Positions 1 through 64,000 of a DNA stretch of 64,000 nucleotides are shown here, in pieces (position 1 is the stretch's first letter; every line of letters begins with the position of its first letter). The notes beneath the pieces are model-generated. The model saw only the letters and a list, made by a program, of their open reading frames with translations. It was not told the origin of the DNA and made no database searches. Source of the DNA: Paludibacteraceae bacterium (GTDB taxonomy: Bacteria > Bacteroidota > Bacteroidia > Bacteroidales > Paludibacteraceae). Position numbers and translations under genes: made by a program. The stretch lies in the NCBI GenBank assembly GCA_024405875.1, contig JAKSOA010000008.1, positions 25,513 through 89,512 on the forward strand, given 5' to 3'.

Positions 1-2
1 CG

Positions 3-938
3 ACCTGTGTACTTAGTTTCAGTATCGGCTCCGCTATGGGCTGTGTTGTAGCCATTGCACCTATTGCCGTTCCGCTGGCTCGTATGTACGGATTGGACGA
101 AGCCATATTGTCAGCAGCGGTTGTAGGCGGTTCTATGTTTGGAGATAACCTGAGTATTATATCTGATACCTCCATTGCCGCCAGCCGTTATACTGGTTGC
201 ACCCCAAAAGATAAATTCCAACATAACTGGCCCGTAGCCGTACCAGCGGCAATAATAACTGCTCTCATCTATCTGCTTATTGGGTTGAATGTTACTGGGG
301 CTGAAACTGTAGCCAAACCGTTTGATTGGGTTATGCTTATGCCGTATGCGGTTGTTATTGTAACGGCTATATGCGGTTTGAATGTGTTGCTGGTACTGCT
401 GTTAGGTGCATTAGTGGCTTTGGGAATAGGGTGCTGGCAAGGTGCTTTCACTGCCACTATTGGAACACGGATATGGTCTGACGGTCTTACCAGTTCCGGA
501 GGTTTCTGCCTGTTTATTCTTATGGCGGCGGGACTGGTTGCTATTATCCAACGAATCGGCGGTATCTCGTATGTATCGCGTCTCATAGAGCAGGAGGTTC
601 ACTCCCGTAAAGGTGCCAATATTGCCACTGCAATTGCTTCAGGTTTATTGACATCAGGTATAGCGGTGAATACTGTAGCCATCATTGCCACTTCCAGTAT
701 AGGTGTGCGTTTTGCTGATAAGTATGGCATCTCCCGTGGTAAGATTGCATCTATCCTTGATATGTCGTCTTGTTGTGTTCAAGGAATTCTTCCATACGGT
801 ATGCATCTTATTGCGGTTGCCGCATTGGCGAGCATCAATCCATTGAGAATAATACCGTGGATGCTATATCCGTTCATTCTCTTTATTGGTGTTATTATCT
901 ACTGCTTCCTTCCGGAGAGAAAAGCAAAGGTCAGATAA
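3..938 (+). CDS. nhaC: Na+/H+ antiporter, NhaC family (5' end outside window)
   Basis: The reading frame is open from base 3, so the gene starts before the window; 312 codons including the stop are visible. The protein is strongly hydrophobic with about seven membrane segments. A glycine-rich stretch, VVGGSMFGDNLSIISDTSIA, lies at codons 40-60 of the visible part and matches the conserved GDxxSPLSDTT-like core of NhaC antiporters, which exchange Na+ for H+ across the inner membrane. The C-terminus is short and basic (PERKAKVR). The stop lies only six bases from the stop of the convergent porin gene, with no terminator between them. Substrate (Na+/H+ or a malate/lactate variant) cannot be decided from this fragment. 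Confidence 0.85.
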   Translation, partial: TCVLSFSIGSAMGCVVAIAPIAVPLARMYGLDEAILSAAVVGGSMFGDNLSIISDTSIAASRYTGCTPKDKFQHNWPVAVPAAIITALIYLLIGLNVTGAETVAKPFDWVMLMPYAVVIVTAICGLNVLLVLLLGALVALGIGCWQGAFTATIGTRIWSDGLTSSGGFCLFILMAAGLVAIIQRIGGISYVSRLIEQEVHSRKGANIATAIASGLLTSGIAVNTVAIIATSSIGVRFADKYGISRGKIASILDMSSCCVQGILPYGMHLIAVAALASINPLRIIPWMLYPFILFIGVIIYCFLPERKAKVR

Positions 939-944
939 CTCTAA

Positions 945-2288
945 TCACCACGCATACTGGAACATTGCAAGCACACGGTGGTTCCCTACCCAATGAAGGT
1001 TCTGTGTGGCAACGCCGTAGTTATTGATGTCTGTTCCATACTGTGCGGCGGTGTAGTGGTATTCAACGCCGAACAAGAAGTTTCCAAGATGCACTTTAAA
1101 TGAGGGAATTATACGCCAGGCTTGTGTAAGTCCCGGAGAGCAATTCGGATTTACATACAGGTGCTCAGTGTCAACCAGAGGGTCTATAGTGCCGAAATTC
1201 TTGAAATAACCTCCAAAAACAGAGCCTATATATTTATTTCCGTACTGAACATACGCCCAAGTTGAACTGCTCTGCATTGGAGTATATTGCCAACTACCAT
1301 CGGGGTTTATTTTAGAGACTCCGTAACCACTCATAAGATTTATATGCTCCCCTGCCTGTCCGTATGCCGTTTTAGCACTGACAACCAAATCCTTATATCT
1401 GTATTCAAGGAACAGATACGGGACAAAAGTGGTTATGCGGTCTTTAACAATCACTTCCACGCCCTTTTCATCAAGACCTGTCTTGCGTGGTCTGATACTC
1501 AGCACATTAAGCCCCGCACGCCCCACAAAACCCTTATGCGAGTATGTGAATGCCATAAACGCCTCAGGAGTAAGAGAGTTCATCTGATACTCACGTGATA
1601 CCCCGTTAGGTCCTGTTGAAGAGTATTGGAATTGAGCCAGCAATGAACCGGTCAGTGTGAACCTCTTGTCAAATGTGGCGTCAAATGTTATCTGCGGAGA
1701 GCGGTTTGAGAGGTCAAACGGTGAGCCTGTCTCAAAACTCATTATATCTGCATAACCTGTTGATATAGGGTGCCAAGTCTGCCCCATAAGCAGTTGCAGG
1801 TCTGCTTTTTTGCCACCTGCTATAGGTTGCTCCAACCACGACATTGTGAAGTAGGCGTGACGCAGCCTCAACGCTACTGCGGCTGTACCCGCCACTGAGA
1901 ATGCGAAATCAGCCTCAATCTTTGCCGCAAAATGGGTTTGTTTATATCTGTAGCCTGTGACAAAGAGCCCCAATCGTGTGACAATACAGAGATAACGGAA
2001 TTCAGGAGTGGCGTTCAAATCCTGCCCGTATTCATTTGGTTTAATATCCTTTGGCACAAAATAATAGAGTCCCTGTATGGGTGCGAATCCCTGACGGCTA
2101 TCGTATGTCAGATAGTCACGCACAAATCCATAAAACTTGAAATGGGCGTTCCACTCCTCTCTGATACGCTCTCTTTTGGCGGCTTTTTGAGCGGCCTTTA
2201 TACTATCATTGACAGCCTCCTCTGACGCAGAAACAAACAAAGAGCCTCCAAAGACAAGGCACAACAGAAGTAACAGTCTAAATCTCAT
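945..2288 (-). CDS. Outer-membrane beta-barrel porin, DcaP-like
   Basis: 447 residues with a clear signal peptide (cleavage near VSASEE, residue 22), then a short charged linker (KAAQKAAKRERIREEW) and an all-beta region with alternating aromatic and small residues ending in ...AMFQYAW. A C-terminal aromatic residue is the usual recognition signal for the barrel assembly machinery. Motifs such as GQTWHP, YGFVRDYLTYDSR and SPQITFDATF resemble DcaP-type porins that are widespread in Bacteroidales. The likely role is passive uptake of a small anionic solute across the outer membrane, but the substrate is unknown. It is divergent from the lipid kinase gene and shares a compact overlapping promoter region with it. 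Confidence 0.7.
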   Translation of the reverse strand: MRFRLLLLLCLVFGGSLFVSASEEAVNDSIKAAQKAAKRERIREEWNAHFKFYGFVRDYLTYDSRQGFAPIQGLYYFVPKDIKPNEYGQDLNATPEFRYLCIVTRLGLFVTGYRYKQTHFAAKIEADFAFSVAGTAAVALRLRHAYFTMSWLEQPIAGGKKADLQLLMGQTWHPISTGYADIMSFETGSPFDLSNRSPQITFDATFDKRFTLTGSLLAQFQYSSTGPNGVSREYQMNSLTPEAFMAFTYSHKGFVGRAGLNVLSIRPRKTGLDEKGVEVIVKDRITTFVPYLFLEYRYKDLVVSAKTAYGQAGEHINLMSGYGVSKINPDGSWQYTPMQSSSTWAYVQYGNKYIGSVFGGYFKNFGTIDPLVDTEHLYVNPNCSPGLTQAWRIIPSFKVHLGNFLFGVEYHYTAAQYGTDINNYGVATQNLHWVGNHRVLAMFQYAW

Positions 2289-2308
2289 ACGTTTATAAAT
2301 TTGAGTTG

Positions 2309-2336
2309 CAAAGTTATAAAAAATTGAGTAATTTTG
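2309..2336. promoter_or_regulatory. Divergent Bacteroidetes-type promoters for porin and lipid kinase
   Basis: TAATTTTG at 2329-2336 (+) fits the TAnnTTTG -7 box, with TTG at 2306-2308 twenty bases upstream. TAACTTTG on the minus strand (bases 2316-2309) serves the porin gene. The two -7 boxes lie within 28 bases, so the promoters overlap. The plus-strand box also shows that the kinase must start at 2361, because the earlier in-frame codon at 2334 lies inside the -7 box. Confidence 0.65.
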
Positions 2337-2360
2337 AAACTTGTTTTTGAGTCAGAAAAT

Positions 2361-3293
2361 ATGAAAAAAGATACACTGATGTTCATAATCAACCCCGCCT
2401 CAGGAGGATACAAGGAGTCTGTTTGGGAGGAGTTGGTAGTACTTATGGACAAAAATGACAAAGAGTTCTCTTACTACAAGACAAAGTGCATTGGAGACGC
2501 CACTCGCAAAGTTCAGGATTTCATTAAAGATGGCTACCGTCACTTTGTAGGCATCGGGGGAGACGGAACCATAAGTGAGATAGCCAACGGATTTATGATG
2601 CAGAACTATGTTGATTATGATGAACTTACACTTAGCGCAATATCATCAGGCACAGGCAATGACTGGGTACGCAATTATGGACAGAGCAGTGACTTGTCTG
2701 TGGCGTTGATGAATATTCTTAACGCTCCTGTCCGCACGCAGGACATAGGACTAATACACTACTATGAGAACGGTGAGCACAGACGCAAGTATTTTCTGAA
2801 TGCGGCGGGGTTTGGATTTGACTCCCAAATAATCAAGTCAACAAAGCAGATGACGGCATCACAACGAGGGCACAAGATGACCTATCTCTACACCCTGCTC
2901 AAGTGTCTGCTCTCAAGCAAAAAAATCAACTTTAAGATTACCTCTGAGAAAGTGGGATTCATAATAAATGAGAAGACGCTATCAATAAGCGTAGGTAACG
3001 GCAAATACACTGGCGGTGGAATGATTCAGACCCCCGATGCTGACAACTCTGATGGTTTCCTGGACACTGCTGTATATGGCGACATTAAGAAATTTTTTGT
3101 TATAAAAAATGTAAATCGTCTGTATGACGGAACCATAAAAGAGGCGAAAAACACTCATATATATCACTTCCGCTCCAAAGAGGTGAACATTGAGGCGCCT
3201 GTACAGACTATATGTGAGATTGACGGAGAGCTGATAGGAACAGGTCCATACAACATTGAAATAATCAAAGGTGCGCTTAGAGTACGTATGTAA
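2361..3293 (+). CDS. Diacylglycerol kinase family lipid kinase (YegS/BmrU type)
   Basis: 310 residues from the ATG at 2361. An N-terminal FIINPASGG motif and a GGDGT nucleotide-binding loop (GIGGDGTISEIANG, about residue 65) define the DAGK catalytic fold. SSGTGNDW replaces the more usual PxGTGNDF motif. The C-terminal half is the beta-sandwich domain, with IDGE near the end (CEIDGELIG). Such enzymes phosphorylate diacylglycerol or a sphingoid or related lipid at the membrane, recycling lipids left by headgroup transfer. Because Bacteroidales make sphingolipids, a sphingosine- or ceramide-kinase role is possible but not shown. It is monocistronic and is followed by a hairpin. Confidence 0.88.
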   Translation: MKKDTLMFIINPASGGYKESVWEELVVLMDKNDKEFSYYKTKCIGDATRKVQDFIKDGYRHFVGIGGDGTISEIANGFMMQNYVDYDELTLSAISSGTGNDWVRNYGQSSDLSVALMNILNAPVRTQDIGLIHYYENGEHRRKYFLNAAGFGFDSQIIKSTKQMTASQRGHKMTYLYTLLKCLLSSKKINFKITSEKVGFIINEKTLSISVGNGKYTGGGMIQTPDADNSDGFLDTAVYGDIKKFFVIKNVNRLYDGTIKEAKNTHIYHFRSKEVNIEAPVQTICEIDGELIGTGPYNIEIIKGALRVRM

Positions 3294-3300
3294 AAAGGAT

Positions 3301-3334
3301 ACCGGCATTGTCCAACGCCTTGAACAATGCCGGT
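3301..3334. terminator. Hairpin after the lipid kinase gene
   Basis: Perfect 11-base stem, ACCGGCATTGT (3301-3311) with ACAATGCCGGT (3324-3334), and a 12-base loop. The T-run (CCTTTTT) lies on the minus-strand side, so the terminator polarity is ambiguous. By position it most likely ends the kinase transcript. Confidence 0.6.
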
Positions 3335-3415
3335 CTTATGAAAAAAAACATTACTTATTAATCATCGGCAAATATAGAGGTTTTTAGGAATACCTTCATA
3401 GTCCTTCCAATACTT

Positions 3416-3460
3416 TTTGTTGTCATATAATAAAAATTTGTTGTCATTTTAAAATGACAA
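3416..3460. promoter_or_regulatory. Operator-like repeats upstream of the AraC-type gene
   Basis: TTTGTTGTCAT occurs at 3416-3426 and again at 3437-3447, exactly 21 bases (two helical turns) apart. The second copy forms the left arm of a perfect 20-base palindrome, TTGTCATTTTAAAATGACAA (3441-3460). Direct repeats plus a palindrome about 20 bases before the start of a regulator gene are typical of autoregulatory binding sites. Confidence 0.5.
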
Positions 3461-3481
3461 TGGAAAACAGATAATACATTA

Positions 3482-4660
3482 ATGAGCGGATTTGCTATTT
3501 TTCTACTTCTTTTTCCTCTGATAGGCGTTCTTGTGCTATCAATACCTATGGTTGCTAAGTTTGACTGGGACATTCCTGTCTATAAAAAGATATTCATAGC
3601 CACCGCATTTCTTATAGCGGCGTCATTCACTGTAAGGACATTCCTGATTTTTGATAATGAGGATTACGATAACAAACTTACACTTGTCTATATTGATAAT
3701 TTCCTGACACTTAGTGTAATACCATTCCTATATTGGTTTGTTAAATCCATAACTGTCGAGCATCAGAAATTCTCTTGTAAAAACTATTTACACTTCCTGC
3801 CAGCCCTGATACTGGGAACGGCTGTTATTATTTTGGGATAGGGCCTCAGAGAGAACCACTCTGCATACGAACTTCTCTCTCCACAATCACCGTTGCAAAA
3901 GTCATCAATGGAATGGTGGTTCTACTTCTGCAACACAAAACTTATGGACATAGTGCTGATAGTGCAGATTTCATACACTGCCGCAGTGGCTATAATCCAT
4001 ATAGACAGATTCCGTCGTGACGCAAAAAAATACTATTCAGAACTTTGTGAGAGCGGATATATGCACTTTCTGCGCATTCTTATACTCGTAGTGTTGTTTG
4101 TACTACTCTACTCCACTAAAATCCTGGCAAAAAAATATATGAACTACGCTCCTGAGATAGCGGTCACTTTCAGTGTATGCTGCACAGTGGTGGTATATAT
4201 GCTTTTCCGGAGTGTGAACAAAATAGAGTTCTACGCTGACAAGATTACCTTAACCAAGGAGTCTTTGTCAATGAACTACGATGACCCGCAGGAAGAGTCT
4301 GAGCAAGAGATATCGTCAGAACTTGAAAGCATCAGGGAGGCACTTGAGAAGTGGGGCAATGACCCGTCAAAGCCATATCTGAAACAGGGAATATCACTTG
4401 AGGATTTGTCAAAGGAGATTGGATTCAGCGGGAAAGATGTCTCAACGTATCTTAACAAGGTGGAGAACCAGACTTTCTTCATATTCATAGCAAAACTTAG
4501 AGCAAAAGAGGCTAAAGAACTGCTACTCTCTTCAGAGAACTACTCACTTACATATATTGCCCTTGAATGCGGATTCTCTGACGCACCTAACTTCAGCCGC
4601 AGTTTCAAGAATATAGAGGGTATGACACCTGGTGCTTGGAGATTATTGCACAAAAAATAA
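3482..4660 (+). pseudogene. AraC-family membrane regulator interrupted by an in-frame TAG
   Basis: Two open stretches in the same frame are separated by one amber codon at 3839-3841. Read through, they give one protein of about 392 residues: five to seven hydrophobic segments (residues 1-250), a charged linker (about 255-290), then a C-terminal AraC/XylS double helix-turn-helix ending FSDAPNFSRSFKNIEGMTPGAWR. This is the common Bacteroidetes layout of a membrane sensor fused to an AraC output domain. No frameshift is involved. TAG is used as an ordinary stop elsewhere in the window (the btuG gene and the GH13 gene ending at 32078), so recoding is unlikely. The gene is probably recently inactivated, or the base is a sequence error. 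A TTG at 3893 could restart the C-terminal part (255 residues), keeping the DNA-binding half. The next locus, btuG/btuB, is not an obvious target. Confidence 0.75.
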
Positions 4661-4662
4661 AT

Positions 4663-4693
4663 TTTGCCATTATCAATTTTACCATTAACTTTG
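4663..4693 (+). promoter_or_regulatory. Promoter of the cobalamin riboswitch operon
   Basis: TTTG at 4663-4666, a 19-base spacer and TAACTTTG at 4686-4693. Transcription would begin close to the first riboswitch helix. Confidence 0.7.
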
Positions 4694-4700
4694 CGACAAG

Positions 4701-4888
4701 AATTTAGGCTAAGGGAATCAGGTGGAAATCCTGAACAGACCCGCTGCTGTAAGGCCTGAGTCCGTCTGTACGGACTTTAAAACTCTCTTTACCACACTTG
4801 CCACTGAGCCGTAAGGTTTGGGAAGGCTGAAGGAGGGAGGCTAAGTCAGAAGACCTGCCTTATGTTCTTGCGGGGGAGCGTTCCCCGG
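4701..4888 (+). promoter_or_regulatory. Cobalamin (B12) riboswitch
   Basis: The conserved core is clear: AAGGGAATCAGGTG (4711-4724), GAACAGACCCGCTGCTGTAA (4733-4752), the GCCACTG loop element (4800-4806) and AGTCAGAAGACCTGCC (4844-4859). A GC-rich hairpin, CGGGG (4871-4875) with CCCCG (4883-4887), follows and could be the expression platform or the kissing-loop partner. It precedes the btuG/btuB pair, so adenosylcobalamin or a related corrinoid is expected to switch the operon off. Confidence 0.95.
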
Positions 4889-4961
4889 TATCCGATTGTT
4901 TAACTGTCCTCGTGGAATAGGACAACAGACAGAGAGGCTCCTGATTTTCCTCAATTTTATT

Positions 4962-6053
4962 ATGAAAGCAAACAGACTTTCTATTTTTGCGTTATCGGCA
5001 CTTATAGTGCTAAGTTTTTCATCGTGTAGAAAAGATGAACCTAAAGCCCCTGAAGAACCTAAGGTTCCTGAAGATGTTATTCTTAAAACGGGCTTTTACG
5101 TTCTTAATCAAGGTGCTATGGGGACAAACAAGGCATCGCTTGACTGCTTTGACTATGTTAACGGCACTTACAAGAACAATGTTTTTGACCCGTCAGTAAC
5201 CCTTGGTCTTGGAGACACCGGCAATGACGCCAAGGTTTACGGAGGCAAGTTGTACATTACCGTTAACGGTTCCAATTTAGTGGAGGTGGCGGACGCCTCT
5301 ACCGCCAAACATTTGGCTTCAATAACCATAAACGGTTGCCGTTATGTTAATTTCTACAACGGCAAGGTATATGTGACATCTTATAACGGATTTAATAACG
5401 GCTATGTATCTGAGATAGACACTACAAGCCTTACTGTTACCCGTAAGTGTACTGTTAGCGTCTGCCCTGAGGAGATGGCATTTGCCGGCACTAAAATGTA
5501 TGTGGCACACGTGGGCGATTATGACCACGGATACAGTAAGAAACTCTCTGTAATAGATATGAGCACATTTACGGAGACCAAACAGATAGATGTTGCCTTA
5601 AATATGTCAAAAGTACGTCCTACAGCCGATGGCAAACTACTTATCAACTCTCTTGGCAATTACTATGATGTATCTGGAAGTTTGGTTGTCTTTGACCCTA
5701 TGTCAGAAACAGTGGTTAAGAGTTTTGATATTCCCGTATATGGATTGGATATCTATAATGGTAAGTGCTACTGCTTTACACAAGAGTATGATGAATCTTG
5801 GAACACCACATACAGGTTCTATACCATTGATTTGGCTACATACGCTTTAGGTGGTTCTCCCATAACAGACGGAACTGAGAAAGAGATGCAAAATCCAAGT
5901 AACATTGCCATAGATTCCAGAAACGGTAATTTCTATATCTGTGATGCGGCAGATTATGTAACACCCGGTACCGTTACCTGCTATAATTCAGAAGGAAAAA
6001 AGCAGTGGACTAAAACTGCGGGGGATATTCCATATGCTATTGCGTTTAAATAG
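4962..6053 (+). CDS. btuG: Surface cobalamin-binding lipoprotein, BtuG-like beta-propeller
   Basis: 363 residues from the ATG at 4962. A signal peptide with lipobox FSSC places the lipid-bearing cysteine at residue 22, followed by a charged, proline-rich tether (KDEPKAPEEPKVPED). The rest is repeated beta-blades with YVxNQG, DxxT and KIYVT-like elements typical of YncE/DUF5074 seven-bladed propellers. In Bacteroides, BtuG is a surface lipoprotein that binds cobalamin with very high affinity and caps BtuB. The position directly behind a cobalamin riboswitch and in front of a TonB-dependent receptor supports that role. An upstream in-frame start at 4896 is rejected because it would put the signal peptide inside the protein. 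Confidence 0.85.
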   Translation: MKANRLSIFALSALIVLSFSSCRKDEPKAPEEPKVPEDVILKTGFYVLNQGAMGTNKASLDCFDYVNGTYKNNVFDPSVTLGLGDTGNDAKVYGGKLYITVNGSNLVEVADASTAKHLASITINGCRYVNFYNGKVYVTSYNGFNNGYVSEIDTTSLTVTRKCTVSVCPEEMAFAGTKMYVAHVGDYDHGYSKKLSVIDMSTFTETKQIDVALNMSKVRPTADGKLLINSLGNYYDVSGSLVVFDPMSETVVKSFDIPVYGLDIYNGKCYCFTQEYDESWNTTYRFYTIDLATYALGGSPITDGTEKEMQNPSNIAIDSRNGNFYICDAADYVTPGTVTCYNSEGKKQWTKTAGDIPYAIAFK

Positions 6054-6115
6054 TTGACAGTTGATAGTTGACAGTTGACAGTGCCCCACCTAACTGTCCA
6101 CTGTCCACTGTCCAC
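6054..6115 (+). repeat. Heptamer tandem repeats between btuG and btuB
   Basis: Four seven-base units (TTGACAG, TTGATAG, TTGACAG, TTGACAG) occupy 6054-6081. Three TGTCCAC units occupy 6095-6115. The two arrays are close to inverted copies of each other and could form a hairpin. The array starts right after the btuG stop and ends ten bases before the btuB start. Confidence 0.85.
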
Positions 6116-6125
6116 TAAAATAATA

Positions 6126-8132
6126 ATGTCCCCTAAAATCTACATATTACTGTTTCTCTTGATTTCCCCACTGACATTGTGGAGTGCGGAGATAGACACC
6201 ACTAAGGTGTATGAACTGCAGGAGGTGTGTTTCTCACCAAAGAGAATACGCAGGGATATTGTGCCGTTCCAGCGTATGGATTCAACGGTAATAGAGAACC
6301 TTGGCTGTCAGAGTGTGGCTGACGCCATAAGGTTTTTCTCCGGAGTGCAGATTAAGGATTATGGCGGAGTTGGAGGCATAAAGACCATAAATGTACGCTC
6401 TATGGGAACAAACCAGATGGGCGTGTTCTATGACGGCATTCAACTTGGAAACGCACAAAACGGACAAGTGGATTTAGGACGGTTCTCACTTGACAACATA
6501 GAGGCAATAGACCTTTATAACGGACAAAAGGGAGACGGACTGCAATGTGCAAAAGACTACGGGGCGGCAGGAACCATATACATAACAACTAAAAAGCCTT
6601 CATTTAGCAATGGCAAAGACTACACTGTTGATGTTAAGATGAAGGCAGGCAGTTTTGGTCTTGCAAATCCCAGCATTACCTACAGCCAAAAATTGGGAAA
6701 GTCCGTAATACTTACCCTTAGTGCTGAATACACCTACTCAAACGGCAAATACAAATTCCGTTACAAAAAGACCGCCCCTGACGGCACCACCCTATATGAC
6801 ACCACAGCCATAAGGCAGAATGCTGATATTCAGGCGGTAAGGACAGAGGCGGCACTATTTGGCTCAGTAAAAAACGGAGAGTGGAATGCAAAAGTATATA
6901 ATTACTATTCAGACAGGGGATTGCCAGGCTACATAGCCCGTAATGTCTTCTCTCACTCCCAACGCCAATGGGATGACAACTTTTTTGCTCAGGCTTCATA
7001 TAAGCAAACATACATTGACGGCAAACTAAGTTTTCAGGCAAAAGCAAAATACGCCTACGATTACACCCGCTATCTTGACCCCGACTCCACCCACTTTCAG
7101 GTTGATAATTCCTACAGACAGCAGGAGGCGTATCTGTCAGGGGCGTTGAACTACAAGATATTCAGTTGGTGGGATATATCACTTGCCACAGATTTTCAAT
7201 ACAATTATCTCGACTCTGACATAAAGAACTTTGCATATCCCTCCCGATACACAGAATTAGTGGCGCTTGCCACCACCTTCCGTCACCCGAATGTAAAATT
7301 TCAGGCAAGTGTACTTGGCAATTTTGTGCAGGATAATGTAAAAAACGGTGCCACATCCAAGCCATACAATGTGTTCACACCTACAGCACTGCTAACCGTA
7401 AGGCCTGTGGCAAAAGTGGCGTTTGACATTAGGGCGTTTTATAAAAGGGCGTTCCGTATGCCTACATTCAATGATTTGTACTATGCCACAGTAGGAAGCA
7501 CATCTCTGAGACCAGAGTATGTTGACCAATATGACGTAGGTCTTTCATATCAGTACTCAAAGCCTGCCGATATATTCAATAACTTTGCGGTGCAGATTGA
7601 CGGCTATCATAACAGAGTAAAAGACAAGATTGTGGCTATTCCCGCCGCAAATCCGTTCCGTTGGCAAATGAAGAATTACGGGAATGTAAGCGTAACAGGG
7701 GTTGACGTATCGGTTGATATGGGATTGCAGTGGTGTAGATATTGGAATCTCGGACTTAGGCTCGCCTATTCATATCAGGTGGCGGCAGACCAAAGTTTTG
7801 ACAAATCAAGTCCTTATTATGGCGGTCAGTTGCCTTATTCCCCTTGGCACAGCGGCTCAGCCATTCTTAATATTGCATGGAAGAACCTTGAACTCACCTA
7901 CAGTTTCATTTATACGGGAGAGCGATACACATCTTCCGCAAACATTCCTGTAAATTATGTGGAGCCTTGGCAAACAAATGATGTGGCTGTCTCATACACC
8001 CACCCTTTCAAGGCGTGGAAACTGCGCACATCAGTGCAAGTGAACAATATTGCAAATCAGCAGTATGAGGTTGTAAGGGGGTACCCTATGCCGGGCACAA
8101 ACTTCAGAGTTATTGTTGGCGCTACGTTCTGA
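6126..8132 (+). CDS. btuB: TonB-dependent cobalamin receptor, BtuB-like
   Basis: 668 residues from the ATG at 6126. The signal peptide ends near LWSAEID, followed by a TonB-box-like YELQEVCFS segment. A plug domain follows (RFFSGVQIKDYGGVGGIKTI, SMGTNQMGVFYDGI, GAAGTIYITT), then a 22-strand-type barrel ending in ...FRVIVGATF. Receptors of this family use the proton motive force through TonB to import corrinoids. Cotranscription with btuG under a cobalamin riboswitch supports vitamin B12 or a related corrinoid as the substrate. The inner-membrane transporter genes (btuFCD) are not in this window. The start at 6126 is preferred over 6075, because the longer form would begin inside the heptamer repeat array and lack a proper signal peptide. 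Confidence 0.88.
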   Translation: MSPKIYILLFLLISPLTLWSAEIDTTKVYELQEVCFSPKRIRRDIVPFQRMDSTVIENLGCQSVADAIRFFSGVQIKDYGGVGGIKTINVRSMGTNQMGVFYDGIQLGNAQNGQVDLGRFSLDNIEAIDLYNGQKGDGLQCAKDYGAAGTIYITTKKPSFSNGKDYTVDVKMKAGSFGLANPSITYSQKLGKSVILTLSAEYTYSNGKYKFRYKKTAPDGTTLYDTTAIRQNADIQAVRTEAALFGSVKNGEWNAKVYNYYSDRGLPGYIARNVFSHSQRQWDDNFFAQASYKQTYIDGKLSFQAKAKYAYDYTRYLDPDSTHFQVDNSYRQQEAYLSGALNYKIFSWWDISLATDFQYNYLDSDIKNFAYPSRYTELVALATTFRHPNVKFQASVLGNFVQDNVKNGATSKPYNVFTPTALLTVRPVAKVAFDIRAFYKRAFRMPTFNDLYYATVGSTSLRPEYVDQYDVGLSYQYSKPADIFNNFAVQIDGYHNRVKDKIVAIPAANPFRWQMKNYGNVSVTGVDVSVDMGLQWCRYWNLGLRLAYSYQVAADQSFDKSSPYYGGQLPYSPWHSGSAILNIAWKNLELTYSFIYTGERYTSSANIPVNYVEPWQTNDVAVSYTHPFKAWKLRTSVQVNNIANQQYEVVRGYPMPGTNFRVIVGATF

Positions 8133-8177
8133 ATATTATAAGTGGATGTTGGGCATATAATCAGTTTTTAAAACAAT

Positions 8178-8210
8178 GGGTCAAAGGAGCGGTTATTGCT
8201 CCCTTGACCC
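8178..8210. terminator. Terminator hairpin between btuB and the convergent lipoprotein gene
   Basis: GGGTCAA-AGGAGC (8178-8190) pairs with GCTCCC-TTGACCC (8198-8210) around a short loop. It lies in the 158-base convergent gap and could serve both strands. Confidence 0.65.
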
Positions 8211-8226
8211 GTTGTAGAATGTCATC

Positions 8227-8279
8227 TTAAGCATACACCTTCGTCATATCGAACGAAGTGAGATATCTTTAGATGACGG
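8227..8279. repeat. Dispersed palindromic repeat, GTCAT...ATGAC type
   Basis: The segment CGTCATATCGAACGAAGTG...GATATCTTTAGATGACGG has self-complementary ends and resembles short dispersed repeats common between bacterial genes. It is related in style, not identical, to the copies at 9925, 10243 and 40945. Confidence 0.45.
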
Positions 8280-8290
8280 GTGGGAATGCG

Positions 8291-9706
8291 TTACTCCGCC
8301 AAAACCGCACGCACAGAGCTTAAGTGTTCGCTACCATACGACTGTTCTTTCACCTCATGATAGTTTGTTGGTGAGTAGCAGACCAAGCAAAAGGCGTAGT
8401 CATCCCTATAATAAGTGGAACTCCAAAGGTAGACATTATTGCCTTCGCCCATGACAAACGACCAGCCTCCATAGGTGTAGCCCGCAGCGGGGAAAAATAC
8501 TGAGTTGCCAGAGTAGCCTCCCCTGCCTGTAACGAGAGTGCCTGTAACACCATATTCGCTCTCATCTTTATTAGTTATCCACACTACATCACAATTGCTA
8601 TTAAGATTTTCAAAGTCTTTCCTTGTAGGCATCTGCCAGTTGGGACCCCATAACTTGGTGGCTGTATCAGAGTCACCAGAAAGAGAGACTTTACCTGTAT
8701 AGTGGTCATCAACCATACTCTGACTGCCACCCCACGCATAGTAGCCACCATAGCTATCTTTGCCCATTGTTGTTGTGGCACCTACATTATACTCTGCAAA
8801 CTTAGGACCATCTTTCCATAGTTGAACCCACTTAACCATAACTCCGCCTGTTCTCTCTGCCTCGCCTGTGGTTGCAGGTGCATCTTCCACATCCTGCTTA
8901 GCAGTAGCATTGCCAGCGGCAACAGTTATAGCACCTAATGAGGTTTCTATTGTGGTATCATCTGTCTTTGTAACAGTTACATTAAGGTCTCCAGCAGGGT
9001 ACTCTGCGGCAGGGATTACCATATAGAATCTTACACCGTCAGATGTTAATGAAACGGCTTCTGTAAAAGTCAATGTTATTGTCTTTGAAGAACCGCCTGA
9101 CACAGCAAGAGTACTTGGATTTATTGTGAACGCACCTGCAAGGTTATTTGCGGAAGATGTAACTGTTATGCTTTTTACAGCATCTGTATCTTTGCCTTTT
9201 ACATTAAGACTTAGCACACCAAACGGATTTTGCAGTGATACTCCACCTTTTATAGTACCTGTACCTATTGACGGATATGCGTTCTCCGCAAGTCCGTTAT
9301 CAATATATGTCTGTGTTGCCGGCATATTAACGGTGAATGCTCCGTCATTGTATGTCCATGCACCGCCTGCCCAACCGTATAATTGAGTGTCATCTGCTAT
9401 AGTGGAATCTACTCTACCGTGGAACATACCTGACGCAGTACCTACTCCATCGGTAATGTTCAATGCTGCGGCATCAATACCGCCCGCTGTAGGTGCAACA
9501 TATAGTTTGTCTCCTTCTGACCAAGTAAGTGCACCATTATTTACACTGGTCTTAGCACTCCCCTGGCCTGCGGCAACGCTCACCTCACGCATTACGCCTG
9601 TGGGCTGCAACTTAGACTCCGGATTCTTGACATCTGATTTTTTCTCGCACGAAACGGCTCCTGCCATTACCAACAGCATAGTAGCCAAATAAGTGAACTT
9701 TTTCAT
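8291..9706 (-). CDS. FISUMP-domain surface lipoprotein
   Basis: 471 residues. The signal peptide ends in GAVSC, making C20 the lipidated cysteine. Residues 40-290 are a threonine/serine-rich beta region similar in style to fimbrillin-like (Mfa/FimA relatives) N-terminal domains (TWSEGDKLYVAPTAGG, LYGWAGGAWTY). The C-terminal 180 residues are a FISUMP domain (YYAWGGSQS, LWGPNWQMPTRKDFENL, GYSGNSVFFPAAGYTYGG, YLWSSTYY, SSVRAVLAE). It is probably exported to the cell surface. It forms a unit with the 41-residue peptide gene 31 bases upstream. The ligand or polymer formed is unknown. Confidence 0.75.
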   Translation of the reverse strand: MKKFTYLATMLLVMAGAVSCEKKSDVKNPESKLQPTGVMREVSVAAGQGSAKTSVNNGALTWSEGDKLYVAPTAGGIDAAALNITDGVGTASGMFHGRVDSTIADDTQLYGWAGGAWTYNDGAFTVNMPATQTYIDNGLAENAYPSIGTGTIKGGVSLQNPFGVLSLNVKGKDTDAVKSITVTSSANNLAGAFTINPSTLAVSGGSSKTITLTFTEAVSLTSDGVRFYMVIPAAEYPAGDLNVTVTKTDDTTIETSLGAITVAAGNATAKQDVEDAPATTGEAERTGGVMVKWVQLWKDGPKFAEYNVGATTTMGKDSYGGYYAWGGSQSMVDDHYTGKVSLSGDSDTATKLWGPNWQMPTRKDFENLNSNCDVVWITNKDESEYGVTGTLVTGRGGYSGNSVFFPAAGYTYGGWSFVMGEGNNVYLWSSTYYRDDYAFCLVCYSPTNYHEVKEQSYGSEHLSSVRAVLAE

Positions 9707-9737
9707 TTCTTTGCTTCTTTTTTGTTGTTAATCTTTT

Positions 9738-9863
9738 TTAAAGTCCCCAACCGCCAATGGCACTTAGTGTGCTACTTGCATCATAAGAGGTCTGCATCAC
9801 AGGCATTTCAGCCTCCATTTTCACTTGCACCATCTTGGGTGCTGAGTAGTTTTGTTTCTTCAT
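9738..9863 (-). CDS. 41-residue peptide of the MKK-x-Y-x-x-P-x-x class
   Basis: The complement of 9863-9738 reads ATG through TAA and encodes a 41-residue peptide: MKKQNYSAPKMVQVKMEAEM at the N-terminus and ...SSTLSAIGGWGL at the C-terminus. It has no hydrophobic signal sequence. Many Bacteroidales genomes carry short unannotated genes beginning MKK-Y-x-x-P with a valine/glutamate-rich middle and a glycine-rich end, often next to surface lipoprotein genes; that statement comes from general familiarity, not a search. It lies 31 bases before the FISUMP lipoprotein gene on the same strand, so the two are probably cotranscribed. It may be a secreted or modified peptide, a leader peptide or a chaperone-like partner. 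Function is unknown. Confidence 0.6.
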   Translation of the reverse strand: MKKQNYSAPKMVQVKMEAEMPVMQTSYDASSTLSAIGGWGL

Positions 9864-10006
9864 AGGTTTAATAATTGTTTTTTGAAAGTTAATAATATTT
9901 TAGTTTATCTCGTTATCTTTTTTTCGTCATCCTGAGCGTTAGCGAAGGATCTCAGAATGTTTAGCAGATTCTACAGACCGTCAGGTAATGACGAAAAAAT
10001 AAAAAA

Positions 10007-10044
10007 GCCGGATAGTCTTTCCGTTGGGAATAAAACTATCCAGC
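10007..10044 (-). terminator. Terminator hairpin, minus-strand polarity
   Basis: GGATAGT (10010-10016) pairs with ACTATCC (10035-10041), extended by GC on each side across one mismatch. Read on the minus strand it is followed by a T-rich run (CTTTTTTATTTTTT). It would end transcripts arriving from the gene at 10562. Confidence 0.6.
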
Positions 10045-10067
10045 CTGAATTTTATATTTATATATTA

Positions 10068-10105
10068 AGGTGGCGGATGCTACAGATAGCACCGCTACTA
10101 CACCT
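10068..10105. other. Compact imperfect hairpin beside the TG tract
   Basis: AGGTG-GCGG-A-TGCTA (10068-10082), loop CAGA, then TAGCA-CCGC-tacta-CACCT (10087-10105). Fourteen pairs are possible, interrupted by a one-base bulge and a five-base internal loop. It begins eight bases before the dinucleotide tract. Role unknown. Confidence 0.55.
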
Positions 10106-10111
10106 ATAATG

Positions 10112-10167
<56 letters not shown>

Positions 10168-10295
10168 ATCATAATTTTTGTAACTGCCAAATATTTAGGG
10201 TGTAAAATTACATAATATTTTTTATTCTGCAAATTTTTTTTAGAGATTCTTCGCTAACGCTCAGAATGACGGGAAGGGCACCGCTTTCCAACTCT

Positions 10296-10553
10296 CTATG
10301 GTGCGTGATTCCGTGGTATTGTGTTCGTGGTCTCAAGTATGGCGGCTATGTACGCCTTTGTCTCTGTGAGTGCGGTGTCTATGTCATCGGCGTAGAGTGC
10401 GTCAACCACTTTAATGAGCATATTGCTGCCCATCTGTGACGGGAGGTTTGACACTTGCGGAAGAAAACCTTTCAGAAACCCATTTTTACCTCTTTGTTTG
10501 GGAAGTCCAATTCCTTGAAAGTGTATATCACAATTCAACTGCCCACTAAACAC
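10296..10553 (-). pseudogene. Remnant of an AAA-ATPase-like / PD-(D/E)XK nuclease family protein
   Basis: An 85-codon open stretch. LPKQRGKNGFLKGFLP followed by VDALYADDIDTALTETKAYIAAI resembles the segment of the DUF1703-type AAA-ATPase-like proteins between the ATPase and nuclease domains, where a typical sequence runs FPNxEVxxxFLxxLLP then LxxGDIDxFMxxLxxFFAxIP. Full proteins are over 500 residues, so only an internal fragment is left, without the Walker motifs or nuclease residues. It has no convincing ribosome binding site. It lies between the inverted-repeat segment and the sphingomyelinase D-like gene. The assignment rests on weak pattern similarity and may be wrong. Confidence 0.4.
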
Positions 10554-10561
10554 AATTGTGA

Positions 10562-11659
10562 CTAATTGTCACTCATATATCTGACACGTGACGGATCATT
10601 ATATAATATCCAGAATTTGTCATCTCTTGTGGCAGGACGGTATTTACCTTTGTTATAGTCCTTATACAAAGTCTCATTAGGGTTGAAAAAATTCTTTACA
10701 AATTTTTGTAAGGCAAGACGGGCTCCAAACTTTGAACTTATAAAATCAGTTCTACCCTCAATAAGAATAAAATCAGCCTTCATTGCACCACTCAAATCTT
10801 CATAAACACATTCCGCACCCCTTTTCTGAGTTTGGCAAGTCCACCAACCTATTCTTGCACAATATTTATTCTGTATCATCAATTTTCTGGCATCTACTAC
10901 GTGGTACCACCTTGTAGCGCCTACTCCACTAAATAAACCGTTTGTGGTAAAATGGTGCTCTATCGGGAAGTTATTATCTGTTAAAAGTTTTTCTATATCA
11001 CCTAATCTACCACTCCAATTAGAACTCCAATAGGTTCCCTCATACGCCAGGTTAATACCTTCATTTGGCCAATGCTCGTGTGCGAAATATGCAATCATAC
11101 TACCATTGTAAGGTAAAACAATGTCATCATCACGCCGATCTGATGTTACGGCAGAGAGCTGTTTGGTATTATAAAAACCATATATAATCTGAAATGGAGG
11201 CACATTATTCCTGCTATATCCTTTTGCTTCCAAAATTTTATGTACGTGTCGCATCAAAGCATCAGCGTATGGATAGCTCTTCATATCCAACCAAATTATA
11301 CTTATTTTGTCACTTGTCAAAACCTTATCCTCTAAATACTCTTTAAGACTACGATACCAATCTTTAGGGTCTGTAATACCTGCATTTTTACTTTTCCTGG
11401 CATCCGCGCTATAGTACCAATATTCAGTCCCGCTACGGCCATGGTCAACACTCCAGTCATCTTCCTTGTTCGCCCTATTAGTCCACAAATCAATCTCTAC
11501 TCCGTTAGCCCCGTCTTCCATTGCATTGTCAAAACATCTGTATGAATTGGAAGCGTGCTGCACAACCCATATAGGACGACCTATTTTCTGTGCAGTTATA
11601 TTTAAAGCCCATAAAAGGCCTACTACTACAATGAGTAAGTTTACAAAAATTCTTTTCAT
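10562..11659 (-). CDS. Secreted sphingomyelinase D / phospholipase D-like phosphodiesterase
   Basis: 365 residues with a signal peptide cleaved near LNITAQ (residue 24). The mature start, RPIWVVQHASNS, matches the TIM-barrel opening of sphingomyelinase D enzymes. The known catalytic set (His12, Glu32, Asp34, His47, Asp91, Lys93 in the spider enzyme) has candidates here at H35, E55, D57, H73, D125 and K127. The first three keep the exact 20- and 2-residue spacing. The C-terminus has ATRDDKFW (343-350), close to the ATxxDNPW 'SMD-tail' that locks the barrel in that family. Such enzymes cleave the headgroup from sphingomyelin or lysophospholipids, often forming a cyclic phosphate. The natural substrate could be host lipid or the bacterium's own ceramide phospho-lipids. 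It follows a small lipoprotein gene and a GH10-like gene on the same strand. Confidence 0.72.
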   Translation of the reverse strand: MKRIFVNLLIVVVGLLWALNITAQKIGRPIWVVQHASNSYRCFDNAMEDGANGVEIDLWTNRANKEDDWSVDHGRSGTEYWYYSADARKSKNAGITDPKDWYRSLKEYLEDKVLTSDKISIIWLDMKSYPYADALMRHVHKILEAKGYSRNNVPPFQIIYGFYNTKQLSAVTSDRRDDDIVLPYNGSMIAYFAHEHWPNEGINLAYEGTYWSSNWSGRLGDIEKLLTDNNFPIEHHFTTNGLFSGVGATRWYHVVDARKLMIQNKYCARIGWWTCQTQKRGAECVYEDLSGAMKADFILIEGRTDFISSKFGARLALQKFVKNFFNPNETLYKDYNKGKYRPATRDDKFWILYNDPSRVRYMSDN

Positions 11660-11690
11660 ACGTCTAATTACTTAAAGTAGGTTCTAATTA

Positions 11691-12122
11691 TTAGTTCACT
11701 CTTTTTAAATAGACTGGATCTGCATCGTATGAGTATTGCAATTCCAATGTCTGGTTGTACAGACTGTAAGAAATTCCAGACCACTCATCAGCATTTCCAT
11801 CATCTTCCTTATCCTCTTCATTTACCATATAAAGTTTGCCAGAGTCATCAATACGCCACCATATAGGGAATGACAATTCACCTTCCTCAAAAATAAAAGT
11901 ATTTGTTCCGGTACCATTTTCCAAGAACTTACACTCCAATTGACAAAAACCTTCAAATTCTCCATCTGTGACCGTACCTAACCAAGTGCCTGCGATACTG
12001 CCATCAGTGGAAGGGTCAGAATTAGACTTCTCTTTACATCCGCCGCTCAAAAGAACAAGCACCATCATAACGGATACCGTCAGTGCGGACATAGTGCCTT
12101 TAAATAATCTTTTAATGTTCAT
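11691..12122 (-). CDS. Small lipoprotein with lipocalin-like domain
   Basis: 143 residues. An N-terminal positive stretch and hydrophobic core end in LLSGGC (C29), a standard lipobox, followed by a charged serine/aspartate linker. The body contains GTWLGTVTDGEFEGFCQLEC, KFLENGTGTNTF, WWRIDDSGKLYMVNEED and a final YSLYNQTLELQYS, the GxW-led antiparallel pattern of lipocalin-like lipoproteins in Bacteroidetes. These usually bind a small hydrophobic ligand or have no known role. It lies 31 bases before the sphingomyelinase D-like gene and 9 bases after the GH10-like gene, so the three are probably cotranscribed. A link to lipid handling is inference from this position. Confidence 0.55.
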   Translation of the reverse strand: MNIKRLFKGTMSALTVSVMMVLVLLSGGCKEKSNSDPSTDGSIAGTWLGTVTDGEFEGFCQLECKFLENGTGTNTFIFEEGELSFPIWWRIDDSGKLYMVNEEDKEDDGNADEWSGISYSLYNQTLELQYSYDADPVYLKRVN

Positions 12123-12131
12123 ATTTTTATT

Positions 12132-13640
12132 TTATTCGTAGATTGCTACAGTTGGCTTGCTTTCATTGTGCATACGGTCAATTGATGTTACAACAAGTTG
12201 CTTGCAAAGCGCAAAACTGTTCTCCGGAAGCGGATACTCCTTTTCCGCTGTAAAGCCTAACAGAGCGTCCATACGGTTAAGGTCAATGGTCTCTCCCTCA
12301 TCAAACATATAGACGGCGAAAAAACGTATCTCATCTTTTGGAGTTGTCTCAGTGAGTGCGTCCCATTTAAGCATAGGAGTCTCCCCCATAAGGTCAAACC
12401 TTACGTTAAACGGACTCTCTGGTTGTGTTGTATCAATATCAGGGTACTCAGGGAGCAGAGCGGGCTTTGTATGGTATGCCATACTCAGTGAATCCTGCAC
12501 ATTGCCCATATTTCCAAGTATCATCTTACCGCTGAAGAAACAGTTACCCTCTACCTTTCTAATCTCTCTTGAAAGAGTAAGTTTCCTGCTAAATTGACGG
12601 TATGTACGAGAGACATCTTGCCCTACATAAAATTTACAAGGTGCAAGAGTGTTTTGCGCCCACCAATTTATAAGTGTGGTATAGTCAGCGTTTTTATGAC
12701 CGTCCTCCCAATAAAGTTGTGGTATGCAGTCATTAATCCAACCGTTTTTGACCCAAAGCATTATGTCAGCATACAGGTCATCATAGCAGGTGAGTCCGTT
12801 GGTGTTACTTCCGTCCTCATATTGTTTTTTGTTTCTATAGATTCCAAACGGACTTATACTGAACCTAACCCAAGGTTTGACACTATGTATGGTGTCTGAT
12901 AATTGATGCACAAGTTTGTTTACGTTATCACGACGCCAATCACTCTTTTGGTCTATTGTGTAACCCGCCGGTATTCCGTAACGTTTGAATGTGGCGTCAT
13001 CGGGGAATTTAAGACCTTTTATAGGATAAGGGTAGAAGTAGTCATCAAGGTGTATGGCGTCCACATCATAACGAGTCACCACATCTTTGACAACGTTGCA
13101 TATATAGTCACGGCATTCAGGAACACCAGGATTAAAAAGCAGTTGAGTGCCGTAGGTTATGAACATATAACGTTTCTCTCCATATATGTGCCCCCAGGCA
13201 AGCGGGTTGCTCACTTTAATATTTGCACGGTACGGATTCATCCAGGCGTGGAACTCCATACAGCGTTTATGACACTCATCAATAAGGAACGCCATAGGGT
13301 CAAAATCAGGGTCATCAGGCTCCTTGCCTTGCTCCCCTGTAAGGTATCGGCTCCAAGGCTCTATGTCAGACTTGTAGAATGCGTCAGCCTCCGGTCTTAT
13401 CTGAAATAACAACACATTAAATCCACATTTCTGAAATATGTCAAGTTGCTTACGCAGAGTATCCTTTATCTGCTCTGATGTGAGACTGGCGAAATAGTCC
13501 TGCTCAATTGTGTGCACCCATACACCACGGAACTCACGCTTAGGCGTTGGGTCATAAGGCTTATAAGCATCTTCTACCGCTTGAGAAAACAAACCCAAGG
13601 AAAAGAAAAACAGTAGTGTTATTAGAATGTTGCGTTTCAT
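12132..13640 (-). CDS. GH10-like (GHL10/DUF187) secreted glycosyl hydrolase
   Basis: 502 residues with a signal peptide (cleavage near GLFSQA). The opening REFRGVWVHTIEQDYF and following KCGFNVLLFQIRPEADAFY, EFHAWMNPYR, DAIHLDDYFYPYP and VRFSISPFGIYRN are hallmarks of the GHL10 (YngK) TIM-barrel family. HLDDYFYP carries the conserved acidic pair on a strand end. A beta-sandwich C-terminal domain (about 410-502; SPFNVRFDLMGETPMLKWD) follows. Family members are thought to act on glycans and some hydrolyse denuded peptidoglycan; the substrate here is not known. It starts five bases after the gltX stop, and the spacer is derived from a heptamer repeat. Confidence 0.78.
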   Translation of the reverse strand: MKRNILITLLFFFSLGLFSQAVEDAYKPYDPTPKREFRGVWVHTIEQDYFASLTSEQIKDTLRKQLDIFQKCGFNVLLFQIRPEADAFYKSDIEPWSRYLTGEQGKEPDDPDFDPMAFLIDECHKRCMEFHAWMNPYRANIKVSNPLAWGHIYGEKRYMFITYGTQLLFNPGVPECRDYICNVVKDVVTRYDVDAIHLDDYFYPYPIKGLKFPDDATFKRYGIPAGYTIDQKSDWRRDNVNKLVHQLSDTIHSVKPWVRFSISPFGIYRNKKQYEDGSNTNGLTCYDDLYADIMLWVKNGWINDCIPQLYWEDGHKNADYTTLINWWAQNTLAPCKFYVGQDVSRTYRQFSRKLTLSREIRKVEGNCFFSGKMILGNMGNVQDSLSMAYHTKPALLPEYPDIDTTQPESPFNVRFDLMGETPMLKWDALTETTPKDEIRFFAVYMFDEGETIDLNRMDALLGFTAEKEYPLPENSFALCKQLVVTSIDRMHNESKPTVAIYE

Positions 13641-13645
13641 ATTTT

Positions 13646-13663
13646 TTAGTGGACAGTGGACAA
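13646..13663 (-). repeat. Heptamer repeats forming the end of gltX
   Basis: On the minus strand the sequence is TTGACAT, TGTCCAC, TGTCCAC, TA. It is the same heptamer family as between btuG and btuB. It encodes the last gltX residues (LTLSTVH) and its stop, and ends a few bases before the next start codon. Confidence 0.75.
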
Positions 13664-15172
13664 TGTCAACTCTTGTATCGCCCGAGCAAGTCTCTGCAAA
13701 GTTTCAGTCTTCCCCAGTAGCGATGTTATCTCAAACATATGCGGACCTTTGCCCTCGCCTACAAGGCATAGGCGGAAAGCATTCATAATAGTGCCTGTGT
13801 TGTACTGTTTGTCTGCAATCCACTGCATCACAACCTTCTCTGTATTCTCAAGTGAGAAGTCATCAATGCCCTCAAGAACAGCGTAGAGTTCTCTCATATC
13901 TTGTGGAGAACTCTCTTTCCAGCGTTTCTGACGGGTCTTCTCATCATACTCAGTAGGAGCGATAAAGAAGAAGTGAATCTGCTCCCAAAAGTCAGACGGG
14001 AATGTGCAACGGTTTTTTGTGTAACTTACCGCTGTAATGAGTTTGTCCATAGGACAGTCAACACCATATTTGGCAACTATCTGAGGCTTTATTATCTCTG
14101 CAAGGGTTTTGTCATCTTTAAGCATAAGGTATTGGTGGTTGAACCATTTGCCCTTCTCATAATCAAATTTAGCACCTGATTTGCTTACACGGTTTAGAGA
14201 GAAGCGCTCAATAAGTTGCTCCATAGAGAAGAACTCCTCATCGCCCTCAGCGTGCCAGCCGAGCAGAGCAAGAAAGTTGACTACCGCTTCAGGGAAGTAG
14301 CCTGCCTCACGGTACCCCGATGACTTCTCTCCGCTCTTAGGGTCAAACCAGTCAAGCGGGAATACAGGGAATCCAAGACGGTCTCCGTCTCGTTTGCTCA
14401 GCTTACCGTTTCCGTCAGGTTTCAGCAACAGTGGCAGGTGTGCGAACTGAGGCATTGTCTCCGCCCAACCAAGATAGTTGTAAAGCAGTACGTGAAGTGG
14501 TGCCGATGGCAACCACTCCTCTCCCCTAATCACGTGGGTTATTCCCATAAGATGGTCATCGACAATAGTCGCAAGGTGGTATGTGGGCAGATTGTCAGCA
14601 CTCTTGTAAAGAACCTTGTCATCAAGAATAGATGAATTTATTGTAACAGTACCACGTATAAGGTCTTGTAGTGTTATGTCTTGGTCTGGCTCAATAAGGC
14701 AACGTACAACGTATGGCGTACCCTCCGCTATAAGACGCTCTGTCTCCTCTTTGCCAAGGGTTAGTGAGTTACGCATTGAAAGGCGTGTACGGGCGTCATA
14801 TTGGAAATTTTTAATTTCATTACGCTTTGCCTCCAACTCTTGCGGCGTGTCAAACGCAATGTATGCCCTGCCGTTCTCAAGCAGATAGTCAACATACTTG
14901 CGATATATTGGTTTGCGCTCACTCTGACGGCAGGTTGCGGCGCCACTCTCATCTATACCCTCATCAAACTTGATTCCCAGCCACGTGAGAGCCTCTATTA
15001 TATATTTCTCCGCTCCGGGTACAAAACGTGTGGAGTCTGTATCCTCTATTCTAAGTATCATCTGACCTCCGTTCTGTTTGGCAAACAGATAGTTATAGAG
15101 GGCAGTCCTTACTCCGCCTATGTGTAGCGGTCCTGTTGGTGATGGCGCAAAGCGCACTCTTACATTCTGCAT
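13646..15172 (-). CDS. gltX: Glutamate-tRNA ligase
   Basis: 508 residues, the usual length for bacterial GluRS. The class I signature is at the start ([18 protein letters not shown] motif). The KMSKS-type loop is GKLSKRDG near residue 255. [13 protein letters not shown] and [20 protein letters not shown] lead into the alpha-helical anticodon-binding half. It charges tRNA-Glu in the cytoplasm. The C-terminal residues LTLSTVH and the stop codon come from a TTGACAT/TGTCCAC heptamer repeat. This suggests the repeat invaded or expanded at the 3' end without harming the enzyme. A TATCTTTG box lies upstream at 15200-15193 on the minus strand. Confidence 0.97.
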
Positions 15173-15208
15173 CTCTTTTCTTATTTATAGCACAAAGATA
15201 CAATTTTT

Positions 15209-15240
15209 TTTGTTTTGTTAATAAAAATACCTTACCTTTG
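15209..15240 (+). promoter_or_regulatory. Promoter of the initiator tRNA
   Basis: TTTG at 15209-15212, a 20-base spacer and TACCTTTG at 15233-15240, ending twelve bases before the tRNA. Confidence 0.65.
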
Positions 15241-15251
15241 CACCACGTTAG

Positions 15252-15326
15252 CGCGGAGTGGAGCAGTGGTAGCTCGCCAGGCTCATAACCTGGAGGTCGT
15301 TCGTTCGAACCGGGCCTCCGCAACCA
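15252..15326 (+). tRNA. Initiator tRNA-Met (CAT)
   Basis: 75 bases with encoded CCA. The acceptor arm CGCGGAG faces CTCCGCA, leaving the C1-A72 mismatch that marks bacterial initiator tRNAs. The D-arm is GAGC...GCTC. The anticodon arm CCAGG-CTCATAA-CCTGG carries CAT. The T-loop is TTCGAAC. The usual three G-C pairs next to the anticodon loop are reduced to two plus an A-T. It stands alone between divergent gltX and convergent dxr. Confidence 0.93.
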
Positions 15327-15330
15327 AGAA

Positions 15331-15353
15331 AGGGAACCAAATGGTTCCCTTTT
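15331..15353 (+). terminator. Intrinsic terminator after tRNA-fMet
   Basis: AGGGAACC (15331-15338), loop AAAT, GGTTCCCT (15343-15350) and then TTT. It starts four bases after the CCA end and also faces the 3' end of dxr. Confidence 0.85.
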
Positions 15354-15372
15354 CCGTTATATATCACTTGCC

Positions 15373-16527
15373 TTAAATAATTAGTTCAGAACAAATGCGT
15401 CTTGTCTCAGCATCTGTCATAACATAATCCTCGTATGTTGGATTTGATATATGAGATATGCGTCCCAACGCAGTCTCAATAACATCACTCATTGAAAGGA
15501 ATCCTATTCTGCCACAGCGGAAAGCCTCATTTGCCACTTCATTAGCGGCGTTAAGTATGCACGGAGCATTGCCACCCGTCTCAATAGCCTTATATGCAAG
15601 AGAGAGGTTCCTGAACTTCTTTAAATCAGGTTTCTCAAATGTAAGAGTGGCTATATCAAAGAAATCAACACGTTCATAACTATTTGGTATGCGTTCAGGA
15701 TATGACAGGGCATACTGAATAGGCAACTTCATATCAGGCATACCAAGTTGAGCCTTTACGGCACCATCTGAGAATTGAACCATTGAGTGAATTATTGATT
15801 GCGGATGAACCACCACCTCAATTTCCTTAACATCAACCCCGAAGAGCCATTTTGCCTCAATCACCTCAAAGCCCTTGTTTATCATAGAGGCGGAGTCAAT
15901 GGTTATCTTAGCCCCCATACTCCAATTAGGGTGTTTTAAGGCATCAGCAGCCGTAACACTTTTAAGGAGTTCCATATCCTTTGTGCGGAAAGGACCGCCC
16001 GATGCCGTGAGCAATATCTTCTCAACTTTGTTATGCCGTTCTCCATCAAGGCATTGGAATATGGCTGAATGCTCTGAGTCAACAGGAAGTATCTTGCTGC
16101 CAGACTGCTTTTGAATACGGCACATTAGGTCTCCCGCCACAACCATTGTCTCTTTATTGGCAAGAGCGATTGTCTTTCCCTTCTCAAGTGCCTTTATAGT
16201 TGGTCTGAGCCCTGCGTATCCAACCATTGCGGTAAGAACAATGTCCACCTCATCTTCCGCCACAATATTGCATACACTCTCCATACCCGCAAGCACAGTG
16301 ACTCCCGTTCCCCGCAAAGCGTCACACACGCAGGTATAATTCTCATCTTTTACAGTTATGGCGTATTTAGGCAGGAATTTTCGTGCCTGCTCAATAAGAA
16401 GGTCGGCATTATTGTACGCCGTTATGGCGTAAGCCTCAAACTTATCGGGGTTATCTGCAATAACCTGCAATGTCTGCGTGCCAATAGAGCCTGTAGAGCC
16501 CAATATCGCTATCTTTTTTCTCATCAT
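15373..16527 (-). CDS. dxr: 1-deoxy-D-xylulose 5-phosphate reductoisomerase
   Basis: 384 residues. The NADPH-binding start KIAILGSTGSIGTQTL, the ALANKETMVVAGD segment, the metal-site region LPVDSEHSAIFQCL and the flexible-loop HPNWSMGAKITIDSASMINKG identify IspC/Dxr. It makes 2-C-methyl-D-erythritol 4-phosphate, the committed step of the non-mevalonate isoprenoid pathway in the cytoplasm. The start codon overlaps the stop of the M23 gene (ATGATGA), so the two are translationally coupled. The order rseP, M23, dxr makes a small envelope/isoprenoid operon. ATG at 16527 or 16524 could be used. Confidence 0.97.
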   Translation of the reverse strand: MMRKKIAILGSTGSIGTQTLQVIADNPDKFEAYAITAYNNADLLIEQARKFLPKYAITVKDENYTCVCDALRGTGVTVLAGMESVCNIVAEDEVDIVLTAMVGYAGLRPTIKALEKGKTIALANKETMVVAGDLMCRIQKQSGSKILPVDSEHSAIFQCLDGERHNKVEKILLTASGGPFRTKDMELLKSVTAADALKHPNWSMGAKITIDSASMINKGFEVIEAKWLFGVDVKEIEVVVHPQSIIHSMVQFSDGAVKAQLGMPDMKLPIQYALSYPERIPNSYERVDFFDIATLTFEKPDLKKFRNLSLAYKAIETGGNAPCILNAANEVANEAFRCGRIGFLSMSDVIETALGRISHISNPTYEDYVMTDAETRRICSELII

Positions 16528-17396
16528 TCAAATACTATGTAGTTTTGAGGGTCCTGTGGATAGGAGTCACTCCAAAGTTCAAAGTGTATCTGGGGTTTGG
16601 CTCCCGTACTATTCTTAAATACAGTACCTATAACCTGACCGGTCTCCACATTCTCACCACATTTAGGGAATACTATACCCAAGCCTCTATATATTGTAAG
16701 GTAACCCGAAGGATGCACAATCTCAATATAATACCCCGTATGATAATCATAACCAACATTAAATACAAGCCCCTTATAAGCCGCCGATACAGCACCGTCA
16801 GCCGATGTTGCTATATCAACTCCGTACCGCCCCTGATTTTGATTGAATGTAGTAGTTATAATACCCTTTACCGGACGGAAGAAGAGAATACTTGTCTGCT
16901 GTTGCAGCGGATTAGAAAGGTTATACATCTCCTCATCTTCATAGTTTTTTGCAAACTCCTTCTCCGCCTCACTCTTCTCCATAAGAAGTTCCGCATGTTT
17001 TGCAGTAAGAATCCCCTGCGTTTTTATATCTGTAGTGTCCAGATGAATATCGCCTGATATCACATCTTTTAAGACATTTAGGTATTGGTTTTGAAGTGCG
17101 ACGACCTCTGACAGGGAATCAATTTGCATAGCCTCAATTGTAACTCTTGCCTTTGTAGTCTCATCAACATTCTCTGGCAGATACTTTTTCAGCGGTGTGA
17201 ACAAAATTATACAAGAGAAAGCCGCCAACACAACCAGTATCAGCGCCACACTTACAGAAAAGAGTGACATAGCGGAGAGCCGTAAGTGACCGGTCTCCTC
17301 CAATGTACTCTCATTGATGATGGAAACCTTGTATTTGGTGACAAGTTTCTTAAAAAAACCGGCGTTCCGCTTGCTATTGATAGTAGGTTTGCTCAT
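16524..17396 (-). CDS. Membrane-anchored M23/LytM-like protein with degenerate zinc site
   Basis: 290 residues: a basic cytoplasmic N-terminus, one membrane segment (about 43-67), a coiled-coil-like region (80-160) and a LytM/M23 domain (168-290). In active M23 peptidases the zinc ligands are H-x(3)-D and H-x-H. Here the first motif reads R190-YGV-D194 and the second Q269-I-H271, so two of the ligand histidines are replaced. This predicts a non-enzymatic LytM protein, like the activators of cell-wall amidases (EnvC, NlpD). It probably acts in the periplasm to regulate peptidoglycan cleavage. It is translationally coupled to dxr and lies 23 bases after rseP. Confidence 0.82.
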   Translation of the reverse strand: MSKPTINSKRNAGFFKKLVTKYKVSIINESTLEETGHLRLSAMSLFSVSVALILVVLAAFSCIILFTPLKKYLPENVDETTKARVTIEAMQIDSLSEVVALQNQYLNVLKDVISGDIHLDTTDIKTQGILTAKHAELLMEKSEAEKEFAKNYEDEEMYNLSNPLQQQTSILFFRPVKGIITTTFNQNQGRYGVDIATSADGAVSAAYKGLVFNVGYDYHTGYYIEIVHPSGYLTIYRGLGIVFPKCGENVETGQVIGTVFKNSTGAKPQIHFELWSDSYPQDPQNYIVFE

Positions 17397-17419
17397 ATTT
17401 TGCGTAAAGTTACGAAATT

Positions 17420-18724
17420 CTATCTCAAAGCCCGCACAATATCCATACCATTTGCATATAGAAGCAGGAACAACAATAGAATCATTCCTATCTTCTGCAT
17501 CTTAATCATAAATTCCTGACTGAGTTTGCGGCCTGTAAACATCTCGTAGAGCAAGAATATTATGTGTCCTCCGTCCAAACCAGGTATAGGCAGCAGGTTC
17601 ATAAATGCGAGAATAACTGACAGATACGCTGTTATATACCAGAAATATACTCCGATGAACTCATCGGGGAATAGTTTGGTGATAGTCCCGAAACCGCCCA
17701 TATTCTCAGCTCCTGCCTTTGTGAAGACCATTTTGAAATCACTGCCATATCCAGTAAAGGCGGTGACTCCTTTCTTAATACCAGCAGGAAATGACTCCCA
17801 GAATGAGTATGTATGAGTGGTTAGCGGATATATCTCAGTGTATGGCGTAACATATACGCCTATCTTTCCAAGAGAATCAGGCGTAATTAGAGCAGACATC
17901 AGTGAGCCGTCTCTGTAAAAACCTATATTCATAGGTATCTGCTTATGAGCCATTATTACAGGAGTATAATCACTCCAGCAAGCCATTACGCTGTCATTAA
18001 TAGAAACAATGCTGTCTTTTGCCATTAATCCCGCTTTTTCCGCAGGAGAGTCCGCAATAACCTCTCTTACAACAAACGGGATTCTGAATGAGGCGAAACC
18101 TTCATTTGAGGCAATCATATCCTCCATAAAGGTGTGGGTCATTGCTATGTTGCGACGTTCACCGTCACGCATTACTGTAACAGTTGAAGCGTTAAGAATC
18201 TTACGCACACTCTCCTCATCAAAAGCCTCCAGTTCCACACCGTCTGCCGCAAGCAGAACGTCTCCGTCTCTGAAACCTTGTTGTTTTGCCACATCAGAGA
18301 ACTCCATTCCCATTCCTGCATCTGAGAGTTTGACATACTGTTCACCTTGCGTGAACATAATCATTGCATATATGATTATGGCACATACAAAGTTATTAAA
18401 CACACCCGCAAACATAATTATAAGGCGTTGCCAAGCGGGCTTGCTACGGAACTCCCAAGGCTCGGCAGGCTTTGCCATCTGCTCCGTGTCAAGGCTCTCA
18501 TCTATCATTCCTGCAAGTTTTACATATCCGCCAAATGGGAGCCAACCTATACCATATTCTGTATCGGAGTTTTTAGGTTTGAATTTGAAAAGAGAGAACC
18601 AAGGGTTGAAAAACAAGTAAAACTTCTCCACCCTGACACCAAATATTTTTGCTGTAATAAAATGCCCCGCCTCGTGGATTATAACCATAAATGAGAGGCA
18701 CAGCATTAATTGTAGAATCTGCAT
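17420..18724 (-). CDS. rseP: Site-2 intramembrane metalloprotease, RseP family
   Basis: 434 residues. The first membrane helix carries the HExxH zinc motif (VIIHEAGHF). Two PDZ-like regions lie in the periplasmic part (GDVLLAADGVELEAF, ADSPAEKAGLMAKDSI). A C-terminal MNLLPIPGLDGGHI motif completes the active site (NxxPxPxLDG). RseP cleaves anti-sigma factors or leftover signal peptides inside the membrane. The ECF sigma and membrane-protein pair at 55-56.6 kb is a conceivable target, but the link is speculative. It heads an operon with the M23-like gene and dxr. A minus-strand promoter lies at 18775-18744. Confidence 0.95.
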   Translation of the reverse strand: MQILQLMLCLSFMVIIHEAGHFITAKIFGVRVEKFYLFFNPWFSLFKFKPKNSDTEYGIGWLPFGGYVKLAGMIDESLDTEQMAKPAEPWEFRSKPAWQRLIIMFAGVFNNFVCAIIIYAMIMFTQGEQYVKLSDAGMGMEFSDVAKQQGFRDGDVLLAADGVELEAFDEESVRKILNASTVTVMRDGERRNIAMTHTFMEDMIASNEGFASFRIPFVVREVIADSPAEKAGLMAKDSIVSINDSVMACWSDYTPVIMAHKQIPMNIGFYRDGSLMSALITPDSLGKIGVYVTPYTEIYPLTTHTYSFWESFPAGIKKGVTAFTGYGSDFKMVFTKAGAENMGGFGTITKLFPDEFIGVYFWYITAYLSVILAFMNLLPIPGLDGGHIIFLLYEMFTGRKLSQEFMIKMQKIGMILLLFLLLYANGMDIVRALR

Positions 18725-18743
18725 AACCTATAAATATAGAGTG

Positions 18744-18775
18744 CAAATTTAATCAAACATCATTAAAAAAACAAA
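18744..18775 (-). promoter_or_regulatory. Promoter of the rseP-dxr operon
   Basis: On the minus strand TTTG (18775-18772), a 20-base spacer and TAAATTTG (18751-18744). The -33 box lies inside the terminator stem of the preceding transcription unit. Confidence 0.65.
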
Positions 18776-18801
18776 GGTCACCATTTTTATGGTGACCTTT
18801 T
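18773..18801 (-). terminator. Terminator of the susCD operon
   Basis: AAAGGTCACCAT (18773-18784) pairs with ATGGTGACCTTT (18789-18800) with a four-base loop, followed on the minus strand by TTTGTTTTTTT. It lies 21 bases after the stop of the Ig-like lipoprotein gene. Confidence 0.85.
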
Positions 18802-18822
18802 GTTTGAAAAATAATATTGGAT

Positions 18823-20463
18823 TTACTTCTTTGGAATATTAAACATATCCACTTTAGCCTTATCAACCAACGCTCTTGATAATGTTTTTGAAACAGACTT
18901 ATCCACACCATCAACAGCATCATTGTAAATATTATTTATCTTCTTCCAATTGGCTGCGGTGTAATCTGACTCCTTATATAAACTAAGTGCATCATTCATC
19001 TCTTTTTTATAGTTAGAGATATTATCTATTGAAGGCACATCATAATAATATGAGTCTGAAGTAAATTCAGAGTTGTCCTTATCCCATTTGTTAGCCTTAC
19101 AAGAGTCTGTAATCTTATTCATTTTATCATAAGAATACGTCGCACCCAACTCATCAATAGCCAAAGCCTTCAAAGCTTCCATCTGAGCCCAGCAAGTTTC
19201 GTTATAGTATTTTTTATAACTCTTCTGAATAGTGGAGAATTGACTATTTATGTTCTTTGAGAAAGTTTCAAAATTCTTACTTGCCGCAATATCATAATAT
19301 TTTTTACCATATTGTCGAGCAATAACATCAATATCCTTAAATGAAACACACTTGCTAAGTTCAATATCTAAAAGTTCATCTAACTCCAATACATAATCCC
19401 ATGCAACTGATGAGTATTTTGACTCATCATGTCCTTCACTCAAACCAGCGTCTTCAGGAGCACCCTGTTTTTTCAAATGAAACTTCCAGCACCACTCCTC
19501 TTTAGCCCATTTCCTTGCTGCCTCAAGATACAAACCAGTAATGGCATCAGAGCCATCAGAGATGGCTTGCTCTGAACTAGAGAAATTGGTGCCTCCATCT
19601 ATCACATTGTAAATATCACTCTTATATCCATCTACCTTAGATTGATCAACTGATAACTCAAAAGGAAGGAATAAACCAAGAGCCTCTTGGGTATAAGCCT
19701 CTTTGCTGGCAACAGTTTCAATATACGTTTTGGCATCAGCGGCATACTGAGCATACACCTCAGACATCTTACCGCTGAAATCTCCAAAGTTATAGAAAAC
19801 GCCGTAACCAAACTCATCGGCTCTTGTCTCAACTTTATTATTGTTGTTATCAGCAAAACTATTCTCGCCTATGACATTATATCTGTCTGGCAGGAACTTT
19901 GTCTTGGCTGTCTCCACCGCCTCACCATTTTCAAAGCAGGTGATAACGCCACCATTAAACTGATTGAAGAAGTAAATCTGGAATTTGTCAAGATATCCTT
20001 CAGATGAGCCTTTATAAACGGCGTACTTTGAATCCACACTACGTGTCAATTGACGAGCAGACAGTGTCGCCTCATAATCTGCAACACCTTTGAATGTACC
20101 TTGTAGCATCGGCTCAAGATATTGATTGTTCACAGAGGTTACCAAAACATCAATGTAAACAACCTTTCCTCCGTCAAATTTACCACACGCTCTTGTAACA
20201 CCACATTTCAAACCAGTAAGAAGACCGCTGTTGTCAATAGAGGCAACATAACTATCATCTACAGACCACTCCACACTGCTAACAGGATAAGGAGTGGAAC
20301 TCTTGACTCCGTATGAATTTACAGAGAGAGTTGTTGTCTCACCTACATTGACAGAAACAACACTGCTGTTAGGTGAGAACGCGAGCTCGTTCTCTTTCTT
20401 GCAGGCAATAAGAGTTATTGCGGCAAGCAGGCTAACGCCCAATTTTATATAAATGTTTTTCAT
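18823..20463 (-). CDS. Lipoprotein with Ig-like (Big_2) domain, SusE/F position
   Basis: 546 residues. The signal peptide ends in TLIAC (C21). Residues 28-110 form a Big_2-type Ig-like domain (VVSVNVGETTTLSVNS, SSVEWSVDDSYVASIDNSGLLTGLKCG). The remaining 430 residues are mostly helical and acidic and match no family I recognise. It is the third gene after susC and susD with only a 27-base gap, where surface glycan-binding proteins (SusE, SusF, SGBP) are normally found. An accessory glycan-binding or processing role at the cell surface is likely from position. The helical C-terminal part is unlike SusE/F, which are beta-rich, so this may be a new type of accessory protein. Confidence 0.55.
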   Translation of the reverse strand: MKNIYIKLGVSLLAAITLIACKKENELAFSPNSSVVSVNVGETTTLSVNSYGVKSSTPYPVSSVEWSVDDSYVASIDNSGLLTGLKCGVTRACGKFDGGKVVYIDVLVTSVNNQYLEPMLQGTFKGVADYEATLSARQLTRSVDSKYAVYKGSSEGYLDKFQIYFFNQFNGGVITCFENGEAVETAKTKFLPDRYNVIGENSFADNNNNKVETRADEFGYGVFYNFGDFSGKMSEVYAQYAADAKTYIETVASKEAYTQEALGLFLPFELSVDQSKVDGYKSDIYNVIDGGTNFSSSEQAISDGSDAITGLYLEAARKWAKEEWCWKFHLKKQGAPEDAGLSEGHDESKYSSVAWDYVLELDELLDIELSKCVSFKDIDVIARQYGKKYYDIAASKNFETFSKNINSQFSTIQKSYKKYYNETCWAQMEALKALAIDELGATYSYDKMNKITDSCKANKWDKDNSEFTSDSYYYDVPSIDNISNYKKEMNDALSLYKESDYTAANWKKINNIYNDAVDGVDKSVSKTLSRALVDKAKVDMFNIPKK

Positions 20464-20490
20464 ATCAAAAATTTTAAACAGTTATTATTA

Positions 20491-22164
20491 TTATTGAAGA
20501 TAGCCGTCATTCTGTTTCCAAGGCTTCTCATCATTAGCGTGCATCTCAATGTACTTCTTTGGTATAGGGAACCATTTTCGCCAATCTTCAACAACATGCT
20601 TTGAAGATGATTTTGCCTCCTCTCCCTTATATGTCCAGTCGTAAGCATCGCCAGTATACTTTCCGTGTCTTATAAGGTCACGACGACGGGTGTTCTCCCA
20701 AGCAAGTTCCCTGCCACGCTCATCAAGAATCTCGTCAAGATTAACAGTTCCATACGCCTCCAAACCTGCACGGGTTCTGATAAGTGCGAAATCTGCATTT
20801 GAAAGCACAGTGCCAATATTACCACCACCTCTGACACAAGCCTCCGCTTTCATAAGAAGAACATCAGCATAACGTAGAAGTACAAAGTCATTCTCCATAT
20901 ATTTGTTGACAGTTGAACCTACCTCTGTCTCATATTTCATACAGCGGGCTCCCGCATGCCAAGAGCAAGCAGTCTTATCACCAAACTTATTTTCAATTAT
21001 AACTTCTTTACCATTTTCATCCTTAACTATAGAGCCATCAACTTTTGATTTAACAGGACCGAGGAACCAACCGAACTTTGTATTGATATCTTGGAAATTA
21101 ATGTCAGTACCATCATTAGGTCCGCAAGGTCCGCGTCGGTCACCCTCCTTATATAGAGCAAGGAACTGAGGAGAGGCGGCGAATCCGTTCCAAGGTTTCT
21201 CAAGCAAATCATAGTAGGTTTGGAATGCGTATGGTTGTGTCAAAAGATTGACACGCAATTTGTTAGACATCTTGCCTGCCATATCTTGGTAGTCAAATGA
21301 AGCGTTACCATTCTCAACTATCACAAATATGTTCTCCTCACTGTTCTCATTATGAACAAGGAAGTTGCTGAAGAAATTGCTTTCACAATGATAAACGCCT
21401 GAATTGATGACCATATCACAATATTTCACACACTCAGTGTATGGCGATGCGTCTGGAGTTACATCAAATGACTCCGCATTAAAATATAGGCGGGCAAGAA
21501 GTGTGTATCCCGCACCCTGTGTAACACGTCCGTAGTTCATAGCCTTTGACGGGTCAGTAGCAACAGGCAGGGAAGGGGTGTATTTTTTAAGGCAATCAAC
21601 CATCTTCTGCCATACCTCCTGTCTTTCATTAAGTGGGAACTGCACAGATTCACTTGTAGGGAACTCTTCTGTATAAGGAAGACGTCCGAACATATCAAAC
21701 ATTGTGTAGTAGTAGTAAGTTCTAAGCACACAAAGTTCAGCCTCAAATCTTGGATATGCAGACAAATCCTTATATGGTTCAAGCTGTTTCAAAATTTTGT
21801 TACACAATGTGGCTCCCGCAATACACTTCTCCCATACAAGTTCAAAAGCAAGGGTACTGTAATCCCAATTCATTGTATTTAAAGTTGCCCAATATCCACT
21901 ATCGTTCCAGTTATCACCCGGAGTACGTACAGGACAGCGAGCCTCATCAGAAGTAAGGGTATTGAGTCCCCAATATCCCCAGTGGTCGTGTAACCATTTT
22001 AGTTCAGCGTATGCCTGACCAACAAGTTTTGACATGTTCTCAGGGTCTTTCATAAGTTCCTCTGTTGTAGGATTGCCGAACGCCTCCTCCTTAAGGAAAT
22101 CCTCACAAGATGTAAGTGAGAGACCAAGGAGAGCAACAGATAAATATATTATATACTTTTTCAT
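20491..22164 (-). CDS. susD: SusD/RagB family nutrient-binding outer-membrane lipoprotein
   Basis: 557 residues. The lipobox LTSC (C20) and the following EDFLKEEAFGNPTTEEL opening are standard for SusD. TPR-type helices with TRCAE-like segments are seen (KIISVLRT-type ELCVLRTYYYYTMFDMFGRLPY). The C-terminal RagB/SusD part contains DERGRELAWENTRRRDLIRHGKY and ends WFPIPKKYIEMHANDEKPWKQNDGY. SusD sits as a hinged lid on SusC and captures oligosaccharide at the cell surface. Cotranscribed with susC, 19 bases downstream. The neighbouring GH13 enzymes suggest starch or maltodextrin as ligand. Confidence 0.95.
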   Translation of the reverse strand: MKKYIIYLSVALLGLSLTSCEDFLKEEAFGNPTTEELMKDPENMSKLVGQAYAELKWLHDHWGYWGLNTLTSDEARCPVRTPGDNWNDSGYWATLNTMNWDYSTLAFELVWEKCIAGATLCNKILKQLEPYKDLSAYPRFEAELCVLRTYYYYTMFDMFGRLPYTEEFPTSESVQFPLNERQEVWQKMVDCLKKYTPSLPVATDPSKAMNYGRVTQGAGYTLLARLYFNAESFDVTPDASPYTECVKYCDMVINSGVYHCESNFFSNFLVHNENSEENIFVIVENGNASFDYQDMAGKMSNKLRVNLLTQPYAFQTYYDLLEKPWNGFAASPQFLALYKEGDRRGPCGPNDGTDINFQDINTKFGWFLGPVKSKVDGSIVKDENGKEVIIENKFGDKTACSWHAGARCMKYETEVGSTVNKYMENDFVLLRYADVLLMKAEACVRGGGNIGTVLSNADFALIRTRAGLEAYGTVNLDEILDERGRELAWENTRRRDLIRHGKYTGDAYDWTYKGEEAKSSSKHVVEDWRKWFPIPKKYIEMHANDEKPWKQNDGYLQ

Positions 22165-22183
22165 ATTACTATTCTTTTAAAGG

Positions 22184-25156
22184 TTAGAAAGTAGCGTTGA
22201 CACCGAACAGATATGTAGCGACTCTAGGATAGAAGCTTACACCCTGGATACCAGCACTGTTAATATCACCTACATTAACTTCAGGGTCAAGTCCTGAATA
22301 TTTTGTTATAGTAAACACATTCTGGGCAGTAACATACAGTCTCAGTTTCTTGCAGAACTTGTTAGCCTTCATAGGAATTGTGAAACCGAGAGTAATGTTA
22401 TCGCACTTCAGATATGAACCGTCCTCAAGCCAATAGTCTGAGAATTTACTGTCACGATATGCACCGTTTCCTGTAGCAATAGCCTGAGTTGTTGATTTGT
22501 AAACTTGGTTTGCCTGAACGCCCTCTGTTGAAGGAGTGTAAGCCCAACGTGTTACATTAAGAACATCATTGCCAATCATACCACGGAAGAATATGGTGAA
22601 ATCAATCCATTTCCAACGTACAGTGTTGTTCCAACCAAATGTCATTATAGGTTGTGCGTGACCTACAATTGTCTTATCCAAATCATTAACCTCACCGTCT
22701 CCGTTCAAATCCTTATATACAAGTTGATGATTGTCATCTACGTGGTCAACCTTGTAGCCGTAGAACAGACCTATGGACTCACCCTCACGGATAATCTGTG
22801 TTGTGGTAGAGTTAAGTCCGTTACCACCTACGCCGCCTGTTGATTTCTCTGTATAGTTCAAACCTTTAGAAGCGTCTGTAAGAGATTTGATCTTATTGTT
22901 ATCAAACGCCATTGTCCAAGTTGATGTCCAGTTCCAATTCTGAGTCTTTACAGGCACACCTGTAAGAGCAAGCTCAAGACCCTTTGCCATAATCTCACCA
23001 GCATTAGCAAGAAGTGACGTGTACTGATATGGTGGAGATGGAACATCATACCAATAGAGCAAATCTTTTGTGTTACGTATATAGAGGTCTAAACTACCAT
23101 ACAAACGGTTTGTAAGGAATGCGAAGTCAATACCTAAGTTATACTCAAACTTGCGTTCCCATTTCAAATCAGGGTTGGCGTTTTGACTCACTTTGTATGA
23201 CTTAACCCAAGCGCCATTATACCAGAATGTACCACCAGATGTAAGAAGTTCCTTTGAGGCAAGGTCTGAACCTACATTGTTACCTGTAATACCGAAACCG
23301 AAACGAAGTTTCAAATCATCAAGCCATTTTACATCCTTAAGCCAATCCTCACCGCTAAGACGCCAACCTGCTGATGCGGCAGGGAATACACCCCAACGGT
23401 TGTTGGCACCGAAACGAGAGGAACCCTCAACACGAACAGACGCAGAGAGCAGATATTTCTCCTTATAGTTATAGTTGGCACGAGCGAAGAAAGAGGCGAG
23501 AGAGTTTGAACTGCGGTATGAGCCAATGTTCATCTTTGTCTTCTCCGGGTCTCCTTCCGCCATCTTGTAATATTTGATGTCATCAGTTGAGAAACCAGTG
23601 TTCTCCATATTGCCTCCGTCATAGTTGAATTTCTGCCAAGAGAAGCCTCCTACCAAAGCAAGAGTGTGGTTGTTCCATTGACCTGAGTAGTCAATTGTAG
23701 CCTCAGTAAGTATATTCAAAGTGCGGTCGTATGTACGAACAGCCTTTCCTGCATTATCAGCATCAACTGTGAACTTCAAACTGTTGTACTTGTAGTTGTA
23801 ATTGTCACCTTCCTCAATAGCGGCGAAACCGTTAAGTTTCAAGCCCTTGACAGGTAGAACATTCACAGTGGCACGGACAGAACCACGGAAATAGTTTCCG
23901 TCTCCATACTCCTCATTAAGTTTGTATGGCTCAACAGGGTTGCTGAAGCCAGACGCCTCAACATAGTAGAAACCAGACTTTGTGCTCTTGTCATAGACAG
24001 GATATGTAGGGTTAAGTGTGGCACATTGGTCAAACTGAGCCCAATCCTTATCATTCCTGTAGTGCATATAGGAGAAGTCATATTGCAAATCAAGCCAGCC
24101 TTCAAAAGCCTTTTGATTGGCGGCCATCTTAGCCATAATCTCATTACGCTTGTTTGTGATACCCTCAGCGTACTTGTAGTTAATAGAACCACGATAACTG
24201 AACTTCTTTGTAGCACCGCTTATTGAGAAGTTGTGGTTTGTGGTAACAGGAACCTCACGTGCAATCATAGGATAGTAGTCACTGTAATTACCGTGGTTGT
24301 AACCAGAGAACTTGCCGTTTGTCCAATCCTGCATAGTTACAAAATCCTTAGCATCTGTCAAGCCTGTATTACTGCTCTTATGTGACAGTGAAACATAACC
24401 AGCATACTCAAAGTCTGTTGTTCCGCACTCCTGACCCTCTGAACTGAGTCCGCGTTTTGTTGTGATAAGCACAACACCGTTAGTACCACGGGTACCATAG
24501 ATAGCGGCAGAAGAACCATCCTTCAAAACATCCATTGAAGCAATGTCATCAGGGGCGATATTATCAATGTTTGATACCGGAACACCGTCCACAATATAAA
24601 GAGGTGTGGAACCTGAACCGGCGTCAAGAGTAGACGTACCACGAATCTGGACATTGAATCCTGTGTTTGTAGGGTCACCGCCTGAAGTGTTGGTGATGGT
24701 AAGACCAGCCACCTTACCTTGCAAAAGACCCATAGGGTTTGTCTTTGCACCTGCGTTGAAGTTTTCTGATTTCACACTAGCAACCGCAGATGTAATCTCC
24801 TTTGCCTTTTGTGAACCGTAACCTACGGCTACAACCTCCTCAAGGTGTGTTGAAGCCTCACGCAAAATAATGTCCATAGTGGACTTTCCCGCCACACTTA
24901 CAGTCTGAGACTCATAACCTGTGTAAGAGAACTCAAGTTGCTTTGCTTTTGCCGGCAATGTCAACTCAAAATTTCCATCGAAGTCTGTGATAGTTCCTAC
25001 AGACCTGTCCTCCACCACAGTGATGTAAGCGCCTATGATAGGCTCTCCTGTCTCATCTGTAACTGTTCCTGAGAGTGTGCCCTGCGCATATACGGCTGTT
25101 GATAGAGCCAATCCTGCGAACAATGTACACAAAACTCTGAGTAATTGTTTATTCAT
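22184..25156 (-). CDS. susC: SusC/RagA family TonB-linked outer-membrane transporter
   Basis: 990 residues. The signal peptide (to AVYAQG) is followed by a carboxypeptidase-regulatory-like beta-sandwich (GTLSGTVTDETGEPIIGAYI), a TonB box region (LEEVVAVGYGSQKAKEITSAV), the plug (GLLQGKVAGLTITNTSGGDP, IYGTRGTNGVVLITTKRG) and a large barrel ending in ATYLFGVNATF. No N-terminal STN signalling domain is present, so it is not of the sigma/anti-sigma-controlled subtype. With SusD it imports oligosaccharides into the periplasm by TonB energy. It is divergent from the LacI regulator gene across 260 bases. Confidence 0.97.
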   Translation of the reverse strand: MNKQLLRVLCTLFAGLALSTAVYAQGTLSGTVTDETGEPIIGAYITVVEDRSVGTITDFDGNFELTLPAKAKQLEFSYTGYESQTVSVAGKSTMDIILREASTHLEEVVAVGYGSQKAKEITSAVASVKSENFNAGAKTNPMGLLQGKVAGLTITNTSGGDPTNTGFNVQIRGTSTLDAGSGSTPLYIVDGVPVSNIDNIAPDDIASMDVLKDGSSAAIYGTRGTNGVVLITTKRGLSSEGQECGTTDFEYAGYVSLSHKSSNTGLTDAKDFVTMQDWTNGKFSGYNHGNYSDYYPMIAREVPVTTNHNFSISGATKKFSYRGSINYKYAEGITNKRNEIMAKMAANQKAFEGWLDLQYDFSYMHYRNDKDWAQFDQCATLNPTYPVYDKSTKSGFYYVEASGFSNPVEPYKLNEEYGDGNYFRGSVRATVNVLPVKGLKLNGFAAIEEGDNYNYKYNSLKFTVDADNAGKAVRTYDRTLNILTEATIDYSGQWNNHTLALVGGFSWQKFNYDGGNMENTGFSTDDIKYYKMAEGDPEKTKMNIGSYRSSNSLASFFARANYNYKEKYLLSASVRVEGSSRFGANNRWGVFPAASAGWRLSGEDWLKDVKWLDDLKLRFGFGITGNNVGSDLASKELLTSGGTFWYNGAWVKSYKVSQNANPDLKWERKFEYNLGIDFAFLTNRLYGSLDLYIRNTKDLLYWYDVPSPPYQYTSLLANAGEIMAKGLELALTGVPVKTQNWNWTSTWTMAFDNNKIKSLTDASKGLNYTEKSTGGVGGNGLNSTTTQIIREGESIGLFYGYKVDHVDDNHQLVYKDLNGDGEVNDLDKTIVGHAQPIMTFGWNNTVRWKWIDFTIFFRGMIGNDVLNVTRWAYTPSTEGVQANQVYKSTTQAIATGNGAYRDSKFSDYWLEDGSYLKCDNITLGFTIPMKANKFCKKLRLYVTAQNVFTITKYSGLDPEVNVGDINSAGIQGVSFYPRVATYLFGVNATF

Positions 25157-25227
25157 ACATTTGATTTTTGGTTAATAAATAGGTTAAAATTAAATCTCTT
25201 GAATACTACTGACGTAGTTTTGACTTA

Positions 25228-25259
25228 CAAACATACGCTTTTTTTCTTTTTTACGCAAA
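25228..25259 (-). promoter_or_regulatory. Promoter of the susC operon
   Basis: On the minus strand TTTG (25259-25256), a 20-base spacer and TATGTTTG (25235-25228), a full match to the Bacteroidetes consensus, about 70 bases before the susC start. Confidence 0.75.
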
Positions 25260-25358
25260 TTTCACACGTTTTTTTTTACATTTTTGAAACATTTTATCAA
25301 TCATTCGGCCCGCACGCTCAATGTTTGTCAATATTTTTTACCATTATCAGTGCAAACT

Positions 25359-25390
25359 ATTGCATAATTCCACTTTATTTCATAACTTTG
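25359..25390 (+). promoter_or_regulatory. Promoter of the LacI-type regulator gene
   Basis: ATTG at 25359-25362, a 20-base spacer and TAACTTTG at 25383-25390, 26 bases before the start codon. I find no convincing LacI-type palindrome in the 260-base divergent region; the operator remains unassigned. Confidence 0.65.
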
Positions 25391-25416
25391 TAGGTTGATA
25401 CCGACTAAAATCTACT

Positions 25417-26424
25417 ATGAAACCACAAATCACTATCAAAGACCTGGCCAGGGAGTTGAATATCTCCACCTCAACTGTTTCCAGGGCTCTTCAAAATCAC
25501 CCTGATATAAGCAAGGCTACTATAGCACGTGTTCAGGAATGCGCAAAGAGACGCCACTACAAGCCTAACACAATAGCGTTGAGTCTGAAATTGCAACGGA
25601 CAAACATCATCGGGGTTATGATACCTGAAATGGTGCACAACTTCTTCTCCTCAGTAGTGGCAGGCATTGAAGATGTTGCAGGAGAAAAGGGGTACAACGT
25701 AATATTATGCCAAACTTCAGAGAGTTCAGAGAAGGAGGCGAAATGCATAGACACCTTGCTTACGGCTCACGCCTCCGGCATTCTTACCTCAGTGTCAAAA
25801 GAGACAACTGATTTCTCTCATTTCAAAAATATTGTCGAGGAGGACACTCCTATTGTGTTCTTTGACAGAATATGTCCCGATATTGAGAGTGACAGCGTGG
25901 TTACTGATGACTATACAGGAGCATACAATCTGGTAAGCCACCTTATTAAGACAGGTTGCAAGAGAATAGCGTTTTACGGAGCGCCGGAACATTTAAAAAT
26001 AGCCCGGGACAGAAAAAGAGGATACTTGAGTGCCCTCAAGGACAACGGAATCAGAACGGACGAAAGCCTGATTTTTGAGTGCGACAACAGAGCCAATGCA
26101 ATTGAACTTACATCAAAGATTCTCAGAGGCGCCAACCATCCGGACGCTTTCTTTGCTGTTAATGATGACACAGCATCAGGCATTATAACAGCGGCAAAAA
26201 GAGCCGGAAAGAGAATCCCGGAAGAGATATCAGTGTGTGGATTCGGAGACGGAGCCGTAGCCCAAATATCAGACCCGTCAATAACAACTGTTGAACAAAA
26301 CGGTTACAAGATGGGGGCTGAGGCGTGCCATTTGCTTATCAAACGCATTGAGAGCAAAGATGACATACCTTTCATACAGAAAGTTGTGCCGACAAAACTA
26401 ATTATTAGAGAAAGCACGAGATAA
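25417..26424 (+). CDS. LacI-family transcriptional regulator
   Basis: 335 residues. The N-terminal helix-turn-helix reads ITIKDLARELNISTSTVSRALQNHPDISKAT, with the hinge-helix region KPNTIALSLK. The rest is a periplasmic-binding-protein-like sensor (TNIIGVMIPEMVHNFFSSV, FFDRICPDIESDSVVTDDYTGA, GFGDGAVAQISDPSITTVEQ). It probably senses a maltose-type sugar and controls the divergent susC operon and the downstream GH13 and transporter genes. The classical Bacteroides starch locus instead uses the membrane regulator SusR, so this locus follows the LacI-controlled maltodextrin layout seen in Flavobacteriia. Repressor or activator mode is not decided. Confidence 0.93.
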   Translation: MKPQITIKDLARELNISTSTVSRALQNHPDISKATIARVQECAKRRHYKPNTIALSLKLQRTNIIGVMIPEMVHNFFSSVVAGIEDVAGEKGYNVILCQTSESSEKEAKCIDTLLTAHASGILTSVSKETTDFSHFKNIVEEDTPIVFFDRICPDIESDSVVTDDYTGAYNLVSHLIKTGCKRIAFYGAPEHLKIARDRKRGYLSALKDNGIRTDESLIFECDNRANAIELTSKILRGANHPDAFFAVNDDTASGIITAAKRAGKRIPEEISVCGFGDGAVAQISDPSITTVEQNGYKMGAEACHLLIKRIESKDDIPFIQKVVPTKLIIRESTR

Positions 26425-26451
26425 TTAACAATTAATAATTAACAATTAACA
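26424..26451 (+). repeat. Heptamer repeats before the susA-like gene
   Basis: Four seven-base units: ATTAACA, ATTAATA, ATTAACA, ATTAACA. They begin on the last base of the LacI gene stop and end nine bases before the next ATG. Confidence 0.85.
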
Positions 26452-26460
26452 TATACTTGT

Positions 26461-28320
26461 ATGCATAAACAGATACTACTGATAGTTACGTTATTGGCGT
26501 TTGCGACGGCTGGTGTCGCAGGAAACAAGTGTGCGGTAAGTAAGATTGAGCCTATAAGTTGGTGGGTTGGAATGAACAACCCTGAGTTACAACTTCAATG
26601 CTACGGGCAGGGAATTCAAAACGCCACAGTGGAGATTGATTACCCAGGTGTTACTGTCACCCGTACAGAAAAGGTGGAGAGCCCTAATTACCTGTTTATA
26701 TTTCTGAACATAGACCCTGCCACAAAGCCAGGCACATTTGACATAATATTCAAAGATGGGAAGAAGAAGATTGCTAAGTGCAAATATACTCTTAACGCAC
26801 GACGTGAGGGCAGCCGTAATCGTGGTAGTTTCACATCATCTGACGCCATCTATCTGCTTATGCCAGACCGTTTTGCAAACGGCAACTATGACAATGACAG
26901 CATTAAGGGCTACCTGCAGGGGGTTGACCGCAGTGATTTAGGCAAACGTCACGGAGGTGACATTCAGGGAATAATTGACCATCTTGACTACATAGCGGAT
27001 TTGGGTTGCACGGCACTTTGGCCCACCCCTATGTTTGACAACAATGATGACAACTACTCATACCACCACTACTCCGCCTGTGATTACTACAAAATAGACC
27101 CACGTTTAGGCACAAACGCTGATTACAAGAGGCTATCTGACAGTTGTCACGTAAAAGGTTTGAAACTAATAATTGACGTGGTTCCAAACCATTGCGGAAT
27201 ACGCCACTACTGGATGAGTGACCTGCCTACGCAGGATTGGATTCATCAATGGCCTACATACACAAGCTCTAACTACCGTATGACAGCCTGGACAGACCCG
27301 CACGCAGCCGACGCTGACCGTGAGGTTTTGGAGAAGGGTTGGTTCTCATACAGTATGCCTGACCTTAATCTTGAGAACCCTTTACTTTTCAACTACCTGA
27401 CAGAGGCGTACATTTGGTGGATTGAGTACGGCAATGTTGACGGAATAAGAGTTGACACCTACCCTTACAATAACATTAAGGTGGCAAGCAGGTTTATGAA
27501 GACATTTAGAGATGAGTACCCTAATATCTCCATCGTGGGAGAGTGCTGGGTAAAGTCTCCACTTGAGATAGCCTACTATCAATCAGGTAATAACAACAAG
27601 GACGGATTTGACTCCAACCTGCAGAGCGTTATGGATTTTGTGCTCAAAGACAAGATTCAGGAGGCTTTCAATGAGCGTGATGACTGGGATCACGGTATGG
27701 CAAAGTTCTACTCACACTACGCACAGGACTTCGCCTACCCTGACCAGAATATGATAATGAACTTTGTTGACAACCACGACATTGACCGTTTCTCAGGAGC
27801 TGTGCAGATGAACCCTGACAAATACAAGATGGGTCTCGCAATGCTCATTACCACACGTGGCTACCCACAGATTTATTCCGGCGATGAGATAATGCTTGAG
27901 GGCATACCTGGCAACTATGAAGGGTTCCGCTTTGATTTTCCAGGAGGCTGGAAAGAGGATAGCCGCAACGCATTCACAGAAGAGGGCAGAACCGGTATTG
28001 AGAATGATATTTTCAACTACACGAAAGCACTACTGAACTTCCGCAAGAACTCTACCGCACTTCAGAGTGGTAAGATGAAGCAGTTCATTCCAACATTTGA
28101 GGGTGTATATGTATTCTCACGCTATGACAAAAATGAGAGAATAATAGTGATATTCAATAACAATGTGAATTCTCAGTTTATGAGTTTTGACCGCTACAAG
28201 GAACTCTTTGAGGGTTCTGAGTCAGGCACAGACATAATAACGGGCAAGACAATATATTTTGACACAAAACTATCATTGCCTGCAAAATCAGCGACAATAA
28301 TAAAAGTAAAGGAGAAATGA
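26461..28320 (+). CDS. GH13 neopullulanase/cyclomaltodextrinase, SusA-like
   Basis: 619 residues with a signal peptide (cleavage near GVAGNK). An N-terminal beta-sandwich (25-115) of the cyclomaltodextrinase type is followed by the GH13 barrel. Catalytic residues are D332 (GIRVDTYPYN, nucleophile), E361 (VGECWV, acid/base) and D440 (VDNHD). GGDIQGIIDHLDYIADLG and DVVPNHCG are further conserved regions. It probably cuts imported malto-oligosaccharides in the periplasm. The stop lies inside a GGAGAAA heptamer array that leads into the MFS gene. It follows the LacI gene and may be read from the same promoter. Confidence 0.92.
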   Translation: MHKQILLIVTLLAFATAGVAGNKCAVSKIEPISWWVGMNNPELQLQCYGQGIQNATVEIDYPGVTVTRTEKVESPNYLFIFLNIDPATKPGTFDIIFKDGKKKIAKCKYTLNARREGSRNRGSFTSSDAIYLLMPDRFANGNYDNDSIKGYLQGVDRSDLGKRHGGDIQGIIDHLDYIADLGCTALWPTPMFDNNDDNYSYHHYSACDYYKIDPRLGTNADYKRLSDSCHVKGLKLIIDVVPNHCGIRHYWMSDLPTQDWIHQWPTYTSSNYRMTAWTDPHAADADREVLEKGWFSYSMPDLNLENPLLFNYLTEAYIWWIEYGNVDGIRVDTYPYNNIKVASRFMKTFRDEYPNISIVGECWVKSPLEIAYYQSGNNNKDGFDSNLQSVMDFVLKDKIQEAFNERDDWDHGMAKFYSHYAQDFAYPDQNMIMNFVDNHDIDRFSGAVQMNPDKYKMGLAMLITTRGYPQIYSGDEIMLEGIPGNYEGFRFDFPGGWKEDSRNAFTEEGRTGIENDIFNYTKALLNFRKNSTALQSGKMKQFIPTFEGVYVFSRYDKNERIIVIFNNNVNSQFMSFDRYKELFEGSESGTDIITGKTIYFDTKLSLPAKSATIIKVKEK

Positions 28321-28338
28321 GAAAGGAGAAAGGAGAAA
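28311..28338 (+). repeat. Heptamer repeats supplying the MFS gene ribosome binding site
   Basis: Four units: GGAGAAA, TGAGAAA, GGAGAAA, GGAGAAA. The second contains the TGA stop of the GH13 gene. The last ends two bases before the MFS ATG at 28341, so the repeat itself provides a GGAG Shine-Dalgarno sequence. Confidence 0.85.
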
Positions 28339-28340
28339 TT

Positions 28341-29672
28341 ATGGAGAAAAAACAATCTTTTGCGAAACTGTTTAATATAAGTTTCGGTTTTTTTGGAGTT
28401 CAAATAGCGTACGCATTACAAAGCGCTAACATAAGCCGTATCTTCGCAACACTTGGAGCAGACCCGCACACACTGAGTTTCTTTTGGATTCTGCCACCAC
28501 TTATGGGAATGATAGTACAGCCACTTGTAGGTAAATATTCAGACAAGACTTGGTGCAGAATAGGCAGACGCAAGCCATATCTGCTTGTCGGCGCTCTGAT
28601 TGCCGTTGCCGTAATGGTTCTTCTGCCAAACGCAGGAGACTTCACCTTTACACAAAGTCTGTTCCTTGGACTGAATGCCGCTATGTGGTTCGGACTATTC
28701 TCCCTTATGTTCCTTGATACCTCAATCAACATAGCAATGCAACCATTTAAGATGATGGTTGGTGATATGGTAAGCAATGAGCAAAAAGGTCTTGCCTACT
28801 CCATTCAATCATTCCTTTGCAACGCAGGTTCACTCTGCGGTTACCTGTTCCCCATATTCTTCACCTGGATTGGAATTGCCAACGAGGCACCTGAGGGCGT
28901 TATCCCCGATTCTGTGAAATGGAGTTTTTATATTGGAGCGGCAATACTCATTCTGTGTGTTCTATACACATTCGCCACAGTCAAGGAACTTAACCCTGAT
29001 GAGTACGCTGAATTCCACGGAATTGCAGAGAAGAGCAATGATGATGAGAAGAATGACCCTGGCTTCTTTAACCTGCTCAAAACAGCACCATCAACATTCT
29101 GGACAATCGGATTGGTTCAGTTCTTCTGCTGGGCGGCGTTTATGTATATGTGGACATACTCAAACGGTGCAATAGCGTCACTCTGCTTTAATTGGGTTGA
29201 GGCCGACGGAACAAAAGCCGCCGCATTCCAAAATGCAGGAAACTGGGTTGGAGTTGTATTCGCAGTTCAGGCAGTAGGTTCTCTCTTATGGGCGGCGTTG
29301 CTTCCTGTATTAGAGAATAAATTCGGAAACAAGTGGGCATACGCAATAAGCCTCATTGTGGGCGCTGTAGGATTCATATCCATATTCTATATACACAACC
29401 AATATATTCTATGGATTAGTTACGCTCTAATAGGCGCTACTTGGGCGGCTATGCTTGCAATACCTTTCACCATATTGACAAACTCCCTGAAAGGAGACAA
29501 TATGGGCTATTACCTCGGACTATTCAACTGTACAATATGTCTCCCACAAATTGTGGCGGCACTATGCGGCGGATTCATTCTTCAAATTGTCGGCACACAA
29601 GCCGCAATGCTGATTGTAGCGGGAGTCCTGTTATTACTTGGTGCCATAAGCGTTAAATTCATTAAAGAATAA
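28341..29672 (+). CDS. MFS sugar transporter, SLC45/GPH-like (maltose or malto-oligosaccharide)
   Basis: 443 residues from the ATG at 28341, with twelve hydrophobic segments. The first loop carries GKYSDKTWCRIGRRKPYLLVG, the DxxxxRxGRRxP signature of the SLC45-like sugar-proton symporters found in Bacteroidetes maltodextrin loci. A second motif is TSINIAMQPFKMMVGDMV. It is expected to carry maltose or short maltodextrins from periplasm to cytoplasm. An earlier in-frame ATG at 28317 is less likely, because it would add MRKEKGEI translated from the repeat and lose the repeat-encoded ribosome binding site. Confidence 0.9.
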   Translation: MEKKQSFAKLFNISFGFFGVQIAYALQSANISRIFATLGADPHTLSFFWILPPLMGMIVQPLVGKYSDKTWCRIGRRKPYLLVGALIAVAVMVLLPNAGDFTFTQSLFLGLNAAMWFGLFSLMFLDTSINIAMQPFKMMVGDMVSNEQKGLAYSIQSFLCNAGSLCGYLFPIFFTWIGIANEAPEGVIPDSVKWSFYIGAAILILCVLYTFATVKELNPDEYAEFHGIAEKSNDDEKNDPGFFNLLKTAPSTFWTIGLVQFFCWAAFMYMWTYSNGAIASLCFNWVEADGTKAAAFQNAGNWVGVVFAVQAVGSLLWAALLPVLENKFGNKWAYAISLIVGAVGFISIFYIHNQYILWISYALIGATWAAMLAIPFTILTNSLKGDNMGYYLGLFNCTICLPQIVAALCGGFILQIVGTQAAMLIVAGVLLLLGAISVKFIKE

Positions 29673-29687
29673 ATATCAACTATCCCA

Positions 29688-32078
29688 ATGAAAAACAAAC
29701 TGTCATTATCTCTATGTGTGTTAATAGCAGCAACCATCTGCGGATGCAAAAGGTACACACTTAACCTACCTGTTGAATCATCAATCAATGTAGGGCTAAA
29801 TTCATTTATAACCTTAGACGCAGGGAGGAACACATTCTTTACAAAAGACTATATACTTGAGCCAGAGAAAGTTGACTCAATAACAGTTGATAACAAAATG
29901 CTCATAGCCAGATTGAGTGATGATAAAAGCACATTCTCAATCATAGCAGGTAAGATGAAACCCCTGCAAAATGTGGCTCTATGGGTAAATGGCGTTCCAT
30001 ACAGCATCTTATGCAAGCGTAATGATGAGGTGGAATTCACATTCCGCTACAATCCGGGCGACAAACGCTGGAACAGGGTTCAACTTGCCGGGCAGATGAA
30101 TGATTGGGTGCCATCATTGCATCCTGATTTGACATTGAACAGTGACAGTATGTATGAAGTCACATTCCGAATCTCTCCGGGAACCTATCTCTACCAACTT
30201 GTACGTGACGGAGATTGGAACCACGATGAGACCAATCCTGAGAAAGTTGACAACGGTTCAGGCAAATTCAACTCAATCCTACACGTTAACGGAACACAAG
30301 CCAAGGCGCCTGTGCTATTGTCTGACAAAACAATGTTGGGCAAATTCAAAATCAGCACTTGCAATGAAGTTGAACAACTCTACGCATACTGGGAGAATTA
30401 CAAACTGCCTGCACAATTCATAACCAAACGAGACGGATATATCTATATCCACACCCCAAAAGAGGCTAAAAAGATACAACGCTCATATATCAGAGTCATC
30501 GCCGCAAATAAATATGGCATATCAAATGACATTCTAATACCATTGGAGTATGGTAAAGTGGTCACAGACCCTAAACAAATAACCCGTCAGGACAAGCATA
30601 GCCAGATTCTCTATTCACTTATGGTTGACCGCTTCCATAACGGCAACAAAGAGAATGACCACCCTATGAACCGCCCTGACGTCAATCCTAAAGTTGATTA
30701 CTTTGGAGGCGACATAGCGGGTATTACGGAGAAGATTGAGTCTGACTACTTCACAAAACTTGGAATAACAACCATCTGGCTCTCCCCTATTGTTCAGAAT
30801 CCTCTTGAGCCATATTCAGGTATAGAGTATCCTGTTAAGACAAAGTTCGCCGGCTATCACGGATATTGGCCTATATCATCAAGTAAGATTGATTTTAGAT
30901 TTGGAACAGATGAGGAGATGAAGAGGTTGGTTGAGTTGGCTCACGCAAAAGGCATCAATGTTATTCTTGACTATGTCGCCAACCACGTTCACGAGGAACA
31001 CCCTATGTTCAAAAATGACCCGACTATATGCACACCGCTCATTTTACCTGACGGTACTAAGAACCTTGAGCGTTGGAATGATTACAGACTCTCAACCTGG
31101 TTTGACGAGTTCCTGCCCACAATTGACTACTCAAGAGAGGAGATTGTGCAATCTATGACAGACTCCGCTGTCGCCTGGATTACAAAATTTGACCTTGACG
31201 GTTTCCGCCACGATGCCTGCAAACACGTTCAGGAGAACTTCTGGCGCACACTCACATACAAGATTAAGAAAGAGGTTGAGTGGCCTCAGCATAAGAACAT
31301 TTATCAGATTGGTGAGTCATACGGAAGCCCTAAACTTATAAGCAGTTACGTTAATTCAGGAATGCTTAACGGACAGTTTGACTTTAATGTGTCAGATGAT
31401 GCCGCTAATGTCTTTGCAACCGACGGACAAAGCCTGACACGTATAAGCAACACACTTAATATGAGTTTGAAGGTTTATGGGAACCACAGCCTTATGGGAT
31501 ATATTTCAGGAAACCACGACCGCGCCCGTTTTGCCAGCATAGCGTCAGGTGATGTCCCCAATAAAGACGAGAAAATATTAGGTTGGCTTAAAGATGTACA
31601 AGTATCAGACTCCACCGCCTATGACAAACTTCTCCAACTCAACGCATTTAACCTGACAATACCAGGTGTGCCTGTAATTTATTACGGAGATGAAATAGGC
31701 GATGCCGGAGCCAATGACCCTGACTGCCGCCGTATGATGAGGTTTGATGACCAACTTTCAAGACAAGAGAAAGAACTTCTTGAAGATGTGTCAGATTTAG
31801 CCAAACTCAGAAGAAAGAGTATGGCACTTATGTATGGTGATTTTATTGAATTAAGACTGGATGAGACCACTTGGGCGTACGCAAGAAATTACTTCGGAGA
31901 CGTTGTCATCACAGTATTTAACAAGAACAGAGAAGAGAAAGAGATTGAGGTGCTGCTTCCAAAAATGATGGAAGAAAAGAAATTCAAATCTCTATTCGGA
32001 AATCACGTCACCACAAATGACAATGTTCTGAAAGTGACAGTGCCTGAGAACGGAGTGGAGGTACTGCTTTTGAAATAG
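29688..32078 (+). CDS. GH13 alpha-amylase lipoprotein, SusG-like
   Basis: 796 residues. The signal peptide ends in TICGC (C20), suggesting surface display. After a beta domain (about 25-110), a CBM48/Ig-like module (115-200; NRVQLAGQMNDWVPSLHPD, GTYLYQLVRDGDWNHD) resembles starch-binding modules of glycogen-active enzymes. The catalytic GH13 barrel (300-720) has D509 (GFRHDACKH), E543 (IGESYG) and D611 (SGNHDRA). The C-terminal beta domain ends in ENGVEVLLLK. It probably cuts starch or glycogen outside the cell and feeds SusC/D. It lies 15 bases after the MFS gene, in the same operon, and ends with TAG. Confidence 0.9.
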   Translation: MKNKLSLSLCVLIAATICGCKRYTLNLPVESSINVGLNSFITLDAGRNTFFTKDYILEPEKVDSITVDNKMLIARLSDDKSTFSIIAGKMKPLQNVALWVNGVPYSILCKRNDEVEFTFRYNPGDKRWNRVQLAGQMNDWVPSLHPDLTLNSDSMYEVTFRISPGTYLYQLVRDGDWNHDETNPEKVDNGSGKFNSILHVNGTQAKAPVLLSDKTMLGKFKISTCNEVEQLYAYWENYKLPAQFITKRDGYIYIHTPKEAKKIQRSYIRVIAANKYGISNDILIPLEYGKVVTDPKQITRQDKHSQILYSLMVDRFHNGNKENDHPMNRPDVNPKVDYFGGDIAGITEKIESDYFTKLGITTIWLSPIVQNPLEPYSGIEYPVKTKFAGYHGYWPISSSKIDFRFGTDEEMKRLVELAHAKGINVILDYVANHVHEEHPMFKNDPTICTPLILPDGTKNLERWNDYRLSTWFDEFLPTIDYSREEIVQSMTDSAVAWITKFDLDGFRHDACKHVQENFWRTLTYKIKKEVEWPQHKNIYQIGESYGSPKLISSYVNSGMLNGQFDFNVSDDAANVFATDGQSLTRISNTLNMSLKVYGNHSLMGYISGNHDRARFASIASGDVPNKDEKILGWLKDVQVSDSTAYDKLLQLNAFNLTIPGVPVIYYGDEIGDAGANDPDCRRMMRFDDQLSRQEKELLEDVSDLAKLRRKSMALMYGDFIELRLDETTWAYARNYFGDVVITVFNKNREEKEIEVLLPKMMEEKKFKSLFGNHVTTNDNVLKVTVPENGVEVLLLK

Positions 32079-32086
32079 GTAATTCC

Positions 32087-34426
32087 TCATCTGATAATAA
32101 GGACTTTAGCCGCAGTACTGCGGCTATTGTTTTCTTGAGTATTCATTAAGTGGAAGAAATACACACCTCCGCTAACATTATCACCCTGGAAATTCTTTCC
32201 GTTCCAAATGAAAGTACCACCTACCGAAACACCGGAATATACAAGATAGCCACTGGCATTGACAACTCTCACCTCAGTTTTATCCTCCAAGCCAGTAACC
32301 GTAATCAAACCGTTGTAATCCGGGTTCACCGGATTTGGGAACACCTTTATTTTCTTTTCACTTAACTCCTTCTCTGGATTTGTGACACCGTCTCTGTACT
32401 CAACAATACCATCGGCGGTACCAATAAATACAGAGCCATTCGCTGGATTAATAGCGATTGACGTGATTTCATTTGATGGGAGCGGACTGTTTTCAACTGT
32501 AAAATGAGCAATGCTTGTCAATCCATCGGCAGATATCAGATATAGACCTGCGTTTTCCGTACCAATCCACTTCCTGTTTCCGCCATCTACCGCAATAGAC
32601 TTGACGGATATGCCACTCAGCAGATAATCAGCCAAACCTGAACCGTCATTTCTTGGAATCTTTATCCTTGTAACTCTGTATGAGGAGTTAAACACATCAC
32701 CTACATTCTGAAACAAAATAGGACCTTCATTTGTACCTACCCACACAGTACCATCACCATCCTCTGCCATATCATAAACAAATGACGGAGTTATAGAGTT
32801 ACCATCCGTATCTGTGAATGAGCTGAAAAATTTACTAGACTTGTCGGATTTTACTATCAAACCTGGTTTATATCTTGCCGAGCGAACCCATTTCTGCTTG
32901 TTTGTATGAATCAGTATCTGCTGGGCGGTAGCGAATGTAGATGCGGAAGTGTAACCCGAAGCCTCGTGCCAAACATTATCAGAGGTCATATAAACAACAA
33001 CCTTTTCATTAGCGTTAGTTGAACTTCTGGAGCAAATTGCCCACAATGTACCATCTTCATCAAATACCAATCCATCTACTCTTGTATAGTGTAATAGGCC
33101 TGGCTCCAATATACTTGAAACCGGTTTTAGGACACCACCGGTAGAGTAATAGTTATGCAGTTTAACAGCCTTGCCGTCAATAAATTCATATATACCCTCA
33201 CCCCAAGTAGCCGCGAACCATCTGTTAGGATTGTTAGGGTCAACAGCAATAGAGACAACATCCATAAACCAACCATCGGGGGAGATGTCAGCCACACCGG
33301 TCTCTTTTGCCGTATATGAAACCCATTGTTCATTCTCAAAGAACATAATGGCACCATCTATATGTTTTCTGTCAATCCAAGCACCACCAGGAGCAACTAC
33401 AATTCTTCCCTTATCACAATATATTCTCTGTGAAGAACCCAAAACCGGGCCATCTACAACAACAGAATGTAACAACCCCTCGTCTAATGATATATAACCT
33501 AATCCACTGGTTTCCTGTGCAAGCCAGAAAGTATTATCTACAATAACAGCATCCTTACAGCCAAAAATGTATGGACCCGTTTCCCGCCACGATTGGTCAA
33601 TAACATATTTCTCCGCGCCGCAAGATACGGTCAGTATATTATTTGAAAGGTGAATGAATGAGTATCCTTGAATGGATTTCTTAAACAGAACCTTCCACTC
33701 TCCGTCAGAGTATTCCCAAATGTCTCCATCTACCTCACATAGAATAAATCTACCATTATAAAACACAAGTTCGGAATACATCTTTGACACATCAGGAAGA
33801 GAAAGAACCTCAGCAGACCAATTCTTATAGTCCAACAGATTCTTTCCACTAACAGGAGCGACCTTTATAACACCATCCATCAATGCATATAGATTTTTTC
33901 CATCAGATGTGACGGAATAGACTGGTTTCATTTGAGCCTTATCGCCTATTATGTACGTATCCTTAACCTCATATTTATTCAGATTCAACACCACAACGCC
34001 AAAATTAGTGCTTATATAAGCGTTTGATTTATAAAAACTTACACTATTAATACTCTTGTCAACCGCAAGAGTTTTGTTCTTGATGTCAGGAACGCTGATT
34101 ATATCTCCATCTCCTGTCACAATATCAATATTGGCGTTTTTATATGCTACAACAAGAGAGGCGCTCTGCCAATCATACTTTATACAGTTTACAGAATTAT
34201 CACTAAAGCCGTTAATCTTTGAATATTTGGTTATTACCTTATCAATCTTATTACAAGAAAAGAGATGACCGTCAGCCAAGGCAAAAATCTGAGTGGGGGT
34301 CTCTTCCACCATTGTAACATTACGGTATGAGAGATGGGAACGCCAAGTACCCACTGGAATATCAGCAAAGAGAGGTAATGATACTGTAAGCGTGACAAGT
34401 GATAATAATATAACCTTAATATTCAT
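32087..34426 (-). CDS. porZ: Type IX secretion system attachment-complex protein PorZ
   Basis: 779 residues from the ATG at 34426, with a signal peptide (to PLFADIP). The mature N-terminus VGTWRSHLSYRNVTMVEETP is typical of PorZ. Two beta-propeller domains follow (two-component-regulator-like blades such as GTVWVGTNEGPILF, RKWIGTENAGLYLIS, GSVFIGTADGIVEY). The C-terminal 80 residues are a type A T9SS sorting domain (KIKVFPNPVNPDYNGLITV ... VSGGVYFFHLM ... KVLIIR). PorZ is a surface component that helps PorU attach cargo to anionic lipopolysaccharide. It shows that the cell has a T9SS. The start is placed after a small overlap region with rdgB. No other gene in this window carries a clear T9SS sorting domain. 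Confidence 0.88.
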   Translation of the reverse strand: MNIKVILLSLVTLTVSLPLFADIPVGTWRSHLSYRNVTMVEETPTQIFALADGHLFSCNKIDKVITKYSKINGFSDNSVNCIKYDWQSASLVVAYKNANIDIVTGDGDIISVPDIKNKTLAVDKSINSVSFYKSNAYISTNFGVVVLNLNKYEVKDTYIIGDKAQMKPVYSVTSDGKNLYALMDGVIKVAPVSGKNLLDYKNWSAEVLSLPDVSKMYSELVFYNGRFILCEVDGDIWEYSDGEWKVLFKKSIQGYSFIHLSNNILTVSCGAEKYVIDQSWRETGPYIFGCKDAVIVDNTFWLAQETSGLGYISLDEGLLHSVVVDGPVLGSSQRIYCDKGRIVVAPGGAWIDRKHIDGAIMFFENEQWVSYTAKETGVADISPDGWFMDVVSIAVDPNNPNRWFAATWGEGIYEFIDGKAVKLHNYYSTGGVLKPVSSILEPGLLHYTRVDGLVFDEDGTLWAICSRSSTNANEKVVVYMTSDNVWHEASGYTSASTFATAQQILIHTNKQKWVRSARYKPGLIVKSDKSSKFFSSFTDTDGNSITPSFVYDMAEDGDGTVWVGTNEGPILFQNVGDVFNSSYRVTRIKIPRNDGSGLADYLLSGISVKSIAVDGGNRKWIGTENAGLYLISADGLTSIAHFTVENSPLPSNEITSIAINPANGSVFIGTADGIVEYRDGVTNPEKELSEKKIKVFPNPVNPDYNGLITVTGLEDKTEVRVVNASGYLVYSGVSVGGTFIWNGKNFQGDNVSGGVYFFHLMNTQENNSRSTAAKVLIIR

Positions 34427-34433
34427 AATATTT

Positions 34434-35021
34434 TCATTTTTCTCCATTCAGGAACTCTATGAACTTGCTCATAGCCCTACCCCTATGGCTTATACTATTC
34501 TTTTCAGCCAAAGGAATTTGAGCAAAAGTCTTATCATATCCGTTGGGCATAAATATAGGGTCATACCCGAAACCCTCCGCTCCTTTAGAGCGCTCATTTG
34601 TTATGGAACCCTCCACAACCCCCTCAAAATAGTGTACGGAACCTGAACCATCAATATACGCTATTACTGTACGGAAACGTGCCGCCCGGTTCTCCTTACC
34701 CTCCATATTTCTCAGAAGCAAATCAATATTCGCCTCAGAAGACTTCTCTTCACCGGCATATCTTGCGGTATGAATGCCAGGAGCACCGCCAAGTACGTCC
34801 ACCTCCAAACCCGTATCATCCGCAAAGCAAGCGCTACCCGTTTTATCATAGACATATCTTGCCTTGCAAAGTGCGTTACCCTCCAGAGTGTCAGCGTTTT
34901 CAGGGATATCTTCCGTAATTCCTACGTCTTTTAGACAGCGAAGTGCAAAACCTTCTCCAAGAAAGTCCTGCACTTCATCAGCCTTATGTCTGTTCCCCGT
35001 TGCAAATATAAGCGTTTGCAT
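34434..35021 (-). CDS. rdgB: XTP/dITP pyrophosphatase (RdgB/HAM1)
   Basis: 195 residues from the ATG at 35021. The opening TLIFATGNRHKADEVQDFL, the ADDTGLEVDVLGGAPGIHTARYAGE block and the end EGFGYDPIFMP ... ISHRGRAMSKF are diagnostic of the family. It hydrolyses non-canonical purine nucleoside triphosphates (XTP, ITP, dITP) to keep them out of nucleic acids. An in-frame extension to 35087 would add a basic, atypical N-terminus overlapping tpiA, and is rejected. It lies between tpiA and porZ in one operon. Confidence 0.95.
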   Translation of the reverse strand: MQTLIFATGNRHKADEVQDFLGEGFALRCLKDVGITEDIPENADTLEGNALCKARYVYDKTGSACFADDTGLEVDVLGGAPGIHTARYAGEEKSSEANIDLLLRNMEGKENRAARFRTVIAYIDGSGSVHYFEGVVEGSITNERSKGAEGFGYDPIFMPNGYDKTFAQIPLAEKNSISHRGRAMSKFIEFLNGEK

Positions 35022-35034
35022 AGGTTGGGGAATC

Positions 35035-35790
35035 TTAGAATGCGTCAATAATACCCTTGAAATCAGGAGCCTTAAGTGAAGCGCCACCTATAAGGCCACC
35101 ATCTACATCAGGTTTGCTGAACAACTCCTTTGCATTGCTTGCCTTGCAACTTCCGCCATAGAGAATTGTTGTGTTCTCAGCAACCTCTTTGCCATACTTT
35201 GCGGCAATCAGGCTACGGATATATGCGTGAATCTCCTCCGCTTGGTCAGATGTTGCTGTAAGACCTGTGCCAATAGCCCATACCGGCTCGTAAGCAAGTA
35301 CAATCTTAGAGAAATCCTCTGCGGAAAGGTTGAACACAGAGCCCTCAAGTTGAGCCTTTACAACCTCATTCTGCTTACCAGCCTCACGCTCCTCTTTAAG
35401 TTCTCCTATACAGAAGATTGGTTTGAGTCCGTTAGCAAGTGCAAGAAGCACCTTCTCCTTTAGAATCTCGTATGTCTCGTGATAATATTGGCGACGCTCA
35501 GAGTGACCAAGTATGCAGTACTCAGCACCTGTAGATTTAACCATTGCGGCGGAAACCTCACCTGTATATGCGCCAGACTCCTTATCAGCGCAGTTCTCTG
35601 CAGATAGTTTTATGACACTACCCTTTATAACCTCAGCCACTGTTGCCAGATGGATGAATGGTGTGCCTATGATTACCTCACAGTTAGGTTTCTGACCTTT
35701 CAGAATCTCTTTTAGTTCTGTAGCAAGCGCTACACCTTCTTGCAGGGTCTTGTTCATTTTCCAGTTGCCTGCCACGATGTTCTTTCTCAT
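35035..35790 (-). CDS. tpiA: Triosephosphate isomerase
   Basis: 251 residues, the usual length. NWKMN (active-site lysine), the catalytic histidine in [10 protein letters not shown], the glutamate in [11 protein letters not shown] and the phosphate-binding YGGS and GGASL loops are all present. It interconverts dihydroxyacetone phosphate and glyceraldehyde 3-phosphate in glycolysis. It is transcribed with rdgB and porZ and follows the DoxX-type gene by twelve bases. Confidence 0.98.
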
Positions 35791-35802
35791 TGTCTTTAAA
35801 AA

Positions 35803-36948
35803 TTATTTAGTTATTAAGTTAAGTTGCTCATCTGATGGCAGGTCATTGACGTGCCATTTTTTAATCACAGTACCCTTTTTCAGTAGCACGAGCCCCGGAT
35901 TTGACCTTACAATGGTCTTAAGGGTTATCTCATCGGTCTGTGCCATAGCACAGGTTACTCCATTATTTTTTACAAACTCATCTATGACGCTGTGGAATGA
36001 CGCCGTTAGCCAATAGACTGGCATATCACGCTCCGCCGCCCAACGGCTTATCTCATTAATTCTCTTAAATCCCTTACTGTCAGCGGTTTCAAGTTTTGAA
36101 CTTATCACAAGCAGCGTGTAACCATCACGCTCAAGCACCAAATCAGTTATGTCATCCTCTCCGTCAATTACTATTGAGAAATCGTGGATAGGCGGTACAT
36201 ACCCTCTCTCTATAAGTTCTGTGTTCTGACGCACAAACACCCAAGTGGAATCCTCAAACGGAGCGTCAGAGAGTGAGAACTCCTTCTCAACGCCATCTTT
36301 GGAATAGACAAATGTGGTGTTGTACTTGTCAACAGGCGCGTCATCAGGAATAGCCATCAACTCCTCTATGTTATTTCCTACCTTATACGGGCGGAAATCT
36401 ATTATAGGAAGATGACGGTAACAGTAGAATTCCAAACCAAGACAAGTGAGTAGCGGCAGCAGCATACAAATCCACTGCCCGGCATCGGTAAGTCTTGGTC
36501 TGTTATATTTCAGGGTAAAGAATAGCAGTATAAGGAAGAAATCTATTATAATATTCTTCCAAAATGTCTGCCAGTTTGATATTACTATGGCATCTCCAAA
36601 ACAGCCGCAGTCTGAAACCGGATTGGCTACGGCAAGGTAGAGCGTGAGCGGTGTCATAACCGCCATAAAAAGCGCGGTAACAATTGCTGACACCTTGAGT
36701 TTCAGTGAGAATATCATATTGAAACCTATGGTGAACTCCACCATTATCATAGCAAAGGCAGCAGGCAGAGCAAGCACAGAGAGTTCAGGCAGTCCGAAAG
36801 CCTCCAAATAGTCACATATCTTGTAGTTTGTGCCTATAGGGTCCACCGCCTTAACGAATCCTGAGAACAGGAACACAATGCCTATAAACCACCTGCAAAT
36901 GGTTTGGGCAATCCTTCCAAATTTTATTTTTGTGTAACTCTCAGTCAT
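35803..36948 (-). CDS. DoxX-like membrane protein with thioredoxin-like C-terminal part (BT_3928 type)
   Basis: 381 residues from the ATG at 36948. Four membrane helices at the N-terminus (about 15-170) begin with TICRWFIGIVFLFSGFVKAVDPIGTNYKICDYLEAFG, a typical DoxX/MauE-like start. VSDCGCFGDAIVIS carries a cysteine pair also seen in MauE/vitamin K epoxide reductase-like proteins. The C-terminal 200 residues look periplasmic, and the SSKLETADSKGFKRINEISRWAAERDMPVYWLTA segment resembles a thioredoxin-like fold without a CxxC motif. It may take part in periplasmic redox chemistry. The start overlaps the DUF1599 stop (TGATG), so the two are translationally coupled. Confidence 0.75.
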   Translation of the reverse strand: MTESYTKIKFGRIAQTICRWFIGIVFLFSGFVKAVDPIGTNYKICDYLEAFGLPELSVLALPAAFAMIMVEFTIGFNMIFSLKLKVSAIVTALFMAVMTPLTLYLAVANPVSDCGCFGDAIVISNWQTFWKNIIIDFFLILLFFTLKYNRPRLTDAGQWICMLLPLLTCLGLEFYCYRHLPIIDFRPYKVGNNIEELMAIPDDAPVDKYNTTFVYSKDGVEKEFSLSDAPFEDSTWVFVRQNTELIERGYVPPIHDFSIVIDGEDDITDLVLERDGYTLLVISSKLETADSKGFKRINEISRWAAERDMPVYWLTASFHSVIDEFVKNNGVTCAMAQTDEITLKTIVRSNPGLVLLKKGTVIKKWHVNDLPSDEQLNLITK

Positions 36949-37493
36949 CACTCACCCTCTTCAGCAAGTTTTATAAGTCCGAAAACAGCATAGTTGAGCA
37001 TATCAAAGTAGTTTGCGTCTATGCCCTCTGAGATAAGAGTCTGTCCCTTATGGTCCTCTATCTCCTTTGTACGGTTGATTTTCATAAGTATGAGGTCTGT
37101 GTAGGAACTTATACGCATACTGCGCCACGCCTCATCATAATCGTGGTTCTTGGCAAACATAAGTCTCTTAGCCTCAGCCACATACTCATCATACAGCGGA
37201 ACTATGTCATCGGGCTGCATATCTATAACATCTGCCGCACCATATTTAAGTTGTATAAGACCTACAACGGAGTAGTTCACTATTCCAATGAACTCAGGCT
37301 TAATACCCTCCCCCACAAGGTTCTCCTTCTTAATCTCAAGACTGCGTATGCGCTTAGCCTTAATGAAAATCTGGTCTGTCACAGACTCGGCGCGCATTAT
37401 ACGCCACGCGCCACCGTAATCATAGAGTTTCTTAGTGAAAATCTCCTTGCAGGAGGCTATTGCCTCATCATATTCCTTATTTGTATCTTTCAT
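36948..37493 (-). CDS. DUF1599 protein with internal duplication
   Basis: 181 residues made of two copies of one unit. Residues 8-90 (YDEAIASCKEIFTKKLYDYG ... VNYSVVGLIQL) align with 100-180 (YDEYVAEAKRLMFAKNHDYD ... LNYAVFGLIKL). Each has a K-x-x-DYxxAWRxMR motif. This is the DUF1599 family, conserved in Bacteroidetes next to the DoxX and tpiA genes; a nucleotide-related role has been suggested for similar small helical proteins, but none is established here. It heads the operon leading to porZ, from a clear promoter at 37541-37511. Confidence 0.85.
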   Translation of the reverse strand: MKDTNKEYDEAIASCKEIFTKKLYDYGGAWRIMRAESVTDQIFIKAKRIRSLEIKKENLVGEGIKPEFIGIVNYSVVGLIQLKYGAADVIDMQPDDIVPLYDEYVAEAKRLMFAKNHDYDEAWRSMRISSYTDLILMKINRTKEIEDHKGQTLISEGIDANYFDMLNYAVFGLIKLAEEGE

Positions 37494-37510
37494 ACTTTTG
37501 CAATTGTCTG

Positions 37511-37541
37511 CAAATGTATGATTTTATAGAGACTTCTCAAA
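37511..37541 (-). promoter_or_regulatory. Promoter of the DUF1599-DoxX-tpiA-rdgB-porZ operon
   Basis: On the minus strand TTTG (37541-37538), a 19-base spacer and TACATTTG (37518-37511). It lies in the 50-base gap after the transglutaminase-like gene. Confidence 0.75.
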
Positions 37542-37543
37542 AT

Positions 37544-39046
37544 TTATTTTAACATAATAACCTTGGCGGTTTTATTATCCATACCTGGCATAGTGCGTCC
37601 CACCGGCGCGTTTATGTATGTAGGGTCACACACTGTGTAACGTTTGCCGTTTACCACCAGATAATCCCCTTTCTGTTCCTCTGATATGTTTACCGCGGTT
37701 GCAAGGTGACCCGGATAATAGAGCAAAACCACATCAAGCCCTAACAAATCCCTTACCAAACGGGAGAAGAGAATTGAGCGGTCCTCACAGTCACAATATG
37801 GATAATAGAGAGTCTCAGCAGAAAAGAACGCCCTGTCTCTACCCCAAATCTTATCATCATATCCATAAACAAAAGCGGTCTGCACAAAATTAAGCAGTTT
37901 ATTTACTGCGTCTCTTTGGGATTTACCCTCTATGGCACTTCTGAGTTTCGGATAGAGATTATCCTTGATAAAAGACTCCATTGGTGTGTTGGCGTATGCA
38001 ACCCAAGTGGAAGTAAGGTCATTATTGATATAACTCTGTGGGTAGTTGTTATAAAAATCAATTGAATTTTTATTTACACAAACAGAAGCCTGTACGCCGT
38101 ATGATGATTTTAAAGTTCTCAGAGGTGTCTGACTCATTGCAAATTTCTGTTCCTTTGATATTTGCAAAGAGACCAACGTCTCACCTTCAAATGACGCCGA
38201 ACTTATATTCAGTGACTTTTCATTGCAATCAACAGGGTAAAACTTTATACCGTCTATTGTATAGAATGAGGTGTTGAATAAATTGTAATCAGTAGCATAA
38301 AGCACATAGAGTTTTGTAGCGGAGTGTGCAAGCCTTATTTTATACCCCGATTGCACAAGTAGGTAACCCATCATAAATGACGCCTCATTTGTCTTGCCGT
38401 AATGCTTCTGAGTAAACTCCTTCAGCATATTCAAATATGCGAAATCACACAACTGCAATTTAGCACGGGCATCCAAAGCGGATTTCAGGCACACATCATA
38501 TCTATCATCCATAAGATATGCCCACCCGTCAGCATAATCATTATCTTTAAAACCCTTCAAATGAAAACCGTCATCTTTTGGAAAATCCATAGAGACCTTA
38601 GTGCCATAGAACATTATAGTCTCCGTATTTACAGGCTTTTCCTCCTCTATGACAATAGGCACAATGGGTTCTGGCTGTGGTTTAGGTTGTGGCACTACTA
38701 CTATATCCTCATCAATTGGAATAGGCGCAGGAGTTGGTTTCGGTTGCGGAATAGGCTGTGGGGCTGGCTCATTTTCCTCTTCAAAAATAACCGGAGGCAC
38801 AGGTTTCTCATCTATAGGCTTGACCACGGGTTTAGCATCAAACTTCTCCCATTTCTGACGCAGAAATTCAGCAAATTCTGCGTTTTTCTTACGTCTGAAT
38901 TCATCAAACTCCTTCTGTTTTTTAGTTTTAAAATCACTGAACTCAGCCTCTTTCCGCTTCTTATAGTCATCAAATGTTGTTTGAGCCACCACTGGCAAAA
39001 TAATAGCAGACAGGATAATTAAAATTGTAACTAAAAACTTTTTCAT
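37544..39046 (-). CDS. Secreted transglutaminase-like protein with charged coiled-coil and PQP linker
   Basis: 500 residues. After the signal peptide (to PVVAQT) comes a highly charged helical stretch built on a K-x-x-EFxxFxxKKxxEF repeat (23-75), then a proline-rich linker with repeated PQPxP units (80-140), then a globular part. The C-terminus has a transglutaminase-like triad: cysteine at 418 or 420 (YPYCDCEDRS), H447 (YPGHLATAV) and D474 (YTVCDPTY). Such domains crosslink or cleave peptide bonds or amides. The linker could span the periplasm or peptidoglycan. It lies four bases after the caspase-like gene, so the two secreted cysteine enzymes are cotranscribed. Confidence 0.75.
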   Translation of the reverse strand: MKKFLVTILIILSAIILPVVAQTTFDDYKKRKEAEFSDFKTKKQKEFDEFRRKKNAEFAEFLRQKWEKFDAKPVVKPIDEKPVPPVIFEEENEPAPQPIPQPKPTPAPIPIDEDIVVVPQPKPQPEPIVPIVIEEEKPVNTETIMFYGTKVSMDFPKDDGFHLKGFKDNDYADGWAYLMDDRYDVCLKSALDARAKLQLCDFAYLNMLKEFTQKHYGKTNEASFMMGYLLVQSGYKIRLAHSATKLYVLYATDYNLFNTSFYTIDGIKFYPVDCNEKSLNISSASFEGETLVSLQISKEQKFAMSQTPLRTLKSSYGVQASVCVNKNSIDFYNNYPQSYINNDLTSTWVAYANTPMESFIKDNLYPKLRSAIEGKSQRDAVNKLLNFVQTAFVYGYDDKIWGRDRAFFSAETLYYPYCDCEDRSILFSRLVRDLLGLDVVLLYYPGHLATAVNISEEQKGDYLVVNGKRYTVCDPTYINAPVGRTMPGMDNKTAKVIMLK

Positions 39047-39050
39047 AACA

Positions 39051-39938
39051 TTAAAATATTGGTTTATTCATTAAATACACAGGAGCATCGGCACAAGGGT
39101 CTTGCCGTTTGGTGTTAGCCATTACAGATATGTTCTCCTTTAGCAACGGCATAAGGGTCTCAACGCTAATAGCACCAAGTTTGTCTCTCAGCATATACAA
39201 AGCGTAAGTAAGTGAACCACATCGTATTTTAACACACTCCTTGTTATTCTGATAATACATACACGCTGATATTGCAATCCAAGACTCCGATACAGGCTTC
39301 TGCATCTTGATAAAATGTTCAGAACCATTCTGTGGCATAGTGAAAATAGAGTTTGCACCCCTATAGACCACAGTATCCCCGATGTTGGATTCAGCATAAT
39401 CACTTACATCACAAGTTATGCCACCGCTATGACAAGCGTCAGAGATTACCGTGAGCCGTCCTGTGTCACCTATCTTCTTTGTAAGTTTATGCAATATTAT
39501 GTTAATCTCATCATCTAACAGATGCCTCTCACCCTCATAAATTCCAGGTATATACGCCATAGCAGCATCATACGGCACCCACGCCTCATCATATCCGCTC
39601 TCCTCATCTCCGTTAAGGTCTGTTACAAGTTGCCCGTGCCCTGAATAGTGAATATATACATTATCTCCCTTACGGCATGTGAAAATCAAATTATTAAAAG
39701 CCCTTATTATATTCTCACGAGTGGCGGCGGCGTTTATCAGTGTAACAATATCAGATTTTGCGTAACCGTTAGCCTCCAATGTCTTAACCACGTATGGCAC
39801 ATCTTTATCGCCCGATATCTTACTCCAGCCATTCTCCGCAGGATACTCACCTATGCCTATGACCAAAGCCCTGCTTGCGGCACACACCGTACCGCAAGCG
39901 AGCCACAAACATACCACAACTAAATTGAATATCCTCAT
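39051..39938 (-). CDS. Secreted caspase-like (C14) peptidase
   Basis: 295 residues with a signal peptide (to TVCAAS). The caspase fold is clear: RALVIGIGEYP at the start, the catalytic histidine H101 in YIHYSGHGQ and the catalytic cysteine C169 in VISDACHSGG. DEESGYDEAWVPYDA between them is a typical metacaspase-type acidic stretch. It should act as a cysteine protease, often with basic or acidic P1 preference, in the periplasm or outside. It carries no T9SS sorting domain. It is followed by the transglutaminase-like gene. In Bacteroidetes, secreted caspases often lie near PEGA and LPP20-type proteins, as they do here. Confidence 0.88.
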   Translation of the reverse strand: MRIFNLVVVCLWLACGTVCAASRALVIGIGEYPAENGWSKISGDKDVPYVVKTLEANGYAKSDIVTLINAAATRENIIRAFNNLIFTCRKGDNVYIHYSGHGQLVTDLNGDEESGYDEAWVPYDAAMAYIPGIYEGERHLLDDEINIILHKLTKKIGDTGRLTVISDACHSGGITCDVSDYAESNIGDTVVYRGANSIFTMPQNGSEHFIKMQKPVSESWIAISACMYYQNNKECVKIRCGSLTYALYMLRDKLGAISVETLMPLLKENISVMANTKRQDPCADAPVYLMNKPIF

Positions 39939-39991
39939 AAGAACTATTCTTTACTGTTAATGCCTAAAAAACACTAAAAAGTAAATAAAAA

Positions 39992-40025
39992 CCGGTAACT
40001 CCTTTTAAAATTTTGGAATTACCGG
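39992..40025 (-). terminator. Terminator hairpin of the 55-residue gene
   Basis: CCGGTAA-C-TCC (39992-40002) pairs with GGA-A-TTACCGG (40015-40025). Read on the minus strand it is followed by a T-rich run, and lies 30 bases after the stop of the small gene. Confidence 0.65.
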
Positions 40026-40054
40026 AAAATCAATTTTTGAATAATAATTCTTAT

Positions 40055-40222
40055 TTATGCTGGGAATTTTGTTACTTCAACAAATACATCTTTATACTCG
40101 TCTGCTATTGAACCATCTGAATTCAATATACCACAATCATACAATCTCTGAAAAGCGGCTTCCTTAGTCCTACTCATACTATCAAATACTGACATTTGAT
40201 GTTTCATCTGTTCTTCACTCAT
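40055..40222 (-). CDS. Uncharacterised 55-residue protein
   Basis: The complement of 40222-40055 is ATG to TAA, encoding MSEEQMKHQMSVFDSMSR... to ...DEYKDVFVEVTKFPA. It has an unusually strong ribosome binding site (AGGAGG nine bases before ATG), a consensus promoter and its own terminator hairpin, so it is very probably a real gene. The sequence is soluble, slightly acidic and helical in its first half. It is divergent from the YafQ toxin-antitoxin pair. It may be an independent small regulator or part of the same accessory island; I recognise no family. Confidence 0.65.
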   Translation of the reverse strand: MSEEQMKHQMSVFDSMSRTKEAAFQRLYDCGILNSDGSIADEYKDVFVEVTKFPA

Positions 40223-40247
40223 AACATATTCCTCCTAATACTTTCTG

Positions 40248-40278
40248 CAAAGATACAAAAAACTGTGAAATATGCAAT
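40248..40278 (-). promoter_or_regulatory. Promoter of the 55-residue gene
   Basis: On the minus strand ATTG (40278-40275), a 19-base spacer and TATCTTTG (40255-40248). Confidence 0.65.
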
Positions 40279-40298
40279 ATCACTCATCACATACCCAC

Positions 40299-40321
40299 CC
40301 CGATAATTCCAAAATTTCAAA
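40299..40321 (+). repeat. 23-base direct repeat, left copy flanking the toxin-antitoxin pair
   Basis: CCCGATAATTCCAAAATTTC followed by AAA is identical at 40299-40321 and 40906-40928, on either side of the antitoxin and toxin genes. A related inverted form makes up the right arm of the terminator at 39992-40025. Confidence 0.8.
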
Positions 40322-40344
40322 TACAACCTATATTTTACATTTAA

Positions 40345-40376
40345 TTTGTAGTTTTGAACAAATTTTCTTACCTTTG
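40345..40376 (+). promoter_or_regulatory. Promoter of the toxin-antitoxin pair
   Basis: TTTG at 40345-40348, a 20-base spacer and TACCTTTG at 40369-40376, 30 bases before the antitoxin start. Confidence 0.75.
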
Positions 40377-40406
40377 AACCCAGTAACAATACTAAAAAGC
40401 AACAGT

Positions 40407-40616
40407 ATGGAAGCAATGTTAATTCAACCAAAATCTGCTGAACAATTCCGTTTATTTTCAGACTTGGCACAAGCCTTGAAAGTATCTTACGAGCCTGTTA
40501 ACCTGCCAAGAAAAAAACGCAAAACAGGTTTAGATTTGGCATGGAAAGATGTTAAGGCAGGAAGAATCAACGAATATTCTTCTTCTGCAGAATTATTTGC
40601 TAAACTTGGTATATAA
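40407..40616 (+). CDS. Antitoxin of a YafQ-type pair
   Basis: 69 residues from the ATG at 40407. A short beta-like start (MEAMLIQPKSAEQFRLFSDLAQALKVSYEP) is followed by a basic middle (LPRKKRKTGLDLAWKDVKAG) and an acidic/serine tail (EYSSSAELFAKLGI). This is the common layout of Bacteroidetes antitoxins paired with YafQ/RelE toxins: the tail wraps the toxin and the N-terminal part binds DNA. The stop overlaps the toxin start (TAATG), which is typical of such pairs. It probably represses its own promoter at 40345-40376. Confidence 0.8.
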   Translation: MEAMLIQPKSAEQFRLFSDLAQALKVSYEPVNLPRKKRKTGLDLAWKDVKAGRINEYSSSAELFAKLGI

Positions 40617-40888
40617 TGTACACGGTTCGCACCACCAATAGATTTGAAAAGAATGTAGCCCTTTGCAAAAAACGTGGTTATCCTATGGATAAACTTAGCA
40701 AGGCTATTACCATTCTAGAAAAGAATGGTTCTCTACCACTTGTGTACCATCCTCATAAATTAGTCAGCAAACAAGAAGGCACATGGGAATGCCATTTGGC
40801 TCCAGATTGGTTGTTGGTTTGGCAACAAAATGACTTAGAATTAACCCTATTGATGCTCCAAACGGGAACACATTCAGATATTTTTTAA
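40616..40888 (+). CDS. yafQ: YafQ-family mRNA interferase toxin
   Basis: 90 residues. The family pattern is visible: RTTNRFEKNVALCKKRGYPMDKL, then the conserved block around YHPHKLVSK and the catalytic region WECHLAPDWLLVWQQ, ending TLLMLQTGTHSDIF. YafQ cleaves mRNA on the ribosome; the histidine in the THSDIF end and those in the middle are the expected active-site residues. It is coupled by a one-base overlap to the antitoxin. The pair is bounded by a 23-base direct repeat, a possible sign of recent insertion. Confidence 0.88.
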   Translation: MYTVRTTNRFEKNVALCKKRGYPMDKLSKAITILEKNGSLPLVYHPHKLVSKQEGTWECHLAPDWLLVWQQNDLELTLLMLQTGTHSDIF

Positions 40889-40905
40889 AGACTGCCTTCT
40901 TTCCA

Positions 40906-40928
40906 CCCGATAATTCCAAAATTTCAAA
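40906..40928 (+). repeat. 23-base direct repeat, right copy flanking the toxin-antitoxin pair
   Basis: Identical to 40299-40321, beginning 18 bases after the toxin stop. A GTCATTTTGAGCGAAGCG dispersed-repeat copy follows at about 40945. Confidence 0.8.
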
Positions 40929-40978
40929 GAACAACTAAAACCCACCGTCATTTTGAGCGAAGCGATAGGAACAATCCC

Positions 40979-41006
40979 TGTCCCTTGACCCCTGACCCTT
41001 GTCCCA
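40979..41006 (+). repeat. Heptamer repeats at the 3' end of the sigma-led operon
   Basis: Four units: TGTCCCT, TGACCCC, TGACCCT, TGTCCCA. They lie 22 bases past the stop of the minus-strand PEGA/FISUMP gene. Confidence 0.75.
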
Positions 41007-41027
41007 TAGCACCTTTAGGTGCGTATG

Positions 41028-43103
41028 TCAATCCCTAAGACAACGGACACTTTGTGCGCTGCTCTCGTAGTCGCTGCTCTCGATCAAGTATGAACTATCG
41101 TAACGCAAGAAGCGATAGTAAGCGCTGACACTGCTCTTAGCGTCTGACGACCAAAAGAGGCCCCACCTGCCTACACTGTCCACACTACTTCCGTTGGCGT
41201 AGCCAGCCGGCAAGCCTGAGAAACCGTAGTCATCGGTGCCGTTACCGCCACTGTACCATCCGCTTCTTGATTTCAGTTTTGCTCCAACATTTGGATAATC
41301 AATAGTTCCATCGCTGTCTGTCTTAGGTACTCCTCCTAACGCATTTGCAAGCGTGTTCCAATCAGCCCGGTTTGGCAGATACCAGCCGTTGGGGCAGATG
41401 CCCTGTCGTCTGCCACTGTAACTGCCAGTCTGATTCTGTGCTTGTGACTCAGTAGCGTATCCCATAGCGGCAGCCCAATTGTAGAGCAAGCCTAAATGCT
41501 CACGCTGTCCATTAGTTAAATATCCACTATATTCTGTGTTAGCATATCTGCCATCTATATAATATGGTGCGTATGTAGCACTACTTGATGTGTATATCTT
41601 AGCCCCTGCACGCTCACTTTGAGTGTCATATTTGGTGCATTGCAGGTTCTCTGCCATCCAGTATTGTGAGCCTATTTTTACTACAGGATATGTATGACCT
41701 TGGCAGTCAGTTACAGTCATTCCTGTAGATGACTGCATAGGGGTATTGTCCGTTACTGGTCTGCTGGAATTATTGGATAACTCCTGCTTGATTAAAGTAC
41801 CTGATAATGTGTATGTCTCATTTTCCCTAATGACAACCGTCTCGTTCTTATCTGCATAGCCTGCCTTAGTTATTTTCACATAATGCTCCCCTATCAGAAC
41901 CTTTGGCAACACTATTGGTGTTACACCCATATTTTTCCCATCAATATATATGGTTGCATCCATTGGGCGTACATCTATATTCATAATTCCGTATATTGGC
42001 AACGGTGCTGGCAGTTCCATTGTTTGTCCGTTCATTGACGGCTGAACGTTAAGCGGATAAGTCATACCCTTATGTCCCTTAAGTTTGGTTTCCACCACAT
42101 AACTGCCAGATGCCAACTCGTATTCTATGGTACCGTCACCTATTTTTTTATTGTTAATCCATATCTCCGCATTGTTTGCAACTTTAAATGTAAGTTTAGC
42201 AAAATCAGCCTGCATTACAGGGTTTACAGGTATGGTGGCGTTATCTGTTACATTTATCTGCGTTGTATATGTCTTGTACTTCTTTTGAATCACTTCCACC
42301 TTGTGGTTTCCGCTTGACACCTTGTGCTTAGTTACAGGCACCTGACCTATCTTTATGTTATCAACATAGACATCAGCACCTTTCATTATAGCGTTTGACT
42401 CTACACTTATCCATCCAAATGCTGGTATCAATGTTATGCTCACAGTCTGCTTCTCTGTCCCTAAATTCACACTGCCGCTTTTTTCGTGGTAGTCTTTGGC
42501 TGTAACTGTGTAGTCATATTTACCTATCGGCATCATTTTAATGGCAACACCATCATCACTCTGCCATATCTCTCCGTTAACACGTACAACAGCATCTTTA
42601 GGATTCAAGTTGAAAACGATATATTGACTGCTTATTTCAGGCTCATAATACATATATGCATTCTGCTTTTTTGCCGTGTATTTTACTGTAGTTTCATACA
42701 CAGTATTGCTTCTGAGTTGTTTACCAGATATAAGTTGTTTTCGTTCACAACCGTCTCCGCAGTCCACAAATATGGTCTTAGCCTCGTATGGAAACAGAAA
42801 CAGCATCTGATTGGATTTCTCCTTATAGGTTTTCTCCAAACGTTGTGTAGGGCAATTAAGCGTTACCTTGTTTTTTGCCTCCGCCGCATCTCCTTCAAGA
42901 TTCATACGGATTACCACAAACTTAAAATCCCCCGTCTCCGCATCTCCGTACTCTTTAATTTCAGATGCAAACTCATTTGAGTACGCCGCTATAACAGATG
43001 AATTTGGCACTTCCTTGAACTGCTCTACCACCTCCACACTCTGTGACATTGATAACTCAACAGCACTACAGACAAACAAAACAAACAACAATAGTCTTTT
43101 CAT
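41028..43103 (-). CDS. PEGA-repeat and FISUMP surface protein
   Basis: 691 residues from the ATG at 43103, with a signal peptide (to VELSMSQ). Residues 20-150 are an N-terminal domain shared with two other genes of this operon (VEVVEQFKEVPNSSVIAAYS, FKFVVIRMNLEGDAAEAK, FPYEAKTIFVDCGDGCE). About four PEGA-like beta repeats follow (170-450; GWISVESNAIMKGADVYVDN, GIMNIDVRPMDATIYIDGKN). The last 220 residues are a FISUMP domain (VTDCQGHTYPVVKIGSQYWM, GICPNGWYLPNRADW, FSGLPAGYANGSS, SAQSVRCLRD). PEGA repeats are thought to be surface or cell-wall binding modules. It is the last gene of the 13-gene sigma-led operon. Confidence 0.78.
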   Translation of the reverse strand: MKRLLLFVLFVCSAVELSMSQSVEVVEQFKEVPNSSVIAAYSNEFASEIKEYGDAETGDFKFVVIRMNLEGDAAEAKNKVTLNCPTQRLEKTYKEKSNQMLFLFPYEAKTIFVDCGDGCERKQLISGKQLRSNTVYETTVKYTAKKQNAYMYYEPEISSQYIVFNLNPKDAVVRVNGEIWQSDDGVAIKMMPIGKYDYTVTAKDYHEKSGSVNLGTEKQTVSITLIPAFGWISVESNAIMKGADVYVDNIKIGQVPVTKHKVSSGNHKVEVIQKKYKTYTTQINVTDNATIPVNPVMQADFAKLTFKVANNAEIWINNKKIGDGTIEYELASGSYVVETKLKGHKGMTYPLNVQPSMNGQTMELPAPLPIYGIMNIDVRPMDATIYIDGKNMGVTPIVLPKVLIGEHYVKITKAGYADKNETVVIRENETYTLSGTLIKQELSNNSSRPVTDNTPMQSSTGMTVTDCQGHTYPVVKIGSQYWMAENLQCTKYDTQSERAGAKIYTSSSATYAPYYIDGRYANTEYSGYLTNGQREHLGLLYNWAAAMGYATESQAQNQTGSYSGRRQGICPNGWYLPNRADWNTLANALGGVPKTDSDGTIDYPNVGAKLKSRSGWYSGGNGTDDYGFSGLPAGYANGSSVDSVGRWGLFWSSDAKSSVSAYYRFLRYDSSYLIESSDYESSAQSVRCLRD

Positions 43104-43142
43104 AATGATATTTAATAAAAATCTTAACAACTAACAACTCTT

Positions 43143-46085
43143 TTAATCCATAAGGCAGCGAACACTCATAGCATCGTTTTTGTCATAACCGAACCAGTAA
43201 AAGTTAGAATCATCATAACTCAATTGGCATTTGTATGAGCTTTCACTACTCTTAGCGTCTGAAGACCAAAATTCGCTATATTCACCTACAAAACTTACCC
43301 TGCTTCCATCAGCGTGACCAGCAGGCAAAGACGCAAACCCATAACTGTCTATTCCATTGCCTTTACTATACCAACCAGCTGTTGTTTTAAGATGCCTACC
43401 AGCAGTATCAAAGCCTTTGCTATCTGTTATTTCTATATATTCTTGAAGTGTCTGCCACTCTGCCCTGCTTGGCAAGTGCCACCCATTAGGGCAGATGCCC
43501 TGCCGTCTGCGACCGTAACTGCCAATCTGGTTCATTGCTTGAAGTTCTGAATAACCCATAGCCGCCGCCCAATTATATAAATAACCTAACTTAGCAATCT
43601 GTGCGTATGAAAGATTCCCAGCAGACTCAGACGAAGACCACTTGCTCTTGTCTGACGCATCTGTATAATATGGAGAATTAACAGCACTGCCCGACGTTGA
43701 TATTGTGGTTCTACCCTCTTTATATGCCTCTGATTTAGTGTCATACTTTGAGCAACGATAATTCTCTGCCATCCATATCTGAATGCCTATGGGAACGGCT
43801 GAGTATGTGTTGTCACATATATCCTTTGATAATGGTGCTCTACTAATTAAAATAGTTGCTTGCTTATTACTTGATGTTATAAAAGTAATTGTGGCATCAT
43901 CTGCTATAGTATCTGTATTTGGTGCAACGGTCACAGTTACTATTCCATTGCCACTACCATTTGTAGTTGATAGTGTAGTCCAAGTCTGGTTACTTGACAC
44001 AGTCCAGGTTGCATTAGATGTTATTGTTATGTTAAATGTGCCACCTGTTGACGCGATTTCTTTTGATATTGGGGTAACTGTTATGGTTTCTGAATTTTTC
44101 AAACAACGAACACTTTGCCCATATTTCTTATCGTTGTAATCACTGAACAGATATTGGGAAATGATATATCGATAGTAAGCGTAAATACTGTTGATTCCAT
44201 AGGGAGTGGTTGTCCAGAAATAAGCGTATTTTCCAACACTGCTCACACTACTCCCAAGAGCATAACCTGCAGGCAGAGCGGTAAAACTATAACTGTCTAA
44301 TCCATTATCGTTATTATACCAACCAGATATTGCCTTAAGGTGTTTACCAGCAGTGTTACTACCTTTGCCCTGTATTTTTTCTATATTATCTTGAAGCGTT
44401 TGCCACTCCTCGTCAGTTGGCATATGCCATCCATTAGGGCATATACCTTGAAGAATGTCGATGTGACTGTCAGTTTGGCTCTTGGCCTGTGATTCCGTGT
44501 ATCCCATAGCCGCTGCCCAGTTGTAGAGGTATCCTAACTTTTCCACCTGTGTGTCAGAGAGGTTTACTCCATATATTGTTTTACTATCACCATTCCACTT
44601 GCTCCTATCTGACGCATCGGTATAGTATGGAGAATATACAGCACTCTCTGAAGTTGGAATAGTGTATCTACCCTCTTTATATGCCTCTGACTCTGTATCA
44701 TACTTTGAACAACGGTAGTTTTCCGCCATCCATATCTGATTTTCTATTATTACTTGCGGATAGTCTGATGCATCACACTTCTCAACTTCCGCTCTTTTAA
44801 TTATAACAGTAGCCTGTTTATTGGTTGGTGTTGTAAATATAATCGTAGCGTCCACTGCTGTGGCATCCGTATTTGGTGCAATTGTCACAGTTACGGTCCC
44901 ATTACCGCCACCGCTTGCGGTTGAGAGCGTAGCCCAAGTTTGGTCACTTGACACAGTCCAAGATGTATTAGATGCTATTGTAATGTCAAATGTACCACCA
45001 GTTGATGCTATTTCTTTTGATGTTGGGGTAACGCTTATTGTCTCTTCTGAACTTTTCAAACAACGAACACTAAGGGCAAAGTACTTGTTGATGTCGGTTC
45101 TACTCAACAAAGAATTATTGGAATGCAAGTGGCAGTAGTAAGTGTAATCACTATTTTTAGAGTCTGACGACCAAAATGAGCCCCCCGCACCTCCTCCCGA
45201 TACATCGCTTCCGCTAACGTAACCAGCTGGCACAGCAGAAAAACCATAACTATCCATTCCGTTGCCATTATTGAGCCAACCAGATGTTGTCTTAAGGTGT
45301 TTACCAGCCGTATCATTGCCTTTACTATCTGTCTGTTCTATATAGTCTTGAAGCGTCAGCCACTCATTATCTGTTGGAATATGCCATCCGTTGGGACAAA
45401 TACCCTGACGATTGCCACTGTAACCGCCAGTCTGACTTTTTGCCTGAGATTCTGTGTATCCCATAGCCGCAGCCCAGTTGTAATAGTATCCGTATCCGCT
45501 ACCAGTGCCGTCCTTGTAGTATGGAGCAACAACTGCATCTTTCTCTGATGTCGGAATAGTATATAATCCTTCCCTATAGGCTTCAGACTGAGTATCATAT
45601 TTAGCACTATGCATATTCTCAGTCATCCAATATTGATTACCTATTTTAACAAATCCATAACTATTACCATCATAATCACGCACATTTGCTTCTGTAACAA
45701 ATTCATATACAACATTATAATCGTAATATGAATGCATACTATCTTTTAATCTAATTCTATAATAGTACTTCGTATTGTCCTGCAAACCATATATAGAGCA
45801 CTTATATTCATTTGACTCCGAGGTGGTTCTTTTCGCTTCACAAGCATTGGCAATGTCATACTTGGCATTCACATTATCAGAAAAACATATACCTATACTT
45901 TCGCAAGAAAAAGAGGAATTTTTTACGGTACAATATATGTCAACACTTGATGCACTTGGAACAGCATAGCACTCTACAACCGCTTCAGCAATAATAACTG
46001 GATCTCCATCCTTTTTACACGAAATGAATGCCATTGCTATTAACACAAAAACTAATATTCTATTTTTACTTCTTTCAAAATACAT
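43143..46085 (-). CDS. Large lipoprotein with three FISUMP and two BACON domains
   Basis: 980 residues. The lipobox AFISC gives C23. A fibronectin-like beta domain (30-130) precedes FISUMP-1 (about 135-345). BACON-1 (about 350-435; SVTPTSKEIASTGGTFDITI, SWTVSSDQTWATLSTASGGG), FISUMP-2 (about 435-655), BACON-2 (about 658-742) and FISUMP-3 (about 745-980) then alternate. The repeats are close in sequence (GYLYNWAAAMGYTESQAKSQ and GICPNGWH in all), which shows duplication within the gene. BACON domains are linked to carbohydrate or mucin binding in Bacteroidetes. The start overlaps the preceding gene by eleven bases. It is predicted to be a surface adhesin or binding protein. Confidence 0.8.
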   Translation of the reverse strand: MYFERSKNRILVFVLIAMAFISCKKDGDPVIIAEAVVECYAVPSASSVDIYCTVKNSSFSCESIGICFSDNVNAKYDIANACEAKRTTSESNEYKCSIYGLQDNTKYYYRIRLKDSMHSYYDYNVVYEFVTEANVRDYDGNSYGFVKIGNQYWMTENMHSAKYDTQSEAYREGLYTIPTSEKDAVVAPYYKDGTGSGYGYYYNWAAAMGYTESQAKSQTGGYSGNRQGICPNGWHIPTDNEWLTLQDYIEQTDSKGNDTAGKHLKTTSGWLNNGNGMDSYGFSAVPAGYVSGSDVSGGGAGGSFWSSDSKNSDYTYYCHLHSNNSLLSRTDINKYFALSVRCLKSSEETISVTPTSKEIASTGGTFDITIASNTSWTVSSDQTWATLSTASGGGNGTVTVTIAPNTDATAVDATIIFTTPTNKQATVIIKRAEVEKCDASDYPQVIIENQIWMAENYRCSKYDTESEAYKEGRYTIPTSESAVYSPYYTDASDRSKWNGDSKTIYGVNLSDTQVEKLGYLYNWAAAMGYTESQAKSQTDSHIDILQGICPNGWHMPTDEEWQTLQDNIEKIQGKGSNTAGKHLKAISGWYNNDNGLDSYSFTALPAGYALGSSVSSVGKYAYFWTTTPYGINSIYAYYRYIISQYLFSDYNDKKYGQSVRCLKNSETITVTPISKEIASTGGTFNITITSNATWTVSSNQTWTTLSTTNGSGNGIVTVTVAPNTDTIADDATITFITSSNKQATILISRAPLSKDICDNTYSAVPIGIQIWMAENYRCSKYDTKSEAYKEGRTTISTSGSAVNSPYYTDASDKSKWSSSESAGNLSYAQIAKLGYLYNWAAAMGYSELQAMNQIGSYGRRRQGICPNGWHLPSRAEWQTLQEYIEITDSKGFDTAGRHLKTTAGWYSKGNGIDSYGFASLPAGHADGSRVSFVGEYSEFWSSDAKSSESSYKCQLSYDDSNFYWFGYDKNDAMSVRCLMD

Positions 46086-47496
46086 ATCCTATTCCTATTT
46101 CAAAATCAACATATTTAAAAACAATTGTACTTACACTGACTGAAACAGACACGTGACTTGTTGTATTATAGAGTAAGCCTATTTCAGCGGCAACACCTTG
46201 ATATGAATAATCATTAACTTTGCACCAATATTGTTTCCCCTCAGATTCCTCAGCCTTAACCTGCCATAAAGTTCGCCTCTGCCCATAGCCAACTCCAATG
46301 AGAGCGTTGAGATTACATCCAAGTCTAACCGCTGCACCACCTGTGACTATAAAGTGAGGTTTTGAGACTTTTCCGCTAAAAATGGGAATACCGCCACCTT
46401 CTGTTTGACCATTCTTATTACAGGTACCCACCACATCTGAAATATGAGCAAAATCAAACGAACTACGGAATTTTACATACCAACCGGCATGCTTTACCAT
46501 ACCTACCATAAATCCACCACTCCATTGGTTTGACGGAGAATACGCTGCATTAAGCAATATAAAAGTCCTAAAATGAGGAATCTCCTTAAGTTTGATTTTA
46601 GGCAATGTAGTCAATTCGTTCTCCCTTATTGCAATATTCATAGTAGAAGAATTCATATAGTGCTTTTTTGAGATAAGAGCCCTGTAGTCTCCTACTCTTA
46701 ACTTCATATCTTTTATTGGAGTATGATATGTAGAAACTCCCTCTGTGCTATTTGAATATAATGTTACAGTAGCCTTATTTGGAACAGATTCCACTGAAAG
46801 GACCCCGTAAATTTCACGTAATTTTGGAAACTCTATTGATTTAACATTCTCATCTATGTTGTAACTTATAATGGTGTCTGCGAAACCCATACGTGAAAAC
46901 ACAAATTGGTAAGTGGTGTACAACCTAAGTTTCAGACTATCTGTTTTAACATCTGTATAGGAAAAATTCTGTTCCTCATTTTCGTGTATTCTGTATTTTA
47001 TGGCATCAGTTTTTTTGTTATAGTTTATAAAAACACTGGTGTTGGATTGTAGTACTTTATCTGATGGAATATATTTCACTGTTGCTTCATATACAGTATT
47101 GTACTTAAGCCGTTTCCCGTCAGCAAGCAATTTCTTTTCACAACCGTCACCACATTCTACATATATTGTTTTTGCCTCGTACGGAAAAAGAAACAACATC
47201 TGATTAGGTCTCTCCTTATATGTTTTTACAAGTTTTTGGGTAGGACAATAAAGCGTTACCCTGTGTTTTGCTTCCGCAGCGTCTCCCTCTAGATTCATTC
47301 GGATTACCACAAACTTAAAATCCCCTGTCTCCGTATCTCCGTACTCTCTAATTTCTGATGCAAACTCACTTGAGTATGCCGCTATAACAGATGAATTCTG
47401 AACTTCCTTGAACTGCTCTACCACCTCCACACTCTGTGCCATTGATAATAAAGTTACACTTAGTGCAAACAAAACTAAAGGTAAATCTCTTCTCAT
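46075..47496 (-). CDS. PEGA-like protein with C-terminal beta-barrel-like part
   Basis: 473 residues with a signal peptide (to LLSMAQ). The N-terminal 130 residues are nearly identical in pattern to those of the genes at 41028 and 47529 (SVEVVEQFKEVQNSSVIAAY). A middle PEGA-like region (about 200-300; GVLSVESVPNKATVTLYSNS, HYMNSSTMNIAIRENE) follows. The final 165 residues (HFRTFILLNAAYSPSNQWSG ... VGYGQRRTLW ... VDFEIGIGYVF) look like an outer-membrane beta-barrel strand series with a terminal phenylalanine. It could anchor the complex in the outer membrane. It replaces the FISUMP end found in its paralogues. Confidence 0.65.
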   Translation of the reverse strand: MRRDLPLVLFALSVTLLSMAQSVEVVEQFKEVQNSSVIAAYSSEFASEIREYGDTETGDFKFVVIRMNLEGDAAEAKHRVTLYCPTQKLVKTYKERPNQMLFLFPYEAKTIYVECGDGCEKKLLADGKRLKYNTVYEATVKYIPSDKVLQSNTSVFINYNKKTDAIKYRIHENEEQNFSYTDVKTDSLKLRLYTTYQFVFSRMGFADTIISYNIDENVKSIEFPKLREIYGVLSVESVPNKATVTLYSNSTEGVSTYHTPIKDMKLRVGDYRALISKKHYMNSSTMNIAIRENELTTLPKIKLKEIPHFRTFILLNAAYSPSNQWSGGFMVGMVKHAGWYVKFRSSFDFAHISDVVGTCNKNGQTEGGGIPIFSGKVSKPHFIVTGGAAVRLGCNLNALIGVGYGQRRTLWQVKAEESEGKQYWCKVNDYSYQGVAAEIGLLYNTTSHVSVSVSVSTIVFKYVDFEIGIGYVF

Positions 47497-47528
47497 AACA
47501 AAATCATATATCTAACGATGACAAAAAA

Positions 47529-48893
47529 TCAATCCATTACACAACGGACACCCACTAAATTATCTTTACTTAATTCGGTTCCTTCAATAGTTTCAAGGGG
47601 ATCAATAATACGTATGAATGTCAAATCCTCATCCGATGCATCACATGTCCATAGATAACATAGATAACCCACGCCATTAACCTCATCTCCATTTGAATAA
47701 CCAGAAGGTAATGCAGAAAATCCACACTTATTATCACCACTACCAACATCTTCATACCAACCAATACTAGATGTCAAATGTTGACCAGCAACTTCTTCCC
47801 CTCCGCAAGAGTTAACCAATTCGACGTATTCAGATCTACTAGGAATATGCCATCCATTAGGGCATATTCCCTGTCTTTTCCCGATATATTTACCATTTTG
47901 TTGTTTTGTTTCATTTTCACTATAACCCATAGCAGCCGACCAATTATATAGAAGTCCCAATCTAGCTCGTTTTGAATTGCTCAATTCATTATATCCAGCA
48001 GAATGTCTACCATCAATATAACCCTTAGATGCTTGTAACACAATTCCTGCTTTTTCACTTTGTGTATCATACTTTGTACATTGCATATTTTCAGAAATCC
48101 AATACTGCTTACCAATTTTTACGACTGGATACACATATCCTTGACAATCCGTTACAGTTAAATCCTCACTATTAGCATTTACAATACTTAAATGAGGGAA
48201 ATGTATAACACTTACATTTCTATCAATTTTATATGCTATTATTGAATCTTTGTAAAGTTTATCTTTTTTACTAAACTTAAAATCAAAAACCTTACCCATC
48301 TCCAACTCAATTTCATCTGTTGACAATGGGAAAAAACCAATGCTCTCGTCTCCGTGCTCACGAAATGACACCTCCTCTCCTGCATTTTTATCATATATGA
48401 CAGGTATTAACTTATAATTTTTATTGACATCTGATGATAATTTTGCCGTGTATTTTACTGTAGTTTCATACACAGTATTGCTTCCGAGTTGTTTGCCAGA
48501 TATAAGAACTTTGCGTTCACAACCGTCTCCACAGTCCACAAATATGGTCTTAGCCTCGTAGGGGAACAGGAATAGCATCTGATTGGACTTTTCTTTATAG
48601 GTTTTCTCCAAACGCTGCGTAGGGCAATTAAGAGTGACATATTTTTTTGCCTCTGCCACATCTCCCTCAAGATTCATGCGGATTACCACAAACTTAAAAT
48701 CCCCCGTCTCTTCATCTCCATACTCTTTAATTTCAGTTGAAAACTCACTTGAGTATGCCGCTATAACAGATGAATTTGAAACCTCTGTAAATGTTTTGGA
48801 TATTTCTATTGTTTGAGCATGCAACTCTGACATTACAAAAAATAACCCTATCACAGCAAACCATCCAATAATTTTAATATGCATAGTACTCAT
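47529..48893 (-). CDS. Shared-N-domain and FISUMP surface protein
   Basis: 454 residues with a signal peptide (to SELHAQ). The N-terminal domain (25-150; FTEVSNSSVIAAYSSEFSTE, FKFVVIRMNLEGDVAEAK, IFVDCGDGCERKVL) is shared with the genes at 41028 and 46075. There is no run of PEGA repeats; a short beta region leads to a FISUMP domain (about 245-454; LTVTDCQGYVYPVVKIGKQY, GICPNGWHIPSRSEYVEL, GFSALPSGYSNGDEV, LVGVRCVMD). The role is unknown; membership of the same operon and the common N-domain suggest that the three proteins bind the same partner. Confidence 0.7.
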   Translation of the reverse strand: MSTMHIKIIGWFAVIGLFFVMSELHAQTIEISKTFTEVSNSSVIAAYSSEFSTEIKEYGDEETGDFKFVVIRMNLEGDVAEAKKYVTLNCPTQRLEKTYKEKSNQMLFLFPYEAKTIFVDCGDGCERKVLISGKQLGSNTVYETTVKYTAKLSSDVNKNYKLIPVIYDKNAGEEVSFREHGDESIGFFPLSTDEIELEMGKVFDFKFSKKDKLYKDSIIAYKIDRNVSVIHFPHLSIVNANSEDLTVTDCQGYVYPVVKIGKQYWISENMQCTKYDTQSEKAGIVLQASKGYIDGRHSAGYNELSNSKRARLGLLYNWSAAMGYSENETKQQNGKYIGKRQGICPNGWHIPSRSEYVELVNSCGGEEVAGQHLTSSIGWYEDVGSGDNKCGFSALPSGYSNGDEVNGVGYLCYLWTCDASDEDLTFIRIIDPLETIEGTELSKDNLVGVRCVMD

Positions 48894-48895
48894 AG

Positions 48896-49816
48896 TCAGA
48901 AATTTTCACTTGACTCCATAAATTTTGTATAATCACTCATATCAAAAGGTTTGACATTATCATCACTTGGCTGCCATACACGGAATATAATTTTAGGTGC
49001 CGTGGCTTCTGTAATGTCCAAGCAGAAAAATAAATTTGATTTTGCCGAGAAATTGGCAGACTTAAAATCAGTTACAAAATTTATTCCATATAAATACATA
49101 TCATCGGTAATGGATATTGAAATATCGTGAAGTGTTACATCTATCCATCCTTTTGATTCAAATCCATTTTGTAGTTTTTCTAAATACTCATCAATAGAAT
49201 GTTTCCTATAATAAAAACTATTTATTGCTATTTGATTTAAATCAGGATTATTCTCATCCTCCACTTGGGCTTTACTTCCAATTAACATTACTGCATTTGT
49301 AGAAAACAGGTCATCAATGTATTGCATCTGTCGTAATGAATATGCCGTTTGATATATCTCCATAAAATTAATTATTGCCAACCTATGCTCTTTTGGGATA
49401 AGCATATCTGTCATTATGTCTTTACTAGACTCCCTGTCTATGGCAAACTGAATTCTTGAAATTTTCCCTTTATTGTTAAACACCAATGTCATCCTTCGCG
49501 AAAATGAATTAAGAGAATCAGGGCTTAATTGCAAAGGAATAAAGAAGCACAACACATCTTCTCCAAATTCTATAAAATGACATCTAACAGAATCCACTAC
49601 ATTTACTTTAGTGGTTTCTGTCAAATCACTAATCATTTTAAAACCATCGGCTGTGAATAGAGATGACACGCTATATACGTCATTTGCATTGATTGCAACA
49701 ATGACACTATCTACAATATGCTCATACTGAATATCTCTTTCTGTATTTGAGCTGCAATAAGCAGAATTGCAAATAAACAAAAGCAATCCTACAAAGATAA
49801 ATTTAAAATTTTTCAT
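48896..49816 (-). CDS. Secreted paralogue of the C-terminal half of the large LPP20-like protein
   Basis: 306 residues with a signal peptide (to NSAYCSS). It aligns along its length with roughly the last 260 residues of the next gene upstream. Shared landmarks are SSLFTADGF/RGLFTVAGY, IPLQLS/IPMEFT, LAIINFMEIYQTAYSLRQMQYI/LSIINFMENYKTAFSLKDIKYI, and a final KIIFRVWQP/KILVRTWEA. The INFMExYxTAxSLxxxxYI helix followed by LFSTNAVMLIG resembles an NTF2/SnoaL-like cone fold. It probably arose by tandem partial duplication. The lipobox is weak; it may be periplasmic. Function unknown. Confidence 0.6.
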   Translation of the reverse strand: MKNFKFIFVGLLLFICNSAYCSSNTERDIQYEHIVDSVIVAINANDVYSVSSLFTADGFKMISDLTETTKVNVVDSVRCHFIEFGEDVLCFFIPLQLSPDSLNSFSRRMTLVFNNKGKISRIQFAIDRESSKDIMTDMLIPKEHRLAIINFMEIYQTAYSLRQMQYIDDLFSTNAVMLIGSKAQVEDENNPDLNQIAINSFYYRKHSIDEYLEKLQNGFESKGWIDVTLHDISISITDDMYLYGINFVTDFKSANFSAKSNLFFCLDITEATAPKIIFRVWQPSDDNVKPFDMSDYTKFMESSENF

Positions 49817-49817
49817 A

Positions 49818-52277
49818 TTAATAAACTCCTGTATCTTTATAATATTGGTCTAAATTGTATGGTGCACGCTCTCCCGTTTCAGCCTCCCAAGTACGCACTA
49901 GTATCTTGGGATGTTCTGTTGTAGCATCTACATACAGGAACAAATATCCTCTATCTCCATAATTGGATGACATATATTCCTGAAAAAGATTGATGGCAAA
50001 CATATTTTCGTTTTTATTCATTTCAACTTTTGTTGAACCAAATTCAAGTTTAATCCAATCTTTTGATTTAAAAGAAGAAGCAAGGTTATTTATATAAGTT
50101 TTTTTGTCATAACGCTCAAAATCAAATCTACCATTTACATTTAAGCGGTTCTGCTCTGCACTTATACCTTGTGAAACTAATTTTCTACCTACTATTATTA
50201 TTGCGTTATCAGAGAAAATAGATTCTATATACTTGATATCCTTTAAACTGAATGCGGTTTTATAGTTCTCCATAAAATTAATGATTGAAAGCCTTGCCGA
50301 TTCAGAAATTCTTTTGTCACCCAATATATCATTTTGAGACCTTGCTTCAAGCGTAAACTGGACACCATCAATATATTTATCAGCATTAAATGTGAATGCT
50401 ACATTTTCACGAGTTTTGTTATTTGATGAAAAAGTAAATTCCATCGGGATTGAACGACATTGTATTTCGTTACCTATCCTAAAGTACGCCAATCCGTCTG
50501 TTACTATTACTTTTGCCTTGCCAAATTTTATTAACTTGTCAAACTGATTATATCCCGCCACTGTAAATAAACCTCTTACAGATGAATAGTTATTATTTTT
50601 AATAGCATTGCAAACTTGAAGCACTTTAGCCTCGCATGCCTTCTTTTCTGCATCAGAAACAACACTTGTTTCAGTAAAACTATTAACATACGTATTCTTT
50701 ACATTAGATATAGCGGATGTTGCCTTATTGGGGTTGGCATTAAAAACAGAACTGTTCAATGCCGTTGATATTGACGCATCATATTTAATCTTTTTAGAGT
50801 ATTTGCCCATGTTGTTCTTAACCTCCACGTCATATCCTCCCTCATCTGTATCTGAGCGGTAATCAATTTCTATAGGCAACTCTTGTGGCTTGTAGCCCAA
50901 AAGGTCTATTGTCGCTACACCATCACGCACCTGATACCAATCACTCCAATTCTGACCATCAGAATATCTGAATCTTAATTTTTTAATTGGAGCACTCATA
51001 GTTCTTCTACGTGTTTTCCTATTATAAGTAAAACTTAACCTCACTCTTGTAGGGTCATTGGGCATAGTACCATCTACGGTAACTGAGATTCCCTCTATAA
51101 TGGTTTTTATTTCATTATCCAAAAATGTGCGTGGAACTATAACAATGGAATCACCCGATGGAGTATGAATTGTATATTCAAATGATTCCTTTGTCTCCAA
51201 GTCGTAAAGAAGCAACTGAGCTCCATATAAATAACGTAGAGCATCTCCTATCTTGAAATCACGTTCATATAGTTTCCCTGTTTTAATGAATTCCTTAATT
51301 TTATTCTCCCTGACTTGAGTATAATTACCAGATAAACTGTTATACTTGTTTTCTACTTTGGATTTAATGTCTTTACTATCTTCAAAAATAGACTCAATGC
51401 TCCTATCTGTTGCAAATGCATGTAAAAACTTAATTTTAGGTTCAACCCTTTTTAAAGTATCTTGTGCAATATCCAACGCCGCTTTTGCATTGGCAAGATT
51501 TTTTGTTTTAATATCTCTATCAGCCTTACTTATATATGTTTCAGCAACATCCATTGCAGACTCTATATCAAGTTTATACTGTTTAACAACAGCATCACTT
51601 TCAATATACGCAACAGCACAACATGCTTCTTTGTTGGCATTGGCATCTGTATGAATTAATGGTAGTAACATTCCATCTAAATGCACGTCTTGTACTAATT
51701 TATTTTTCGCCTTTTCTTGAAGACTATTTTTTAATGCATTAACTTCATCTTTCTTTTGTAAGTCATCCTGTAAAACAACCGAGAAATATTCGTCTGTTTC
51801 ATATTCTTCCCATTCATCAGGAACAACATCAACGACATCATTACCATCAGTGCCAGACGTATAGATTTTCATTTTTGAATCCTCCCAGTCAGGGTCAATA
51901 ACACCAGCTACCGCTACTTGATATAATAAAAATACCTTATAGCCTCCGTTTTTCAACACTTTAGTATATTGTGCAACTCTGTGAATAGGTATATCAAAAT
52001 CAAAAGATTGTGAATCAGAAATAGAGCCACTATTCACCAATTCATCAACTTGTTTTGAACTCATAGGAGCACCATACATGGCTATCGCCCATTTATATAC
52101 CAATCCTATTGCCTTGTTTACGGCTTCTTCTTCAGAAGCACCCGTAGCGTGTTCCACTACAAACAAGTAATCCTTCTTGCCGTGTGTGGTAGGAGTATGC
52201 GTTGTCCATCCTGGTTTAACCGCATATCCCCAAAATGTTAGCAAACAACATAACACAGATAGTAAAATTTTTTTCAT
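49818..52277 (-). CDS. Large secreted protein: LPP20-like N-terminus and NTF2-like C-terminus
   Basis: 819 residues from the ATG at 52277, with a signal peptide (to WGYAVK). Residues 20-130 (PGWTTHTPTTHGKKDYLFVV, GASEEEAVNKAIGLVYKWAI) follow the LPP20/FlgT-N pattern of envelope proteins: W...P... then f-vG-a with an alanine-rich helix. A long helical region (220-340) with coiled-coil character and a beta-rich middle (390-530) follow. The final 260 residues (about 555-815) are the NTF2-like domain shared with the downstream gene at 48896. It may be a scaffold for the smaller LPP20-like proteins encoded just upstream. It is separated from the upstream gene by two bases. Confidence 0.6.
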   Translation of the reverse strand: MKKILLSVLCCLLTFWGYAVKPGWTTHTPTTHGKKDYLFVVEHATGASEEEAVNKAIGLVYKWAIAMYGAPMSSKQVDELVNSGSISDSQSFDFDIPIHRVAQYTKVLKNGGYKVFLLYQVAVAGVIDPDWEDSKMKIYTSGTDGNDVVDVVPDEWEEYETDEYFSVVLQDDLQKKDEVNALKNSLQEKAKNKLVQDVHLDGMLLPLIHTDANANKEACCAVAYIESDAVVKQYKLDIESAMDVAETYISKADRDIKTKNLANAKAALDIAQDTLKRVEPKIKFLHAFATDRSIESIFEDSKDIKSKVENKYNSLSGNYTQVRENKIKEFIKTGKLYERDFKIGDALRYLYGAQLLLYDLETKESFEYTIHTPSGDSIVIVPRTFLDNEIKTIIEGISVTVDGTMPNDPTRVRLSFTYNRKTRRRTMSAPIKKLRFRYSDGQNWSDWYQVRDGVATIDLLGYKPQELPIEIDYRSDTDEGGYDVEVKNNMGKYSKKIKYDASISTALNSSVFNANPNKATSAISNVKNTYVNSFTETSVVSDAEKKACEAKVLQVCNAIKNNNYSSVRGLFTVAGYNQFDKLIKFGKAKVIVTDGLAYFRIGNEIQCRSIPMEFTFSSNNKTRENVAFTFNADKYIDGVQFTLEARSQNDILGDKRISESARLSIINFMENYKTAFSLKDIKYIESIFSDNAIIIVGRKLVSQGISAEQNRLNVNGRFDFERYDKKTYINNLASSFKSKDWIKLEFGSTKVEMNKNENMFAINLFQEYMSSNYGDRGYLFLYVDATTEHPKILVRTWEAETGERAPYNLDQYYKDTGVY

Positions 52278-52279
52278 AT

Positions 52280-52870
52280 TCAATTTTCTTTAAAACGTTT
52301 CTCCATACGTTTCCGATATTCTTGTTCATTGAAACCTATACGGTCTTTCTCTTCCTGTGTAAGATTTTCTCCAATTTCATTAGAAATTCTTTGAACAGTT
52401 TCTGACTTGGAAATCTTAATGCCTACATAGCAAGTCATATTAACTCTGAACTTGTCAAGTGAATATTTTGTACACAATTGCTTTGTCTCATTAACTACCA
52501 CATCAATAACTCTGTCTCCTGCACTTTGCATTTTGCGTTCAATGTCATTTCCTGCATTATTCCCAAATGATGCAGAATACTCAGAAACCATACCTTTGTA
52601 AGTATGTTTCATTTTTAACCTTATTAAATCTTGTGCGGCAAGCAAAGCATTCTTTTGCAATTCTTGTTTCTGATTGGCAGGACCCTCAAAGATACCTGTT
52701 GCCGCAAATTCCTCATCTGTATCATACATTGTGCAAGGTGCCTCAAAAGAATCCCCAAATATATTTTCTTTGTTATCTTGAACCTCCTGCTTTTTTGTTT
52801 TGGCACTGCCTACCATACACGGAAACAATGCCAACAAGAAACAAACTATTAACTGTTTTTTTATTATCAT
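52280..52870 (-). CDS. LPP20-like small secreted protein (paralogue 3)
   Basis: 196 residues with a signal peptide (to MVGSAKT). The core GDSFEAPCTMYDTDEEFAAT, then an alanine-rich helix (ELQKNALLAAQDLIRLKMKH), GNDIERKMQSAGDRVIDVVV and a conserved tail (RIGFNEQEYRKRMEKRF) are shared with the genes at 52867 and 54282. LPP20-type proteins take the place of a helix-packed beta-sheet found in FlgT and some outer-membrane lipoproteins. The start overlaps the stop of the previous gene (ATGA), so the two are translationally coupled. Function unknown. Confidence 0.68.
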   Translation of the reverse strand: MIIKKQLIVCFLLALFPCMVGSAKTKKQEVQDNKENIFGDSFEAPCTMYDTDEEFAATGIFEGPANQKQELQKNALLAAQDLIRLKMKHTYKGMVSEYSASFGNNAGNDIERKMQSAGDRVIDVVVNETKQLCTKYSLDKFRVNMTCYVGIKISKSETVQRISNEIGENLTQEEKDRIGFNEQEYRKRMEKRFKEN

Positions 52871-53457
52871 TTTCCCTCTTTATATTGTTTGAAACGTTCT
52901 TCCATCTGTTTTCTATATTCCTGTTCATTAAAACCTATACGGTCTTTTTCATCTTGGGAAAGCATTTCTTCTACTTCTTGTGAGATTTTTTGAGCCGTCT
53001 CTTTTTTAGATATTATTACAGATGTGTAACACGTAATGTGTCCTTTATCATCAACCTCAGACCATTTTACACAAGATTGCTTTGAATCATTAATAATTTG
53101 GTCTATCACTCTATCTCCAGCCGCTTCCATTTTACGTTCAATATCATTTCCTGCATTTTTACCGTATGAACTTGAGTATTCTGAAATCATACCATTATAT
53201 GAGTGTTTCATTTTGATACGGATTAATTCCTGTGCCGCCAGAACCGCACCTTTTTGAACCTCTTGTTTTTGACTACTTGTACCTTCAAAAATACCTGTTG
53301 CAGCAAACTCTTCATCTGTGTCATAAACTTGACAGGGTGCTTCAAATGTTTCTCCAAAAGGATTTTTTGGCTTTGGTTGTTCTACCTTCTTTTTAGCATC
53401 ACATACTACAAATGGAATAACTACCAACATTATTCCAAATAAAATTTTCTTTTTCAT
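52867..53457 (-). CDS. LPP20-like small secreted protein (paralogue 2)
   Basis: 196 residues. The signal sequence ends in PFVVCDAKK, which could be a lipobox. FGETFEAPCQVYDTDEEFAA, the alanine-rich helix (EVQKGAVLAAQELIRIKMKH), GNDIERKMEAAGDRVIDQII, a cysteine-containing KQSCVKWSEVDDKGHITCYT segment and the tail RIGFNEQEYRKQMEERFKQY place it with the genes at 52280 and 54282. All three keep two cysteines around the last beta strands. It overlaps the next gene by four bases. Function unknown. Confidence 0.68.
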   Translation of the reverse strand: MKKKILFGIMLVVIPFVVCDAKKKVEQPKPKNPFGETFEAPCQVYDTDEEFAATGIFEGTSSQKQEVQKGAVLAAQELIRIKMKHSYNGMISEYSSSYGKNAGNDIERKMEAAGDRVIDQIINDSKQSCVKWSEVDDKGHITCYTSVIISKKETAQKISQEVEEMLSQDEKDRIGFNEQEYRKQMEERFKQYKEGK

Positions 53458-53492
53458 ATTTTTAAAAGTTTCTTAAAGTTATCTGTTTATTA

Positions 53493-54275
53493 TTAAAAAT
53501 CACATCGCAACACTATGCCTGCCCCATTATATAAGTCAAAGGATGGCAATAATTTAAAATCAAAAGCCAACTCTTCTGTTGTTATATGCTTTGCCCCTGG
53601 AGCGACTATGCCGTCTATCAAACTATACAAATACATTGCAACAGTAAAGGCTATGCATCCATATCCAACATTGGCACATGTAGTTGCTTTTGAAGTATTA
53701 TCCAATGACAAATAATTTGATTTCATTGCAAAACAAGTTGCAATTCCACCAATACCCAACGCCGTCCCAGCAATCATAACGCCTCCCTTAACCTTGCTAC
53801 CTTTATATATCTGAGCCATACCAGGTACAAATACTCTGCCAGAAAATGGATATTTATCTGTTAACGCAACATTTTCCATCTTATAAGTTGGATTTTTAGC
53901 CGTTTGGACAAGCAAATACACTTTATATTGTCCCGGACCAATGTGATCTGTATATTCATCTATTATTCTTGATGAAACTATCAAATTATCTGCGCCTAGA
54001 ATAGTATTTGATTTATTGTCCTTTCCATAATTGACCGTCGATTCCACTCCAGTAGTCAAACTTCTTCGCTGAATTATCTCTTTTGATGCTCTCTCTTTTG
54101 CTATTTTATAGTCATATCCTTCTCCTGATACAACCTCTATATATGAATTAGAGAGTGAGTTAAAGTAACCATTAATCCAAAATGGAGCATCATTATCTTC
54201 CGCACAAGCACTTTGTCCACCTGCAAAGCAGCAGATGAACAAAGTAAGCATAGCATAAAATTTAGACTTATGCAT
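53493..54275 (-). CDS. LPP20-like membrane protein with DUF5683-like C-terminus
   Basis: 260 residues with a signal peptide (to GQSACAE). Residues 25-140 follow the LPP20 pattern (APFWINGYFNSLSNSYIEVV, GEGYDYKIAKERASKEII). After LTDKYPFSGRVFVPGMAQIYKG comes a pair of hydrophobic segments (GGVMIAGTALGIGGIATCFA and GYGCIAFTVAMYLYSLIDGI), like the PGxGQ-type DUF5683 membrane proteins of Bacteroidetes. It could anchor the LPP20-like group in a membrane. It lies between two LPP20-like genes, with gaps of 6 and 35 bases. Confidence 0.58.
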   Translation of the reverse strand: MHKSKFYAMLTLFICCFAGGQSACAEDNDAPFWINGYFNSLSNSYIEVVSGEGYDYKIAKERASKEIIQRRSLTTGVESTVNYGKDNKSNTILGADNLIVSSRIIDEYTDHIGPGQYKVYLLVQTAKNPTYKMENVALTDKYPFSGRVFVPGMAQIYKGSKVKGGVMIAGTALGIGGIATCFAMKSNYLSLDNTSKATTCANVGYGCIAFTVAMYLYSLIDGIVAPGAKHITTEELAFDFKLLPSFDLYNGAGIVLRCDF

Positions 54276-54281
54276 CTATTA

Positions 54282-54884
54282 TTATTTTTTATTCTCTTTG
54301 TATTGTTTAAATCGATCTTCCATTTGTTTGCGATACTCCTGTTCATTGAAACCGATGCGGTCTTTTTCCTCTTGCGTTAATTTGTCTGCTACCTCACTTG
54401 CTATTTGAGCAGCAGCCTTTGCTTTTGGTATTAAAATGGCTATATAACAAGTTATATGACCATCCGCTCCTATTTTTGACCATTTTAAACAAGACGCAGA
54501 AGTGTTGTTCACAAACACGTCTATGATTTTATCTCCAGCACTTGTCATTTTACGCTCTATGTCATTGCCACTGTTATTACCTACAGACGCAGAATATTCA
54601 CTAACCATACCTTTGTAAGCAGAAGCCATCTTATTGCGAATAAGGTCTTGTGCGTTAAGAAGTGCGTTTTTCTGCACCTCTCCAAGTTGCTTACTAGAAC
54701 CTATAAATGTTCCTGTCGCCGCAAAATTCTCTTCAGTGTCATAAATTGTACATGGCATTTCATAAGACTCTCCAAACGGATTTTCGTCAGGACTTGTTAC
54801 TGTTGTAGCACTTTTTGATGATTTGCAACTTGCAAATGTCAAGGCTGTAAATGCAGCCAAACTCAAAAAAACAATCTTTTTCAT
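54282..54884 (-). CDS. LPP20-like lipoprotein (paralogue 1)
   Basis: 200 residues with a clear lipobox (TFASC, C20). The core FGESYEMPCTIYDTEENFAA, helix EVQKNALLNAQDLIRNKMAS, GNDIERKMTSAGDKIIDVFV and tail RIGFNEQEYRKQMEDRFKQY match the genes at 52280 and 52867. Its leader and first ten codons (MKKIVFLSLA) are duplicated from those of the next gene upstream, as described under the 98-base repeat. It is probably anchored in the outer membrane. Function unknown. Confidence 0.7.
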   Translation of the reverse strand: MKKIVFLSLAAFTALTFASCKSSKSATTVTSPDENPFGESYEMPCTIYDTEENFAATGTFIGSSKQLGEVQKNALLNAQDLIRNKMASAYKGMVSEYSASVGNNSGNDIERKMTSAGDKIIDVFVNNTSASCLKWSKIGADGHITCYIAILIPKAKAAAQIASEVADKLTQEEKDRIGFNEQEYRKQMEDRFKQYKENKK

Positions 54885-54953
54885 AACTCTATAAATTTTA
54901 AATTTGTTAATATTTGCCTACTCATTTTTGGCGTTTCGGCTTACTCCGTTACT
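54856..54953 (-). repeat. 98-base direct repeat (copy A), leader and signal codons of the LPP20-like gene
   Basis: It matches 55291-55387 closely from GTAACGGAGTAAGCCGAAAC to the codons of MKKIVFLSLA. Copy A lies in front of the 200-residue gene. Only two small length changes and a few substitutions separate the copies. Confidence 0.88.
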
Positions 54954-54956
54954 ATA

Positions 54957-55319
54957 TTATTTCTGTTCTACTGTATCATTTTTAGGCATACGCACTGCCA
55001 TATAGCAAGTGCAACGTCCAGATTTATCTGTTCCGAATTTTTGACATACGATTTCTACTTCTTTTATATATTCCTTTCCGCTTTTCCTATGCAAATCTTC
55101 ATTAGCCGACATATGTGCTTGCATAATCGCATCATTAAATGTTCTACCTTGGCCTACTCCAAACCCACAATAATATTCAGGTGTGTCATTTGACTCTGAC
55201 ATACAAGGCATTTCAAATTCCTGTTGAGTTTTCTCTTGTGCCTGTTTCTTAACAGATTTCTTGGCTGAGCATAACGTGCACACCAGCAACGCCAAACTCA
55301 AAAAAACAATCTTTTTCAT
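54957..55319 (-). CDS. Short LPP20-like protein (truncated paralogue)
   Basis: 120 residues starting MKKIVFLSLALLVCTLCSAK, then EFEMPCMSESNDTPEYYCGF, GVGQGRTFNDAIMQAHMSAN and GRCTCYMAVRMPKND. It keeps the beta core and alanine-containing helix of the larger paralogues but lacks the long GNDIERKM helix and the C-terminal RIGFNEQEYRKQM tail, so it is about 80 residues shorter. It may be a minimal family member rather than a broken gene, because the frame is intact and the cysteines are kept. It follows the membrane protein gene at 55375. Confidence 0.62.
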   Translation of the reverse strand: MKKIVFLSLALLVCTLCSAKKSVKKQAQEKTQQEFEMPCMSESNDTPEYYCGFGVGQGRTFNDAIMQAHMSANEDLHRKSGKEYIKEVEIVCQKFGTDKSGRCTCYMAVRMPKNDTVEQK

Positions 55320-55387
55320 AATTGTATAAAATTTAAATTTGTTAATTTTGCCTACTCACTTTTGGCGTTTCGGCTTACTCCGTTACT
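55291..55387 (-). repeat. 98-base direct repeat (copy B), probably the original
   Basis: This copy includes the last codons (LVTE and stop) of the membrane protein gene at 55375, so it sits in its natural context. Copy A carries the same gene-end sequence as a relic, which shows the direction of duplication. Confidence 0.85.
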
Positions 55388-55959
55388 AATTTTATAATAT
55401 TTGATAAACTAAATCCGTTGCTCTCTTTAAGTAGTTCATCTGCACTGGAAGCGTATACACCACCTCTATCCCTTATTTCACGCAGCATTTCATTCGCTTT
55501 AATGACATCGCCACGTTTCATTGTGCAGACGGCTTGCAGATACTCGGCATCCTCCAACAATTCTCTGTCCATATCCTTATAGTAATAGCCAACCAAGTCA
55601 TCGGGGTATGTGCGGTTACTTAACTCATCTATGAAATTAGAGATGGAGTCATCTGCCTGACGCAGCATATCGCCCTCTTGCTTAAGCATCTGGTGAAAAT
55701 TGTTTATACGCACCACGTCAACATCGCCCCTTACGGTCTCCACCTCAAATTGGTTAATGGCTTCAGTGCTCAGGTTATACATTTGATTTTTTATGCCACA
55801 CCACCCGAATAGTCCTACAAAGAGTATGCACGCCGCCATAGATGATACGCCAATCCATAATGCACGCACCTGTTTCTGCCTCCTCACTCTCTCTCTTAAC
55901 CGCTTGAGCATTGCCTGCGATTTGAGTTCCCACATTATTTCTTCTTCTAAGTTTGTCAT
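55375..55959 (-). CDS. One-pass membrane protein after the ECF sigma gene (candidate anti-sigma factor)
   Basis: 194 residues from the ATG at 55959. A cytoplasmic basic helix (MTNLEEEIMWELKSQAMLKRLRERVRRQKQ) leads into one membrane segment (ALWIGVSSMAACILFVGLFG) and an extracytoplasmic part with TPR-like helices (DAEYLQAVCTMKRGDVIKANEMLREIRDRG). It is 52 bases after the sigma gene. The topology, with a short cytoplasmic sigma-contact region and a periplasmic sensor tail, is that of an anti-sigma factor, although no known anti-sigma motif is visible. RseP at 17.4 kb could process it, but that is conjecture. Confidence 0.6.
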   Translation of the reverse strand: MTNLEEEIMWELKSQAMLKRLRERVRRQKQVRALWIGVSSMAACILFVGLFGWCGIKNQMYNLSTEAINQFEVETVRGDVDVVRINNFHQMLKQEGDMLRQADDSISNFIDELSNRTYPDDLVGYYYKDMDRELLEDAEYLQAVCTMKRGDVIKANEMLREIRDRGGVYASSADELLKESNGFSLSNIIKLVTE

Positions 55960-56011
55960 TCTGCCTGTTAATGCTTTGTTTTTATTAAAAAGTAAATGGG
56001 ATTTGAAAATT

Positions 56012-56566
56012 TTATAGGAGTGTTTGGTTATACAACTCCTCAAAGCGTTTCATACACTTGTATTTCTGTGCCTTAGCGGTATCAGCGTTAGGCATACCAA
56101 GTTTAGCGGCTATGGTTGCCATCTCATAACCAAAAGTGTAGAATAGGTCAAGCAGGTTACGGCACCGGGCATCAAGTTTCTCAAGTATCTCACGCACCGC
56201 CGCTCTTACGGGGCTCTCTCCGTAATCTATTATATCAACACCTGCTTCATCATCACCATCTTTTATTTGATAGAATTGAGCCTCTTGCCTCTTGCCTAAC
56301 AAATGTGCTGCCTTGCGTTTGCCTACGCCTATAAGGTATGTGAGTATTGTGGAGTCTAAATTTGCTTGTGTTAGTTTTCCACGACCTACATTCTCCCATA
56401 CCACAAGTATGGAGTCATTGTAAATTTCATCTACCTCCTCAGCGGTCAGGAGGCTGTACTGGTGTGATATAAAACTTGTAAACCTGTAACGGCACAAGTC
56501 AAACAGTTTGAGTGTCGCTCTCTCAGGGTCTAATGAGTACTCTGAGATGTAGTCAAAGTCATTCAT
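56012..56566 (-). CDS. ECF-type RNA polymerase sigma factor
   Basis: 184 residues from the ATG at 56566. Region 2 is in residues 20-75 (LFDLCRYRFTSFISHQYSLL ... EIYNDSILVVWENV). Region 4 is in 120-180 (LDARCRNLLDLFYTFGYEMATIAAKLGMPNADTAKAQKYKC), with the helix-turn-helix intact. It directs RNA polymerase to a small regulon, probably including its own 13-gene operon. No STN-domain receptor or FecR-type gene is beside it, so it is not the usual TonB-linked Bacteroidetes ECF. A long structured leader precedes it. Confidence 0.9.
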   Translation of the reverse strand: MNDFDYISEYSLDPERATLKLFDLCRYRFTSFISHQYSLLTAEEVDEIYNDSILVVWENVGRGKLTQANLDSTILTYLIGVGKRKAAHLLGKRQEAQFYQIKDGDDEAGVDIIDYGESPVRAAVREILEKLDARCRNLLDLFYTFGYEMATIAAKLGMPNADTAKAQKYKCMKRFEELYNQTLL

Positions 56567-56569
56567 CAA

Positions 56570-56830
56570 GTATCTGGTTTGGCATAGGCATAAAAAACAA
56601 AACGTGGAATCTGACTTATTGTCAGTCCACGTACTGAGGCTCTTGCATGCCTATGCCACCAGACAGACAACGCCAGACCCACGCCAATATGAAAACACTA
56701 CACCCAACATTGGGTGTATGCATAATCATACCAACATAGTCATCTACCGTTGCTTTGTAAAGATGGCATTTGAAAGTTTGCAAGATTTCAGTACGTCTTT
56801 CCAAAGCGCTTGTAAACGCCTATATGTATT
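56570..56830 (-). promoter_or_regulatory. Long structured leader of the sigma factor gene
   Basis: About 260 bases from the predicted start site to the sigma gene. From the start it has: a perfect 9-base palindrome TACACCCAA-CA-TTGGGTGTA (56718-56699); an outer pair GGCATAGGCAT (56657-56647) and ATGCCTATGCC (56591-56581); and inside it a terminator-like hairpin, ACGTGGA-CTGAC-AATAA-GTCAG-AT-TCCACGT (56632-56602), followed by TTTGTTTTTT. A 35-codon open frame (56729-56622) ends within the hairpin. This layout suggests attenuation or RNA-based control; it could also be the end of a small RNA. Confidence 0.5.
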
Positions 56831-56836
56831 TGGCTA

Positions 56837-56867
56837 CAAATGTAATAACTTATTTGGTAAATACAAC
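56837..56867 (-). promoter_or_regulatory. Promoter of the sigma-led operon
   Basis: On the minus strand GTTG (56867-56864), a 19-base spacer and TACATTTG (56844-56837), a housekeeping-type promoter. An additional ECF-type promoter cannot be recognised without known targets. Confidence 0.6.
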
Positions 56868-56984
56868 TATAAGAGGTAGTATTTTTTGTGGATTCATACT
56901 TCAATCTTGAAATCATAAAAATTACGACAATTTTTGTAACTAAAAGTTAAATTTTTGAACCACAGATATTTACATAAAATTTTA

Positions 56985-57016
56985 TTTGCAAATTCAATTT
57001 TTCCATTGTAACTTTG
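56985..57016 (+). promoter_or_regulatory. Promoter of the GNAT pair
   Basis: TTTG at 56985-56988, a 20-base spacer and TAACTTTG at 57009-57016, about 35 bases before the first start codon. Confidence 0.75.
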
Positions 57017-57050
57017 CATCGTTGAATTATAAAATTATGGAGGATTAGTT

Positions 57051-57209
57051 ATGGCAAGACCAATAAAAGAAACACCAACACTGTATGGTGAAGACGCAAG
57101 GCGTTTTGAATACGAAATGCAACATCTAAAACCTGCAACAACGGAAGAAATAGAAGCCGCTCGCAAAGCGTACAATGAATTTAAGTCCATTGCAACATTT
57201 GATTTGTAA
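57051..57209 (+). CDS. 52-residue protein, probable antitoxin of the GNAT pair
   Basis: ATG at 57051 to TAA at 57209, with a strong GGAGG ribosome binding site. It begins MARPIKETPTLYGEDARRFE and continues as a charged helix (EYEMQHLKPATTEEIEAARK) with a tail ...SIATFDL. It starts three bases' distance from the acetyltransferase gene. Known GNAT toxins pair with ribbon-helix-helix (DUF1778-type) antitoxins; this sequence has no clear ribbon-helix-helix and begins with a MARPI-x-x-TP-x-L motif that I associate with Bacteroidetes antitoxins, but that link is from memory. It is too short for most gene finders, yet the promoter, ribosome binding site and spacing argue that it is real. Confidence 0.7.
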   Translation: MARPIKETPTLYGEDARRFEYEMQHLKPATTEEIEAARKAYNEFKSIATFDL

Positions 57210-57211
57210 AG

Positions 57212-57745
57212 ATGAATATTTCTGACTTTTCATTTTATAAACTTTCTGGTAACACTGCAATTAAACAATTTAACTGCAATGACAAAGATTTGAACGATTT
57301 CATTTATGATGACGCTAAAAATTACTTGACAGAATTAATGGCGGTGACATATATTATTGAATCTAAAAGGAATGATCAAACCGCAGCATATTTTAGTCTC
57401 CTGAATGACAAAATTACATACAATCAAGAAGAAAAGAATTTTTGGAACAAAATAAATAGGAGTATTTCAAATAATAAAAGGCGTAAACACTACCCTGCAG
57501 TTAAAATCGGGCGTTTAGCAATTGACCACAATTACACTGGACAAGGTTTAGGAACTAAGATTATCAAACTAATAATCAGCATGTTTACCCAAGGGAATCG
57601 TACAGGATGTAGATTTCTTACAGTAGATGCATATCATAACGCAATACCTTTCTACCAAGCATGCGGTTTTGCATTCTTCTCTAACAAAGACGCTGGTGAT
57701 GCCACTAGGTTAATGTACTACGATCTCAAAAGATTCAGTTTATAG
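57212..57745 (+). CDS. GNAT acetyltransferase, TacT/AtaT-like toxin candidate
   Basis: 177 residues. NCNDKDLNDFIYDDAKNYLT near the start, the acetyl-CoA binding loop (KIGRLAIDHNYTGQGLGTKIIKL) and the terminal NAIPFYQACGFAFF motif are those of the GNAT toxins that acetylate aminoacyl-tRNA and stop translation. The FNCxxxDLNxFI opening is also shared by ordinary GNAT proteins of similar size. Its pairing with a small protein two bases upstream, under one promoter, supports the toxin-antitoxin idea. The terminator at 57762 follows. Confidence 0.75.
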   Translation: MNISDFSFYKLSGNTAIKQFNCNDKDLNDFIYDDAKNYLTELMAVTYIIESKRNDQTAAYFSLLNDKITYNQEEKNFWNKINRSISNNKRRKHYPAVKIGRLAIDHNYTGQGLGTKIIKLIISMFTQGNRTGCRFLTVDAYHNAIPFYQACGFAFFSNKDAGDATRLMYYDLKRFSL

Positions 57746-57761
57746 TTTTCCATACTGACAA

Positions 57762-57796
57762 AAAAAGACCAACACCTCTAAAGTGTTGGTCTTTTT
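57762..57796. terminator. Bidirectional terminator between the GNAT gene and rpsU
   Basis: AAAAAGACCAACAC (57762-57775) pairs with GTGTTGGTCTTTTT (57783-57796) around a seven-base loop. Both strands end in a T-run, matching the convergent genes on each side. Confidence 0.92.
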
Positions 57797-57814
57797 GTTA
57801 TTGGAAAAATTAGA

Positions 57815-58006
57815 TTACTCCTCATTGAGGTGCAGTTGTTGAACATAGATGGCGTGCATCATACGCTCTCTCTTGATTTCTGAAGGCTTAGAGAATTGCT
57901 GACGCTTGCGCAGTTCCTTAACAACGCCTGTCTTCTCAAACTTACGTTTGAATTTTTTTAACGCTTTTTCAATGTTATCACCCTCTTTAACTGGTACTAC
58001 TATCAT
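57815..58006 (-). CDS. rpsU: 30S ribosomal protein S21
   Basis: 63 residues: MIVVPVKEGDNIEKALKKFK followed by RKFEKTGVVKELRKRQQFSK and RERMMHAIYVQQLHLNEE. This is the Bacteroidetes form of bS21. In this phylum S21 takes part in holding the 16S rRNA anti-Shine-Dalgarno out of reach, so most genes lack ribosome binding sites while a few, including ribosomal genes, keep strong ones. The upstream sequence contains AAAGGAGGTGATTC-like bases before the ATG, an unusually good Shine-Dalgarno sequence, consistent with autoregulation described for this gene in Bacteroidetes. Confidence 0.97.
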   Translation of the reverse strand: MIVVPVKEGDNIEKALKKFKRKFEKTGVVKELRKRQQFSKPSEIKRERMMHAIYVQQLHLNEE

Positions 58007-58052
58007 TGTGAATCACCTCCTTTCATTTAGGAATATTCTCCTATTGCGGGCA

Positions 58053-58083
58053 CAAAGGTAAACAAACATTTTCAACGCACAAA
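58053..58083 (-). promoter_or_regulatory. Promoter of rpsU
   Basis: On the minus strand TTTG (58083-58080), a 19-base spacer and TACCTTTG (58060-58053). Confidence 0.75.
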
Positions 58084-58097
58084 CTTTTAATCATTTT

Positions 58098-58130
58098 TTT
58101 GTAAAAAAATAAGTTTTTTGAGTACCTTTA
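58098..58130 (+). promoter_or_regulatory. Promoter of the Xaa-Pro aminopeptidase operon
   Basis: TTTG at 58098-58101, a 21-base spacer and TACCTTTA at 58123-58130, one base off the consensus, ten bases before the start codon. Confidence 0.55.
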
Positions 58131-58139
58131 CAACTCAAA

Positions 58140-59885
58140 ATGAAGAAAGAGGTTACATACATTCAGTTATGGTTGAAGTCTAATGGTTATGACGCCTGCA
58201 TAATTCCGCAGGCAGACCCGCATCAGAGTGAGTATATTGAGAACCACTACAGGCTTATCAGCCACTTCAGTGGCTTTACGGGGAGTGCCGGCACTCTGGT
58301 TGTGACAACTTCAAAAGCGCTTCTGTTCACTGACTCAAGATATCACATACAGGCATCATTGCAACTTAAAGGGAGTGGGATTGAACTTATGAAGTGTGGT
58401 CTCCCGGATGTTCCGTCGCCTGAGAAATGGCTTTCAACTGAGATGAACGGAAGTAAGGTTGCCGCCAACGCCCGACTCTTCTCTATAAAAAGGTGGGCGG
58501 AACTGTCTGAGGCTGTCAATATGTGTGATGACGCTGGTTTTGAAACCCTGTGGAGAAACAGACCAGCCCTATGTGATTCCACCGTATATATCCACGATGT
58601 AATATTTTCAGGTGAGTCTGTTGAGTCAAAACTCACAAGAGTGCGTGCCATTATAAAGGAGCAAGAGGCTGGCTACGCCATAGCCTCAAACCTTGATGAC
58701 ATTGCCTGGCTTTTGAACATAAGGGGCGGCGATGTGGAGTGCAACCCAGTGGTGCGTTGTTTTGTCATTGTAACTCTCTCTGAATGCACAATTTTCATTG
58801 ATAATAGTAAAATAACAGCCTCAGCGGCTGAATATTTCACAAAACACGGCATCGGGGTAAGGAGTTATGATGATATTGACGAGGCACTAAAAGGGTGTGA
58901 AGGCACGGCTCTTTATGATGAGAACGCACTGAACCAGCATCTGTTTTTACTGATAAAAGAGAGACGCAAAATAAACCTGCCACTATATATAGCCCGTCTA
59001 AGGGCTGTGAAGAACAGTGTGGAGATTGAGGGCTACCACCGTGCTATGATTAATGACGGTGTGGTATGGGTGAGATTTTACAAGTGGTTTAATGAGTCTC
59101 TTGAAAGTGACTCCCGCATAACAGAGATTGATGTAATGGATAAACTAAGGGAACTCAAAGCGGAGCAGGAGTTGTTTGTTGATGAGAGTTTCGGTACTAT
59201 AGCGGGCTATGCCGCTCACGGTGCCATAGGTCACTATGCCGCCACAGACGAGTCAAACGCCATAATAGAGCGCAAGGGGTTACTTGTAATTGATACAGGC
59301 ACTCACTATCTATGTGGCACCACAGACACAACCCGTACTCTTGTGTGCGGAACTTTGACTGATGAGGAGAAGCGGGATTACACTCTTGTGCTTAAAGGTC
59401 ACATTGCGCTTGGCACTGCGGTTTTTCCCAAAGGTGTGAAAGGAAGTCAACTTGACATTCTGGCTCGTCAGTTCCTTTGGAATGAGTCTATGAACTACGG
59501 GCACGGCACAGGTCACGGTGTGGGGCATCTGTTGAATGTCCACGAAGGCTACGCATGGCTGCGTCCATCTGAAAACAACATTGGCTATGAGCCTGGGCTT
59601 ACAATGACTGATGAACCGGGCATATACAGAGAGGGGAAGCATGGTGTGCGCATTGAGAACACGGTGCTTGTAGTACCTTATTCAAAGAGTGAGTTTGGTG
59701 AGTTTCTGACATTTGAGCACCTGACGCTCGCCCCATACGCCATCGGGGCAATTGATTTAAACCTGCTTACCGCTGATGAGAAGAGGTTTTTGAATAACTA
59801 TAACAATAATCTGAAAAACAAATTGAAACCATACCTGTCTGATAGCGAGTATGAGTTTCTTGAGACAATAGCGTATGAAATATAA
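58140..59885 (+). CDS. Xaa-Pro aminopeptidase (M24B, aminopeptidase P)
   Basis: 581 residues with three parts: two creatinase-like N-terminal domains (1-290; ACIIPQADPHQSEYIENHYR, DIAWLLNIRGGDVECNPV) and the C-terminal pita-bread metallopeptidase. The five metal ligands are visible: aspartates in LLVIDTGTHYLCGTTDTTRT, histidine in YGHGTGHGVGHLLNVHE, and glutamates in MTDEPGIY and GVRIENT. It removes N-terminal residues that precede proline, probably in the cytoplasm, since there is no signal peptide. The last eleven bases overlap the thioredoxin-fold gene. Confidence 0.95.
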   Translation: MKKEVTYIQLWLKSNGYDACIIPQADPHQSEYIENHYRLISHFSGFTGSAGTLVVTTSKALLFTDSRYHIQASLQLKGSGIELMKCGLPDVPSPEKWLSTEMNGSKVAANARLFSIKRWAELSEAVNMCDDAGFETLWRNRPALCDSTVYIHDVIFSGESVESKLTRVRAIIKEQEAGYAIASNLDDIAWLLNIRGGDVECNPVVRCFVIVTLSECTIFIDNSKITASAAEYFTKHGIGVRSYDDIDEALKGCEGTALYDENALNQHLFLLIKERRKINLPLYIARLRAVKNSVEIEGYHRAMINDGVVWVRFYKWFNESLESDSRITEIDVMDKLRELKAEQELFVDESFGTIAGYAAHGAIGHYAATDESNAIIERKGLLVIDTGTHYLCGTTDTTRTLVCGTLTDEEKRDYTLVLKGHIALGTAVFPKGVKGSQLDILARQFLWNESMNYGHGTGHGVGHLLNVHEGYAWLRPSENNIGYEPGLTMTDEPGIYREGKHGVRIENTVLVVPYSKSEFGEFLTFEHLTLAPYAIGAIDLNLLTADEKRFLNNYNNNLKNKLKPYLSDSEYEFLETIAYEI

Positions 59886-61272
59886 ATTAAATCTACTGAT
59901 ATGCCTTTTGTGCGTATCAACCTTTGCAACCGCTCAGATAACAATCAAGGCTCCTCAACTTGCCGGGGAACAGGTGCTGCTCGCCTATCACTACTTTGGG
60001 CAAATATATGTGAAAGACTCTCTTGATTTAGACAAGAAAGGTAAAGGCGTGTTCACCCCGAAGGATAAATTTGACGAGGGGTTATACGCCATCTGCGTTA
60101 ATCGTGCCCCTGTGGCTGAGGTGCTATTAGGTGGAAGTCAGAATATAACAGTAAAACTTGACACCACAGACCATTATAAAAACATCGTGGTAGAGGGGGC
60201 TCAAGAGAGTGTTGACTTTAATGGTTACGCACATTTTATGAGAGAACTGCAACAGACAAGTGCTGAGAAGAACAAACTGATTGAGGGTCTGGAAGATTCT
60301 GTTGAGATAGGCAAGATAAAGGCGGAACTCAAACTCTTAGGAGCAACTATGACCGACAGGCAGAACGCCTTGATAAAGAAGTACCCTGAGAGTATGTGCG
60401 GCATTTTTATAAAGGGGCTGCAATCGCCTGAATTTCAGAAGCCTGAAGGGTATGACGCTCTCAGTGACTCTATGAAGTGGGTTCTCCAATACAATTTTCA
60501 GAAAGAGCACTACTTTGACAATATGAACCTTGCTGATGAGCGCACATTCCACACTCCATACATAAAACAGTCAATGGACACATATATGGACAAGGTTCTT
60601 GTGCAATACTATGACTCCATAATTTCCGCCGCCTTATCGCTTATTGAAAAGAGCCGCAAGGGCACTGAGCAGACTTTCCGTGTTGTATGCAACTATATGC
60701 TTCAGTGGGGTGTCAAGAGCAACATAATGGGTATGGACCGTATGCTTGTGGAACTTGGCAGGAACTACTACCTGAACGGCACAGCCACTTGGGCGGACTC
60801 TACCCTGAAGTCAAACATAGGCAAGGAGATTAAGAAGATTGAGCACTCACTGGTGGGAGATAAGGCTCACAATATAGAACTTTGCGGACTTGACGGCAAG
60901 TATCGTTCCATCTATGACTTGGGTGGCACGCAATATACAGTTTTGTTCTTCTTTGAGCCTCAATGCGGACACTGCAAACAGACAGCGCCTAAGGTCAGTG
61001 AATTTTATGAGCAGTACAAAGATGACCCACGATTTAACATTATAGCGGTCTATATGCTGACCGATAAAGAGGAGTGGACTAAATTCATAGAGGAGAAGAA
61101 GATGGAGAATATGATAAATGTCTGGGACCCGGAACGCACATCATTCTATTGGTATTGGTTTGACACCTCCTCCACTCCTATGATTTATGTACTTGACAAA
61201 GACCACACCATCTTTGCTAAAAAGATAGATGTGGACACATTAAAACTTATTGCTGAACACGAGTTGAAGTAG
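59875..61272 (+). CDS. Secreted TlpA-like thioredoxin-fold protein with DUF5106/DUF4369-type N-terminus
   Basis: 465 residues with a signal peptide (to TFATAQI). Residues 20-110 are a small beta domain (LAGEQVLLAYHYFGQIYVKD), followed by a long helical section (115-290) and a thioredoxin-like domain (325-465) with the redox motif ECGHC-type FEPQCGHCKQTAPKVSEFY (CGHC) and a cis-proline segment (SSTPMIYVLDK). It probably reduces or isomerises disulfides in the periplasm. The gene overlaps the aminopeptidase gene, so the two are cotranscribed. Confidence 0.85.
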   Translation: MKYKLNLLICLLCVSTFATAQITIKAPQLAGEQVLLAYHYFGQIYVKDSLDLDKKGKGVFTPKDKFDEGLYAICVNRAPVAEVLLGGSQNITVKLDTTDHYKNIVVEGAQESVDFNGYAHFMRELQQTSAEKNKLIEGLEDSVEIGKIKAELKLLGATMTDRQNALIKKYPESMCGIFIKGLQSPEFQKPEGYDALSDSMKWVLQYNFQKEHYFDNMNLADERTFHTPYIKQSMDTYMDKVLVQYYDSIISAALSLIEKSRKGTEQTFRVVCNYMLQWGVKSNIMGMDRMLVELGRNYYLNGTATWADSTLKSNIGKEIKKIEHSLVGDKAHNIELCGLDGKYRSIYDLGGTQYTVLFFFEPQCGHCKQTAPKVSEFYEQYKDDPRFNIIAVYMLTDKEEWTKFIEEKKMENMINVWDPERTSFYWYWFDTSSTPMIYVLDKDHTIFAKKIDVDTLKLIAEHELK

Positions 61273-61288
61273 AAAAGGAATATGAGGA

Positions 61289-61358
61289 ATTATTAATTAT
61301 TAATTATTAATTATTAATTATTAATTATTAATTATTAATTGTTAATTGTTAATTGTTA
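61289..61358 (+). repeat. Ten-unit heptamer array before the carbonic anhydrase-like gene
   Basis: Seven ATTATTA units followed by three ATTGTTA units, 70 bases without interruption, then ATTAACC and the ATG at 61367. It is the longest of the heptamer arrays in the window. Confidence 0.95.
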
Positions 61359-61366
61359 ATTAACCT

Positions 61367-61882
61367 ATGGCTCTAATTAAATCAGTTCGGGGGTTCACCC
61401 CAAAAATAGGCAAGGATTGCTTTCTTGCTGACAACGCCACAATAGTGGGCGACACAACAATTGGAGATGGTTGCAGCATCTGGTTCAACGCAGTTCTGCG
61501 TGGTGATGTGAATACAATTACCATTGGCAACCACGTTAATATTCAAGACGGAGCGGTACTGCACACACTCTATCAGAAATCAGTGGTTGAGATAGGAGAC
61601 TATGTGTCTGTAGGTCACAATGTTACAATTCACGGAGCAAAGATTTGCGACTATGCGCTGATTGGAATGGGAGCCACCGTTCTTGACGGGGCTGTTGTGG
61701 GTGAGGGTGCCATTGTAGCCGCCAACGCATTGGTACTTAGCAACACGCAAATTCCTGCCGGAACCATCTGGGCAGGCGTACCCGCAAAACAGGTTAAGGA
61801 GGTATCGCCGGAACAGGCAAAGGAGATAAACCAAAAGATAGCGCATAACTACGCTATGTACGCATCGTGGTACAAAGAATAG
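61367..61882 (+). CDS. Gamma carbonic anhydrase family protein
   Basis: 171 residues forming a left-handed beta-helix of hexapeptide repeats (IVGDTTIGDGCSIWFNAVLR, GDVNTITIGNHVNIQDGAVL, VEIGDYVSVGHNVTIHGAKI, IGMGATVLDGAVVGEGAIVA). The zinc-binding histidines expected of the family correspond to those in LHT, GHN and IHG. The protein is of the YrdA/PaaY/CaiE type, where carbonic anhydrase activity is proven only for some members. The N-terminus MALIKSVRGFTPKIGKDCF is standard. It follows a 70-base heptamer array, so its translation may vary with array length. Its stop is the first base of the xerC heptamers. Confidence 0.92.
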   Translation: MALIKSVRGFTPKIGKDCFLADNATIVGDTTIGDGCSIWFNAVLRGDVNTITIGNHVNIQDGAVLHTLYQKSVVEIGDYVSVGHNVTIHGAKICDYALIGMGATVLDGAVVGEGAIVAANALVLSNTQIPAGTIWAGVPAKQVKEVSPEQAKEINQKIAHNYAMYASWYKE

Positions 61883-62802
61883 TGAAAAGTGAAAAAAGAA
61901 AAGTTAAAAGTGAGGTCATAAAAATTGAAGATTTCATAGAGTATATTGCGCACCAGAAACGATACTCAAAACTGACCGCGGCGGCGTATGAAAGGGATTT
62001 GAAGCAGTTTCAAGCCTTTCTACAAGCAATTTATGGTGTATCTGAGTTAACCGACGCCAAAAGCGTTTTCATCAGGGACTGGATAATGGATCTCAAGGAG
62101 AACGGCAAGATGGGGTCAACATCAGTAAACCGCAAACTCTCCGCACTCCGCAGTTTTTACAAATATGTGAAACGCCTGAATCAATCATTCATTGACCCGA
62201 CAGCAAAGATAACCGCACTCAAGACGCCCAAACCGCTCCCCATCTTTTTCCGTGAGTCTGAAGTGTCAGATGTACTCTCCCCCACGCCCGTTGAGTCAGA
62301 CTCATTCGCAGACGTAAGGAATGATATGGTATTGGAAATCCTATATGACACAGGTATTCGTAGAGCCGAATTAATTTCACTTAAAGAGAGCGATTTTAAT
62401 TTTTTTTCATTAACTTTGCGTGTATGGGGTAAGGGAGGAAAGGAGCGTGTGATTCCCATAAGCGACATATTGAAAGATAAGGCGGAGCACTATATCAAAC
62501 TCAAGAGGAAGTTGTTTGGAGATGTTGAGAACTTCATAGTGACAGACAAGGGAGAGCCGGCATACCCGGGGTTGATTTACAGGATAGTGACCAACTCAAT
62601 GAAGAACGTATCCTCGCTCTCAAAAAGAAGTCCGCACGTAATGAGGCATACATTCGCCGGGGCGTTACTTAATTCAGGAGCGGAGATAAACTCTGTAAAG
62701 GAGTTGTTAGGGCACGCATCGCTCGCCGCCACACAAGTCTATACCCACACCTCATTTGAACAGATGCGCAAGATATACAGGAATGCCCACCCAAGGAAAT
62801 GA
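61867..62802 (+). CDS. xerC: Tyrosine recombinase, XerC/XerD type
   Basis: 311 residues if started at ATG 61867. The catalytic set is complete: R in TGIRRAELISL, K in WGKGGKERVIP, H-x-x-R in HVMRH, H in LLGHASLA, and the tyrosine nucleophile in AATQVYTHTS. The N-terminal SAM-like domain starts with FIEYIAHQKRYSKLTAAAYERD. It resolves chromosome dimers at dif, or may serve other site-specific recombination. The annotated start lies inside the previous gene, and the first residues (VKSEKRKVKSEV) are encoded by GTGAAAA heptamers. Starts at ATG 61867 and GTG 61882 are both in frame. Confidence 0.9.
   Translation: MVQRIVKSEKRKVKSEVIKIEDFIEYIAHQKRYSKLTAAAYERDLKQFQAFLQAIYGVSELTDAKSVFIRDWIMDLKENGKMGSTSVNRKLSALRSFYKYVKRLNQSFIDPTAKITALKTPKPLPIFFRESEVSDVLSPTPVESDSFADVRNDMVLEILYDTGIRRAELISLKESDFNFFSLTLRVWGKGGKERVIPISDILKDKAEHYIKLKRKLFGDVENFIVTDKGEPAYPGLIYRIVTNSMKNVSSLSKRSPHVMRHTFAGALLNSGAEINSVKELLGHASLAATQVYTHTSFEQMRKIYRNAHPRK
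61882..61916 (+). repeat. Heptamer repeats in the 5' coding part of xerC
   Basis: Five units: GTGAAAA, GTGAAAA, AAGAAAA, GTTAAAA, GTGAGGT. They start on the last base of the carbonic anhydrase stop and are translated as part of the recombinase. A gain or loss of one unit would shift the frame relative to the ATG at 61867. Confidence 0.75.
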
Positions 62803-62857
62803 AGCGGTTTGATACCTTATATATAATGTGTAACAATTTAAAAGAAAGGATTTGATT

Positions 62858-63148
62858 ATGGAGATTAGAATTCAGTCAGTAAAATTTGACGCTACAGAGA
62901 AGTTACAAAGTTTTATAAACAAGAAGACAGAGAAATTGGCTAAGTTCCACGATGGCATATCAGCCGTTGAAGTAACACTAAAAGTTATTAAACCGGAGAC
63001 AGCCGCAAACAAAGAGGCCTCTATTAAACTATTAGCCCCGAAGACGGAACTATTCTCAAGCAAGATAGCCGACAGCTTTGAAGAGGCTATAGACCTATGT
63101 TGTGAAGCACTACAGAAACAAATAGAGAAGGCAAAAGAGAAAAAATAA
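62858..63148 (+). CDS. hpf: Ribosome hibernation promoting factor, short HPF/YfiA type
   Basis: 96 residues from the ATG at 62858. MEIRIQSVKFDATEKLQSFI and KKTEKLAKFHDGISAVEVTL show the beta-alpha-beta-beta-beta-alpha fold. A GGATTT-type ribosome binding site precedes it. There is no C-terminal dimerisation domain, so it is the short form that binds the 30S subunit in stationary phase. It lies between xerC and the tRNA-tuf operon, an arrangement I know from other Bacteroidetes. Confidence 0.93.
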   Translation: MEIRIQSVKFDATEKLQSFINKKTEKLAKFHDGISAVEVTLKVIKPETAANKEASIKLLAPKTELFSSKIADSFEEAIDLCCEALQKQIEKAKEKK

Positions 63149-63176
63149 AAAAAATATTGCTTTTTTCTTAAAATAT

Positions 63177-63207
63177 TTTGTCAGGTAAAAAAAAAGCCAT
63201 ACATTTG
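63177..63207 (+). promoter_or_regulatory. Promoter of the tRNA-tuf operon
   Basis: TTTG at 63177-63180, a 19-base spacer and TACATTTG at 63200-63207, a full consensus match 18 bases before the first tRNA. Confidence 0.85.
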
Positions 63208-63224
63208 CAAGCCGTAAGGAAAGC

Positions 63225-63298
63225 GCCTCTTTAGCTCAGTTGGCCAGAGCACGTGATGTGTAATCTCGGGGCCGTTGGTTCGAATCCGACAAGAGGCT
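63225..63298 (+). tRNA. tRNA-Thr (TGT) with G at position 33
   Basis: 74 bases. The acceptor arm GCCTCTT/AAGAGGC is perfect, the D-arm is GCTC/GAGC, and the T-arm GTTGG-TTCGAAT-CCGAC is normal. The anticodon arm is CGTGA-TGTGTAA-TCTCG. Position 33, which is U in almost every tRNA, reads G here (base 63258), and one stem pair is T-T. The TGT anticodon fits the gene order Thr-Tyr-Gly-Thr-tuf, also known from E. coli. No CCA is encoded. Confidence 0.85.
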
Positions 63299-63302
63299 CG
63301 AA

Positions 63303-63384
63303 GGGCAGTTACCAGAGTGGCCAAATGGGGCTGACTGTAACTCAGCTGGCTATGCCTTCGGTGGTTCGAATCCATCACTGCCCA
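63303..63384 (+). tRNA. tRNA-Tyr (GTA)
   Basis: 82 bases with a long variable arm, as expected for tyrosine tRNA. Acceptor GGGCAGT/ACTGCCC, anticodon arm CTGAC-TGTAACT-CAG with GTA, T-loop TTCGAAT. No CCA is encoded. Confidence 0.93.
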
Positions 63385-63504
63385 CAAAATTTCAAGCGGT
63401 GCAAGCCGCTAGTTTATAAGAACAGAACTTTTGACGGAAACTTGTTTACAGGAAAAGGTTCTGTTCTTATAGACTAAACACCTATCGGTGTTTGAAATTT
63501 TGTG
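63383..63504 (+). ncRNA. Candidate four-way-junction structured RNA in the tRNA operon
   Basis: A 13-base outer stem (CACAAAATTTCAA at 63383-63395 with TTGAAATTTTGTG at 63492-63504) encloses three hairpins with almost no unpaired junction bases. These are GCGGT-GCAA-GCCGC (63396-63409, a GNRA-type loop), a 19-pair hairpin (63410-63428 with 63458-63476, one G-T pair, 29-base loop), and AACACC-TATC-GGTGTT (63477-63492). The outer stem includes the last two bases of tRNA-Tyr. No coding frame of note is present. Confidence 0.6.
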
Positions 63505-63565
63505 CAAAGGCTCCCCCTTTTGGTTCACGGACCGCAGGTCCGTAATCCATCACGGGATTTTTGCA
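63503..63565 (+). other. Second hairpin module between tRNA-Tyr and tRNA-Gly
   Basis: TGCAAA (63503-63508) can pair with TTTGCA (63560-63565), TCCC (63512-63515) with GGGA (63554-63557), and ACGGACC (63527-63533) with GGTCCGT (63537-63543) around a GCA loop. It may be a processing signal or a decayed tRNA-like piece. Confidence 0.4.
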
Positions 63566-63579
63566 TAATAAAACTTGTT

Positions 63580-63652
63580 GCGGAAATAGCTCAGTTGATA
63601 GAGCACTAGCCTTCCAAGCTGGGGGTCGCGGGTTTGAGCCCCGTTTTCCGCT
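63580..63652 (+). tRNA. tRNA-Gly (TCC)
   Basis: 73 bases. Acceptor GCGGAAA/TTTCCGC, D-arm GCTC/GAGC, anticodon arm CTAGC-CTTCCAA-GCTGG with TCC, and T-arm GCGGG-TTTGAGC-CCCGT. No CCA is encoded. Confidence 0.92.
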
Positions 63653-63667
63653 CTAAACAAAAGTGTT

Positions 63668-63739
<72 letters not shown>

Positions 63740-63795
63740 CAGAATAAAAAGTATTCAGACCAAACAATACAAACTTTTAATATAATTACAACACT

Positions 63796-64000
63796 ATGGC
63801 AAAGGAACAATTTGACCGTTCGAAACCACACGTAAACATTGGTACTATCGGTCACGTCGATCACGGTAAGACTACCCTTACCGCTGCTATTACCACCGTT
63901 CTCGCAAAGAAGGGTCTTTCAGAGCTCCGTTCATTCGACTCTATCGACAACGCACCTGAGGAGAAGGAGCGTGGTATTACTATTAACACCGCTCACGTAG
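63796..64000 (+). CDS. tuf: Elongation factor Tu (3' end outside window)
   Basis: The first 68 codons are visible: [20 protein letters not shown], the P-loop GHVDHGKT and the effector region [19 protein letters not shown]-Tu delivers aminoacyl-tRNA to the ribosome. It is the last element of the Thr-Tyr-Gly-Thr tRNA operon, so tRNA and EF-Tu synthesis are linked. Confidence 0.98.

Follow-up and report, generated by a model that had tools for sequence, protein, structure and literature searches.

FecR/SusC-type ECF systems of the Bacteroidetes place an ECF sigma factor and its one-pass partner ahead of surface genes. A different use of an ECF sigma factor is found in CASP, or Craspase, whose parts are the TPR-CHAT protein Csx29, the inhibitor Csx30 and the ECF factor CASP-sigma. 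According to PMC10028731, the TPR-CHAT protease cuts the ECF sigma inhibitor, and the arrangement is likened there to DegS/RseA. ECF-caspase neighbourhoods and DGR-caspase systems have already been published for other architectures (PMC8195603 and PMC7159879), and targeting of Fib_succ_major by DGRs has been reported for human microbiomes (PMC4159848).

Here we describe a locus within a stretch of 64,000 nucleotides (the window) from a Paludibacteraceae bacterium, the genome of which is a draft of 1.85 Mb that is 79% complete. In our preferred reading, to which we assign slightly less than an even chance, it is a locus for recognition at the envelope, under ECF control, that combines a fixed chassis with changing lectin-type heads. 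The caspase-sigma-partner core, the DGR kinship of the FISUMP heads and the presence of a DGR in a related locus are absent from the reading given in an earlier note on the same DNA, an interpretation that our results support in part.

The locus and its counterparts within the genus

Thirteen genes run along the minus strand from 56566 down to 41028, with the sigma factor first and a PEGA/FISUMP protein last (Table 1). The tight spacing that the earlier note claimed for this run is borne out by its 12 junctions, which range from an 11-base overlap to a 72-base gap, as is the claim of mostly secreted products: when read by eye, 12 of the 13 have a signal peptide or membrane segment, the sigma factor being the exception. 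The same note had reported no TonB receptor or FecR protein, and a profile scan of the operon proteins gave no match to a TonB receptor, SusD or FecR. The locus extends past the 13 genes, and the secreted caspase and transglutaminase-like gene belong to it. Their mention as downstream neighbours was meaningful, with both kept at the same end in G137, a genome of the same genus in which the locus lies on a contig of 22,384 bases (C81).

Table 1. Features of the locus in the window (positions are those of the window)
Feature	Position	Strand	Basis
Structured repeat-like leader ahead of sigma gene	56575..56810	-	z -6.9; 85% to G137
ECF-type sigma factor	56012..56566	-	TIGR02937 E 2.5e-7, below cut-off
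One-pass membrane protein, anti-sigma candidate	55375..55959	-	One TM segment near residue 33; 65% to G137
lppA, secreted, weakly LPP20-like	54957..55319	-	24% to lppB, E 4e-6
lppB, LPP20-like lipoprotein	54282..54884	-	55-58% to lppD and lppE; lipobox by eye
lppC, distant LPP20-like, with hydrophobic part	53493..54275	-	Profile made in this analysis and by eye
lppD, LPP20-like	52867..53457	-	
lppE, LPP20-like	52280..52870	-	60% to lppD
lppN, LPP20-like part and NTF2-like C-terminus	49818..52277	-	Residues 323-815 match L072 and L105 proteins
NTF2-like secreted protein	48896..49816	-	29% to lppN C-terminus, E 2e-39
Shared N-domain and FISUMP protein	47529..48893	-	PF09603 E 1e-25
Shared N-domain, PEGA (weak), possible C-terminal beta-barrel	46075..47496	-	PEGA E 0.004, OMP_b-brl E 0.15, both below cut-off
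Three FISUMP and two BACON domains	43143..46085	-	Domain matches
Shared N-domain, three PEGA, one FISUMP	41028..43103	-	Domain matches
Inserted toxin-antitoxin pair (YafQ)	40272..40888	+	PF15738 90 bits for 40616-40888; antitoxin by position
Hairpin with T-run ahead of caspase	39988..40025	-	Kept in G137
Secreted metacaspase-type caspase	39051..39938	-	PF00656 54 bits; SGHG and DACHSG kept
Secreted transglutaminase-like protein	37544..39046	-	78% to G137; label by eye

The first gene product matches TIGR02937 with 30.5 bits, where the curated cut-off is 42.9, and the sigma genes at the equivalent place in six relatives match the same ECF model with E values from 5e-8 to 4e-14, two of the six over cut-off. 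These matches, the window's own below cut-off, support the claim that a probable ECF-type sigma factor stands with a single-pass partner at the head of the operon. By hydropathy only, the partner has a single transmembrane helix that separates a short inner segment from a long outer one; it has no Pfam match over cut-off and is the partner of the sigma factor in other loci also. Because only around 33 cytoplasmic residues are kept in the window, the cytoplasmic part being longer in three relatives, sigma binding by this protein is a candidate function only, and it is the weakest link of the mechanism proposed below.

A loose match to the Bacteroidetes promoter pattern occurs at 56866-56837 and has a positional equivalent in G137, and a second loose match before the caspase occurs in the window without a G137 counterpart. 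No word of 8 or more bases common to the sigma and caspase upstream regions and kept in both species was found. The leader ahead of the sigma gene matches no Rfam family at the Rfam cut-off and is a candidate repeat element or attenuator. Stretches resembling it are present in 19 of 150 family genomes, including the window's own, where they are mostly partial and lie beside varied genes; one precedes a sigma-like gene (L247).

The FISUMP assignments within the window are PF09603 or TIGR02145 matches over cut-off. None of the window proteins matched PF02169, the LPP20 family of Pfam, even at a limit of E 1; this family is over cut-off in a homologue at 6316-8217 of L105. An Lpp20-type fold is suggested and plausible. 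The part of lppN listed in Table 1 matches the L072 protein at E 2e-44 and the L105 protein at E 6e-42. The predicted structure of the N-domain/FISUMP protein was too poor (pLDDT 57), and a fold search on the model was left unused. Outside the locus, a cobalamin riboswitch at 4689-4877 on the plus strand precedes genes that by eye encode a surface protein and a TonB-type receptor.

The G137 locus opens with the sigma factor and one-pass protein. Behind them come four LPP20-like genes, a pair whose ends look Lcl-like by eye, three FISUMP genes and, again by eye, a RhuM-like pair, before the caspase and transglutaminase-like gene close the series. Between these two genomes of one genus, the ends are conserved at 65-78% identity (sigma factor 77%, one-pass protein 65%, caspase 78%, transglutaminase-like protein 78%) and the middle is rebuilt, with 36-62% in the FISUMP parts and 47% in lppA. 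The shared N-domain, PEGA and BACON parts had no blastp match in the G137 locus at E 1e-3 and are therefore not core. The expectation that relatives would keep the same gene order thus holds for the ends but not for these three components.

The stretch that separates the surface genes from the caspase holds the toxin-antitoxin pair in the window and the RhuM-like genes in G137, and is therefore read as an insertion site. RhuM-like genes (by eye) again adjoin a related locus at 6158-17415 of L262 (G131), with LPP20-like and DUF4384-like (by eye) genes, a transglutaminase-like gene, a large caspase, a FISUMP-like head (by eye) and a barrel-like protein. The hairpin with a T-run before the caspase is present in both the window species and G137, and was unflagged by a terminator scan. 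Given this kept hairpin and the gap of 1,089 bases, with its insertion, that separates the surface genes from the caspase, the caspase and transglutaminase-like gene may form a second transcript.

A census of 16 genomes of the genus found the transglutaminase-like gene in four (one partial) and the caspase in three; the caspase and a full-length transglutaminase-like gene occur together in two, the window's and G137. FISUMP domains number 38, 36, 31, 29, 17 and 16 in six of these genomes and no more than 4 in each of the other ten.

Two modules and the loci that join them

The secreted window caspase is a metacaspase-type member of C14, having a family match (54 bits against a PF00656 cut-off of 21.4) and the catalytic His and Cys in its two kept motifs; its PDB matches are metacaspase structures (E 1e-14). 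At E 1e-20, matches to a caspase profile occurred in 31 of the 295 genomes searched from the order. Thirty caspase loci, the window's own included, were compared, and an ECF-type sigma factor with a one-pass partner lay within 1.5 kb of 4 of the 10 stand-alone caspases (361 aa or less) versus none of the 20 multi-domain ones (Fisher p 0.008, with the stand-alone/multi-domain split set after viewing the list). A search with the sigma factor added two more trios, ordered sigma, partner, caspase, TPR-CHAT in G149 and caspase, sigma, partner, TPR-CHAT in G077. TPR-CHAT genes adjoin five caspase-sigma-partner loci, the CHAT domain being recognised by Pfam in L010, L071 and L074 and by a profile built from those three in L013 and L073. 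A caspase, an ECF sigma factor and a one-pass partner, often with a TPR-CHAT protease, make up the first module. The multi-domain caspase of L067 has an anti-sigma-like neighbour without a sigma factor. Divergent caspase neighbours in L078, L080 and L081, considered as sigma factors, had no sigma-family match and were left uncounted.

The transglutaminase-like label is a Cys-His-Asp reading made by eye; the protein has no Pfam match at E 1, and the sole PDB chain at E 0.1 is unrelated. At E 1e-10, a search of 393 genomes from the order found it in 89. Its surroundings were read in the best 80 of 426 confirmed stretches in named genomes, several of which end at contig edges and two of which (L083 and L154) possibly duplicate G137 and G131, using profiles whose seeds came from the window and a few relatives, including L072. 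Within these best 80, same-strand runs contain LPP20-like genes in 22 cases, a caspase in 17, PEGA in 14, NTF2-like genes in 13, lectin-type heads in 7 and a sigma factor in 1, with none of the sought partners in 38. At 1 in 80 runs, a sigma factor is seldom seen in the transglutaminase loci of other genomes, so that it looks like an added controller.

A frequent form of these loci, seen in Parabacteroides acidifaciens (L105), whose PEGA protein has a barrel-like C-terminal part below the Pfam cut-off, and in Bacteroides muris (L135), consists of LPP20-like, LPP20/NTF2, PEGA and transglutaminase-like genes. In Mediterranea massiliensis (L121) the LPP20/NTF2, PEGA and transglutaminase-like genes are found without the leading LPP20-like gene. 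This second module is widespread in Bacteroidales. In L103, from Paludibacteraceae, two proteins with the window N-domain, PEGA and FGE adjoin the transglutaminase-like gene; the N-domain matches at E 8e-29 with a profile made from window proteins only, and Pfam was run on the first of the two proteins. No reverse transcriptase was found in the genome of L103 (G540). Radical-SAM-like genes (by eye) lie upstream of the transglutaminase-like gene at 6100-7200 of L086 and 8400-9512 of L089.

Both modules, which come together in the window, also meet in L072, from a genome (G259) of another family of the order. Along one strand it carries an FGE-type gene, an HRDC gene, a reverse transcriptase and a template, followed by a PEGA/FGE-sulfatase protein, an LPP20/NTF2 protein (E 2e-44 to window lppN), a caspase whose match crosses one stop codon, a sigma factor, its partner, a secreted protein of 228 residues and the transglutaminase-like gene. 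The reverse transcriptase contains LPIGNLTSQ, presumably a DGR mark. Template and variable region 1 differ at 12 of 90 bases, all 12 at template A, and variable region 2 has 14 of 14 mismatches at template A. This locus sets both modules beside a complete DGR that edits two heads. In L162, from Prevotellaceae UBA3646, PEGA/FGE heads share a locus with a caspase, sigma factor, partner and transglutaminase-like gene, and a search of the genome concerned (G559) revealed no reverse transcriptase. A shared N-domain in L072 and L162 was rejected, as it matched only with the L072-seeded profile, and the window-only profile matches L103 alone.

FISUMP heads and DGR editing

Searched against the PDB at E 0.01, the profile of the window head proteins matched only TvpA (2y3c, E 7e-8), the variable protein of a DGR. 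In G557, a frame over the DGR template matches the FISUMP profile, and the variable protein aligns with FISUMP ends. Across the host genome, which has 36 FISUMP matches in its 1.85 Mb, FISUMP domains are most variable at the columns of the G557-template Asn residues, with an entropy of 2.92 versus 1.77 bits (0 of 20,000 permutations; 26 domains, 25 distinct). By sequence, the FISUMP heads are related to DGR variable proteins.

Copying of AAY codons with adenine mutation is expected to leave NNY-only columns as its trace. In seven dispersed host FISUMP domains on five contigs, NNY-only codons make up 15 of 22 variable C-terminal columns compared with 0 of 17 upstream (p 7e-6), and the third base is mostly a single one; the footprint families were chosen by eye, from 20 loci fetched of the 36 domain matches. 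FISUMP domains with this DGR-like codon footprint lie on contigs C4, C10, C23, C30 and C34 of G000 (L021, L022, L023, L030, L037, L038). For the four FISUMP domains of the window heads the corresponding figures are 12 of 26 versus 8 of 44 upstream (p 0.016), with the third base not fixed. With so weak a footprint, the window FISUMP genes were rejected as recent DGR targets.

A reverse transcriptase was detected in 12 of the 30 genome handles searched, two of which (G439 and G553) are identical places. On the flanks read, G259 alone has one within the transglutaminase locus. In L072, L223 and L233, a template paired with an A-specific variable region lies close to a reverse transcriptase. In G563, a DGR adjoins LPP20-like genes on a contig other than that of L089, and its variable protein has CsgG-like and FGE domains, with 11 of 11 mismatches at A. 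Within the window's genus, the DGR of G141 edits a FISUMP-head-type protein (Lcl_C below cut-off), with 13 mismatches at A and 97% identity at the 34 non-A positions. By eye, the end of a secreted protein at 8291-9706 on the minus strand of the window resembles that of the edited G141 protein.

Positions 36001-58000 of the window contain no template/variable-region pair. The host reverse transcriptase near 103700 of contig C1 in G000 (L039, L082), which by eye lies between phage-like and cas1/cas2-like genes, was rejected as the FISUMP editor: the surrounding 18 kb has no TR/VR pair, and four FISUMP ends gave no A-tolerant match there or in 14 other stretches. A suspected DGR beside the L121 cassette was also rejected, as the 19.9 kb past the variable-looking gene read as prophage and contain no TR/VR pair.

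Interpretation and relation to known systems

The chassis, consisting of the sigma factor, one-pass partner, metacaspase and transglutaminase-like protein, is conserved and encloses a secreted set of LPP20-like, NTF2-like and PEGA/FISUMP proteins that is not the same in the two genomes of the genus. LPP20-like lipoproteins and the PEGA protein with the possible barrel would form an outer-membrane base, from which FISUMP heads of C-type-lectin type would bind ligands outside, acting as either sensors or cargo. The sigma factor would be held at the inner membrane by the one-pass protein. Upon ligand binding or damage, the periplasmic caspase may cut the outer part of the one-pass protein, or a partner, freeing the sigma factor for the production of the surface genes, after which the transglutaminase-like enzyme would cross-link or trim the surface layer. 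Relief of sigma restraint by a caspase is modelled on Csx29/Csx30/CASP-sigma and DegS/RseA. Variety among the heads could arise from gene copies in the window and from a DGR in some relatives.

This reading draws on the ends being in order in G137 around a middle that differs in gene number and type, on the recurrence of the caspase-sigma-partner trio, and on the joining of parts in single loci in L072 and L162. It draws further on the N-domain and heads of L103, the DGR edits of L072, the TvpA match and the G141 DGR. It is weakened by the presence of both enzymes in just 2 of 16 genus genomes, by the absence of a sigma factor from 79 of the best 80 runs, by the cytoplasmic part of about 33 residues, by the L067 case and by the weak DGR footprint in the window, as well as by the hairpin and gap hinting at a second transcript and by the L072 and L162 heads having no shared N-domain.

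The locus could instead be an ordinary adhesin or matrix operon, in which sigma-regulated surface and fibre proteins serve gut attachment, the enzymes process and cross-link them, and the heads have no sensing role. LPP20, PEGA, BACON and FISUMP are all common surface parts, a cassette without sigma factor or caspase is widespread, and secreted enzymes lie beside surface genes in most of the forms read. We nevertheless regard this as somewhat unlikely, since it leaves unexplained both the recurring trio and a head-editing DGR inside the same locus in L072. A role in anti-phage or inter-bacterial conflict, with heads that recognise invaders or rivals, a caspase (CHAT elsewhere) that kills or seals the cell and a sigma factor that only raises expression, would suit the changing middle and the insertions, which fit an arms race; caspases, FGS domains, DGR and ECF sigma factors also co-occur in conflict systems described in PMC7159879 and PMC8195603. 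The secretion of the locus proteins, the lack of a MoxR-vWA or STAND core among the 15 scanned and PADLOC matches limited to the caspase domain and a TPR make this improbable.

Chance adjacency of three units that share no function, namely a small operon of sigma factor and partner, an operon of surface genes, and the caspase paired with the transglutaminase-like gene, seems very unlikely, even with the sigma factor so rare beside the cassette (1 of the best 80 runs) and the hairpin with a T-run allowing separate transcripts: two species of the genus have the same ends, and the same parts are together in L072 and L162 of other families. The recognition locus that we prefer could also belong to a surface recognise-and-respond system of gut Bacteroidales, though this extension is itself unlikely. 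Lectin-fold receptors, diversified by DGR or copying and mounted on LPP20/PEGA bases, would be wired via a periplasmic metacaspase and a membrane anti-sigma protein to an ECF sigma factor that renews the receptors, and the window would be a DGR-free form drawing on a DGR-seeded FISUMP stock elsewhere in the genome.

The locus ties together ECF signalling, bacterial caspases, LPP20/PEGA surface proteins and DGR-type receptor diversification, which are usually separate subjects of study. It also offers a way to test the role of DGR-diversified surface lectins in gut Bacteroidales, as in G259 the lectins share a locus with a readable output, sigma-driven transcription. In the open-access literature searched, no paper was found that describes the extracytoplasmic form seen in Bacteroidales, in which LPP20, PEGA and FISUMP genes accompany a transglutaminase-like gene.

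Like the FecR/SusC ECF systems, the window operon has an ECF sigma factor with a one-pass partner preceding surface genes; it differs in that its proteins match no TonB receptor, SusD or FecR. It shares with the DGR targets bearing Fib_succ_major or DUF1566 heads, as presented in PMC4159848, the same head domain ending a predicted lipoprotein, but no template/variable-region pair was found in positions 36001-58000 of the window. The DGR/caspase conflict systems of PMC7159879 and PMC8195603 likewise have caspases, C-type-lectin (FGS) domains and DGR, and one group also has an ECF sigma factor and a TPR gene; they centre on MoxR-vWA, STAND or EACC, whereas the window locus proteins are secreted. 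Neither Cas7-11 nor TPR-CHAT was found among the 15 window locus proteins scanned. Like CASP/Craspase (PMC10028731), the locus combines an ECF sigma factor with a protease of caspase fold and a candidate inhibitor, but its protease is a secreted one, its candidate inhibitor is a membrane-spanning protein and its cargo consists of surface proteins. If the caspase does cut the anti-sigma protein, the locus would be an extracytoplasmic counterpart of this CRISPR-linked protease-sigma switch.
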